DNA from: Halorhodospira neutriphila
GTDB lineage: Bacteria > Pseudomonadota > Gammaproteobacteria > Nitrococcales > Halorhodospiraceae
NCBI RefSeq assembly: GCF_016584055.1
Contig: NZ_NRSH01000004.1
Location: forward strand, 1-43,395
Direction: 5' to 3'
Length of the DNA stretch: 43,395 bases
Below are positions 1 to 43,395 of this stretch, in pieces. The first letter of the stretch is position 1. Every line of letters starts with the position of its first letter. The position numbers were made by a program, and so were the translations under genes. Under the pieces are notes generated by a model. It worked only from the letters and a program-made list of their open reading frames with translations, had not been told where the DNA came from and did no database searches.

Positions 1-105
1 GTGTAGGCGTTGCCCGCCCGGCCGGAGGGCATCGCCACCGCGGCCTCCCCGTCCGCCCAGCGGCTGCGCTCCCAGGCCCGGCGTCCACTACGAGTAGGCG
101 GGCGC
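1..105. other. Window edge, no gene assigned
   Basis: No start codon with a ribosome binding site, and no family, is recognisable here. One minus-strand frame is open and protein-like (Trp-Glu-Arg-Ser-Arg followed by a Gly/Ala-rich stretch). It has no convincing start after the porin terminator, so I cannot say whether a gene leaves the window on this side. Confidence 0.3.
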
Positions 106-132
106 AAAAAAAGGCGCCCGCAGGCGCCTTTT
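106..132 (-). terminator. Rho-independent terminator of the porin gene
   Basis: A perfect 10-bp stem (109-118 with 123-132) has a 4-nt loop. On the minus strand it is followed by a run of seven T (112 down to 106). It lies about 55 bp past the porin stop codon, the expected place for an intrinsic terminator. Confidence 0.85.
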
Positions 133-151
133 CGGTCGGCAGGCCGCCGGG

Positions 152-177
152 CGGCTCCGCCTCCGCCGGCGGAGCCG
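152..177. repeat. GC-rich inverted repeat between porin stop and terminator
   Basis: A perfect 10-bp stem (152-161 with 168-177) with a 6-nt loop sits just after the porin stop codon and before the terminator hairpin. It has no T run. It may protect the mRNA 3' end; that role is inference. Confidence 0.5.
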
Positions 178-187
178 GCAGCGGCGG

Positions 188-1336
188 CTAGAAGACGTGC
201 CGGATGCCGAGGGCGAGGCCGGTGCTGTCCTCCTGGTCAACCCCGTCCGCGGTGCGGGGGCGGTACTCGCCGAGCGTGTCGTCCTTTTTCCCTGCCCCCT
301 CCGAGGAGTCGTAGCCGTAGCCGGTGAGGGTGGCGCCGTCCTGGCCGACGGCGGCGACGGCGTAGAGCTTGGTCCGCTCGGCGAGGAAGTGGTCGTAGCC
401 GACGACGTACATGGACGGGTCGTCGATGTCCGTGCCGTTGCCGTAGTCGCTGGTGGCCACCGCCTGCGCCTTCAGGTCGCCGCTCGGCAGGCGGTAGGTG
501 GCGCCGAGGGTGGTGGCGGTGGTGTCGTCGACCTGGGCGTGCTCGCCGACGAGCTTGCCGGCGCCGTAGTCCCAGCTGCCGTTGACGGCGACGAGCGGCT
601 CGTCGGCGTCGATGAGCTGGTCCTCGAAGACCGTCAGCCGCGCGGTGTAGGGGCCGCCCTTGTAGAGGAGCTGGCCGCCGACGCCGTCCTCCTCGCGGTC
701 CTCGCCGGTCTGGTCGCTGTCGTCGTTGCCACTGGGGCTGTAGGTGAGGCTGGCCCGAAGGGTCTCGGTCAGCGGCACCGAGTAGCGCAGGGCGTTGCTG
801 ATGCGGCTCGGGATTAGCGTCGGCTTGCCGTCCACCAGGCCGGCGCCGCCGAAGGCCATGAACTCGGCGACGGTGCCGAGCTGGTGCTTGAAGAGGTTGC
901 TCTTCTGGGCGTGCTGGTTGCTCAGCGGCAGCCGCCCGGCGACGAGCCGGCCGTAGCGCCCCTCGAGGCCGATGAAGCTGTCGCGCTGGAGGTTGGTCAG
1001 GCCGCGGTCCTCGTCGTGCTGGTTCCAGTAGACGCCGGCCTCCCACTGGTAGACGGCCTTGAGGCCGGGGTCGAGCTGCTCGGCGCCGCGGATGCCGATG
1101 GCCGAGGTGTTGTTGGTCAGGGTGAGGTCGCCGCCGTTGGAGGCGCCGTAGGCGCCTTTCTCGGACAGGTCTCCCTCCTTGTCTCGGTAGTTGCCGCTGT
1201 TGTCGTAGTCGACGCTGTTCAGCGCGACGTTGACCCAGCCGTAGAGCTCCGGGCCCTCGTCGCCGCTGTCCTCGGCGAGGGCCGCCGCGGGGGCGGCCAG
1301 GGCGGTGGCCGTGGCGATGGTCAGCACTCTTCTCAT
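188..1336 (-). CDS. Gram-negative porin
   Basis: A 382-residue outer-membrane porin, probably forming a trimeric 16-stranded channel for small hydrophilic solutes. It starts with a clear signal peptide (Met-Arg-Arg, an Ala-rich hydrophobic core, predicted cut after the Ala-Leu-Ala-Glu region). It continues with the porin opening Leu-Tyr-Gly-Trp-Val-Asn, has a large share of Asp, Glu and Tyr, alternating beta-strand patterns, and ends in His-Val-Phe; a terminal Phe is the usual barrel-assembly signal. A strong purine-rich Shine-Dalgarno (AGAGGAGGAG) lies just upstream of the ATG, and a terminator follows. It looks monocistronic, downstream of folA on the same strand with a 128-bp gap. Acidic composition fits a salt-adapted organism. 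The transported substrate cannot be read from the sequence. Confidence 0.9.
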   Translation of the reverse strand: MRRVLTIATATALAAPAAALAEDSGDEGPELYGWVNVALNSVDYDNSGNYRDKEGDLSEKGAYGASNGGDLTLTNNTSAIGIRGAEQLDPGLKAVYQWEAGVYWNQHDEDRGLTNLQRDSFIGLEGRYGRLVAGRLPLSNQHAQKSNLFKHQLGTVAEFMAFGGAGLVDGKPTLIPSRISNALRYSVPLTETLRASLTYSPSGNDDSDQTGEDREEDGVGGQLLYKGGPYTARLTVFEDQLIDADEPLVAVNGSWDYGAGKLVGEHAQVDDTTATTLGATYRLPSGDLKAQAVATSDYGNGTDIDDPSMYVVGYDHFLAERTKLYAVAAVGQDGATLTGYGYDSSEGAGKKDDTLGEYRPRTADGVDQEDSTGLALGIRHVF

Positions 1337-1464
1337 GCGATGCTCCTCCTCTTGGGTTGGGGCTCCCGGCCGAGGGGCGTAGCGCCTGTCGCCAGGCGCG
1401 CCCGGAGTGGCGCCGGCGCCCCATGATAGCTCCGGCCCGGGAATCCCCTAAACCGCGTGGCGCC

Positions 1465-1953
1465 TCAGCCGGCCCGGCGGTACGTCCGGAAGGAGAGCCG
1501 GAAGCCGCCCTCCGCGGCCTCCTCGCGGGCGGTCTCCTGCCAGCGGCCGTCGAGGGCGGGGAAGCGGGTGTCGCCCTCGGGGGCGTCGTCGACGACGGTG
1601 AGCTCGATGCGCTGCGCCCGGCCGAGGCACTGGTGGTAGAGGTCGCCGCCGCCGATGACCATGATCCGCTCGCCGCCGGGGGCGGCGGCGGCCCGCTCGA
1701 GGGCCGGCTCGAGGCCCGCGGCCACCTCGGCGCCCTCCAGGGCGAGGCGGGGGTCGCGGGAGAGGACGATGTTGGTCCGCCCGGGCAGGGGGCGGCCGAT
1801 GGCCGCGAAGGTGCGCCGGCCCATGAGCACGGGGTGGCCGCGGGTCAGGGCCTTGAAGCGCTCGAGGTCGCAGCGGAAGTGCCACGGCTGCTCGCCGTCG
1901 GCGCCGATGACCCGGTTGCGGCCCATGATGGCGACGAGGACGATCTCGCTCAT
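1465..1953 (-). CDS. folA: Dihydrofolate reductase
   Basis: Reduces dihydrofolate to tetrahydrofolate with NADPH, regenerating the cofactor oxidised by thymidylate synthase. The 162-residue length is normal. Visible motifs are the N-terminal Val-Ala-Ile-Met-Gly-Arg-Asn-Arg-Val-Ile-Gly segment, Pro-Trp-His-Phe followed by the catalytic acid region (Cys-Asp-Leu), the NADPH-binding Met-Gly-Arg-Arg-Thr-Phe, and Ile-Gly-Gly-Gly-Asp-Leu-Tyr. Its ATG overlaps the thyA stop codon (ATGA at 1950-1953), so the two are translationally coupled and form a folate/dTMP operon. It is richer in GC than thyA, like the rest of the chromosome. Confidence 0.95.
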   Translation of the reverse strand: MSEIVLVAIMGRNRVIGADGEQPWHFRCDLERFKALTRGHPVLMGRRTFAAIGRPLPGRTNIVLSRDPRLALEGAEVAAGLEPALERAAAAPGGERIMVIGGGDLYHQCLGRAQRIELTVVDDAPEGDTRFPALDGRWQETAREEAAEGGFRLSFRTYRRAG

Positions 1954-2834
1954 ACCGCGATCGGGAACTTGATGGCCGGGTGAGGGTTATAGTCGCTCAC
2001 CTCGAGATCCTCCGCGGTGTAATCCTCGATCCGCTCACGCCTGGCAGTAATCCTGAGATGGGGGAGGGGGCGCGGCTCCCGGGCTAGCTGCTCCTTCACG
2101 CCCTCGATCTGGTTCTTGTAGATGTGGGCGTCCCCGATGGTGTGGATAAACTCATCGGCTACCATGCCCAGCTGAAACGCGATGAGGTGGGTCAGCATGG
2201 CGTACTGAGGGCAGTTGAAGGCTGCGCCTCCCACAGGCATGTCTGCCGAGCGCTGGTACAGCTGAAGAGAGAGCCCACGCTCGGGCGCAGAGCCTCCGGA
2301 GTCCCGGCCGGGCATCAGCGATAGGCGCTCTTCCTGGCTCAATGGCCGCGTATAGAGCTGCATGAGGGTATGGCAGGGCGCCAGCGCCATGCGGCCCTCG
2401 CGGGCGTTCTCGTGCGGCAGGCGGTCCTCCTCGGGCAGGTCCGCGGGGATCCAGGCGGAGACCACATGCCGCCGGCTGTCGGGGTGGGTCCGTAGGCCCT
2501 CCATGACCTGGGCAATCTGGTCGATGGGCTGATTGGGGCTCTGACCTCTCCACTGGGCCCCGTAGATCGGGCCCAGACTCCCCGTCGCATCGGCCCAGCT
2601 GTCCCAGATCTTGGCCGGGAGGGTGTTGATGTTGGTCTCGCCGCGCAAGAACCAGAGCATCTCCTCGAAGGCTGCCCGATAGTTGACCTTCCGGGTGGTG
2701 AGAAGGGGGAACCCCTCCTTAAGGTCGGAGCGGACCTGCGCCCCGAAGAGGCTCAGGGTGCCAGTGCCCGTGCGATCCCCCTTGTCAGCGCCCCTCTCCA
2801 GGATTTGCTGGAATAGATCTAGGTAAGCTCGCAT
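1950..2834 (-). CDS. thyA: Thymidylate synthase, long divergent form
   Basis: Converts dUMP to dTMP using methylene-tetrahydrofolate. It begins Met-Arg-Ala-Tyr-Leu-Asp-Leu and keeps the core motifs: Asp-Arg-Thr-Gly-Thr-Gly-Thr, Gly-Pro-Ile-Tyr-Gly, Asp-Ser-Arg-Arg, the catalytic Cys in Ala-Leu-Ala-Pro-Cys-His-Thr, Tyr-Gln-Arg-Ser-x-Asp, and Gly-Asp-Ala-His-Ile-Tyr. At 294 residues it is about 30 longer than the E. coli type. Extra residues precede the catalytic Cys, and an insert of roughly 24 residues lies between the Cys strand and the Gln-Arg-Ser motif. The Gly-rich dUMP loop (Val-Gly-Gly-Ala-Ala-Phe-Asn) is also unusual. Base composition looks lower in GC than folA or rlmI, hinting at replacement of the native gene by transfer. 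The upstream longer reading frame is a shadow of rlmI. Confidence 0.93.
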   Translation of the reverse strand: MRAYLDLFQQILERGADKGDRTGTGTLSLFGAQVRSDLKEGFPLLTTRKVNYRAAFEEMLWFLRGETNINTLPAKIWDSWADATGSLGPIYGAQWRGQSPNQPIDQIAQVMEGLRTHPDSRRHVVSAWIPADLPEEDRLPHENAREGRMALAPCHTLMQLYTRPLSQEERLSLMPGRDSGGSAPERGLSLQLYQRSADMPVGGAAFNCPQYAMLTHLIAFQLGMVADEFIHTIGDAHIYKNQIEGVKEQLAREPRPLPHLRITARRERIEDYTAEDLEVSDYNPHPAIKFPIAV

Positions 2835-2878
2835 CTCGAGCCCTCCAATCGTCGTGGCCTCCCTGAAGGGTATGCGGC

Positions 2879-4087
2879 CTACGGCAGGCTCGAGGCGATG
2901 ACCGAGCGCACGAGGAGCGCCTTGAGGTAGTCGGTCTCGGGGATCGCCGGGTGGACCGGGTGGTCCGGCGGCGCGCCGCCGCGCTCGAGGATGCGCACCG
3001 AGCGGTCGAGGTGGCGCCCGGCGGCGAGAAGGATCCCGGCGAGCCGCTCCTCGGCGAGGTGGGCCGAGCAGGAGCAGCTCAGCAGCACGCCGTCGCGCCC
3101 GAGCAGCCGCAGGGCGGCCTCGTTGACGCTGCGGTAGCCGCGCTCGCCGGCCTTGCGGTCGCGCCGGCGCTTGATGAACGCCGGCGGGTCGAGCACCGCG
3201 ACGTCGAAGCGCTCGCCCTCGAGGCGGGCGGCGGCGAGGTACTCGCCGGCGTCCGCCTCGACGACGGCCACCCGGTCGCCGACGCCGTTGCGCTCGGCGT
3301 TGGCGGCGATGCGGTCGCACGCCGCCGCGGAGCGCTCCACGGCCACCACCTCCTGCGCCCCGGCGGCGGCCGCGGCGACGGCGAAGCCGCCGGCGTAGCT
3401 GTAGGCGTCGAGGACGCGCTGCCCGGCGGCGTAGGCGGCCAGCCGGGCGCGGTTGGCGCGCTGGTCGAAGTACCAGCCGGTCTTCTGCCCGTCCCGGGCG
3501 GGGACCTCGTAGGCCAGGCCCCCCTCGCGGACCTCCAGCGCCTCGGGGCCCTCGCCGCCGAGCCACCCCGTCCACGGCTCGAGCCCCTCGCGCTCGCGGA
3601 CCGGGCTGTCGGCGCGCACCAGGATGTGCCGGGGGCCGACGACCCGCTCCAGCGCCGCCGCCACCGCCTCGACCTGGTGCTCCATGCCGGCGGTGTTCGG
3701 CTGCACGACGCAGGTCTCGCCGAAGCGGTCGATCACCAGGCCGGGCAGGCCGTCGGCCTCGCCGTGGATCAGCCGGTACCACGGCTCGGGGAAGAGGCGC
3801 TCGCGCAGGGCCGCAGCGATCTGCAGGCGGTGGGTGAGCGTCGAGCGGTCCAGGGCCACCTGCGGATCGCGGCTGACCAGCCGGGCGCAGATCAACGAGT
3901 TGGGGTTGACGTAGACGCTGCCCAGGGCCTTGCCGCGGGCGTCGAGGAGCACGGCCTGCTCGCCGGGGGCGAAGGCGCGCAGCGGCGTGCTCGCCGTGTC
4001 GACCTCGTTGCTGAAGACCCACAGGTGCCCGGCGCGCAGGCGGCGCTCCTCGCCGGGCTTGAGGCGTAGGCTCGGACGTTGCTGCAT
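2879..4087 (-). CDS. rlmI: 23S rRNA (cytosine-C5) methyltransferase, RlmI type
   Basis: A class I SAM-dependent rRNA methyltransferase of the RlmI/RlmK-like family, 402 residues, close to the usual length. An N-terminal PUA domain (about residues 1-80, with Leu-Arg-Ala-Gly-His-Leu-Trp-Val-Phe-Ser-Asn-Glu) precedes an EEHEE-like linker domain and the Rossmann methyltransferase domain from about residue 200. That domain shows Asp-Ala-Tyr-Ser-Tyr-Ala-Gly-Gly-Phe (SAM motif I), Val-Glu-Arg-Ser (motif II) and Leu-Asp-Pro-Pro-Ala-Phe (motif IV). A Ser-Cys-Ser-Cys-Ser segment near the C-terminus fits the catalytic cysteine region. The ATG at 4087 was chosen because the protein starts with the conserved Leu-Lys-Pro-Gly-Glu-Glu-Arg-Arg PUA segment right after it. 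It is divergent from the SH3-domain gene. Confidence 0.88.
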   Translation of the reverse strand: MQQRPSLRLKPGEERRLRAGHLWVFSNEVDTASTPLRAFAPGEQAVLLDARGKALGSVYVNPNSLICARLVSRDPQVALDRSTLTHRLQIAAALRERLFPEPWYRLIHGEADGLPGLVIDRFGETCVVQPNTAGMEHQVEAVAAALERVVGPRHILVRADSPVREREGLEPWTGWLGGEGPEALEVREGGLAYEVPARDGQKTGWYFDQRANRARLAAYAAGQRVLDAYSYAGGFAVAAAAAGAQEVVAVERSAAACDRIAANAERNGVGDRVAVVEADAGEYLAAARLEGERFDVAVLDPPAFIKRRRDRKAGERGYRSVNEAALRLLGRDGVLLSCSCSAHLAEERLAGILLAAGRHLDRSVRILERGGAPPDHPVHPAIPETDYLKALLVRSVIASSLP

Positions 4088-4198
4088 CAGTCGGGGCTCC
4101 TCGGTGGGGCGCCTATTCTGCGGCCCGCGGGGGCGGCGCGCAATCCGGGAGGGCGCTCCCGGCGCATCCGCTGTTAGAATGCGCTGGAAGCCACTCGC

Positions 4199-4915
4199 GT
4201 GGAGTCCAGTCCGTTGGCCAAGCCGCAAGCCTTCACCGCCCTTCTCGCCCTGCTGATCGCCGTCGCCGCGCTGGCGCCCGCCGGCCCCGTCGCCGCCGCG
4301 GAGCGCTACGTCAGCGACGAGCTCCACATCACCTTCCGCCGCGGGCCCGGCAGCCAGTACAAGATCTACCGCGTCCTCCCCACCGGTACCCGCGTCGAGA
4401 CCCTGCCGCCGCCCGAGGGCGCCGACTACAGCGAGCAGACCCTGGAGCAGTGGGCCTACGTCCGCGCGGACGGGCAGACCGGCTGGGTCCAGGAGCGCTT
4501 TCTCATGGATCAGCGCCCGGCGCGGCTGCGCATCGGCGACGTCGAGCAGGAGCTCGCCGCCGCCCGCAGCGAGATCGAGGAGCTGGAGTCGCAGCTCGCC
4601 GCCGCCGAGTCCGACAAGGCGGGCCTCCAGGAGGAGCTCGCCGCCGCCGAGGAGCGCATCGCCACCCTCGAGGGCGAGCTCGAGAAGGCGCAGCGGGGCT
4701 ACGAGCTCGTCGAGGCCAACGAGGAGCTCAAGGAGCGGGTCTCGAAGCTCATCGAGCGCCGGGAGGCGCTCAAGGAGCGCAACCGCCGGCTGCAGAGCAG
4801 CGACCGCCGGGACTGGTTCCTCGCCGGCGCGGGTGTGCTCGTCGGCGGCCTGCTCCTCGGCCTGATCCTGCCGCGGCTGCGGCCCCGGCGCCGGGGCCTC
4901 GGCGGCGACCTCTAG
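4199..4915 (+). CDS. SH3b-domain, coiled-coil membrane protein (TIGR04211/YgiM-like)
   Basis: A 238-residue predicted envelope protein of unknown role. A hydrophobic signal/anchor (about residues 10-35) is followed by a bacterial SH3 domain (about 38-105: Tyr-Val-Ser-Asp-Glu, Arg-Arg-Gly-Pro-Gly, Gly-Trp-Val-Gln). A long Glu/Ala/Leu coiled coil follows (about 115-200), then a C-terminal transmembrane helix with a basic tail. This order matches the gammaproteobacterial TIGR04211/YgiM family, whose SH3b domain may bind peptidoglycan. The annotated start is GTG; a TTG at 4214 would shorten it by five residues. It is the first gene of a plus-strand run, 13 bp before argA. Confidence 0.8.
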   Translation: MESSPLAKPQAFTALLALLIAVAALAPAGPVAAAERYVSDELHITFRRGPGSQYKIYRVLPTGTRVETLPPPEGADYSEQTLEQWAYVRADGQTGWVQERFLMDQRPARLRIGDVEQELAAARSEIEELESQLAAAESDKAGLQEELAAAEERIATLEGELEKAQRGYELVEANEELKERVSKLIERREALKERNRRLQSSDRRDWFLAGAGVLVGGLLLGLILPRLRPRRRGLGGDL

Positions 4916-4928
4916 CACCGCGGCCGCG

Positions 4929-6272
4929 ATGCGCCTGACCGAGCTCGGCACCGGGCAGTTCGTCGACTGGTTCCGCCACGCCGCCCCGTACATCAACGCC
5001 CACCGCGGCCGGACCTTCGTCGTCGCCTTCCCCGGCGAGGCGCTCCGGCCCCCGGCCGTCGAGGGGCTCGTCCGCGATATCGCCGTGCTCGCCAGCCTCG
5101 GCGTGGGGCTGGTGCTCGTCCCCGGGGCCCGGGCCCAGGTGGAGGCGCGCCTCGCCGAGCGCGGCCTGGCGCCGCGCTACGCCGAGGGGGGCGAGGGCCT
5201 GCGCCTGACCGACGCCGCGGCCCTGGAGTGCGTCAAGGAGGCCGTCGGCGAGGTGCGCACCGAGCTCGAGGCACGCCTGTCCACCGGCGTGGCCGCCTCG
5301 CCCATGGCCGGGCTGCGCCTGCGCGTCGTCTCCGGCAACGTCATCACCGCCCGGCCCGTCGGGGTGCGCGGCGGGGTCGACCACCTCTACACCGGCGAGG
5401 TCCGGCGCGTCGACGTCGCGGCGCTGCGCCACCGCCTCGACGGCGGCGACATCGCCCTGGTCTCGCCGCTGGGCTACTCGCCCACCGGCGAGACCTTCAA
5501 CCTCGCCGCCGAGGCGGTGGCCCGCGCCGTCGCCGAGGCCCTCGACGCCGACAAGCTCATCTACCTCAGCGGCTCGGCCCCGCTGCACGGCACCGACGGC
5601 CGGCCCGTGCGCGAGCTGACCCCGCGCGAGGCCCGGCAGCGGCTCGAGGCGCCGGCCGGCGGCGCCCTCGACGCCGCCGAGCGGCGGCTGCTGCGCAACG
5701 CCTGCGCCGCCTGCACCGCCGGCGTGCGCCGCGTCCACCTGCTCGACCGCGGCCAGGACGGCGCCCTGCTGCTGGAGCTCTTCACCCGCGACGGCGTCGG
5801 CACCCTGGTGGCCCCGGAGCCCTTCGAGAGCCTGCGCACCGCCGAGATCGACGACATCCCCGGCATCCTCGCCCTCATCCGCCCCCTGGAGGCGAGCGGC
5901 GCCCTGGTCCACCGCTCCCAGGAGCTGCTCGAGGAGGAGATCGGCTACTTCAGCGTCGCCGAGCGCGACGGCGCCGTCATCGCCACCGCGGCGCTGCTGC
6001 CCTGGCCCGGGGAGGGGGCCGGCGAGATCGCCTGCCTGGCCGTCGATCCCGACTACCAGAACGCCGGCCGGGCCGCGGCGCTCGTGGACCGGCTCGAGCG
6101 CCGGGCGCGGCGCCAGGGGCTCGAGCGGCTGTTCGTGCTCACCACCCGGGCCGAGCACTGGTTCCGCGAGCGCGGCTTCGAGCCGGCCGGCTCGCCGGCC
6201 CTGCCGGCGGAGCGCCGGGCGCTCTACGACGCCACCCGGGGCTCGAAGGTGCTGGTCAAGCGAATCGGATAG
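4929..6272 (+). CDS. argA: Amino-acid N-acetyltransferase (N-acetylglutamate synthase)
   Basis: Makes N-acetylglutamate from glutamate and acetyl-CoA, the first step of arginine synthesis. The 447-residue length is typical for the two-domain ArgA. The N-terminal amino-acid-kinase fold (about 20-290) carries the regulatory arginine site. The C-terminal GNAT domain (about 295-440) has the acetyl-CoA binding stretch (Leu-Ala-Val-Asp-Pro-Asp-Tyr-Gln-Asn-Ala-Gly-Arg-Ala) and Trp-Phe-Arg-Glu-Arg-Gly-Phe. The start Met-Arg-Leu-Thr-Glu lies 13 bp after the SH3b gene, and nadC follows after 9 bp, so the three are probably co-transcribed. Feedback inhibition by arginine is family knowledge. Confidence 0.93.
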   Translation: MRLTELGTGQFVDWFRHAAPYINAHRGRTFVVAFPGEALRPPAVEGLVRDIAVLASLGVGLVLVPGARAQVEARLAERGLAPRYAEGGEGLRLTDAAALECVKEAVGEVRTELEARLSTGVAASPMAGLRLRVVSGNVITARPVGVRGGVDHLYTGEVRRVDVAALRHRLDGGDIALVSPLGYSPTGETFNLAAEAVARAVAEALDADKLIYLSGSAPLHGTDGRPVRELTPREARQRLEAPAGGALDAAERRLLRNACAACTAGVRRVHLLDRGQDGALLLELFTRDGVGTLVAPEPFESLRTAEIDDIPGILALIRPLEASGALVHRSQELLEEEIGYFSVAERDGAVIATAALLPWPGEGAGEIACLAVDPDYQNAGRAAALVDRLERRARRQGLERLFVLTTRAEHWFRERGFEPAGSPALPAERRALYDATRGSKVLVKRIG

Positions 6273-6281
6273 GATCGCCCT

Positions 6282-7199
6282 ATGCAGGCAGAGCCCGTAA
6301 GCATCCCCCTCCCGCCGCGCGAGACGATCGAGGCCGACGTCGCCCGCGCCCTGGCCGAGGACGTCGGCGGCGGCGACCTGACCGCGGCGCTGGTCTCCGC
6401 CACCCGCGAGGCCGAGGCCGCCGTGACGCTCCGCGAGGAGGCGGTCGTGTGCGGCGGGCCGTGGCTCGAGGAGGTCTTCCGCCAGGTCGACCGCCGCGTC
6501 GGGATCCGCTGGGCCTGCGCCGAGGGCGACCGCGCCGGCGCCGGCAGCGTCCTCTGCCGGCTGCGCGGCCCGGCGCGGGCGCTGCTCACCGGCGAGCGCA
6601 CCGCGCTGAACTTCCTCCAGCTCCTCTCGGGGACGGCGAGCGCGGTGCGCGGCTACGTCGACGCCGTCGCCGGGACCGGCGTGCAGGTCCTCGACACCCG
6701 CAAGACGATCCCCGGCCTGCGCGCGGCGCAGAAGTACGCCGTGCGCTGCGCCGGCGGCGTGAATCACCGCCACGGCCTCTACGACGCCTACCTGATCAAG
6801 GAGAACCACATCAGCGCCTGCGGCGGGATCACCCCGGCCGTGGAGCTGGCGCGGCTGCGGGCCGCCGGGGCGCCGGTGATCGTGGAGGTCGAGAGCCTCG
6901 AGCAGCTCGAGGCCGCCATCGCCGCCGGGGCGGATACCGTGCTGCTCGACAACTTCGACCTCGAGCAGGTCCGCACGGCGGTGGCGCAGGCCGCCGGGCG
7001 GGCCGCCCTGGAGGCCTCGGGCAGCGTCGAGCTCGAAGGGGTCCGCCGGCTCGCCGCCACCGGTATCGACCGGATCTCCGTCGGCGCCGTGACCAAGCAC
7101 GTGCGCGCCGTCGACCTCTCCATGGGGCTGACCCTCGAGCCCCGCGGCGCGGCGCTTGAAGCGGCGCGCCGCGGCGGCTACGGTGAGCCGCCATGCTGA
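6282..7199 (+). CDS. nadC: Nicotinate-nucleotide pyrophosphorylase (carboxylating)
   Basis: Quinolinate phosphoribosyltransferase, which forms nicotinate mononucleotide from quinolinate and PRPP in de novo NAD synthesis. The 305-residue protein shows the family signatures: Glu-Asp-Val-Gly-Gly-Gly-Asp-Leu-Thr near the N-terminus, Thr-Arg-Lys-Thr-Ile-Pro-Gly-Leu-Arg, Lys-Tyr-Ala-Val, Gly-Gly-Val-Asn-His-Arg, Leu-Ile-Lys-Glu-Asn-His, and the barrel-end Asp-Asn-Phe plus Ser-Val-Gly-Ala-Val-Thr-Lys-His. Its last 7 bp overlap the start of lgt, implying translational coupling. Confidence 0.95.
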
Positions 7200-7990
7200 C
7201 CTATCCGCAGATCAACCCCATCGCCGTCGAGCTCGGGCCGGTGGCCATCCACTGGTACGGGCTGATGTACGTCGTCGGCTTCCTCGCCGCCTGGGGGCTG
7301 GGGCGGTGGCGGGCGCGCCGGCCGGACAGCCCCCTGGACGCCCGGCAGGTCGACGACCTGGTCTTCTTCAGCGCCCTCGGCGTGATCCTCGGCGGCAAGC
7401 TCGGCTACCACCTCTTCTACAACTTCGGCGGCTGGACGGCGGACCCGCTGGCGCTGCTGCGCCTCTGGGAGCCGGGGATGTCCTTCCACGGCGGGCTGAT
7501 CGGCGTGGCCGTGGCGCTCGTGCTCTACGCCCGCCGCCTCGGGGTCGGGCTGCTGCGCCTGTCCGACTTCGCCGCCCCGCTGGTGCCCATCGGCCTCGGC
7601 GCCGGGCGGCTGGGCAACTTCATCAACGGCGAGCTCTGGGGGCGGCCGAGCGACGTCCCCTGGGCGATGGTCTACCCGCCCCTCGGGCCGGTCCCGCGCC
7701 ACCCCTCGCAGCTCTACGAGCTCGCCCTCGAGGGCGTGGCGCTGTTCGCCGTGGTGTGGTGGTTCTCGGCGCGGCCCCGCGCGGCGGGGGCGGTCACCGG
7801 CCTCTTCCTCGCCGGCTACGGCGCCGCCCGCTTCCTCGTCGAGTTCTTCCGGATGCCGGATGCGCACCTCGGCTTCCTCGCCCTCGGCTGGGTCACCATG
7901 GGGCAGCTCCTGTCGCTGCCGATGATCGCCCTCGGGGCAGCGCTGCTCTGGTGGGCGTACCGGCGGCCCCCGCAATCCCGATCCGCCTGA
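7193..7990 (+). CDS. lgt: Prolipoprotein diacylglyceryl transferase
   Basis: Inner-membrane enzyme that attaches diacylglycerol to the lipobox cysteine of prolipoproteins, the first step of lipoprotein maturation. At 265 residues with about seven membrane helices it matches Lgt. The signature [16 protein letters not shown] is present near residue 140, as are the N-terminal His-Trp-Tyr-Gly and Phe-His-Gly-Gly-Leu motifs. In many gammaproteobacteria lgt is followed by thyA and folA. Here it follows nadC and precedes dcd, and thyA-folA sit on the other strand about 4 kb away. Confidence 0.95.
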
Positions 7991-8003
7991 TGGAGCCCCC
8001 GCA

Positions 8004-8570
8004 ATGACGATCAAGCCCGACCGCTGGATCCGGCGCATGGCCGAGGAGCACCGCATGATCGAGCCCTTCGCGCCGGAGCAGGTCCGCGAGGCCGAGGGGC
8101 AGCGGGTGATCTCCTACGGCACCTCGAGCTACGGCTACGACGTGCGCTGCGCCAACGAGTTCAAGCTCTTCACCAACATCAACTCGGCGGTGGTCGACCC
8201 CAAGAACTTCGACGCCAACAGCTTCTTCGACGTCCAGGCGGACGTGTGCATCATCCCGCCCAACTCCTTCGCCCTGGCCTACACCCACGAGTACCTGCGC
8301 ATCCCGCGCAACGTGCTCACCATCTGCGTGGGCAAGTCCACCTACGCCCGCTGCGGGATCATCGTCAACGTCACCCCGCTCGAGCCGGAGTGGGAGGGGC
8401 ACGTCACCCTGGAGTTCTCCAACACCACCCCGCTGCCGGCGAAGATCTACGCCTACGAGGGGGTGGCGCAGATGCTCTTCTTCGAGTCGGACGAGGCCTG
8501 CGCGACCTCCTACGCCGACCGCGGCGGCAAGTACATGGGCCAGGCCGGGGTGACGCTGCCGCGCTCCTGA
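8004..8570 (+). CDS. dcd: dCTP deaminase
   Basis: Deaminates dCTP to dUTP, the route to dUMP and hence substrate for thymidylate synthase. At 188 residues it is full length. Visible motifs are Ser-Ser-Tyr-Gly-Tyr-Asp-Val-Arg near the N-terminus, Gly-Lys-Ser-Thr-Tyr-Ala-Arg-Cys-Gly, and the catalytic-Glu region [13 protein letters not shown], then Gly-Gly-Lys-Tyr around the C-terminus. It is the last gene of the plus-strand run, 13 bp after lgt. Its stop lies 9 bp from the stop of the convergent kinase gene, leaving almost no room for a separate terminator. Confidence 0.95.
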
Positions 8571-8579
8571 CAGGGCCGC

Positions 8580-12968
<4,389 letters not shown>

Positions 12969-13065
12969 AGGCTGATTCGCTGGACTCGGTGGCCGATCCG
13001 CATGGTGGAGGCGTCGTCCTCGGGAGGTTCCCCGGGCGGGCGTGCTGAGCCTGCTCGATCCGTAG

Positions 13066-13986
13066 TCACCCTGCCGTGTGGACCCGGTTGCGGCCTCCCG
13101 CCTTGGCGGCGTAGAGCGCGCGATCCGCTGCCTCCTGTAGCCGCTCGGGCCCCGCTGTGCCGGGCTCCGGGGTCCGGGTGGCGACGCCGACGCTCAAGGT
13201 GACGAAGGCGGCGGCGGCGTGCTCGTGCGGCAGGCCCAGGTCGGCCACGGCGGCCCGGAAGCGCTCGCCCATCTCGCTGGCGCCCGGCTCATGGGTATAC
13301 GGCAGCAGGGCGGCGAACTCCTCGCCGCCGTACCGGGCCACCAGGTCCATGGGGCGGTTGGGCACCCCGGCCAGGGCGCGCGCGACGCGGCGGAGGCACT
13401 CGTCGCCGGCACCGTGGCCGTAGTGATCGTTGTACGGCTTGAAGTAATCGACATCCATCATGACGAGGGAGAGCGGCGTGCCGCCGCGCCGGGCGCGGCT
13501 CCACTCCTCCTCGAGCTTGCGGTCGAGCACCCGTCGGTTGGGCAGGTCGGTGAGCCCGTCGCGCTGGGAGAGCTGCTCCAGCTCGTCGGTCTTGCGCTTG
13601 AGGTCCACGTGGTTCTGCACCCGCGCTCGGACGACAGCCGGGGCGAAGGGCTTGGTGATATAGTCCATCGCCCCGAGCTTGAGGCCGTGCTCCTCGTCCG
13701 CTGCGCTGTCGCGCCCGGTGACGAAGATCACCGGGATGCGCTGCGTCTGGGGGTCGGCCTTGAGGCGGCGGCAGACCTCGTGGCCGTCCGGCTCGGGCAT
13801 CACCACATCGAGGAGGACAAGATCCGGCTGCGGCTCCCCGGCAGCGATCGCCAGGGCCTTGGCCCCGCTGGTGGCGACCTGGACGTGGTAGTCGTCCTTG
13901 ATCAGGTAGGCCAGGGCCTGGATGTTGGTGGGCTCGTCGTCGACGATCAGGACGGTCGGCCTGTCGGCGGATCGGGGGGTACTCAT
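13066..13986 (-). CDS. Response regulator diguanylate cyclase (REC-GGDEF)
   Basis: A 306-residue PleD/WspR-like protein. The receiver (about 10-125) has the acidic pair Asp16-Asp17, phospho-acceptor Asp60 in Leu-Leu-Asp-Val-Val-Met-Pro, Thr90 and Lys112. The GGDEF domain (about 140-306) has Gly-Gly-Glu-Glu-Phe at 220-224 and an inhibitory-site Arg-x-x-Asp at 211-214, five residues before it. It should therefore make c-di-GMP from two GTP and be product-inhibited. The ATG at 13986 puts the receiver at a normal distance from the N-terminus; a longer frame from 14028 would start inside a palindrome cluster. It is followed by the hybrid kinase on the same strand. Confidence 0.9.
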   Translation of the reverse strand: MSTPRSADRPTVLIVDDEPTNIQALAYLIKDDYHVQVATSGAKALAIAAGEPQPDLVLLDVVMPEPDGHEVCRRLKADPQTQRIPVIFVTGRDSAADEEHGLKLGAMDYITKPFAPAVVRARVQNHVDLKRKTDELEQLSQRDGLTDLPNRRVLDRKLEEEWSRARRGGTPLSLVMMDVDYFKPYNDHYGHGAGDECLRRVARALAGVPNRPMDLVARYGGEEFAALLPYTHEPGASEMGERFRAAVADLGLPHEHAAAAFVTLSVGVATRTPEPGTAGPERLQEAADRALYAAKAGGRNRVHTAG

Positions 13987-14011
13987 AAGGGCCCGGCGTG
14001 GCTTCCAGGGG

Positions 14012-14055
14012 GATTCGCGAATCAGCATGCCATGGAAGGCTGATCCATGGCATGC
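14012..14055. repeat. Two adjacent perfect palindromes upstream of the REC-GGDEF gene
   Basis: 14012-14023 is a perfect 12-bp palindrome (GATTCGCGAATC). Immediately after it, 14025-14035 pairs perfectly with 14045-14055 (11-bp stem, 9-nt loop). They fill the 76-bp gap between the DUF3108 stop and the cyclase start. No T run follows, so a terminator is unlikely; an operator pair or a structured mRNA leader is possible. Confidence 0.6.
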
Positions 14056-14062
14056 GGGCTGG

Positions 14063-14830
14063 CTACTCGGTGATCGGGCCGCGGACCGCCTCGAGCTCCA
14101 TGACGAAGGTCCGGCCGTCGGTGGTGTGCTCGATCCGCAGCGGCAGGTTGTGCCGGCGCGGGTCGACCCAGGCGCGGGTCTCCCGGGAGCTGCCCTGGCC
14201 GCGGATGCGCCGGATGCGCTCGGCGCGGAACTCGCCGGCCTTCACCGAGATGCGCTCTCGGCCCTGCCGGCGCAGGGTGTAGTCCGAGAGCTCGCCGTCC
14301 TCGTCGACGACCCGGTAGGTGAACGCCTCCCGCCCCGAGGCCTCGAGATCGCGCATCATCAGCAGCTGCGGCAGGAGGCGGTCGACGGTATCGGCGGCGA
14401 CGGCCTTCACCTCGCCACCGGGCAGGCGCAGCCGGAGCGCCTCGCCGTCGCCGCTGTCCCGGCGCTCGAAGCGCACCGTCTCGCGGCGCTCGCTGCGCCC
14501 CTCGCGGCGGTGGACGTAGCGCTCGGGCGCCAGGGTGCCGTCGGGCCCGATGCGCCCGGCGCTGACTTCGGTGAGGTCGATGCCGATGAGCAGCCGCGCG
14601 ATCCCGCGGGGGGTGACGTAGAGCCGGTAGCGGTAGCGGCCGTCCTCGGGGTAGCTCAGCGACAGCGTGCCCTCGCCGATGGGCATGCGCCCGTACTTGA
14701 CGACGTACTCCGCCTCGAAGGCCGGGATGCGCTCGTCCGCGGCGGCGGCCGCGCCGGCGCCGAGCAGGCCGGCGAGCAGCAGGGCCGCGGCGGCGAGCCG
14801 CCGGGGGAGGGGGAAGGGGACGGTCTTCAC
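14063..14830 (-). CDS. DUF3108 family exported protein
   Basis: A 255-residue predicted periplasmic protein. The signal peptide (about 1-31) has a basic start, a Leu/Ala core and an Ala-Ala-Ala-Ala-Asp-Glu cleavage region. The mature part has the DUF3108 features: an early Tyr-Val-Val-Lys-Tyr-Gly-Arg-Met-Pro-Ile-Gly-Glu segment, beta-rich alternation throughout, and a late Arg-Ala-Trp-Val-Asp-Pro-Arg-Arg-His-Asn-Leu-Pro-Leu-Arg. The family is found near purM/purN in gammaproteobacteria and its function is unknown; a lipid-carrier-like beta fold has been suggested. It is third in the purM-purN-DUF3108 operon, 24 bp after purN. Confidence 0.85.
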   Translation of the reverse strand: MKTVPFPLPRRLAAAALLLAGLLGAGAAAAADERIPAFEAEYVVKYGRMPIGEGTLSLSYPEDGRYRYRLYVTPRGIARLLIGIDLTEVSAGRIGPDGTLAPERYVHRREGRSERRETVRFERRDSGDGEALRLRLPGGEVKAVAADTVDRLLPQLLMMRDLEASGREAFTYRVVDEDGELSDYTLRRQGRERISVKAGEFRAERIRRIRGQGSSRETRAWVDPRRHNLPLRIEHTTDGRTFVMELEAVRGPITE

Positions 14831-14854
14831 GGGCGCTGCGCTCCTCGGGGCCTA

Positions 14855-15523
14855 CTACAGCCCCTCGATGGGGTCGTCGGGGCCGATGCGTACCGGCTCG
14901 TCCAGGGGGCGGCCGTCGAGCCGGGGGCCGTCCGCGGTGAGCGCCAGCCGGCCGCTGGCGAGCCAGGCCACGGCGAGGGGGTAGACCCGGTGCTCCTGGC
15001 GCTGGACCCGCTCGGCGAGCGTCTCGGCGGTGTCGCCGCTGCCCACGGGGACGACCCCCTGGATGATGGCCGGGCCGGCGTCGAGCGCCGGGGTGACGAA
15101 GTGCACGGTGCAGCCGTGGCGCTCGACACCGGCGGCGAGCGCCCGCTCGTGGGTGTGCAGGCCGCGGAAGTCGGGCAGCAGCGACGGGTGGATGTTGAGC
15201 AGCCGGCCGCTGAAGCGCTCGACGAAGCCGGGGGTGAGTACCCGCATGAAGCCGGCGAGGACGACGATCTCGGCGCCGGCCTCGGCGAGGGCGTCGGCGA
15301 CGGCGGCGTCGAAGCGCTCGCGCTCGGCGAAGCCGCGGTGGTCGATGACCCGGGTGGGGACGCCGGCGGCCTCGGCGCGCTGGAGCCCGTAGGCGTCGGC
15401 GCGGTTGCTGATGACCGTGGCGAAGCGCGCCGGCAGCCGGCCCGCCGCGGCGGCGTCGAGCAGGGCCTGGAGGTTGCTGCCGCTGCCCGAGAGCAGGACG
15501 CCGATGCGGGCCTCGCCGCTCAC
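14855..15523 (-). CDS. purN: Phosphoribosylglycinamide formyltransferase
   Basis: GAR transformylase, which formylates GAR with 10-formyl-tetrahydrofolate in purine synthesis. The protein is 222 residues from a GTG start, whose GTGA overlaps the purM stop (15520-15523). Motifs seen are [10 protein letters not shown] at the N-terminus, Leu-Asn-Ile-His-Pro-Ser-Leu-Leu-Pro with the catalytic Asn and His, and Val-Thr-Pro-Ala-Leu-Asp-Ala-Gly-Pro with the catalytic Asp. The long in-frame extension upstream is antisense-free shadow inside purM and should not be included. Confidence 0.95.
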
Positions 15524-16560
15524 AGCGCCTCCCCGTCGATGCGCAGCCGCGGGCCCTCGGCGGCGGCGACCACCTCGCCGAGGCGCCAGGCCGGCTCGCC
15601 CTGGGCGTGGAGGTAGGCGAGGGCGCGCTCGGCGTGCTCGGCGCCGACGCAGGCGACGAAGCCGACGCCGCAGTTGAAGGTGCGCAGCATCTCGGCGGGC
15701 TCGATGCCGCCGGCCCGGGCGAGCCAGCCGAAGACGCTCGGCTGCTCCCAGCCCTCGAGCTCGGCCGCGCACCCCGCCGGCAGGATCCGCGGGAGGTTCT
15801 CCGGCAGCCCGCCGCCGGTGATGTGGGCGTAGGCCTTGACGGGGAGCTCGGCGGCCAGCGCCAGGGCGAGGCCGGCGTAGATGCGTGTCGGGCGCAGCAG
15901 GTGCTCGGCCAGCGGCTCGCCGTCGAGCTCCTCGGCCAGCGCCCCGGGGCGCTGCTCGAGGACCTTGCGGATCAGGGAGTAGCCGTTGGCGTGGGGCCCC
16001 GAGGCAGGCAGGGCGATGAGGGCGTCGCCCGGGGTGACGCTCGTCCCCTCGATGAGGGCGTCGCGCTCGACGACGCCGACGCAGAAGCCGGCCACGTCGT
16101 AGTCGTTTCCGGCGTAGAGGCCGGGCATCTCCGCGGTCTCGCCGCCGAGCAGGGCGGCCCCCGCCTCCCGGCAGCCGGCGGCGACGCCGCGGACCACCGC
16201 CGCGGCGGTGTCGACGTCGAGGGCGCCGGTGGCGTAGTAGTCGAGGAAGAGCAGCGGCTCGGCGCCCTGGACGGCCACGTCGTTGGCGCACATGGCCACC
16301 AGGTCGGTGCCGATCCCCTCGTGGCGCCCGGTCTCGAGGGCCAGGCGCAGCTTCGTGCCGACGCCGTCGGTGCCGGCGACGAGCACCGGCCGGCGGTAGC
16401 CGGCGGGCAGCTCGATCAGGCCGCCGAAGCCGCCGATGCCGCCGAGCACCTCCGGCCGGCGCGTCGACTCCACCGCCGGGCGGATGCGCTCGACGAGCTC
16501 GCCGCCGGCGTCGATATCGACGCCGGCGGCGCGGTAGGTCAGGGGGTTTTGATCGTCCAC
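15520..16560 (-). CDS. purM: Phosphoribosylformylglycinamidine cyclo-ligase
   Basis: AIR synthetase, which closes the imidazole ring by converting FGAM to AIR with ATP. The 346-residue length is standard. It begins Met-Asp-Asp-Gln-Asn-Pro-Leu-Thr-Tyr and contains Gly-Thr-Asp-Gly-Val-Gly-Thr-Lys-Leu, Gly-Gly-Glu-Thr-Ala-Glu-Met-Pro-Gly and [10 protein letters not shown]. It is coupled to purN by a 4-bp overlap and divergent from the DUF2066 gene across a 157-bp gap, a layout conserved in gammaproteobacteria. Confidence 0.96.
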
Positions 16561-16717
16561 GTCTGGGCCTCTATAGTCGTTGGACCGCGTCGTAGGCGGG
16601 CACTGCCCCCGGCGGCCGTCGAGGTCGGCGGCGGCAGCGCCCGAGCGCCGGGAGAGCGTGCTATTTTAGAGCCTTTACGCGCGGACTGCCCAATCTCGTT
16701 TGATAGCCCCGGATCGC

Positions 16718-17812
16718 ATGATGGATCTCGCTCGCCCCTGGCGCCCCCGGCTCTCGCTCTGGCTCCTCCTCCTCGGCCTTGGCCTCGCCCTCGCGGCGCC
16801 GGCGGCGGGGGCGGTGGACCGGGAGGCGGTCTACACGGCGACGGTCGCGGTGGAGGGCCGCTCCGCGGCGGCCCGCGAGCGCGCGGCGGGGCAGGGCCTG
16901 GAGCGCGTCCTGGGCCGGATGACCGGCGCCTACGAAGATCTCGGCGACAGCCCCGCCGCGGCGCTGCTCGAGCGCCCGGAGCGCTACCTGGCGGGGTACC
17001 GCTACCAGCGCGGCGACGAGGGGCAGGGGCTGCGCATCGAGCTGCGCTTCGACGACGCCGCGCTGCGCCAGGCCCTGGGCGAGCGCCAAGTCCCCGTCTG
17101 GGGGAGCTATCGCCCGCCGGTGCTGGCCTGGCTCGCCGTCGAGCGCGGCGGCGAGCGCCGGCTCGTGGGCGCCGACGACACCGGGGATCGCGTCTACGAG
17201 GGCTTCCAGCGGCTCGCCGAGGCGCGGGCGCTGCCCCTGAGCCTGCCGCTGCTCGACCTCCAGGACCGCCGGGCGCTGGGCTTCATCGACATCTGGGGCG
17301 GCTTCGACGAGGTGGTGCGCGAGGCCTCGGCCCGCTACGACCCCAGCACCGTGCTCGCCCTGGCCCTGCGCCGGGACGGGGACGGGCGGTGGCGGGGCCG
17401 CTGGCACCTGCTCCTCGGCGAGGAGGGGCACGCCTACCGGAGCGGGCCGGGGGAGCTCGAGGCGGTGATGCGCCGCGGGCTCGACGAGGTCGGCCGGGCG
17501 CTGGTCCGCCGCTACGCGGTGGTCCCGGGGGCGCACTCGGGGGAGTACCTGCGGATCGAGGTGCGGGGGCTCGAGGCGGCGACCGACTACGTCGAGCTCG
17601 TCCGCGAGCTCGAGGGGGTCCGCGGCGTCGAGGGGGCCGGCGTGCTGCGGGCCTCGGGGCGGCGCGCGGAGCTGCGCCTGGAGCTGGGCCGCAGCCGCGA
17701 GCGGGTCCTCGGCGGCCTCAACGCCTTGCAGCGGCTCGAGCTGGAGCCGCCGCCCGCCGAGGCGCAGGGCGGCGAGGGCCGCCAGGCGCGGGCCTACCGC
17801 TGGCGCGGCTAG
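16718..17812 (+). CDS. DUF2066 family exported protein
   Basis: A predicted exported protein of about 364 residues. The signal peptide has a basic start (Arg-Pro-Trp-Arg-Pro-Arg) and a Leu-rich core ending in Ala-Ala-Gly-Ala. The mature part opens with the DUF2066 pattern Tyr-Thr-Ala-Thr-Val-Ala-Val-Glu-Gly-Arg and a conserved Gly-Leu-Glu-Arg-Val-Leu-Gly-Arg segment. Its function is unknown. It is divergent from purM, the usual position of this family in gammaproteobacteria. I chose the ATG at 16718, with a second ATG directly after it; a TTG at 16700 is also possible. No strong Shine-Dalgarno decides between them. Confidence 0.82.
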   Translation: MMDLARPWRPRLSLWLLLLGLGLALAAPAAGAVDREAVYTATVAVEGRSAAARERAAGQGLERVLGRMTGAYEDLGDSPAAALLERPERYLAGYRYQRGDEGQGLRIELRFDDAALRQALGERQVPVWGSYRPPVLAWLAVERGGERRLVGADDTGDRVYEGFQRLAEARALPLSLPLLDLQDRRALGFIDIWGGFDEVVREASARYDPSTVLALALRRDGDGRWRGRWHLLLGEEGHAYRSGPGELEAVMRRGLDEVGRALVRRYAVVPGAHSGEYLRIEVRGLEAATDYVELVRELEGVRGVEGAGVLRASGRRAELRLELGRSRERVLGGLNALQRLELEPPPAEAQGGEGRQARAYRWRG

Positions 17813-17815
17813 CCG

Positions 17816-17845
17816 CCCGCCGGGCCGGCGCGCCGGCCCGGCGGG
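17816..17845. repeat. 30-bp perfect palindrome between convergent genes
   Basis: 17816-17830 is the exact reverse complement of 17831-17845, with no loop. It lies 3 bp after the DUF2066 stop and 7 bp before the DUF481 stop. It could end transcription from both sides, but there is no T run on either strand, so intrinsic termination is uncertain. Confidence 0.6.
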
Positions 17846-17852
17846 GCAAGGC

Positions 17853-18599
17853 CTACCAGGTGTAGGCGAGGTTGGCCAGGGTCGCCGCGTCGTAGTGGTA
17901 CGCCTCCGTGGTCTGGTTGTCGTAGTCGTAGCTGAGCTCGAGGCTGGCGCTGAGCCCGCCCTGCACGGGCAGGCGCAGCCCCGTGCGCGTGGTGGCGAAC
18001 CAGTCCTGGGCGTCGCTGGCCGCGACCACGATCTCGTGGCGGTGGAAGAGGCGCACCGTGCTGTCGGCGAGGTTCTGGCGGTAGTCGAGCGCCCAGCGGA
18101 GCGCGGCGTCCTCGCTGCGCTCGCCGCCGCCGGTCGGCTCCTCGCTGATGTAGCTGGGCCCCGCCTCGGTGGACAGGCGCAGGCGCTCGTTGTCGAAGAA
18201 CTGGTAGCCGGCGCCGGCGCCGATCACGTAGCGCCCGCGGATGTCGCGCTCGCGGTCCTGGAGCCACGAGGCGCTGGAGTTGGCGTACCAGGCGCCGTCG
18301 AAGAACCAGTCGTAGCTGCCGGAGAGCCGGGAGTTGTTGACGTCCTGCTCGCCGTCGGACTCGCCGCGGTGGATCTCGAGGCCGAGGACGTAGCGGTAGC
18401 CGTCGCTGCGCTCCAGGTACTCCGCGTTGGCGTTGTAGCGCTCGGAGTCGGTGTTGCCGCTGTTGACGGCGACCCCCAGGCTCGCCGAGGCCTCCGTGTA
18501 GGCCCCCCCCTCCCGGGGCTGCTCCTGCTGGGCGGCGGCCAGGGGGGTGAGGGCTACCGCGGCGGCCGCCGCAGCGGCGGGGTAGAGGCGCTCGATCAT
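17853..18599 (-). CDS. DUF481 family outer-membrane beta-barrel protein
   Basis: A 248-residue predicted outer-membrane barrel of the DUF481/YdiY type. The signal peptide ends near Ala-Ala-Ala-Gln-Gln. The mature chain opens with the family-typical Ser-Gly-Asn-Thr-Asp-Ser-Glu-Arg segment and then alternating amphipathic strands rich in Tyr, Trp and Asp, ending Ala-Tyr-Thr-Trp; an aromatic end fits barrel assembly. A strong Shine-Dalgarno (GAGGGAGGT) precedes the ATG at 18599. It is divergent from hda. Function is unknown; relatives respond to acid or magnesium limitation in enterics, which may not apply here. Confidence 0.85.
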   Translation of the reverse strand: MIERLYPAAAAAAAVALTPLAAAQQEQPREGGAYTEASASLGVAVNSGNTDSERYNANAEYLERSDGYRYVLGLEIHRGESDGEQDVNNSRLSGSYDWFFDGAWYANSSASWLQDRERDIRGRYVIGAGAGYQFFDNERLRLSTEAGPSYISEEPTGGGERSEDAALRWALDYRQNLADSTVRLFHRHEIVVAASDAQDWFATTRTGLRLPVQGGLSASLELSYDYDNQTTEAYHYDAATLANLAYTW

Positions 18600-18677
18600 G
18601 CGGGACCTCCCTCGCGGTCGGTTGGCTCGTGGGTACGGCGGGCAGGTTATCAACTCCTCGGCGATAGGCAAGCGCGG

Positions 18678-18706
18678 TTGACAGGCCGTGACAACGGCCC
18701 TCCAAT
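18678..18706 (+). promoter_or_regulatory. Candidate sigma-70 promoter of hda with palindrome in spacer
   Basis: A consensus -35 box TTGACA (18678-18683) is followed after exactly 17 bp by TCCAAT (18701-18706), a weak -10. The spacer is almost wholly a perfect palindrome, GGCCGTGACAACGGCC apart from its central GACA (18684-18699), a plausible repressor site. The hda GTG start lies 36 bp further on. Confidence 0.55.
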
Positions 18707-19393
18707 GACGGCGCCACCGCCGGGCAGGGAGAGGGGACGCTGTGCAGCTGCCGCTGAATATCCGCTGGAACGCCGCGGCCGATCTCGAGCGCTTCGTCGC
18801 CGGGGAGAACGCCGAGGCCGCCCGCCTCGTGGCGCAGCTCGCCGAGGGCGAGCGGCCGGCCCCGGCGCTGCTCCTCCACGGCCCCGCGGGCATCGGCAAG
18901 AGCCACCTCCTGCAGGGGGCGTGCCGGAGCGTCACCGGCCGCGGCGGGCTGGCCGTCTACCTGCCCTTCGAGCAGCTGCTCGAGCACGGGCCGGCGATGC
19001 TCGAGGGCCTGGAGCGGGCCGAGCTGCTCGCCCTCGACGAGCTCGACGCCCTGGCGGGCTACGAGGACTGGCAGGACGCGGTCTTCTACCTCTTCAACCG
19101 CGCCTACGAGAGCGGCTGCGCCCTGCTGCTGGCGGCGCGGCAGCCGCCGGCCCAGCTGCCGCTCGCCCTGCCGGATCTGCGCTCGCGCCTGAGCTGGGGG
19201 GTGGTGGTGGAGATGCTCCCGCCCGGCGAGGCGACCTGCCTGGAGATCCTCCACCAGCGCGCCGGCGAGCGCGGCCTGGAGCTGCCGGCGGCCACGGCGC
19301 GCTACCTCATCCGCCGGGTACCGCGCCAGCTCCCCGGGCTGCTCGAGCTCTTCGACGAGCTCGACCGCGCCTCCCTGGCGGCCGGGCGGCGGC

Positions 19394-20744
<1,351 letters not shown>

Positions 20745-20960
20745 ATGACGGGGCAAGAACGTCTCGCCCTGAGGTTCCGGGCCGCATTCACGTCGGCGTG
20801 CATTCGGCGACCGCAGCAGCGGCACCGGAACTCGGATTGGCTGCGGCGGCAGGCCTTCTCGACCCAGCCGCAGTGCGGCTCGCGCACGGCGGCCTCCTTG
20901 CCGGCGTTCACCGCCGTGGGCAGCAGGTCGGTGCGGTGGATGGCCGTGGCCGTCATGCGG
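20745..20960 (-). pseudogene. TnpB (IS200/IS605/IS607-type) C-terminal remnant
   Basis: Only the C-terminal zinc-ribbon and last RuvC motif survive. The readable stretch is Cys-Gly-Trp-Val-Glu-Lys-Ala, then Arg-Arg-Ser-Gln-Ser-Glu-Phe-Arg-Cys-Arg-Cys-Cys-Gly, then Ala-Asp-Val-Asn-Ala-Ala-Arg-Asn, which holds the final RuvC Asp. The first Cys-x-x-Cys pair is damaged, the N-terminal DNA-binding and RuvC-I/II parts are missing, and the frame has no stop of its own. TnpB is an RNA-guided nuclease in intact elements; this copy cannot be active. It abuts the truncated IS1595-type gene. Confidence 0.75.
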
Positions 20961-21488
20961 TCAGCGTCCGGAATCATCGTCGCCCGCGTGCTCCGGGCAC
21001 GCGGGTAGGTCACCATCCACGTCGGTTTCGGCCATCTCCACGACCCTGCGCAGCACCGGATCGTCGCTGGCCATCATCCGGCGGATCCGGTGCGACAGGT
21101 GCCAGGCGGTCCGGTACTGGAGGCCGAGCCGGAAGCCGAGCTGCCGGGCCGAGATGCCCTGGGATGAGCACGCCATCAGGAACATCGCGGTCAGCCAGGT
21201 CCGGACCGGCAGATGAGAGGCCGCCATCGGCGTCCCGGCGCGCGCCGAGGTGGCCCGGCCGCAGTCGCGGCAGTGGAACAGCATCTTGCGCCCCGGCAGT
21301 CGGCGTGCGTTGCCGACGGAGCCGCACCAGCGGCAGACCGGGCCCTCCGGCCAGCGCGCCGACAGGAACAACGCCTCAGCATGCGCCTCATCCGGCACCA
21401 GTTCCAGGAAGCCTTGCAGGGTCAGAGGGTCATGCACCATGCCCACAAGATAGAGGGCATCATCATCAGAAAGCAATAGATCCGGCAA
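20961..21488 (-). pseudogene. IS1595-type transposase, truncated before the catalytic domain
   Basis: The 175-residue frame keeps the N-terminal zinc ribbon of IS1595/ISXO2-like transposases (Cys-Arg-Trp-Cys-Gly and Cys-Arg-Asp-Cys-Gly around residues 52-75) and the helix-turn-helix part. Conserved phrases are Leu-Pro-Val-Arg-Thr-Trp-Leu, Ser-Ser-Gln-Gly-Ile-Ser-Ala-Arg-Gln-Leu and Thr-Ala-Trp-His-Leu-Ser-His-Arg-Ile-Arg. Homology stops where the catalytic Asp-Glu-Thr-Tyr segment should begin: the frame reads Ala-Glu-Thr-Asp-Val-Asp-Gly-Asp and soon meets a stop. About half of the usual protein is gone, replaced by TnpB-derived DNA. Confidence 0.8.
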
Positions 21489-21513
21489 GCAATACCGCCG
21501 GATCGCGGCAACG

Positions 21514-21774
21514 GTGGCGCCAACGGCCGGCGCGGTGCTCGCCGTGGCGGCCTATGCCGGGGGAGAGCCGGGCCTTGTCGCGCAGGTCACCGTCGCCATG
21601 GCCTGGTTCGCCCTGGTTGCCATCGCGCTCTGCCTGGGGTATAGCCAGGCACTCCTCGCCAGCGATGACCAGCGCCCCCCGCCGCGGGTCCAGGAGCTTT
21701 GCCTCGCCGCCAGTATCCTCCTGGCCGGCCTTTCCTACCACTCCTGGGTCCGCCCCCTCATCTTCCCGCCCTGA
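21514..21774 (+). CDS. Small hydrophobic protein, probably 5'-truncated
   Basis: An 86-residue frame with two or three membrane helices (about 5-25, 27-48, 65-80) and a polar middle containing Gln-Arg-Pro-Pro-Pro-Arg. I recognise no family. It starts at a GTG without a clear Shine-Dalgarno. The same frame is open upstream (Gln-Tyr-Arg-Arg-Ile-Ala-Ala-Thr) to about 21472, right where the IS1595-type fragment begins, so the original N-terminus and promoter may have been removed by the insertion. Codon use is like the chromosome. It is convergent with the next small membrane gene. Confidence 0.5.
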   Translation: MAPTAGAVLAVAAYAGGEPGLVAQVTVAMAWFALVAIALCLGYSQALLASDDQRPPPRVQELCLAASILLAGLSYHSWVRPLIFPP

Positions 21775-21791
21775 TCGCAGCGGGCCCGGGT

Positions 21792-22226
21792 CTAGGCGGC
21801 CTGGAGGCTCTCGGCGATTTCCCGGGTCAGCTGCCAGGTGTCGCCGGTATCGAAGAGAGCGAAGCCGCCGGCCTCCACGAACACCTCCCCGGGTCCCGCG
21901 GGCTGGCCCTGCACGGTGACGTCCACCTTCATCCGGCGGATGGAGAAATCCTGCCACGGCGAGCCGCGCGTGAAGCGCAGGGTGTCCCTGCCCTCGCCAG
22001 CGTCGCTCCGGGTCAATCCGTGCTTCGCCAAGCGCGCCTCTACCTCTGGCCAGGACGGGACCTCCGCCAGCGGGAGTCGGTATTTGGGGAACCAGACGAA
22101 CCGGGGTGCGTGGGCAGCGGGCTCCCGATAGGGCCGTTGCCGGTAAACCCGAGGGGCCACCGCCACGCCGCCGGCCAAAAGCGCGATAACGCCGCCGAGA
22201 AAGACCGTCCCGATTGCAGCATACAT
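21792..22226 (-). CDS. Small membrane-anchored protein, paralogue of the gene at 41086
   Basis: A 144-residue protein of no family known to me. One N-terminal membrane helix (about 4-26) is followed by a basic Arg-Gln-Arg-Pro-Tyr-Arg segment and a soluble domain. That domain contains Val-Trp-Phe-Pro-Lys-Tyr-Arg-Leu, Arg-Gly-Ser-Pro-Trp-x-Asp-Phe-Ser-Ile-Arg and Phe-Asp-Thr-Gly-Asp-Thr-Trp. Nearly the same domain, about two thirds identical by eye, is encoded at 41086-41571 on the other strand. It reads toward the IS scar and lies 147 bp upstream of the end of the helicase gene on the same strand. The ATG at 22226 places the helix at the N-terminus. Confidence 0.75.
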   Translation of the reverse strand: MYAAIGTVFLGGVIALLAGGVAVAPRVYRQRPYREPAAHAPRFVWFPKYRLPLAEVPSWPEVEARLAKHGLTRSDAGEGRDTLRFTRGSPWQDFSIRRMKVDVTVQGQPAGPGEVFVEAGGFALFDTGDTWQLTREIAESLQAA

Positions 22227-22372
22227 AACGACACCCCCGACTCTGCAGGCCCGAAATGGATCCAATCCCCGGCATCTGCCTCCCAGTCTTGAGAAAGTAG
22301 CCGCTGCAGGTAGCCCGCACCCCACAAGCTGAACGACCGCCTGGGGACCAGCAATGGGCACCTGCCCCAAGG

Positions 22373-25300
22373 CTACGGCCGCAGCCGCACCGTCCACGCC
22401 TCCAGATCCGCCCGGTCGAGCTCCGCGCGCCCGAGCAGCGTAAGCAGCTCCTCCTGCCGCGGCTGGCCGAAGACGACGCGGTAGGTGGCGAGCTGGTGCT
22501 TGAGGCGCTCGAAGGCGGCGACCTCCCGGGTGTAGGGCAGGGTCGGCACCCGGCGCTGGATCCGGTAGGGCCCCGGCGCGATCCAGTACGGCACGAGGTC
22601 GTCTGCACCCTCCTCCTGCGCCTCTTGATCGGCGATCTCGAAGAGCAGCGCCCACAGGTCTTTGCCCAGTACCCAGTGGGCCCGGGCCCGGTCAGCGCAG
22701 CGCGCCGCCACGTTCCGGCGCACGGCGTGCCCCTTGTAGCGGTGGATGCGCCCCTCGCGCTGCTCCAGGTCCACCGGGTTGCCGGGCAGGTTCCAGTGCA
22801 CCAGCCGGTGGCACCAGGGGTGGAAGTCGAGCCCCTCCTGGCCGACGGAGGTACTGGTGAGCACGAAGGGCCGGAAGGGGCTGTTGAAGGCAGCGCGAAC
22901 CTCGTCCTGGCTCAGCCGCCCCTCCTCGGTCCGCTGATCGCCGAAGCGCTGGGCGAAGACCGTGCGGATCCGCAGCTCGGGCCAGGCCAAATCGCCGCTG
23001 CCCTCGCGCTCCGGGAACTGGGCGTGCACGCGCGAGGGGCGCGGCTCGATGCGCGCGGCGAGCTCCTCGACACAGCTGCGGGCTACCTCGTCCGCCGAGA
23101 GGCCCTCGGCCCAGCCGTGCTGCTCCCAGGCCAGGTGCCAGGCCTCATCCAGCACCGCCTGCAGGTTGCCGGCCACGGCGTACTGCATCACGCGGCGCCA
23201 GTAGGCGCCCCCGTCCTCGCCATGGCCGCGGCCGTAGAGCTGGTGCAGCAGCCCGATCACCGGGGGCCGGTTGAACAGGCGCCAGAACGCCATGGCGAGC
23301 CGGGCCGACAGGGCGCGTCGGGTCGGCTCGTCCAGCCCGGGAACCCCCGGCTCAGGATCGCCCTGCTCGGGATCGTACGCTCCGGCACCGGCCAGGGTCC
23401 GGGCGGCCACGACGCCCGGCGCGCCGAGCGCCATATCCGTGATCAGGTCGACCAGGCCCTGGGGCTGGCGGCCCAGGCCTGCGGGGTCCAGATCCATCAG
23501 GTCCCTGAGGTAGTCGCCGAAGCTCTCCGACTGGGGCCGCCCCCCGTCGCCGGCATCCCAGGATCGCCAATCGGCCAGGAACGCCCTCAGCCCCGGATCG
23601 AGCAGCAAAGGCGCCATGTACGCCCAGCGCGCGTCCTCGGAGGCCTGCGGATCGCCCTGCTCCGCCACCTCCGCCAGCAGGCCGGTCACTTGCTCGCGGG
23701 CCCACGCCCGCGCATCCCGGTCTGCCGGCGCCGAGAGCGGGTGCACCCGGTCCGCCAGGCTGGTGCACGGCAGCAGCAGCAACAGCAGGCGGTGGCGGGA
23801 GCGGGTCGCCTCCTGGGTCGGGAGCTGCAGGAGCTGCCTCGGCAGATCGTCGTAGCCCACGCTCTGCCCGGCGAGCATCCGGCGCTCGGCCTCGTAGCTG
23901 AGCACGGCGCTAACCACATCCGGGACGAAGTTCCAGGCCGAGAAGAGCAGCGTCTTCGTCCGCTCCTCCTGCCCCTCGTAGGGCCCGTCCAGCGGCCAGT
24001 ACGGCAGCGAGGGCGGCATCCACAGGAGTCTCCAGCCCCCCGTATCCAGCTCCTCCCGGACCATCTCCCGCAGCTTGGCGTGCCCCGGATCCACCCGATC
24101 CCACGCTCGCAGGGCCTGCCGGTCGAGGAAGGCATCCGTATATTGGTCAAGGACCGCCAGGAGCCGATCCGGCTGCCGCTCCCGGAGCTCGCGGACCTGC
24201 TCGTTGACCTGGTAGCCCTGCATGAAGTGCGGCAGGTAGGGCGCCGACTTCCAGAAGGTCAGCGGGTCCCGCGCCCCGGCGGCGCGGAACCAGGCCTCGG
24301 CGGCGAGGTACTGGCGGACGTCCACGGGCTGGACCTCCAGCTGCCCGCCGCCCGACGGCGCCACCATGGCATCCTGGTCAGCGCTGCCCGCCACCCGCTC
24401 GGTGCGCGCCATGATCGCTCTCAGGTGCCCCTCGACCGCCTCCCGGGCGCTCGGCACGTTGTGCCCCTGCCCGGCCGCGGCGCGCCGTAGCTCACTGTTG
24501 AACCGCGACAAGGCCTGCTGGAGGGCGGCCACGCGCTGCTCGTCGTAGTCGAGCAGGAAGCGGGTCGTGGCCAGGAAGTCGGCGTAGTGGTCCTCGCCCT
24601 CCAGCTCCGGATCCCGGGTGTAGAGCTTGTAGGGCGTGGCCGAGAGGAGCAGGGTGCGCACCGGCTTACCGGACTCTGTGCGCGTCTGCAGGAGCCGCCG
24701 GGCCAGCACCGTCGACGGCGCCTGATCCCCCTCGTCCTGGTTCACCAGGTCCTTGAAGCGCTGGAACTCGTCGAGGATGACCAGGTCCGGCTCCAGGGCC
24801 TCGATACAGACCTCCGCCAGGCGGTAGCGGAGCTCGCCGATGAGGCGGTTGCGGGCCTGCCGCGCCTCCGGGGGGTACGCCTCCAGGGGCTGCAAGAACC
24901 AGCGCTCGATGATCGCCTCCAGCTCGCCCATGAGCGCCGCCTCCCCGGCGACACGCTCCTGGAAGCGCCTCGCGATCTCGGGCTCCAGCGGCAGCGGCTC
25001 TGCCAGCGTCCCGCGCCAGCGCTGCGGATCCTGGACCCAGCCCTGGAGCAAGTTCATCAGCCCCTCCCGCTGCTCGATTAGGCGGTCGAGCAGCTGGAAG
25101 AGGAGCCTGCGCTCCGCCGCCTTGCCCTCGGCGTGGCCCATGTTGAAGGAGGTGCCGGGCGTGAAGCTGATGAAGTTGACCTTGCGGGCCGAGAGTCCCT
25201 CCCCCTGGGCCCTGCCTGCCAGCTCGGTGGCGAGCAGGGTCAGCCGCGTGGTGGTGGCCTGGGCGTCCTCCGTGTCCCCGGTGACCTGGAGCTTGGGGAG

Positions 25301-25555
25301 GTTGGAGCGGCCGATGTTCTGGTTGCTGCAGATGTAGAGGACGTCGATGCGGTCCGGCCGATCCCACAGGTGATCCAGCGCCCGGGCGATGATGCCGCGG
25401 GCGACCAGCGTCTTGCCCAGGCCCACCTCGTCGGCGACGAGGAAACGGTGCGTGCTGTCCGGCGCCGTGAACAGCCGGTGGAAGGCGTGCTCCACGGTGC
25501 GGCGCTGGAAGGACTTGAGCGGCCTGATGATGGCTTCCGGATCCGGACGGCTCAT
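22373..25555 (-). CDS. SF2/SNF2-like helicase of putative defence operon
   Basis: A 1060-residue DNA helicase or translocase. Motif I is Asp-Glu-Val-Gly-Leu-Gly-Lys-Thr (42-49), motif II is Leu-Asp-Glu-Phe-Gln-Arg-Phe (261-267), and motif III is Leu-Ser-Ala-Thr-Pro (304-308). The C-terminal helicase lobe (about 895-945) carries Gly-Gln-Glu-Gly-Leu-Asp-Phe and Gln-Arg-Glu-Gly-Arg-Ile-His-Arg. Between the lobes lies a long insert of roughly 500 residues without a recognisable fold. Large SF2 helicases with a Gln-x-x-Gly-Arg motif and a nearby PLD nuclease are common in phage-defence loci. It is third in the operon; its ATG overlaps the PLD gene stop (ATGA at 25552-25555). A DISARM DrmD-like role is conceivable, but DrmA, DrmB and the methylase are absent. 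Confidence 0.85.
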   Translation of the reverse strand: MSRPDPEAIIRPLKSFQRRTVEHAFHRLFTAPDSTHRFLVADEVGLGKTLVARGIIARALDHLWDRPDRIDVLYICSNQNIGRSNLPKLQVTGDTEDAQATTTRLTLLATELAGRAQGEGLSARKVNFISFTPGTSFNMGHAEGKAAERRLLFQLLDRLIEQREGLMNLLQGWVQDPQRWRGTLAEPLPLEPEIARRFQERVAGEAALMGELEAIIERWFLQPLEAYPPEARQARNRLIGELRYRLAEVCIEALEPDLVILDEFQRFKDLVNQDEGDQAPSTVLARRLLQTRTESGKPVRTLLLSATPYKLYTRDPELEGEDHYADFLATTRFLLDYDEQRVAALQQALSRFNSELRRAAAGQGHNVPSAREAVEGHLRAIMARTERVAGSADQDAMVAPSGGGQLEVQPVDVRQYLAAEAWFRAAGARDPLTFWKSAPYLPHFMQGYQVNEQVRELRERQPDRLLAVLDQYTDAFLDRQALRAWDRVDPGHAKLREMVREELDTGGWRLLWMPPSLPYWPLDGPYEGQEERTKTLLFSAWNFVPDVVSAVLSYEAERRMLAGQSVGYDDLPRQLLQLPTQEATRSRHRLLLLLLPCTSLADRVHPLSAPADRDARAWAREQVTGLLAEVAEQGDPQASEDARWAYMAPLLLDPGLRAFLADWRSWDAGDGGRPQSESFGDYLRDLMDLDPAGLGRQPQGLVDLITDMALGAPGVVAARTLAGAGAYDPEQGDPEPGVPGLDEPTRRALSARLAMAFWRLFNRPPVIGLLHQLYGRGHGEDGGAYWRRVMQYAVAGNLQAVLDEAWHLAWEQHGWAEGLSADEVARSCVEELAARIEPRPSRVHAQFPEREGSGDLAWPELRIRTVFAQRFGDQRTEEGRLSQDEVRAAFNSPFRPFVLTSTSVGQEGLDFHPWCHRLVHWNLPGNPVDLEQREGRIHRYKGHAVRRNVAARCADRARAHWVLGKDLWALLFEIADQEAQEEGADDLVPYWIAPGPYRIQRRVPTLPYTREVAAFERLKHQLATYRVVFGQPRQEELLTLLGRAELDRADLEAWTVRLRP

Positions 25556-27372
25556 CGCTGGCTCTCCTCCTGCAGCGCGCCATCCACCGCCTGCCAGATG
25601 GCGCGGAGCTGCTCCGGCACCACCTCGCGGCCCTCCGCGTCCGCCATCAGGTCGTCCATCACCCGGCGGACGGTCTCGAGGCGCTCCGGCTCCCGGGCGG
25701 CCGCCCGCAGCAGATCCTCCAGCAGGGTCTCGGCCTCGAGGCGCTCGCCCCAGCCGGCGCTATCCGGGTCCGCCGGGCGCTCCAGGGCCCAGTCGGCGAC
25801 GTCCTCCAGGCCGCCCAGCAGGGCGCGTAGGAAGGCCAGGAAGCGCTCCGGCGAGTCGATCACCGTGCGCAGGATGCGCTGCATGCGCGCCTCGGGCAGC
25901 CCCTGCGCCGGCAGCTTGGCCACCAGGGTCACCGGCTCGAGCTCCTCCTCTCCCTCCAGCCAGCGCAGGCGGAAGGCGACGAAGGCCGTGAGCTGCTGCA
26001 TGGACAGCCCCCAGGCCGGCTCCTCGGGCCAGGTGCGGGCCTGCTCGGCCGGCAGCGTCACGGGCCAGACGTCGATGGCTACGCCTTCCCGCTCCGGCAG
26101 CTGCCCCGCCAGCCGCCAGCGCCACACCGCCTCGCCGGCCTCGCAGCGGACCGCCAGATCGCGCTCCAGCAGGTCGTCCCGTGCCGCCTCGAGCTCGCGC
26201 CGGGCCGCGGCCGCCTCGTCCTCGGCCTCGGGCCGCTGCGAGGCCTGGTAAGGGGTGCAGAGCCGCTGGAAGCCGGCGAGGAAGCGGTCGATACCGACCC
26301 CGCGCTCGGAATCGGCCGAGCCGGCGGCGCCGCTGAGCTCGGCCATGACCTCCACGTTGCGGCCGCTGAAGGCGGCACGCGTGAGGTTGGCGGAGCCGAT
26401 GAGCCAGCTCGCCCGCCCGCCACGCTCGGCGGCGATGAGCTTGGCGTGGAGCCCGGCCGAGCGGCCGACCGTCCCGTCGTCCGCCTCCGCCAGGGCCGCC
26501 TCCTGGAGGACCTGGACGTCCTCCCAATGCGCCAGGGTGCCCTCGGGCAGCGCATCCAGGGCCTCGTCGCGGCCGATCAGGGCCAGCGAGCCGGCCCCGC
26601 TCGCCGCCAGGGTGTCGAGGCCGCGCCGGTCCACGAACGGCGCCACGGCGAGCACCCGGTCAGCCTCGGTGACCGGCCGCCACGGCGCCCCGCGCGGGCC
26701 CCCGAGGCCCAGGACGTGGAAGTCGATGGCGCCATCAAAACCCTCCGGCGCCGGGAAGCGGGTGCGGCCCAGCTCCTCGGCGAGGCTCGCCAGGTCCTCC
26801 GTCAGCGGGCGCGCGAGCGGCTGGACCGCCAGCCCCGGCAGACCGCGGACCAGCGCGGCGAGGGGCTCCGAACCCGGCTCGGCCTCCGCACCCGGCTCGG
26901 CCTCCGCACCCGGCTCGGCCTCGCTGACCAGGGCGACGTCCCAGGAGCGGTCGAAGGTGAGGTTGCGGGAGGCGACGGCGACGCGCAGCAGGACCCGGCC
27001 GTCCTGCTCCCCGGTAAAGCGCGCCACCCACACCTTGGGGTGGAAGACGCCCTCGCCGGGAGCGCGGACCGGGTGGACGCTGGCCTCCAGGGCGGCGTAG
27101 AGCTCGCGCTGGACCCGTGGCAGGGCGATGCCCGAGGCGTCGACGAAGACCTGCACCCGGCCGGAGGCCTCGCGCAGCGCCTCGAGGAGCAGCAGCGGGT
27201 CCTCCAGGAGCTCCTCCACACCCCGATCGGACTGCGCCAGCACCGCCAGCGGCAGCGCCAGGACCACCTCCAGGTCCAAGCTGTAGCTGGTCAGCACCGT
27301 GCGGTCCAGGGTGTAGCCGGCCGGCGGACGTAGGATCTCCGTCGCTACCTGGCGGGCGTCGGGCGACAGCAT
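25552..27372 (-). CDS. Phospholipase D-like nuclease of putative defence operon
   Basis: A 606-residue protein with two HKD active-site motifs: His111-x-Lys113 with Asn137 and Asp141 (Ser-Arg-Asn-Leu-Thr-Phe-Asp), and His309-x-Lys311 with Asn329 and Glu341 (Gly-Ser-Ala-Asn-Leu-Thr). Both halves look intact, so one chain can form a full PLD active site, as in helicase-linked PLD nucleases. A low-complexity Glu-Ala-Glu-Pro-Gly-Ala repeat (about 151-168) sits in between. The C-terminal half (about 370-606) is helical and unassigned. The ATG at 27372 overlaps the DUF6361 stop (TGATG); the frame upstream of it is a shadow. The likely role is DNA cleavage together with the helicase. Confidence 0.85.
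   Translation of the reverse strand: MLSPDARQVATEILRPPAGYTLDRTVLTSYSLDLEVVLALPLAVLAQSDRGVEELLEDPLLLLEALREASGRVQVFVDASGIALPRVQRELYAALEASVHPVRAPGEGVFHPKVWVARFTGEQDGRVLLRVAVASRNLTFDRSWDVALVSEAEPGAEAEPGAEAEPGSEPLAALVRGLPGLAVQPLARPLTEDLASLAEELGRTRFPAPEGFDGAIDFHVLGLGGPRGAPWRPVTEADRVLAVAPFVDRRGLDTLAASGAGSLALIGRDEALDALPEGTLAHWEDVQVLQEAALAEADDGTVGRSAGLHAKLIAAERGGRASWLIGSANLTRAAFSGRNVEVMAELSGAAGSADSERGVGIDRFLAGFQRLCTPYQASQRPEAEDEAAAARRELEAARDDLLERDLAVRCEAGEAVWRWRLAGQLPEREGVAIDVWPVTLPAEQARTWPEEPAWGLSMQQLTAFVAFRLRWLEGEEELEPVTLVAKLPAQGLPEARMQRILRTVIDSPERFLAFLRALLGGLEDVADWALERPADPDSAGWGERLEAETLLEDLLRAAAREPERLETVRRVMDDLMADAEGREVVPEQLRAIWQAVDGALQEESQR
26873..26926. repeat. 18-bp tandem repeat inside the PLD nuclease gene
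   Basis: Two exact 18-bp units (26873-26890 and 26891-26908) and a third partly diverged unit (26909-26926) encode the Glu-Ala-Glu-Pro-Gly-Ala repeat. Multiples of 18 keep the frame, so copy number could vary without breaking the gene. Confidence 0.8.
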
Positions 27373-28598
27373 CAGGCCGCCAGCCCCTCGTGCAGGTCCA
27401 CCAGCAGGCGGCGGACATTGGGCCAGCGGAAGTCGAGCCGGCCGACGCCGGCGCCGCCCCGCCACTGATCCAGGCGGTTGGCATTGACGACGCGGGCGCG
27501 GGCACCCTTCAGCGCCCGCTCACGCTGGGCCACGAGGTCGCGGAGCGGCCCGCTGTCCGCGACCGCCGCCGCGCCGTGGCGGTTGAGCCCCTCGGACCAG
27601 GCGGCGACGAAGCGCTTGAGCGGCTCCTTGAACGCCGCCCCGTGCCGGGCGCCCAGCTGCCACAGCGCCTCCGGATCGAAGGGGTCTTCCCGCTCCTCCG
27701 CCTCCGCCCAGCGCGCCAGCGCCTCGCGGTAACGCTCGATGTGCCCGGCGTCGACCCCTTGCGGGTCGCCGTGGCGCTCCCGGCGGAGTTCGGCGAGATA
27801 GAGGTTGTAGAGCAGCGGCGCGCCCTCCATGTGCAGGGAGAAGCGCCGGGCCATCGCCACCAGCTCGCGCAGCGATCCGGGCGCCTGCCCGACCTCGGGG
27901 GCCTCCCACAGCCACCGCGCATCGCCCAGCGCCGTGGAGCCCTCGCGCACCAGGTGGGCCAGCAGGCTGCCCGGGACCGCGGACTCCATACGGTCGCGCA
28001 GGAACCCGGCCTCCTCGGCGGTGAGCGCGAAGGTCGCCGTCTCCAGGAGCCCCTCCGGAGGCCCCGGCAGCTGCGGATGCCAGGTCCGCTCCGGTGCCTC
28101 TAGCTCGCCGGCGTCGTCCGGGCGGGCCGAGCGGAGCCCCGCGGCGAGGCGCTTGAAGTGCCGGTGGTACCACCCCTGGCTCTGGCGCGGGCCGAAAAGG
28201 CCCCAGCGCACCAGGGCGCTCCAGTACGCCTGGCTCGGCAGCCGCGACAGCCGCTCGCGCGCCACCGCGCCGATGACGCCCTCCTCCTCGCCGCCGCTGA
28301 GGAGCGCCTCGATGAGCCGGATCTCCTCCGCCCGCGCCTCAGCAGCGATGTCCTGGACTTGCCGATACCGCGCCTCAAGGCGCCGATAGAGCCAGGGGAT
28401 GAAGAGCACGTAGCGCAGGCGGGTGTGCAGCGTGGAGGTGCCCGGGAACAGCGTGTCCGAGAAGAAGTCCCGGACCGCCCCGAGCCCGAGCTCGTCGATG
28501 GTGCCCTGCTCCTCGAAGAGGTCGAGGACGCGGCGGACGTTGTCGCGGTCCGAGGCGGTGAGGTCGAGCCAGGTGAGGGAGGCGGGGGTAGCGGTCAT
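27372..28598 (-). CDS. DUF6361 family protein, first gene of putative defence operon
   Basis: A 408-residue soluble protein that I assign to DUF6361 from its N-terminus (Leu-Thr-Trp-Leu-Asp, then Arg-Val-Leu-Asp-Leu-Phe) and the Phe-Phe-Ser-Asp-x-Leu-Phe-Pro-Gly-Thr-Ser-Thr-Leu-His-Thr-Arg-Leu-Arg-Tyr segment (about 45-63). No catalytic motif is visible. It is mostly helical, rich in Arg, Trp and Leu. Function is unknown; the family co-occurs with PLD and helicase genes, so a target-recognition or adaptor role is an inference. The start at 28598 has an AAGGA ribosome site. It shares a 228-bp divergent control region with the MrcB-like gene. Confidence 0.75.
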   Translation of the reverse strand: MTATPASLTWLDLTASDRDNVRRVLDLFEEQGTIDELGLGAVRDFFSDTLFPGTSTLHTRLRYVLFIPWLYRRLEARYRQVQDIAAEARAEEIRLIEALLSGGEEEGVIGAVARERLSRLPSQAYWSALVRWGLFGPRQSQGWYHRHFKRLAAGLRSARPDDAGELEAPERTWHPQLPGPPEGLLETATFALTAEEAGFLRDRMESAVPGSLLAHLVREGSTALGDARWLWEAPEVGQAPGSLRELVAMARRFSLHMEGAPLLYNLYLAELRRERHGDPQGVDAGHIERYREALARWAEAEEREDPFDPEALWQLGARHGAAFKEPLKRFVAAWSEGLNRHGAAAVADSGPLRDLVAQRERALKGARARVVNANRLDQWRGGAGVGRLDFRWPNVRRLLVDLHEGLAA

Positions 28599-28665
28599 GT
28601 GGCGTCCTTATCCTTAAGCTCGAGTGAGTCCTGTCCTTGACGGGCCGCGCCCAAGAAGGCGGATG

Positions 28666-28678
28666 ATTGCTCCGCAAT
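28666..28678. promoter_or_regulatory. Small inverted repeat in the divergent defence control region
   Basis: ATTGC-TCC-GCAAT lies between the two divergent defence transcripts. Small operators of this kind serve regulators of restriction-type loci, but no regulator gene is seen nearby. An extended -10 like box (TGGTACGAT, ending at 28776) further on could start the MrcB transcript; its -35 is poor. Confidence 0.25.
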
Positions 28679-28826
28679 GCTGCCAAGATGGCGCTCACTC
28701 TAAATGGAGGTTCACATGCCCTTGACCCCCTCGTCACCCAGGGAAAGGGGCTGTTGCACTTGACTCCTGGTACGATCGCCCGCGGAGTTCCGTTTCCCAT
28801 AAGATACGCAAGGACCCTCGGGAACC

Positions 28827-30692
28827 ATGGCCACGATGCCGAACTCTTCTGCCAGCCTGCAAGAACTCTTCGCTACCATCTTGGCCCGTTATGCCGACGC
28901 CCGCCGGGCGAGTCAGCCTTTCGGCAAGGAACATACCCTCTGGCAGACTTTCGAGCAGCTCCAGCAGCTCCTCGAGACACATCCGGTCATCCAGCGGCAT
29001 CCTTCACTCCGGGTCACCTGGTCCGTGGGCCGTGGCAACTGGGCGCGGGTACCGTGGCTCACTTTCCTCGATGAGCGGGAGACGAACACCACGCAACACG
29101 GCGTCTACGTCGTCTACCTCTTCCGCGAGGACATGACCGGGGTCTATCTGACTTTCAATCAGGGAGTGACCGATCTCCAGCGCCAGCACGGGACCCCGGA
29201 GGCCCGCTCAGTACTACGAAGCCGAGCGAAGCAGCTGGCGGGACTGCTCCCAGCCTCCGCCTCAGGCTTCCGGACGGAGGGAGCCATCGACCTGCGCACC
29301 CGGGGCAATCTCGGTAGAGCCTACGAACACTCCACAATTGCCTACCGCCTCTACGAGGTAGGCGAGCTACCGGAAGACGACACCCTCTTCGCCGACTTAG
29401 AAGCGCTCCTGGAAGCTTACGAGGTCTACATACACTCGGACCTGCGCCGCACCATCGTTGGCGATCCGGCGGCGATCCACTCCTCGTCGGGAGACACAGC
29501 TCTGGAAGCCGAACCACCGCCGAGCAGCACGTTCGAGCTAGCCACCGGCTTCCAGGAGCTCCGCGACAAAATCCAGGCCGAGGGCTACGTCTACCCCGAC
29601 TGGCAGCTGGCGCAGTACGTGACGGCCCTGCGCACCAAGCCGTTCGTCATCCTCGCGGGCATCACCGGCACCGGCAAGTCCAAGCTGCCGAGCCTGGTGG
29701 CAGAGCACACCGGCGGCAGCGCCGAGCTCATCCCGGTCCGCCCAGACTGGACCGACAGCGCCGACGTCCTCGGCTACACCGACTTGCAGGGCACCTTCCG
29801 GCCGGGGGCGCTACTGGAGCTCGCCCACCGTGCCATGGGGGCCGACGACGTCCACGAGGTCGCGATCCTCGACGAGATGAACCTCGCCCGCGTTGAGCAC
29901 TACTTCGCGGAGGTCCTCAGCCGTATCGAGGATCGCCGCCCCGCCGCCGGGGGCGGCTACGCCAGCACTCCGTTGCTGCAGGGCACGCTCCCGGCGGGCG
30001 ATGCCGAGTGGCAGCAGGTCCACCTGCCGTCCAACCTGGCCCTGGTGGGCACAGTGAACATGGACGAGAGCGCGCACGGCTTCTCCCGCAAGGTCTTGGA
30101 CCGCGCCTTCACCCTCGAGCTCTCCGAGGTGGCGCTCGAGCGCTGGGCGCCTCAGAGCCGGGACGAAGCCCCGCGCCCCCAGCCGTGGCCGGTCAGCGCC
30201 TGGCAGCCACGGGCCGCCCGCCTCGCCGAGCTGGATGGCCTCACCCCGGCGGAGCGGGACCGGATCCAGGAGGCCATCGACGAGCTGGTCGCGCTTAACC
30301 GCATCCTCACCCAGGCCCAGCTCCAGGTCGGTTACCGCACCCGCGATGAGGTCGCGCTCTTCGTCCTCCACGCCGAGGTGCTCCGCTCCTTCTTCCGCAC
30401 CGAGACAGACGAGCCGATCGATCCACTCGACCTGGCCCTGCAGATGAAGATCCTCCCGCGCATCGTGGGCGGCAGCACCAGCGTCCAGCGCGTCCTGCTC
30501 GGTATCCTCGGCTGGGCCTACCGGGGCACCGAGTGGACCGAGGAGGACGAGGCCCAAGACCTCCTCGACCATTGGGCCCAGACCGGCCGGCCCAGCCGGG
30601 TCCCCGATGCCCGCTACCCAGGGCTAGCAGCACGGACGTGTCTGATGTGGGACCGGCTGCTGGCGGAAGGCTTTACGTCGTACTGGCTCTGA
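28827..30692 (+). CDS. MrcB/McrB-type AAA+ NTPase
   Basis: A 621-residue protein with an N-terminal MrcB-like domain (about 10-205), which in this family recognises target DNA, often modified. An AAA+ domain of the McrB clade follows (about 265-520). Walker A is Gly-Ile-Thr-Gly-Thr-Gly-Lys-Ser (278-285), Walker B is Val-Ala-Ile-Leu-Asp-Glu-Met-Asn (345-352), the McrB signature-like Gly-Thr-Val-Asn-Met-Asp-Glu is at 408-414, and Arg426 in Leu-Asp-Arg-Ala-Phe is the likely arginine finger. McrB proteins use GTP; which nucleotide this one uses cannot be told. The first 700 bp look poorer in GC than the rest of the window, a sign of transfer. The DUF2357 nuclease gene follows after 3 bp. Confidence 0.88.
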   Translation: MATMPNSSASLQELFATILARYADARRASQPFGKEHTLWQTFEQLQQLLETHPVIQRHPSLRVTWSVGRGNWARVPWLTFLDERETNTTQHGVYVVYLFREDMTGVYLTFNQGVTDLQRQHGTPEARSVLRSRAKQLAGLLPASASGFRTEGAIDLRTRGNLGRAYEHSTIAYRLYEVGELPEDDTLFADLEALLEAYEVYIHSDLRRTIVGDPAAIHSSSGDTALEAEPPPSSTFELATGFQELRDKIQAEGYVYPDWQLAQYVTALRTKPFVILAGITGTGKSKLPSLVAEHTGGSAELIPVRPDWTDSADVLGYTDLQGTFRPGALLELAHRAMGADDVHEVAILDEMNLARVEHYFAEVLSRIEDRRPAAGGGYASTPLLQGTLPAGDAEWQQVHLPSNLALVGTVNMDESAHGFSRKVLDRAFTLELSEVALERWAPQSRDEAPRPQPWPVSAWQPRAARLAELDGLTPAERDRIQEAIDELVALNRILTQAQLQVGYRTRDEVALFVLHAEVLRSFFRTETDEPIDPLDLALQMKILPRIVGGSTSVQRVLLGILGWAYRGTEWTEEDEAQDLLDHWAQTGRPSRVPDARYPGLAARTCLMWDRLLAEGFTSYWL

Positions 30693-30695
30693 GCC

Positions 30696-33236
30696 GTGGG
30701 TAGACTGTTCCGCATCGAGACGGATCGGGTAATACTGATCTGGAGCGGCCCCATGCCGGAGAACGCCGTAGCGGCCTCGGGGACGCTGCGGCTCTGGCCC
30801 CAGCGGCGGGACATCACCCTCGGGCCGGGTACAGCGCGCGCCGGCGTATCCGACGCCGTGGCGCAGAACCCGGCGGAGACAGCGGGCCCACCCCTGTTCG
30901 AGGAGACGACCTATGACTTGTGGCTCAGCAGCCATGACGGACGGCGCGTTGAGCTCCGCCACCGGGATCCCACGCTGCTCGCCCATCTCCATACTGCTCC
31001 AGGCCAGGCGCAGGTCTACGGCCACATCCACTTTGGTGGCCAGGTCGGGCTGAGCCGCTTTAGCGTGCAGATTGACGGGCAGCCGGAGCTCGACTTCGAG
31101 ATCGAGGTCTTTCCGGCCAAGATGGCCTACCGCGCGGACTACGCAGCCATGCGCGAGGAGGTCCACGCCCTCGCCGCCGGGCTAGCCTTGGAGTACCTGC
31201 GCGCCACCCATCACGGCAGCGCCACGACAAGCCAGCACCGCAGCGGCCGGCTGGAGTGGCTCGCCCTGCTCCGACACCAGATCGGCGAGCTGGAGCAGGC
31301 CCTGAACTACGTGGCACAGCACCCCATCCGCAGCCTGCGGCGTCAGGAACGCCCGGTCCGCGCCGAGGCCGTTCGCCGGCCCGACGCCCGTGTACGGCGG
31401 GCCCTACGTACCGGTCGTGGCCGAGGTGGCTGGGCGGGACAAGTCCAGGGAGGCCTACCGGTCCGGCAGCGCCTGCCGGAGCAGCGCCCCGTGCCATCAC
31501 TGGACACCCCGGAGCACCGGTGGCTGGCGCAGCAATTAAGGCGGGTACGCCAACAACTGGCGCACATCGCTCAGCAGGAGCGCCGCCGCCAGCGCCAGAG
31601 TCGCCGCGCAGGATCGGACGGGGGCTCGGAGCGCGACCGTCAGGCCCTTGTCGAACTCCAGGCATTGGAGCGCCGAATCGCCAACCTGGAGCGCCTGGAG
31701 CCACTCGCCGAGGCCAGCGCTCCGCCACCTCCCGGATTCGCCTCGCTTCGGCTCCAAGGGGCCCCGGGCTACAAGGAGGCCTACCAGGCCCTGCTGACCC
31801 TGCGCCGAGGCATCAGCATCCGCGGCGGGCCCATGGACCTTTCGGTCAAGGACATCCACCAGCTCTACGAGTACTGGTGCTTTTTGGCCCTGCTGCAGAC
31901 GGTCGCGGAGGTGCTGGAGGAGCCGATCCCGGCCGACCAGCTCCTGACCATCCAGGCCGACGGCCTGCGGGTACGCCTGGCGCGGGGACGAACCCATACA
32001 GTCCCTTTCGACCTCCCCGGAGAGCGTCGCCTCGAGGTCGTTTACAATCCGAAATTCCAGGAAGGAGGTGCTTTCCTCCCCCAGCAGCCCGATTTTGCCC
32101 TGACCCTGAAAGATCCGGCCTGGCCCACGGTGCGGCTGGTCCTGGACGCCAAGTACCGCGTCGACGACGACACCGAGACCCACCGCCGCTTCGGCGTGGC
32201 CAGCCCGCCTGCCGATGCCATTAACGTCCTCCACCGCTACCGCGACGCCATCCTGGAGCAGGAGAAGTCGAGCGCCAGTAGCGCAACAGCCTCGGGCCGT
32301 CCGGCGACCCAGCGAACGGTAATCGAGGGGACAGCGCTCTATCCTCTGGACGCCGAGGCCGCGGCGGACTTCGACCGGACGCGCCTATGGCAGGGACTGC
32401 AGCGCCTCGGCATCGGCGCCCTGCCCTTCCTGCCCGGCTCGACTCATTGGGTTCGGCAGTGGTTGCGCCACGTGCTCCAGCGCTCCGGGTGGCGCACCGC
32501 GGAGGCTGTGGTTCCCCACAGCGCCGAGCTTCAGCGATACGCCTGGCACCGGGCCGCGGCGGAAGTGGTCCTGATCGCGGTCCTGCGCCCGCGGGCGGAG
32601 CGGGCGCACCTCGACTGGATCGCCCGGGCGCAGCGCTACTACACGCCGTGGACGCCCAGCCAGCCCCGCCAGCATCAGGCCAAGATCGTGGCGTTCTACA
32701 CGCCCGCCTCGGCTCGCCCCGGGGACGAACCGGGGGCCGTGACACACTGGGCGGAAGTGACGGATATCGAGGTCCTGCCCCGCGAGCAGATCGACACGCC
32801 TTGGCCAGCCCAGCGCGGCACCGAGGAGCTGCAGGTGCTCTACCACCTGGGACCGCTGCAAGCGTTGGAGTCGCCCATCCTCAACCGACAAAACGGCCGT
32901 GGGCAGCGTTTCTCCTCGAACCGCTGGTCATCGCGGTTGGCTCTCCAGCGGGCTCGCACCGTCACTGAGCTCCTCCTGGAATCCGCCTCGGAATGGGCCC
33001 TCTACGAGGCCCTCCGGGCGCGGGGCGCCGAGCCAACGCTCCGGGCCCTGCCGCCACGGGATCCCACTGCCGCGGGCCAGCGCGGCCGGGCCGCCTTCCA
33101 GATCGGCGGACGCCGGGCCCACTACCTAGACGGCGAGCGCTTCGAGGTGGTGGGCACCAACGGCACCCGGTGGGAGCTGCCCCGTGAGGCAACGGCGGAG
33201 GCACTAGTCAGGCCCCTGGACGACGAACCGCCGTGA
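30696..33236 (+). CDS. DUF2357 PD-(D/E)XK nuclease, McrC-like partner
   Basis: An 846-residue protein from a GTG start. The N-terminal DUF2357 region (about 65-330) includes an Arg/Gln-rich helical stretch (270-335) that may be a coiled coil. It is followed by a PD-(D/E)XK nuclease core with Pro-Asp-Phe (Asp466) and Leu-Asp-Ala-Lys-Tyr-Arg (Asp484, Lys486), then the family-typical Ile-Asn-Val-Leu-His-Arg-Tyr-Arg-Asp-Ala-Ile. About 300 further residues follow. They include Lys-Ile-Val-Ala-Phe-Tyr-Thr-Pro and His-Trp-Ala-Glu-Val-Thr (663-689), which could be a PUA-like domain, and a block ending in Arg-Phe-Ser-Ser-Asn-Arg-Trp. It is co-transcribed with the MrcB NTPase and probably cleaves DNA when that motor signals. 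Confidence 0.85.
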   Translation: MGRLFRIETDRVILIWSGPMPENAVAASGTLRLWPQRRDITLGPGTARAGVSDAVAQNPAETAGPPLFEETTYDLWLSSHDGRRVELRHRDPTLLAHLHTAPGQAQVYGHIHFGGQVGLSRFSVQIDGQPELDFEIEVFPAKMAYRADYAAMREEVHALAAGLALEYLRATHHGSATTSQHRSGRLEWLALLRHQIGELEQALNYVAQHPIRSLRRQERPVRAEAVRRPDARVRRALRTGRGRGGWAGQVQGGLPVRQRLPEQRPVPSLDTPEHRWLAQQLRRVRQQLAHIAQQERRRQRQSRRAGSDGGSERDRQALVELQALERRIANLERLEPLAEASAPPPPGFASLRLQGAPGYKEAYQALLTLRRGISIRGGPMDLSVKDIHQLYEYWCFLALLQTVAEVLEEPIPADQLLTIQADGLRVRLARGRTHTVPFDLPGERRLEVVYNPKFQEGGAFLPQQPDFALTLKDPAWPTVRLVLDAKYRVDDDTETHRRFGVASPPADAINVLHRYRDAILEQEKSSASSATASGRPATQRTVIEGTALYPLDAEAAADFDRTRLWQGLQRLGIGALPFLPGSTHWVRQWLRHVLQRSGWRTAEAVVPHSAELQRYAWHRAAAEVVLIAVLRPRAERAHLDWIARAQRYYTPWTPSQPRQHQAKIVAFYTPASARPGDEPGAVTHWAEVTDIEVLPREQIDTPWPAQRGTEELQVLYHLGPLQALESPILNRQNGRGQRFSSNRWSSRLALQRARTVTELLLESASEWALYEALRARGAEPTLRALPPRDPTAAGQRGRAAFQIGGRRAHYLDGERFEVVGTNGTRWELPREATAEALVRPLDDEPP

Positions 33237-33296
33237 ACGTCGTTTCCCAGAACCTATGAAAAAACGGTATGAGGAAAAGGCACATCCCAGCCCGCC

Positions 33297-35777
33297 TCAG
33301 TAGCTCAGGACAGCCACCAAGACCCCCACCACCTTCAAGTCCTCGAGCGCCTCTTCCTCCAGCACGATATCCTCGTACCCCGCCTCCAGCGTGTCGCAAG
33401 CCAGGGTGATCCGCCCGTGCCGCCACCCGGTCTCGGGGTCGTCCACCTTCTCGCTCCAGTAGACCTTCACGGTCAGCGCACCGCCGTGGTCCGGATCCTG
33501 GATATCGCGGTGGTGCACCAGCACCACCCGGCCGTTGCGCGTGCCGCCCGGATTGGCCTGGAACAGGCAGTAGGCACCGTTTGGGATCCGGCGGCTCATC
33601 GACTCGCCCTCCACCCGGGCGACGAAGTAGCCGGGCTTGGCCTCGAAGGGCTCCGGCAGCACCGCCCAGGTCTCGAACGACGACAGGCCCGCGCCGCCCT
33701 CGAGACCGGCGGCGAGCTCGTAGCCCGCGAAGCGGCCCGCCGCGGCCGGCAGGTCGACGAAGGGGACGGCCCGATCCTCCGGGCCCAGCTCCGCCCGCGG
33801 CCTCAGCCGCACGATCCCCGGCTCCTCCGCCGAGGGCTGCGGCTCCGCCGCTGCCACCTCCGCCCGGGCCTCGGCTCCCGAGGCCAGGGACTGCGCCTCT
33901 GCCCCGTCGCCCTGGGACGCCATCGCCCGGGCCACCTGCTCCCTGAAGTAGTCCTGCGTCTCCGGGTCCGTGCAGTAGATGAGGCACCCCTTCAGGCCGC
34001 GGCTCATCAGGGTCCGGTAGGTGTTCTTGATGATGGCGTCCGCGCGCGCCTCGGCCTCCGCCGGGGCCTCCTTGCGCGCCGTCTTGTAGCCGGCGAGCGA
34101 ACGGTCCGTCCGGGCACGCGCATCGGGCTGGGTGATCACCCGGCCGTTGCGGACGACCAGGTCCGGGCCGATGATGACGCCCACCAGGTCGAGCTCCAGG
34201 CCCTGGACGGTGTGGATGCAGCCGACCTGGTCCACGGAGCCCGCCTTCTCCAGGTAGAGGGGGCCGTCATCGGCCAGGTTCCACTGCATGGCGAAGCCCT
34301 GCGGGAGGACGATGTCGCAGGCCTCTCGATCCTGCTTGCTGGCCCAGTCCCAGCAGTAGCCGGCCACCAGGCGGGCGCGCTGCCCGGCGGCATCGTGGGC
34401 GCGGATGCGATCCCGGAGCTCATTGGGGTCGTCGACAACCTCCAGGTGGTAGTCGAGGCCAGTCAGGTCCTCCTGGGCCGTGTCCCGGATCTGGAGGGCA
34501 CGGTCCAGCCAGGCCAGGTAGCCGTCCGAGCCGTTGCAGCGGAACTGGGACTGGAGCACCGCCCGGTGGACGGTGGCGCCCTGCTCGGCGGCCCAATGCT
34601 CGATCTCATCGATCGAGCCGATATCCTGCCAGGTGACCTGCTGCGCCGGATCGATGAAGAAGACGCTGGCCCGGGCGGCGCGGATCATCTCCTTGACCTG
34701 GTTCTCGCCGGCCGCGCCCGCGTAGCGGTCCCTCTCCACGATGCGGTGGGCCTCGTCGATGATCAGGGTATCGAGCCCATCGCGGCGGCTGCCCACGAAG
34801 CCGCCGGTGCCGCGGAACAGGCTGTCGATGCGCTTGACCTGGAGCGTCCCCTTGAGCCGCGCCTTGTAGACCTCCCGCGGGGCGCGGTTGCGGGTGACGA
34901 ACTGCGCCCCATGCCCCCGCTGGATCAGCTCGACGAGCAGGTTCATGGCGACCACGGACTTGCCGGTCCCCGGCCCGCCCTCGACGATCAGCACCTGCTT
35001 GCCGTTGCGCCGGCCCAGCTCGGCCACCTCCAGCGCCGCCTCGTAGGTGACCTTCTGGTCGTCGATCATGACGAACTCGCGGTTGCCTCGCATGAGCCGC
35101 GCCAGGGTGTCCGCGAGCTCGCGCGAGGGGCGGATCCGGCTCTGCTCGAGGCGGTTGAGGACCTGGTGCTGGTCCCCTTGGCGGACGTAGCGCTCGATAT
35201 AGCCCTGCAGGTCACCGACCTGGCTACGCAGGAAGGCGGGCGCCCCGGCCAGGTGCTCGCGGTAGCGCGGGTCCTGGAGGGTCGGATCCTTGCAGTTGTG
35301 GAGATAGGCGCACGGGCGCAGCCGGATGGGCGTCTCCTGGACGGCAGCGTTGAAGTCCTCGAGCAGGGCCGCGTAGCTCCAGGCCTGGTAGGAGGGGTGC
35401 GGGACCTCGCGCCGGGCGCCGCCGAGGAAGGTCCGGACGATGCCGTCCTTGTCGGTGGGCTCGACCTCCTGCCACTGCTTGAGCTCGACGATGACGCAGC
35501 TGGCCTGGTCCTGCTCGTCGTACCCGGAGAGGATGAAGTCGATGCGCTTGGCGGTCTGCGGGATGCGGTACTCGATGGCGACGCTGGCATCCGCCGGGAT
35601 CGAGGGCGGCTCGAGGACGTTCTTCATGTAGGTGAGCGACTGCTGGAAGGCGTCGATCTCCCGCGGGGAGACGCCGCCGATTCCGCTCGCCTGGAGGGCC
35701 TCGAGGACCCGCTCCTCGATGACGTTCCGCCCGACATCCTCGAGGAACTGCCCTTTGTCCGCCTGGTAGACCCGCAT
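33297..35777 (-). CDS. DUF2075 nuclease-helicase fused to a LexA/S24 peptidase domain
   Basis: An 826-residue multidomain protein. (a) Residues about 60-160 look like a PD-(D/E)XK nuclease: Arg-Ile-Asp80-Phe-Ile and Val-Glu98-Leu-Lys100. (b) The DUF2075 helicase region (about 230-615) has Walker A Gly-Gly-Pro-Gly-Thr-Gly-Lys-Ser (267-274), Asp-Glu-Ala-His (341-344), Gln-Ser-Gln-Phe-Arg-Cys (409-414), His-Thr-Val-Gln-Gly-Leu-Glu (522-528) and Lys-Asn-Thr-Tyr-Arg-Thr-Leu (584-590). (c) After an acidic linker (620-655) comes an S24 peptidase domain (about 670-826) with Ser726 in Gly-Glu-Ser-Met, Lys771 in Thr-Val-Lys-Val, and a candidate Ala680-Gly681 cut site. It converges on the DUF2357 gene. 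The ATG at 35777 was preferred to a TTG 12 bp upstream. Confidence 0.85.
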   Translation of the reverse strand: MRVYQADKGQFLEDVGRNVIEERVLEALQASGIGGVSPREIDAFQQSLTYMKNVLEPPSIPADASVAIEYRIPQTAKRIDFILSGYDEQDQASCVIVELKQWQEVEPTDKDGIVRTFLGGARREVPHPSYQAWSYAALLEDFNAAVQETPIRLRPCAYLHNCKDPTLQDPRYREHLAGAPAFLRSQVGDLQGYIERYVRQGDQHQVLNRLEQSRIRPSRELADTLARLMRGNREFVMIDDQKVTYEAALEVAELGRRNGKQVLIVEGGPGTGKSVVAMNLLVELIQRGHGAQFVTRNRAPREVYKARLKGTLQVKRIDSLFRGTGGFVGSRRDGLDTLIIDEAHRIVERDRYAGAAGENQVKEMIRAARASVFFIDPAQQVTWQDIGSIDEIEHWAAEQGATVHRAVLQSQFRCNGSDGYLAWLDRALQIRDTAQEDLTGLDYHLEVVDDPNELRDRIRAHDAAGQRARLVAGYCWDWASKQDREACDIVLPQGFAMQWNLADDGPLYLEKAGSVDQVGCIHTVQGLELDLVGVIIGPDLVVRNGRVITQPDARARTDRSLAGYKTARKEAPAEAEARADAIIKNTYRTLMSRGLKGCLIYCTDPETQDYFREQVARAMASQGDGAEAQSLASGAEARAEVAAAEPQPSAEEPGIVRLRPRAELGPEDRAVPFVDLPAAAGRFAGYELAAGLEGGAGLSSFETWAVLPEPFEAKPGYFVARVEGESMSRRIPNGAYCLFQANPGGTRNGRVVLVHHRDIQDPDHGGALTVKVYWSEKVDDPETGWRHGRITLACDTLEAGYEDIVLEEEALEDLKVVGVLVAVLSY

Positions 35778-35916
35778 TCCCGCGAGCAAAGCGCGGTTGG
35801 CAGCGCGCCGTCAAGCCTTGGGGAGGCCGCGAGGCAGCTCGGAGCCAGGGCCGAACCACAGCGCCCGCCGGGGCCCCGCTCGACCACGCATTTACCAGAC
35901 CCCCGGCAGCGGCTAT

Positions 35917-35933
35917 GGTCGACTACCTCGACC
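35917..35933. repeat. Short hairpin in the cyclase leader
   Basis: GGTCGA (35917-35922) pairs with TCGACC (35928-35933) around a 5-nt loop in the 215-bp divergent gap between the DUF2075 and cyclase genes. The rest of that gap shows no gene and no clear promoter. Confidence 0.4.
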
Positions 35934-35992
35934 GTGGGCGTAGCCGCCCTCGCCGGCACGCTACCCCGGCAACGCTGCCTGGAAGGACCCTG

Positions 35993-37900
35993 ATGCGCAT
36001 CCCCCGGCTCTCCCGCCCGCTGCTGCTGACCATCCTCGTCCCCATCGGGGGCGGGATCCTGATGCTCATGCTCGTGCTCATCGCCTTCGAGAGCGCGCGC
36101 GGCGTGGCCATCGAGGAGCAGGAGCGCAAGGCCGAGGAGATCGTCGAGCTCACGGCCAGCACCATCGAGGAGCTCTGGATCGCGCCGCGGCGGGAGGCCA
36201 TCGAGACCCTTGCGGATAGCCGCACCCTCGAGCGCCGGATCGAGGGGCAGGTCCCCTTCGACGCCCTCGCCCGGGAGTGGCGGGTCGCCGAGGACTTGCT
36301 CCGGGGCTACTTCTTCATCTACTACGGCCTCCGGGACGGGACGATCGAGTACTACCCGGACGGCGAGCTCCCGGAGGATTTCGACCCGCGGGGGCGCCCC
36401 TGGTACGAGGCCGGGATGAGCGCCGAGGGCGGGCCCGCCTGGACATCCCCGTACGAGGAGGCCATCACCGGCGAGACGGTGGTCAGCACCGCCGCGCCCA
36501 TCGACCAGGGCGGCGAGCGGATCGGGGTCATCTCGACGGATATCCAGTTCGACGGGCTCAAGGCCATCCTCGAGCACATCGAGCTGCCCACGGGCGGCTC
36601 GGTCTTCCTCGTGGACGAGTCGGGACGGCCCTTCATCGGCACCGACGCCGCCTACATCGGCCGGGACAGGCTCCCGCCGAGCGGCGAGGAGCTCTTCGTC
36701 GCCTCCAGCGAGCCGATGTCCAACGGGTGGCGCGCGAGTGTCACCATTCCCCGGCCGCACCTGGCGGAGTCCTTCGCCGACCTCCTGCAGCCGATCATGG
36801 TCGCCTCGGTCCTGATCCTCCTGATCGGCGGCGGGATCACCTCCCTGCTCGTAGGGCGCACCGCCTCGCGCGCCTACCGGCTCGCCGGCTACTTCCAGAG
36901 GACCCTGGAGCAGGACGCCCCGCTGCAGGAGGTCTTCCGCACGCGGGACGAGTTCTCACTGCTCAACGAGCGCTTCAACGAGGTCCTGGACCAGGCCCGG
37001 CGGACCGCGGAGCACAGGCTCGCCCAGGAGCGCGCCTTCCGCTTCCTCGTCGAGCAGGCCCCGGTCGGCTTCTTCAAGACCAACCGCCAGGGCGAGCTCC
37101 TCTATATCAACCCCCACTGCGCGTCCCTGCTCGGCTACACCCAGGACGAGGCGATGCGCGAGATCGTATCCGTGCGCGAGCTCTACGCCGACGGCACCGA
37201 CCGGGACCGGTTCCTCGAGGAGCTCCTCGCCCACGGCGAGGTCCGCAACCGCAAGATGCAGTTCCTCAAGCGGTGCGGCGAGACCTTCTGGATCTCCATG
37301 ACGGCCCGCCTGCGGGAGGACACGACCGCCGGCGGGGCCGGGGATCTCGAGCTCGAGGGGTTCCTGGTCGATGTCACAAAGGAGGTCGAGGAGCGGGAGT
37401 CCCTCGTCCAGATGGCGGAGCGCGACCCGCTTACCGGGGCGGGCAACCGGCGCGCCTTCGATACCGCGGCCGAGGCCGTCGCGGAGCGGGCCCACGCGAC
37501 GGGCCAGCAGGTCGCCCTCATCGTCTTCGATGTCGACCACTTCAAGGCGATCAACGACACCTACGGGCACGATGCCGGGGATGCCCTGCTCCGCCAGATC
37601 GCCGAGCTGGGCCGGTACAGGCTCCGGGAGGGGGACCTCTTCGCCCGCCTCGGCGGGGACGAGTTCGCCGTCCTCCTGCCGGGGACCAGCCACGAGGCCG
37701 CCACCCGCCTCGCCGAGCGCCTGCGCGCGGACGTGCGAGGCATGCCCTTGCCCGGTCCCGTGCCGGAGCCGCCTACCCTGAGCCTCGGCATTGCCGTGCG
37801 CGCCGGGGGCGAGGTGCAGATCCCCGCGCTCTTCAAGGCAGCCGATAGCGCCATGTACGAGGCCAAGCAGGCCGGCCGGGACCGGTGGTCCACCGGCTGA
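35993..37900 (+). CDS. Membrane diguanylate cyclase, dCache-PAS-GGDEF
   Basis: A 635-residue inner-membrane sensor. Transmembrane helix 1 (about 8-32) is followed by a periplasmic dCache domain (about 40-255, with Arg-Gly-Arg-Pro-Trp-Tyr typical of ligand-binding dCache). Transmembrane helix 2 (about 263-287), a linker, a PAS domain (about 345-460) and a GGDEF domain (about 475-635) come next. Gly-Gly-Asp-Glu-Phe is intact, and an inhibitory-site Arg-Glu-Gly-Asp stands five residues before it, so it should make c-di-GMP under product control. The ATG at 35993 has a GGAAGGA site 8 bp upstream; the frame further upstream is not needed. The ligand is unknown; dCache domains often bind amino acids or amines. 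Confidence 0.9.
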   Translation: MRIPRLSRPLLLTILVPIGGGILMLMLVLIAFESARGVAIEEQERKAEEIVELTASTIEELWIAPRREAIETLADSRTLERRIEGQVPFDALAREWRVAEDLLRGYFFIYYGLRDGTIEYYPDGELPEDFDPRGRPWYEAGMSAEGGPAWTSPYEEAITGETVVSTAAPIDQGGERIGVISTDIQFDGLKAILEHIELPTGGSVFLVDESGRPFIGTDAAYIGRDRLPPSGEELFVASSEPMSNGWRASVTIPRPHLAESFADLLQPIMVASVLILLIGGGITSLLVGRTASRAYRLAGYFQRTLEQDAPLQEVFRTRDEFSLLNERFNEVLDQARRTAEHRLAQERAFRFLVEQAPVGFFKTNRQGELLYINPHCASLLGYTQDEAMREIVSVRELYADGTDRDRFLEELLAHGEVRNRKMQFLKRCGETFWISMTARLREDTTAGGAGDLELEGFLVDVTKEVEERESLVQMAERDPLTGAGNRRAFDTAAEAVAERAHATGQQVALIVFDVDHFKAINDTYGHDAGDALLRQIAELGRYRLREGDLFARLGGDEFAVLLPGTSHEAATRLAERLRADVRGMPLPGPVPEPPTLSLGIAVRAGGEVQIPALFKAADSAMYEAKQAGRDRWSTG

Positions 37901-37961
37901 GGACCCCGGCTATAGCGCCTGCGCAGCACGAGGCGGCCATTCCGCGATAGCGCGCCTTAGC

Positions 37962-37990
37962 TTGAACGCACCCGGCCAGAGGCGTAGAGT
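37962..37990 (+). promoter_or_regulatory. Candidate sigma-70 promoter of the BCCT gene
   Basis: TTGAAC (37962-37967) and TAGAGT (37985-37990) are separated by 17 bp, 34 bp before the transporter ATG. A run of eight T (38000-38007) lies in the leader just before the ribosome site; no strong stem precedes it, so it is probably not a terminator of the cyclase gene. Confidence 0.5.
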
Positions 37991-38023
37991 TCAGCGCTCT
38001 TTTTTTTGGAGAGCTTGAGCCCC

Positions 38024-39625
38024 ATGGCCGATACCCCCCAGGCGGCTAGTCACCAGTACGTGCCCGAGCGGCAGGTTCGCGGCAACGAGCGGGCCGTGAT
38101 GCTGCTCTCCGGCAGCTTCGTCCTCGCCTTCATCGGTCTGGCGGCGCTGGACCTGGACGCGCTGAGCCGGATCGTCGACACCAGCTTCGGCTACGCCACG
38201 CAGTACTTCGGCGCCTACTGGCAGCTGCTGATGCTGGCGACCTTCCTCGTCGCCCTGGTGATGGCCTTCAGCCCCCTCGGCCGCCTCCGCGTGGGCAGCA
38301 GCACGCCGGACTACGGCAACTTCTCCTGGCTGGCCATGATCATGGCCACGCTGCTCGCCGGCGGCGGTGTCTTCTGGGCGGCCGCCGAGCCCATCGCCCA
38401 CTTCGTGGACACGCCGCCGCTGTTCGCCGCGCGGCTGGGCATCGAGGGCGGCGAAGAAGGCGCCGCGGTGCCGGCGCTGGCGCAGAGCTTCATGCACTGG
38501 GGCTTCCTGGCCTGGTCCATCCTCGGCGCGCTCACCGGCGGCATGCTCATGCAGCTGCACTACCACCGCGGCTGGCCGCTGAAGCCGCGCACGCTGCTCT
38601 ACCCGGTCCTCGGCGAGCGCGTCATGCACGGCCTGCCCGGCGCGCTCGTCGACACCTTCTGCGTCATCGCGGTCGTGGCCGGTACGGTGGGGCCGCTGGG
38701 CTTCCTCGGCTTCCAGGTCGCCTACGGGCTTACCGCGCTCTTCGGCATCCCCGAGAGCACCTGGCTGCCGGCGGCGGTGCTGCTCGGAGTGATCCCGATC
38801 TACCTCTTCTCGGCGATCACCGGGCTGGACCGCGGCATCCGGCTGCTCAGCCGCTTCAACGTCGTGCTGGCGCTGTTCCTGGCCGCTTTCATCCTGGTCC
38901 TCGGCCCCACGGCGTTCATCGTCGACGGCTTCGTCCAGGGCATGGGCACCTACGTCGACAACCTCCTGCCCATGGCCACCTTCCGCGAGGACCCGGCCTG
39001 GCTGGACTGGTGGACGGTCTTCTTCTGGGGGTGGTTCATCGGCTACGGGCCGCTCATGGCGATCTTCGTGGCGCGCATCTCCCGCGGCCGCACCATCCGG
39101 CAGATCGTGCTGGCCATGTCGGTGCTCGCGCCGGTGGCCACCTGCTTCTGGTTCGCCATCGTCGGCGGCTCCGGGATCGCCTTCGAGCTGGCGAATGCCG
39201 GGGCCGTCTCCGGGCCGTACAACGAGGCCGGCCTGCCGGCGGCGATGATGGCCATCGCGCAGCAGCTGCCCATGGGCTCCGTCATCGCGGTGCTGTTCCT
39301 GGTGCTGACCACCATCTTCGTGGCCACCACCTCGGACTCGATGACCTACACCATCTCGCTGACCATGAGCGAGGGCGACGAGCCGCCGACCTGGCTGCGG
39401 GTCTTCTGGGGCCTGGTCCTGGGCGTGATGGCGATGATCCTCATGCTCATGGGCAAGGGCAGTATCACCGCCCTGCAGTCGTTCATCGTGGTCACCGCCG
39501 TGCCGGTCTCGCTCATCCTCCTGCCGTCGCTGTGGTACGCGCCGCGCATGGCGATGCACCTGGCGGATGGCGACGAGCCGGTCATCGACAACGAGGCCGG
39601 GACGATCCCGCCGCCGCGGCGCTGA
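38024..39625 (+). CDS. BCCT family betaine/choline/carnitine transporter
   Basis: A 533-residue secondary transporter with about 12 membrane helices, for glycine betaine or a related quaternary ammonium solute, probably with sodium. Family features seen are Phe-Ser-Pro-Leu-Gly, Ala-Ala-Ala-Glu-Pro-Ile-Ala-His-Phe in helix 3-4, the His-Trp-Gly-Phe segment, and the signature Trp-Trp-Thr-Val-Phe-Phe-Trp-Gly-Trp-Phe-Ile-Gly-Tyr-Gly-Pro. The loop Thr-Thr-Ser-Asp-Ser follows. The C-terminal tail is short, without the long osmosensing domain of BetP. The ATG at 38024 has GGAGAG upstream; a TTG at 38006 is rejected because it overlaps that site. Osmoprotection suits the suspected halophilic host. Confidence 0.93.
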   Translation: MADTPQAASHQYVPERQVRGNERAVMLLSGSFVLAFIGLAALDLDALSRIVDTSFGYATQYFGAYWQLLMLATFLVALVMAFSPLGRLRVGSSTPDYGNFSWLAMIMATLLAGGGVFWAAAEPIAHFVDTPPLFAARLGIEGGEEGAAVPALAQSFMHWGFLAWSILGALTGGMLMQLHYHRGWPLKPRTLLYPVLGERVMHGLPGALVDTFCVIAVVAGTVGPLGFLGFQVAYGLTALFGIPESTWLPAAVLLGVIPIYLFSAITGLDRGIRLLSRFNVVLALFLAAFILVLGPTAFIVDGFVQGMGTYVDNLLPMATFREDPAWLDWWTVFFWGWFIGYGPLMAIFVARISRGRTIRQIVLAMSVLAPVATCFWFAIVGGSGIAFELANAGAVSGPYNEAGLPAAMMAIAQQLPMGSVIAVLFLVLTTIFVATTSDSMTYTISLTMSEGDEPPTWLRVFWGLVLGVMAMILMLMGKGSITALQSFIVVTAVPVSLILLPSLWYAPRMAMHLADGDEPVIDNEAGTIPPPRR

Positions 39626-39643
39626 GCGGGCCACCTCGCCGGC

Positions 39644-39680
39644 GGGCCGCCCTGGAGGCGGCCCTCTTTTTTCTTTTCTA
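39644..39680 (+). terminator. Rho-independent terminator of the BCCT gene
   Basis: An 8-bp perfect GC stem (39644-39651 with 39657-39664) and 5-nt loop are followed by TCTTTTTTCTTTTC. It lies 18 bp after the stop codon. Confidence 0.92.
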
Positions 39681-39687
39681 ATTCATA

Positions 39688-39768
39688 CCTCTTCCGGGAT
39701 ATAGCGTCCCGCCAGCCGGGCACCACAATAGGGACAAGGCTGGACATATTGCCGCACCCCGGAAGAGG
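39688..39768 (+). promoter_or_regulatory. Long-range inverted repeat covering the ribosome site of the MBL gene
   Basis: CCTCTTCCGGG (39688-39698) is the exact reverse complement of CCCGGAAGAGG (39758-39768), 59 nt apart. The downstream arm contains the Shine-Dalgarno purines of the rhodanese-MBL gene, whose ATG is at 39778. If transcription starts before 39688, pairing would hide the ribosome site. A protein operator is the alternative. Confidence 0.5.
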
Positions 39769-39777
39769 AGGCCGACC

Positions 39778-40989
39778 ATGCTGGATACGACGGCGACGAC
39801 CTGGAGCCCGGCGGCCGCCTGGGAGCGCCTGCTCCGCAACGAGCCGCTGTTCATCCTCGACGTCCGCAACCCCGACGAGTTCCAGCGCTGGCGCGTCGAG
39901 GGGCCGTACACGCCGCCCACCCTCAACGTCCCCTACTTCGACCTGCTCGAGCTGGACGACGAGGAGGAGGACGTCGACGCCGCCGTCATCCGCGGCGTGC
40001 GCGAGCAGCTCACCGAGCGCCTGCCCCGCGACCGCACCATCCTGACGGTCTGCGGCGAGGGGCACACCTCGGAGCACCTGGCCCACGGGCTCCGGGAGCT
40101 GGGCTACCCGGCCCTGAACCTCGAGGGCGGCATGGAGGCCTGGGGCGACTTCTACTACTGGCGCCGGGTCGGCGAGCACGAGCGCTACAGCCTCTACCAG
40201 GTGGTCCGCCCCGCGCGCGGCGATGTCAGCCACGTCGTCATCAGCGGCGACGAGGCCGCGGTCATCGACCCCAACCGCCACGTCGGCGTCTACGAGGATC
40301 TGATCGAGCAGCACGGGGCGCGGCTGACGACCGTGCTGGACACCCACGCCCACGCCGACCACATCAGCGGCGGCCCGGAGCTGGCGCGGCGCCACGGCGT
40401 GCCCTACCGCCTGCACCCCTTCGACGGCATCCACCCGCTCGATATGCTCCCGGCGCGGATCGACTTCACGGCCCTCGCCGAGGGCGAGGCCGTACCGGTG
40501 GGGCGGACGGCGCTGCACGCGCTCCACGTCCCCGGCCACACCCTCGGCATGGTCGCCTTCCGGCTCGAGGATCGCTACCTGATCGCCGGGGACAGCATCT
40601 TCCTGGAGTCGATCGCCCGGCCGGACCTGGGCGGCGCGGCGGAGGCGTGGACCCCGCTCTTCCACGAGTCCCTGCAGCGTATGCTGCTCCTGGACCCGGC
40701 CACGGTGGTCCTCCCCGGCCACGCCACCGACGCCAGCGCCGCCGACGACCAGGGGCGCTTCTGCGCCGAGCTCGGGGCCCTGCGCCGCGGCAACGCCGGC
40801 CTGCGCCAGGCGGACGGCAGCCTGGAGGCGTTCCGGGACTACATCCTCAGCAGCCTCCCCGAGTTCCCGGATGCCTACGTCGAGATCAAGCGCATCAACA
40901 TCGGCCTCTCGCAGCCGGACGAGGCCGAGGCCCGGCGCCTGGAGGTCGGCAAGAACGTGTGCGCCCTGAGCGAGGCCGCTGCCGCCTGA
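39778..40989 (+). CDS. Rhodanese-metallo-beta-lactamase fusion, persulfide dioxygenase-like
   Basis: A 403-residue protein. The N-terminal rhodanese domain (about 10-125) opens with Phe-Ile-Leu-Asp-Val-Arg-Asn-Pro-Asp-Glu-Phe and has an active-site Cys in Thr-Val-Cys-Gly-Glu-Gly-His-Thr. The C-terminal metallo-beta-lactamase domain (about 140-350) has His-Ala-His-Ala-Asp-His and Val-Pro-Gly-His-Thr-Leu-Gly, then Ala-Gly-Asp-Ser and Leu-Pro-Gly-His. This pairing is typical of sulfur oxidation enzymes that oxidise glutathione or low-molecular-weight persulfides and move sulfane sulfur. Here the rhodanese precedes the MBL part, unlike the CstB order. An additional tail (350-403) may bind the ETHE1-like partner. 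A strong GGAAGAGGAGG ribosome site is present. Confidence 0.87.
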   Translation: MLDTTATTWSPAAAWERLLRNEPLFILDVRNPDEFQRWRVEGPYTPPTLNVPYFDLLELDDEEEDVDAAVIRGVREQLTERLPRDRTILTVCGEGHTSEHLAHGLRELGYPALNLEGGMEAWGDFYYWRRVGEHERYSLYQVVRPARGDVSHVVISGDEAAVIDPNRHVGVYEDLIEQHGARLTTVLDTHAHADHISGGPELARRHGVPYRLHPFDGIHPLDMLPARIDFTALAEGEAVPVGRTALHALHVPGHTLGMVAFRLEDRYLIAGDSIFLESIARPDLGGAAEAWTPLFHESLQRMLLLDPATVVLPGHATDASAADDQGRFCAELGALRRGNAGLRQADGSLEAFRDYILSSLPEFPDAYVEIKRINIGLSQPDEAEARRLEVGKNVCALSEAAAA

Positions 40990-41085
40990 GACGGGTCGGC
41001 GGCGGCGCCAACGCCGCTGGCCCTGTTGAGGTCGACGGGGTCGCTCCCCCTCGCTCGGGAGCCAGCAAAGCAGAAGGGTATCGCT

Positions 41086-41571
41086 ATGAGTTCCGCCATC
41101 GGGCCCTTCACCGCCGGGATCGTCGTCGGGATCCTCGCAGCGCTGGTGAGCGCCGGCGCGGCGATCGCCATCGTCCTCCGCCTATACCGCAAGCGCCCCT
41201 ATCGCCAGCCTGGCGCCCATCAACCCGGTCTCGTCTGGTTCCCCAAGTACCGGCTCGCGCTGCCGGAGCTGCCCCCCTGGCAGGAGGTCGAGGCGCGATT
41301 GACGGCGTTCGGTTTTGGCCGGGACCAAGACGAGGAGAGCAGGGACGCCTTGCGCTTTAGCCGTGGCTCGCCGTGGCTGGATTTCTCCATCCGGCTGGCG
41401 AAGATGGAGGTGACGGTGCGGGGACGGCCCGGTGGGCCGGGCGAGCTATTGGTGGAAGCCGGCGGACCGGTGTTATTCGACACCGGCGATACCTGGGAGC
41501 TGACCAGGCAACTCGGTGAAAGCCTCCAGCCCGACCCCCCTCGCGCCGGGGCTGAGCGGCTCTGCTCCTGA
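41086..41571 (+). CDS. Small membrane-anchored protein, paralogue of the gene at 21792
   Basis: A 161-residue protein with one N-terminal membrane helix (about 8-33), a Lys-Arg-Pro-Tyr-Arg segment and the same soluble domain as the gene at 21792-22226 (Val-Trp-Phe-Pro-Lys-Tyr-Arg-Leu, Arg-Gly-Ser-Pro-Trp, Phe-Asp-Thr-Gly-Asp-Thr-Trp). It carries about 14 extra C-terminal residues. The function is not recognisable; a periplasmic or cytoplasmic domain facing the membrane is all that can be said. The ATG at 41086 has AGAAGG about 8 bp upstream. It is followed after 85 bp by the DUF2207 gene on the same strand. Confidence 0.78.
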   Translation: MSSAIGPFTAGIVVGILAALVSAGAAIAIVLRLYRKRPYRQPGAHQPGLVWFPKYRLALPELPPWQEVEARLTAFGFGRDQDEESRDALRFSRGSPWLDFSIRLAKMEVTVRGRPGGPGELLVEAGGPVLFDTGDTWELTRQLGESLQPDPPRAGAERLCS

Positions 41572-41656
41572 GGCCTTTCCGCGCATGGACGTAGCCCGTG
41601 AGGGGCGATGGCGGTGTACTGAGGAGGGAGGTCCGGCAGCTTGAGGGGCAGCCCGC

Positions 41657-43395
41657 ATGGCAGGACGAGCTCTTGGGATCGCCGCAGGGATAGCGGTAGT
41701 GGCCCTCGGCACCACGGGAATGATGGAAGCCGCTGGGGCCAAGCGCTTCACGATCCCCAACTACGATGTGGACCTGCGGGTCGCTGCGGACGGCGCGTAC
41801 CGGATCACCGAGACCATCCGCTACGCCTATCCGGAAGGCTCGTTCACCTACGGCGAGCGCACGATCCCCAAGGCAGGGATCGCGGACCTGCGCCTCGAGG
41901 GTGTCACGAGCCCCGACGCCGCGGTCCGCGAGGCCGCACTGGCCGATCGCAGCGACGAGTGGCGCATCCGCTGGGACTTCCCGCAGCGCCAGGCGGCGGC
42001 GACCTACCGCCTGCACTACACCGTCGAAGGCGCGCTCCGCGCGACAGAGGGCGGCCACCGCGTCGACTGGGACGCCGTGGGGCCGGACTGGCCGGTGCCG
42101 GTCCGCGATGTCGATGTCCGCGTCCAGCTCCCGCGGCGCTTTGCAGAGCGCGCCGCCGCCTTGGCGGCCTCGCCGGCGGCGGCGGTGGACTCGGGGACCA
42201 AGGCCTGGCAGCTCCGGTTCCACCGCGACCAGGTCCCTCCCGGCGAGCGCTTCCAGGTCCAGGTCGGCTTCCCGGCCGTCGCCGCCCTGCAAGAGGGGGC
42301 GACCGAACCTCCCCAGACCCCTTGGGAGCGCGGCGACCCGGTGCTCCGCTTCCTCCTGGCCGGCCTCGGCGGCTGGGGCGCGACCTCCTGGGTAGCACAC
42401 AGACGGCGCCGTGCCCGGCGCAGTACGCCCGGCGAGGCGCCGTCCGAGCCGCTGGAGCAGCTCGCGCCCGAGACGCTCGCCGTGCTCGCCGGCCGGGACT
42501 GGCGCCAGGGCTACGTCGCGGCCCTCTTCCGGCTCGCGGAGGGCGGGCAGCTCCAGCTTCGCCAGCACCGGGCGGGCAGGCTGTGGAAGTCCCGGGAGAC
42601 GGCGGTCGTGGCGTGCGCCGCGCCGGAGGCGGCGGATAACGCCTTCGGTGCCCGGATCCTGGCCGAGTGCCAGCAGGGGCCGGTCAAGCTCGAGAAGCTC
42701 CTGGAGCGGGCCAGCGAGGATCGCCAGCCGCGAGCGGCGGCTCGCCAGGTCCTCACGGCTCAGGGGCTCCTCCAGAGGCTCTCCGAGCCCGAGCGTGGCC
42801 GCCTCCGCAGGCGCGCGACCGTACTGGGCGGTCTCGCCGCCGCCCTCATGGGCGGGGCAGCCGCCCTCCAGGCCGTCTGGAGCGCCCTCCCCGCCGGCTG
42901 GGAGGCGGCGGGACTCGCCTGGGGCGTCGGCTGGGCCGCGCCGCTGATCAGCGGCTTCGCGGCGGGTGTCGCGCTGGTGCTGATAGTGCGGGCCTACCGG
43001 CGCTACGAGACCACGGAACGAGGGCTGCAGGCTGTCCAGGGCGTACGCCGGCACTTGCGCACAATCCACCAGGCCCTGCTCAACCGCCAGGGGCAGGCGC
43101 CGGGCGAGGCGGCCCAGGCGTTCTTCCAGCACCTGCCCTGGCTGGCGATCGACCCGGATCGCAACCTGCGGGCGTGGTCCCACAAGGTCCTGCGTCCGAT
43201 GCGCTCGGCGCAGCTCGGCGGCGCAGCCGTGCTGCCCGCCTGGCTCCTCCTCGAGGAGGGGGCCGCCGAGGGCGCCGACCTGGCGCGCGTCGCCGATGTC
43301 GAGCCCGTCGCGGATGCGCTCTTCCAGGCGGCCTTTCCGCACACCGCCGGCGGCGGCCCTGCCCCCGGCGCTCCCGGCGGCGCCGGGGGCGGAGG
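41657..43395 (+). CDS. DUF2207 family membrane protein, cut by window end
   Basis: A frame of about 579 residues from the ATG at 41657, open to the last base. The signal peptide (about 1-26) is followed by an extracytoplasmic beta domain: Asp-Leu-Arg-Val-Ala-Ala-Asp-Gly-Ala-Tyr-Arg-Ile-Thr-Glu-Thr, then Arg-Ile-Arg-Trp, as in DUF2207. A membrane helix lies near 233-252, followed by a soluble part (about 270-390) and two helices around 390-445. The visible end is a Gly/Pro/Ala-rich tail (Gly-Gly-Gly-Pro-Ala-Pro-Gly), as in many DUF2207 proteins that finish in a poly-Gly stretch. The stop must lie just past the window. Function is unknown; sorting or envelope quality control have been proposed only loosely. 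Confidence 0.8.
   Translation, partial: MAGRALGIAAGIAVVALGTTGMMEAAGAKRFTIPNYDVDLRVAADGAYRITETIRYAYPEGSFTYGERTIPKAGIADLRLEGVTSPDAAVREAALADRSDEWRIRWDFPQRQAAATYRLHYTVEGALRATEGGHRVDWDAVGPDWPVPVRDVDVRVQLPRRFAERAAALAASPAAAVDSGTKAWQLRFHRDQVPPGERFQVQVGFPAVAALQEGATEPPQTPWERGDPVLRFLLAGLGGWGATSWVAHRRRRARRSTPGEAPSEPLEQLAPETLAVLAGRDWRQGYVAALFRLAEGGQLQLRQHRAGRLWKSRETAVVACAAPEAADNAFGARILAECQQGPVKLEKLLERASEDRQPRAAARQVLTAQGLLQRLSEPERGRLRRRATVLGGLAAALMGGAAALQAVWSALPAGWEAAGLAWGVGWAAPLISGFAAGVALVLIVRAYRRYETTERGLQAVQGVRRHLRTIHQALLNRQGQAPGEAAQAFFQHLPWLAIDPDRNLRAWSHKVLRPMRSAQLGGAAVLPAWLLLEEGAAEGADLARVADVEPVADALFQAAFPHTAGGGPAPGAPGGAGGG

Follow-up and report, generated by a model that had tools for sequence, protein, structure and literature searches.

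The S24 peptidase tail at the C-terminus of a predicted nuclease-helicase of Halorhodospira neutriphila is a recurrent, conserved module of restriction and defence enzymes and is not private to this protein, which is the strongest new result of our analysis. The gene lies in a stretch of 43,395 nucleotides (contig NZ_NRSH01000004.1, positions 1 to 43,395), here called the window. Domains, intact motifs, a LexA-type fold, a conserved site and recurrent fusion come directly from the analysis; from them we infer cleavage, a RecA trigger and degradation, and the best reading is that of a self-cleaving tail that is probably triggered by RecA filaments and acts as built-in restriction alleviation. 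The gene has the following features:

33297..35777, minus strand: whole gene, PD-(D/E)XK nuclease - DUF2075/SLFN-g3 SF1 helicase - S24 tail, 826 aa, stop codon included.
35370..35777, minus strand: N-terminal PD-(D/E)XK (RecB-like) nuclease, residues ~1-136, with D80, E98-x-K100 and Q131-xxx-Y135 by motif.
33966..35000, minus strand: SLFN-g3/DUF2075 helicase, residues 260-604 (Pfam PF09848, E 6e-97; Walker A G267-S274, DEAH 341-344).
33816..33911, minus strand: low-complexity linker, residues ~623-654, with pLDDT < 40 and no conservation.
33300..33815, minus strand: C-terminal S24 tail, residues 655-826 (PF00717; AlphaFold pLDDT 86; structural matches to CI, LexA and UmuD).
33735..33740, minus strand: predicted self-cleavage site Ala680-Gly681 in L-P-A-A-A/G-R-F (slash at the cut), from conservation in tails.
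33600..33602, minus strand: catalytic Ser726 (G-E-S-M), invariant in 38/38 aligned tails.
33465..33467, minus strand: catalytic Lys771 (T-V-K-x-Y), invariant in 38/38 aligned tails.
33678..33710, minus strand: lineage-specific insertion between site and Ser, residues ~690-699, a gap in 74-87% of the tails aligned there.

The ATG at 35777 is the start and fits the N-terminus of homologues, and a long opposite-strand ORF (33417-35993, plus strand) was taken as an artefact of high G+C content. The initial annotation had described a DUF2075 protein with a PD-(D/E)XK-like N-terminus and an S24 C-terminus, and all three parts stand. PF09848 (the old DUF2075, now SLFN-g3_helicase) is matched over its full length (profile 1-354/354) with Walker A and B present. 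The N-terminal nuclease was assigned by motif, and none of the Pfam nuclease models matched this region; it looks intact, because 40 homologues (42-60% identity) conserve D80, E98-x-K100 and the RecB-type Q131-xxx-Y135 without or almost without exception. Peptidase_S24 is matched at residues 703-758 (E 1.4e-4) with 21.9 bits, slightly below the Pfam cut-off of 23.3 bits, and the tail scores 24.3 bits, above the cut-off, in the whole-genome Pfam scan.

The full-length AlphaFold model (pLDDT 81) contains a UvrD/RecD2/Schlafen-like helicase, which matches UvrD, SLFN11/14 and RecD2 and has 7zel as its best Foldseek match (E 1.5e-11). Folded alone, the tail (pTM 0.83) resembles CI, LexA and UmuD with Z 10.8-13.3, compared with Z ~6-7 for signal peptidases, and the agreement with the LexA family extends to the strand that precedes the site (LexA from 75 on aligns with the model from residue 16 on, Z ~12); as modelled, the tail is thus of the LexA/CI/UmuD type rather than a signal peptidase. 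LexA was absent from the structural matches of the full-length model and appeared only with the tail folded alone. Likewise, a single-sequence search against the PDB gave no direct match, and it was through the tail profile that LexA was found, as the sole sequence match, with AAG aligned on AAG and GESM on GMSM (GxSM on GxSM). Residues 680-700 have pLDDT < 50 in the full model, where the site lies in a flexible loop and its placement relative to S726 is of low confidence; in LexA itself, forms in which the bond lies near the dyad alternate with forms in which it is about 20 A away (PMC3834820).

Conservation was followed in 49 tails, 38 of them in an alignment and 11, from Verrucomicrobiota, held out of it; the tail sequences are related, so that the counts are not independent events. 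The residues at 680, 681, 726 and 771, read from the translation, are Ala, Gly, Ser and Lys as the initial annotation had it, and homologues without the Ser/Lys pair, which would have spoken against its reading, did not turn up: the pair is missing in 0/49 tails covering those positions. Among the aligned tails, position 680 is Ala in 35 and Cys in 3, position 681 is Gly in 37/38 by alignment columns, and Ala at 679 (P2) and Phe at 683 are each found in 36/38, whereas position 682 is nearly random. (Ala/Cys)-Gly is present in all but two of the 38, the exceptions being L015, in which the residue after AAA is Asp and a Gly displaced by an insertion was put by the aligner in the Gly column, and L089, which reads V-A-T. 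Cys at P1 occurs in the Bacteroidota nuclease-helicases L010, L013 and L051 and also in L197, L198, L200 and L201. All 11 held-out tails keep the site, Ser and Lys (the Lys identified by eye in sequences without the K-x-Y pattern), and P2 is Ala in 11/11. With Ser and Lys kept in 38/38, the site in 36/38 and all three in 11/11 held-out tails, between neighbours as variable as 682, the alignments argue for strong constraint on dyad and dipeptide even among distant relatives, and against chance.

The tail carries its Ser-Lys dyad in GxSM and xVK contexts and an Ala-Gly upstream of the Ser; an Ala-Gly or Cys-Gly scissile bond upstream of Ser is the definition of LexA endopeptidase-like proteins (PMC8565304). 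The distance from site to Ser is 35-38 residues in most tails and 35 in LexA; it is 41 in L002, 48 in L007-L009 and L141, and 46 in the window protein, a value counted correctly at the outset and now traced to the insertion after the site, which is common to a few relatives. In the control S24 proteins (LexA, UmuD and phage repressors encoded by the same genomes) Ser follows the site by 33-39 residues, and just 8/22 of them (by eye) have P2 Ala, against the near-uniform Ala of the tails. A proline and an aromatic residue are described for the LexA Omega zone (PMC12984324); at the corresponding position, as assigned by sequence alone, 34/36 tails have Pro and the window protein has Cys794, with the aromatic Y801 present.

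From GTDB genomes the scan recovered 148 relatives of the nuclease-helicase, and 80 were retained. Most are ~620 aa long and end where the helicase ends; these tailless homologues, which form the majority, demonstrate a core that is complete without a tail. The tailed minority comes from Gammaproteobacteria, Desulfobacterota-type genomes, Krumholzibacteriota, Verrucomicrobiota and Bacteroidota, and on the core tree the tail label needs six changes, one of which (L057) is artefactual and stems from a truncated contig. A member of a tailless clade, L022 from Patescibacteria, has in the same place (4970-5467, plus strand) a different LexA-like S24 domain with an APCG site (PF00717, E 1e-19), apparently an independent fusion.

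A gene for a MazG-like pyrophosphohydrolase (~109 aa) adjoins most homologues, often overlapping the start codon, as a conserved two-gene unit (seen at L007:7584-7919, at L016:7675-8001 and at some 58 further loci); upstream of the window gene there is no space for it. The idea that tail and MazG partner are mutually exclusive was rejected, as several tailed genes have both. A Nudix hydrolase gene directly precedes a SauUSI-like PLD-helicase-DUF3427 gene (L041, L049, L050, L056, L080 and others), and this unit often neighbours the nuclease-helicase.

When tail profiles were run on ~1,185 genomes of the four phyla where the tail occurs, matches were found in 7/398 genomes of the window's phylum, 15/345 of Bacteroidota (the phylum of L013), 5/247 of the phylum of L005 and 11/195 of Verrucomicrobiota (that of L006), a few of these being weak hits to ordinary HTH-S24 repressors; in Bacillota (the phylum of L042) the profile matched in 0/299 genomes. 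C-terminal fusions of this tail subtype involve eight or more kinds of restriction or defence protein: PD-(D/E)XK-DUF2075; GIY-YIG-DUF2075; SauUSI-like (PLD-ResIII-DUF3427; PADLOC mREase_IV E 3e-236); HsdR (the HsdR-like L130 and L131, and L197, whose residues 90-1181 match HsdR with E 8.5e-264 and precede the tail); an HsdS-type specificity subunit (Methylase_S, type I-like; L198:3873-5738, minus strand); type III Res (L089, L200); HNH (L199); and methyltransferase-HNH (L192). Two tailed genes lie together in L080, and in L192 a nuclease-helicase and the methyltransferase-HNH protein, both with S24 tails, are encoded side by side (4501-6927 and 8322-10619, minus strand). The tail tree broadly tracks architecture, with five changes as the minimum, so that each architecture seems to have acquired the tail rarely. 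No tail was found in phage records; it is present on one plasmid record (Halomonas) and one viral contig (L089).

Candidates for stand-alone S24 genes of this subtype mostly dissolved on inspection: in L137 a single in-frame TAA (5700-5712) parts a ResIII helicase from an S24 tail that is fused in the relative L145; in L136 (5808-6579, minus strand) S24-like sequence seems to be inserted close to the N-terminus of an HsdR gene, with apparent frameshifts, possibly as a pseudogene or an assembly error; and L122 represents the 3' portion of a helicase gene. A further candidate, L196, has 163 aa and lies near a contig end. In the open-licence literature we found no description of a fusion of this tail to restriction enzymes.

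The window gene lies in a defence island. On one side are ZacA, ZacB and ZacC (ZacABC, 22376-28598, minus strand), which are strong PADLOC matches, and an McrB-like (MrcB_N + AAA_5) and DUF2357-PDDEXK_7 pair (28827-33236, plus strand) that is a probable McrBC-like system; on the other side is a divergently transcribed GGDEF gene. A general association of tailed homologues with defence islands was not borne out, as none of ten ORFs sampled from the flanks of six other loci had a PADLOC hit, and a defence role therefore rests on the window, L080 and the types of enzyme involved. Elsewhere in the window, the ORF at 19397-21016 (minus strand) combines a DUF2069 membrane protein with a weak Cas12f1-like TNB match, and its start is probably mis-called.

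In the host assembly, which is 94.9% complete, a profile scan found no LexA and no other PF00717 protein, which makes the tail its sole S24 domain; other tail carriers mostly have further S24 proteins. The host has RecA (L148/L149, G000:C1:731-2629, plus strand), interrupted by ~366 residues that resemble an intein (C-F-S-Y-D at the start, H-N-Y-F-V-D-G-C-L-V-S-N at the end); RecA is what presumably triggers the S24 tail. No SOS box was found upstream of the gene, and near-matches in the window are no more frequent than in shuffles; a post-translational switch needs no SOS box.

Taken as a whole, we read the protein as a single-gene nuclease-helicase of restriction or defence type with a built-in off switch that responds to DNA damage, a reading in which we place a little less than even confidence. 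The enzyme would be whole in an unstressed cell; RecA filaments on single-stranded DNA, from a damaged or replicating chromosome, would bring the tail into a cleavable conformation in which Ser726 and Lys771 cut Ala680-Gly681, and the 1-680 nuclease-helicase, now with a new C-terminus ...P-A-A-A, would be removed by ClpXP, so that restriction alleviation would be encoded in cis. Such a cut would release the tail alone and leave both catalytic domains whole; it would neither split nor directly destroy a catalytic domain, because residues 1-680 equal the tailless members of the family. The LexA cleavage product, which ends in VAA, is reportedly a ClpXP substrate, and the ssrA tag ends in ...LAA; the new C-terminus resembles both. 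Given the P2 Ala kept in nearly all tails, the product of most members would usually end in (A/V/I/L)-A-A. The VAA-like end, the conserved P2 Ala and the attachment to restriction enzymes including a specificity subunit favour removal after DNA damage, for which the removal of HsdR by ClpXP in restriction alleviation is a precedent (PMC4231737). The tail hosts, HsdR-like, HsdS, type III Res, SauUSI-like, HNH and the GIY-YIG and PD-(D/E)XK helicases, also share a risk to self DNA. Against an off switch count the spacing of 46, which is outside the 33-39 of control S24 proteins, the tails with Cys at P1, whose products would end in ...AC and not in a classical ClpX C-motif, and the two tails (L015, L089) in which the site is broken.

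The steps of this reading differ in strength, and each has its rival. That the tail cleaves itself is the firmest and we consider it quite probable, because a domain maintained purely for dimerisation would not retain the dyad together with the scissile bond it acts on. The opposite, a tail that dimerises or acts as a peptidase on another protein and conserves the site for structure, would fit the loss of the dipeptide with retention of Ser and Lys in L015 and L089 and the undocked, low-confidence site in the AlphaFold model; since Ala/Cys-Gly stands at the LexA position in 47/49 tails, flanked by highly variable residues, we regard it as very improbable. With respect to the trigger, RecA dependence is likely by analogy with the family, and for a RecA filament as the actual trigger we would give an even chance. 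Cleavage might instead proceed without RecA, as constitutive maturation or in response to the protein's own helicase engaging DNA or to a phage factor; IrvR is a RecA-independent, self-cleaving LexA-like S24 protein (PMC7101444), the tethering of the tail to a single-strand DNA motor should make an internal trigger sterically possible, and the 46-48 spacing of this lineage could alter regulation. All other characterised S24 switches are stated to be RecA-dependent (PMC7101444), and RecA is present in the host, which leaves this course unlikely.

As to the fate of the product, degradation rather than activation has, given cleavage, about half the weight in our estimate. Activation by removal of the tail is the main rival to the off switch. 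UmuD is a non-repressor S24 protein that is activated by cleavage, and it sets a precedent. In that scheme the tail, possibly dimeric as in LexA or UmuD, would hold the enzyme inactive or oligomeric until a cut is set off by RecA filaments or by single strands that a phage generates, and the freed 1-680, equivalent to the tailless homologues that are most of the family, would attack phage DNA or kill the cell, much as nuclease proenzymes are activated by proteases in Hachiman and AVAST (PMC12799240). However, freeing an active nuclease makes little sense for the tail on an HsdS-type specificity subunit, P2 Ala conservation would have no role, and tailless homologues would need to be safe without a brake; we consider activation rather unlikely.

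Compared with LexA, UmuD and lambda CI, the protein shares the C-terminal S24 fold, the Ala/Cys-Gly site and the Ser-Lys dyad, and most tails share the LexA-like spacing and, as assigned by sequence, have a Pro/aromatic pair resembling that of the Omega zone (PMC12984324). It differs in that its N-terminus is a nuclease-helicase and not a DNA-binding repressor or polymerase subunit, and in its own longer spacing and the Cys794 in place of the Omega proline. We know of no self-cleaving tail in EcoKI, and the degron of HsdR is to our knowledge still unknown. The alleviation of EcoKI by ClpXP is similar in that post-translational removal of a restriction motor-nuclease protects host DNA (PMC4231737), and dissimilar in that the switch here would be fused in cis. 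Nhi and AbiO are likewise single-gene nuclease-helicases with a related helicase core, but the PADLOC models of Nhi and AbiO cover the helicase part only (residues 252-415 and 235-415), the Nhi match being partial and short of the whole model (198-331 of 470), and the review passages on Nhi do not mention an S24 tail (PMC12904381). Hachiman and AVAST nuclease-protease pairs and Canu also control a defence nuclease by site-specific cleavage (PMC12799240), using trypsin-like or caspase proteases on a pro-nuclease, where the present protein combines both in one chain, with a Ser-Lys S24 domain. Human SLFN11 and SLFN14 have a related helicase fold (VIA Z ~18) and differ in being without the PD-(D/E)XK nuclease plus S24 arrangement.

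It is an old question how bacteria keep restriction nucleases off their chromosomes when these are damaged and incompletely modified, and the reason why other restriction classes show no alleviation has been raised as an open one (PMC4231737). The tail may serve as a portable switch by which damage to the cell's own DNA turns such enzymes off (or on). We propose, tentatively and with some reserve, that a transferable self-cleaving S24 tail has spread among unrelated types I, III and IV enzymes and nuclease-helicases and gives them direct RecA-filament control and ClpXP marking; this would be a second type of SOS output, one that does not go through transcription. Should the tail function in the way that its residues suggest, a RecA-sensing off (or on) switch would be built into many restriction enzymes; these would join repressors and UmuD as RecA coprotease substrates of a new class, and the tail would provide a sequence signature by which damage-controlled defence systems could be found.
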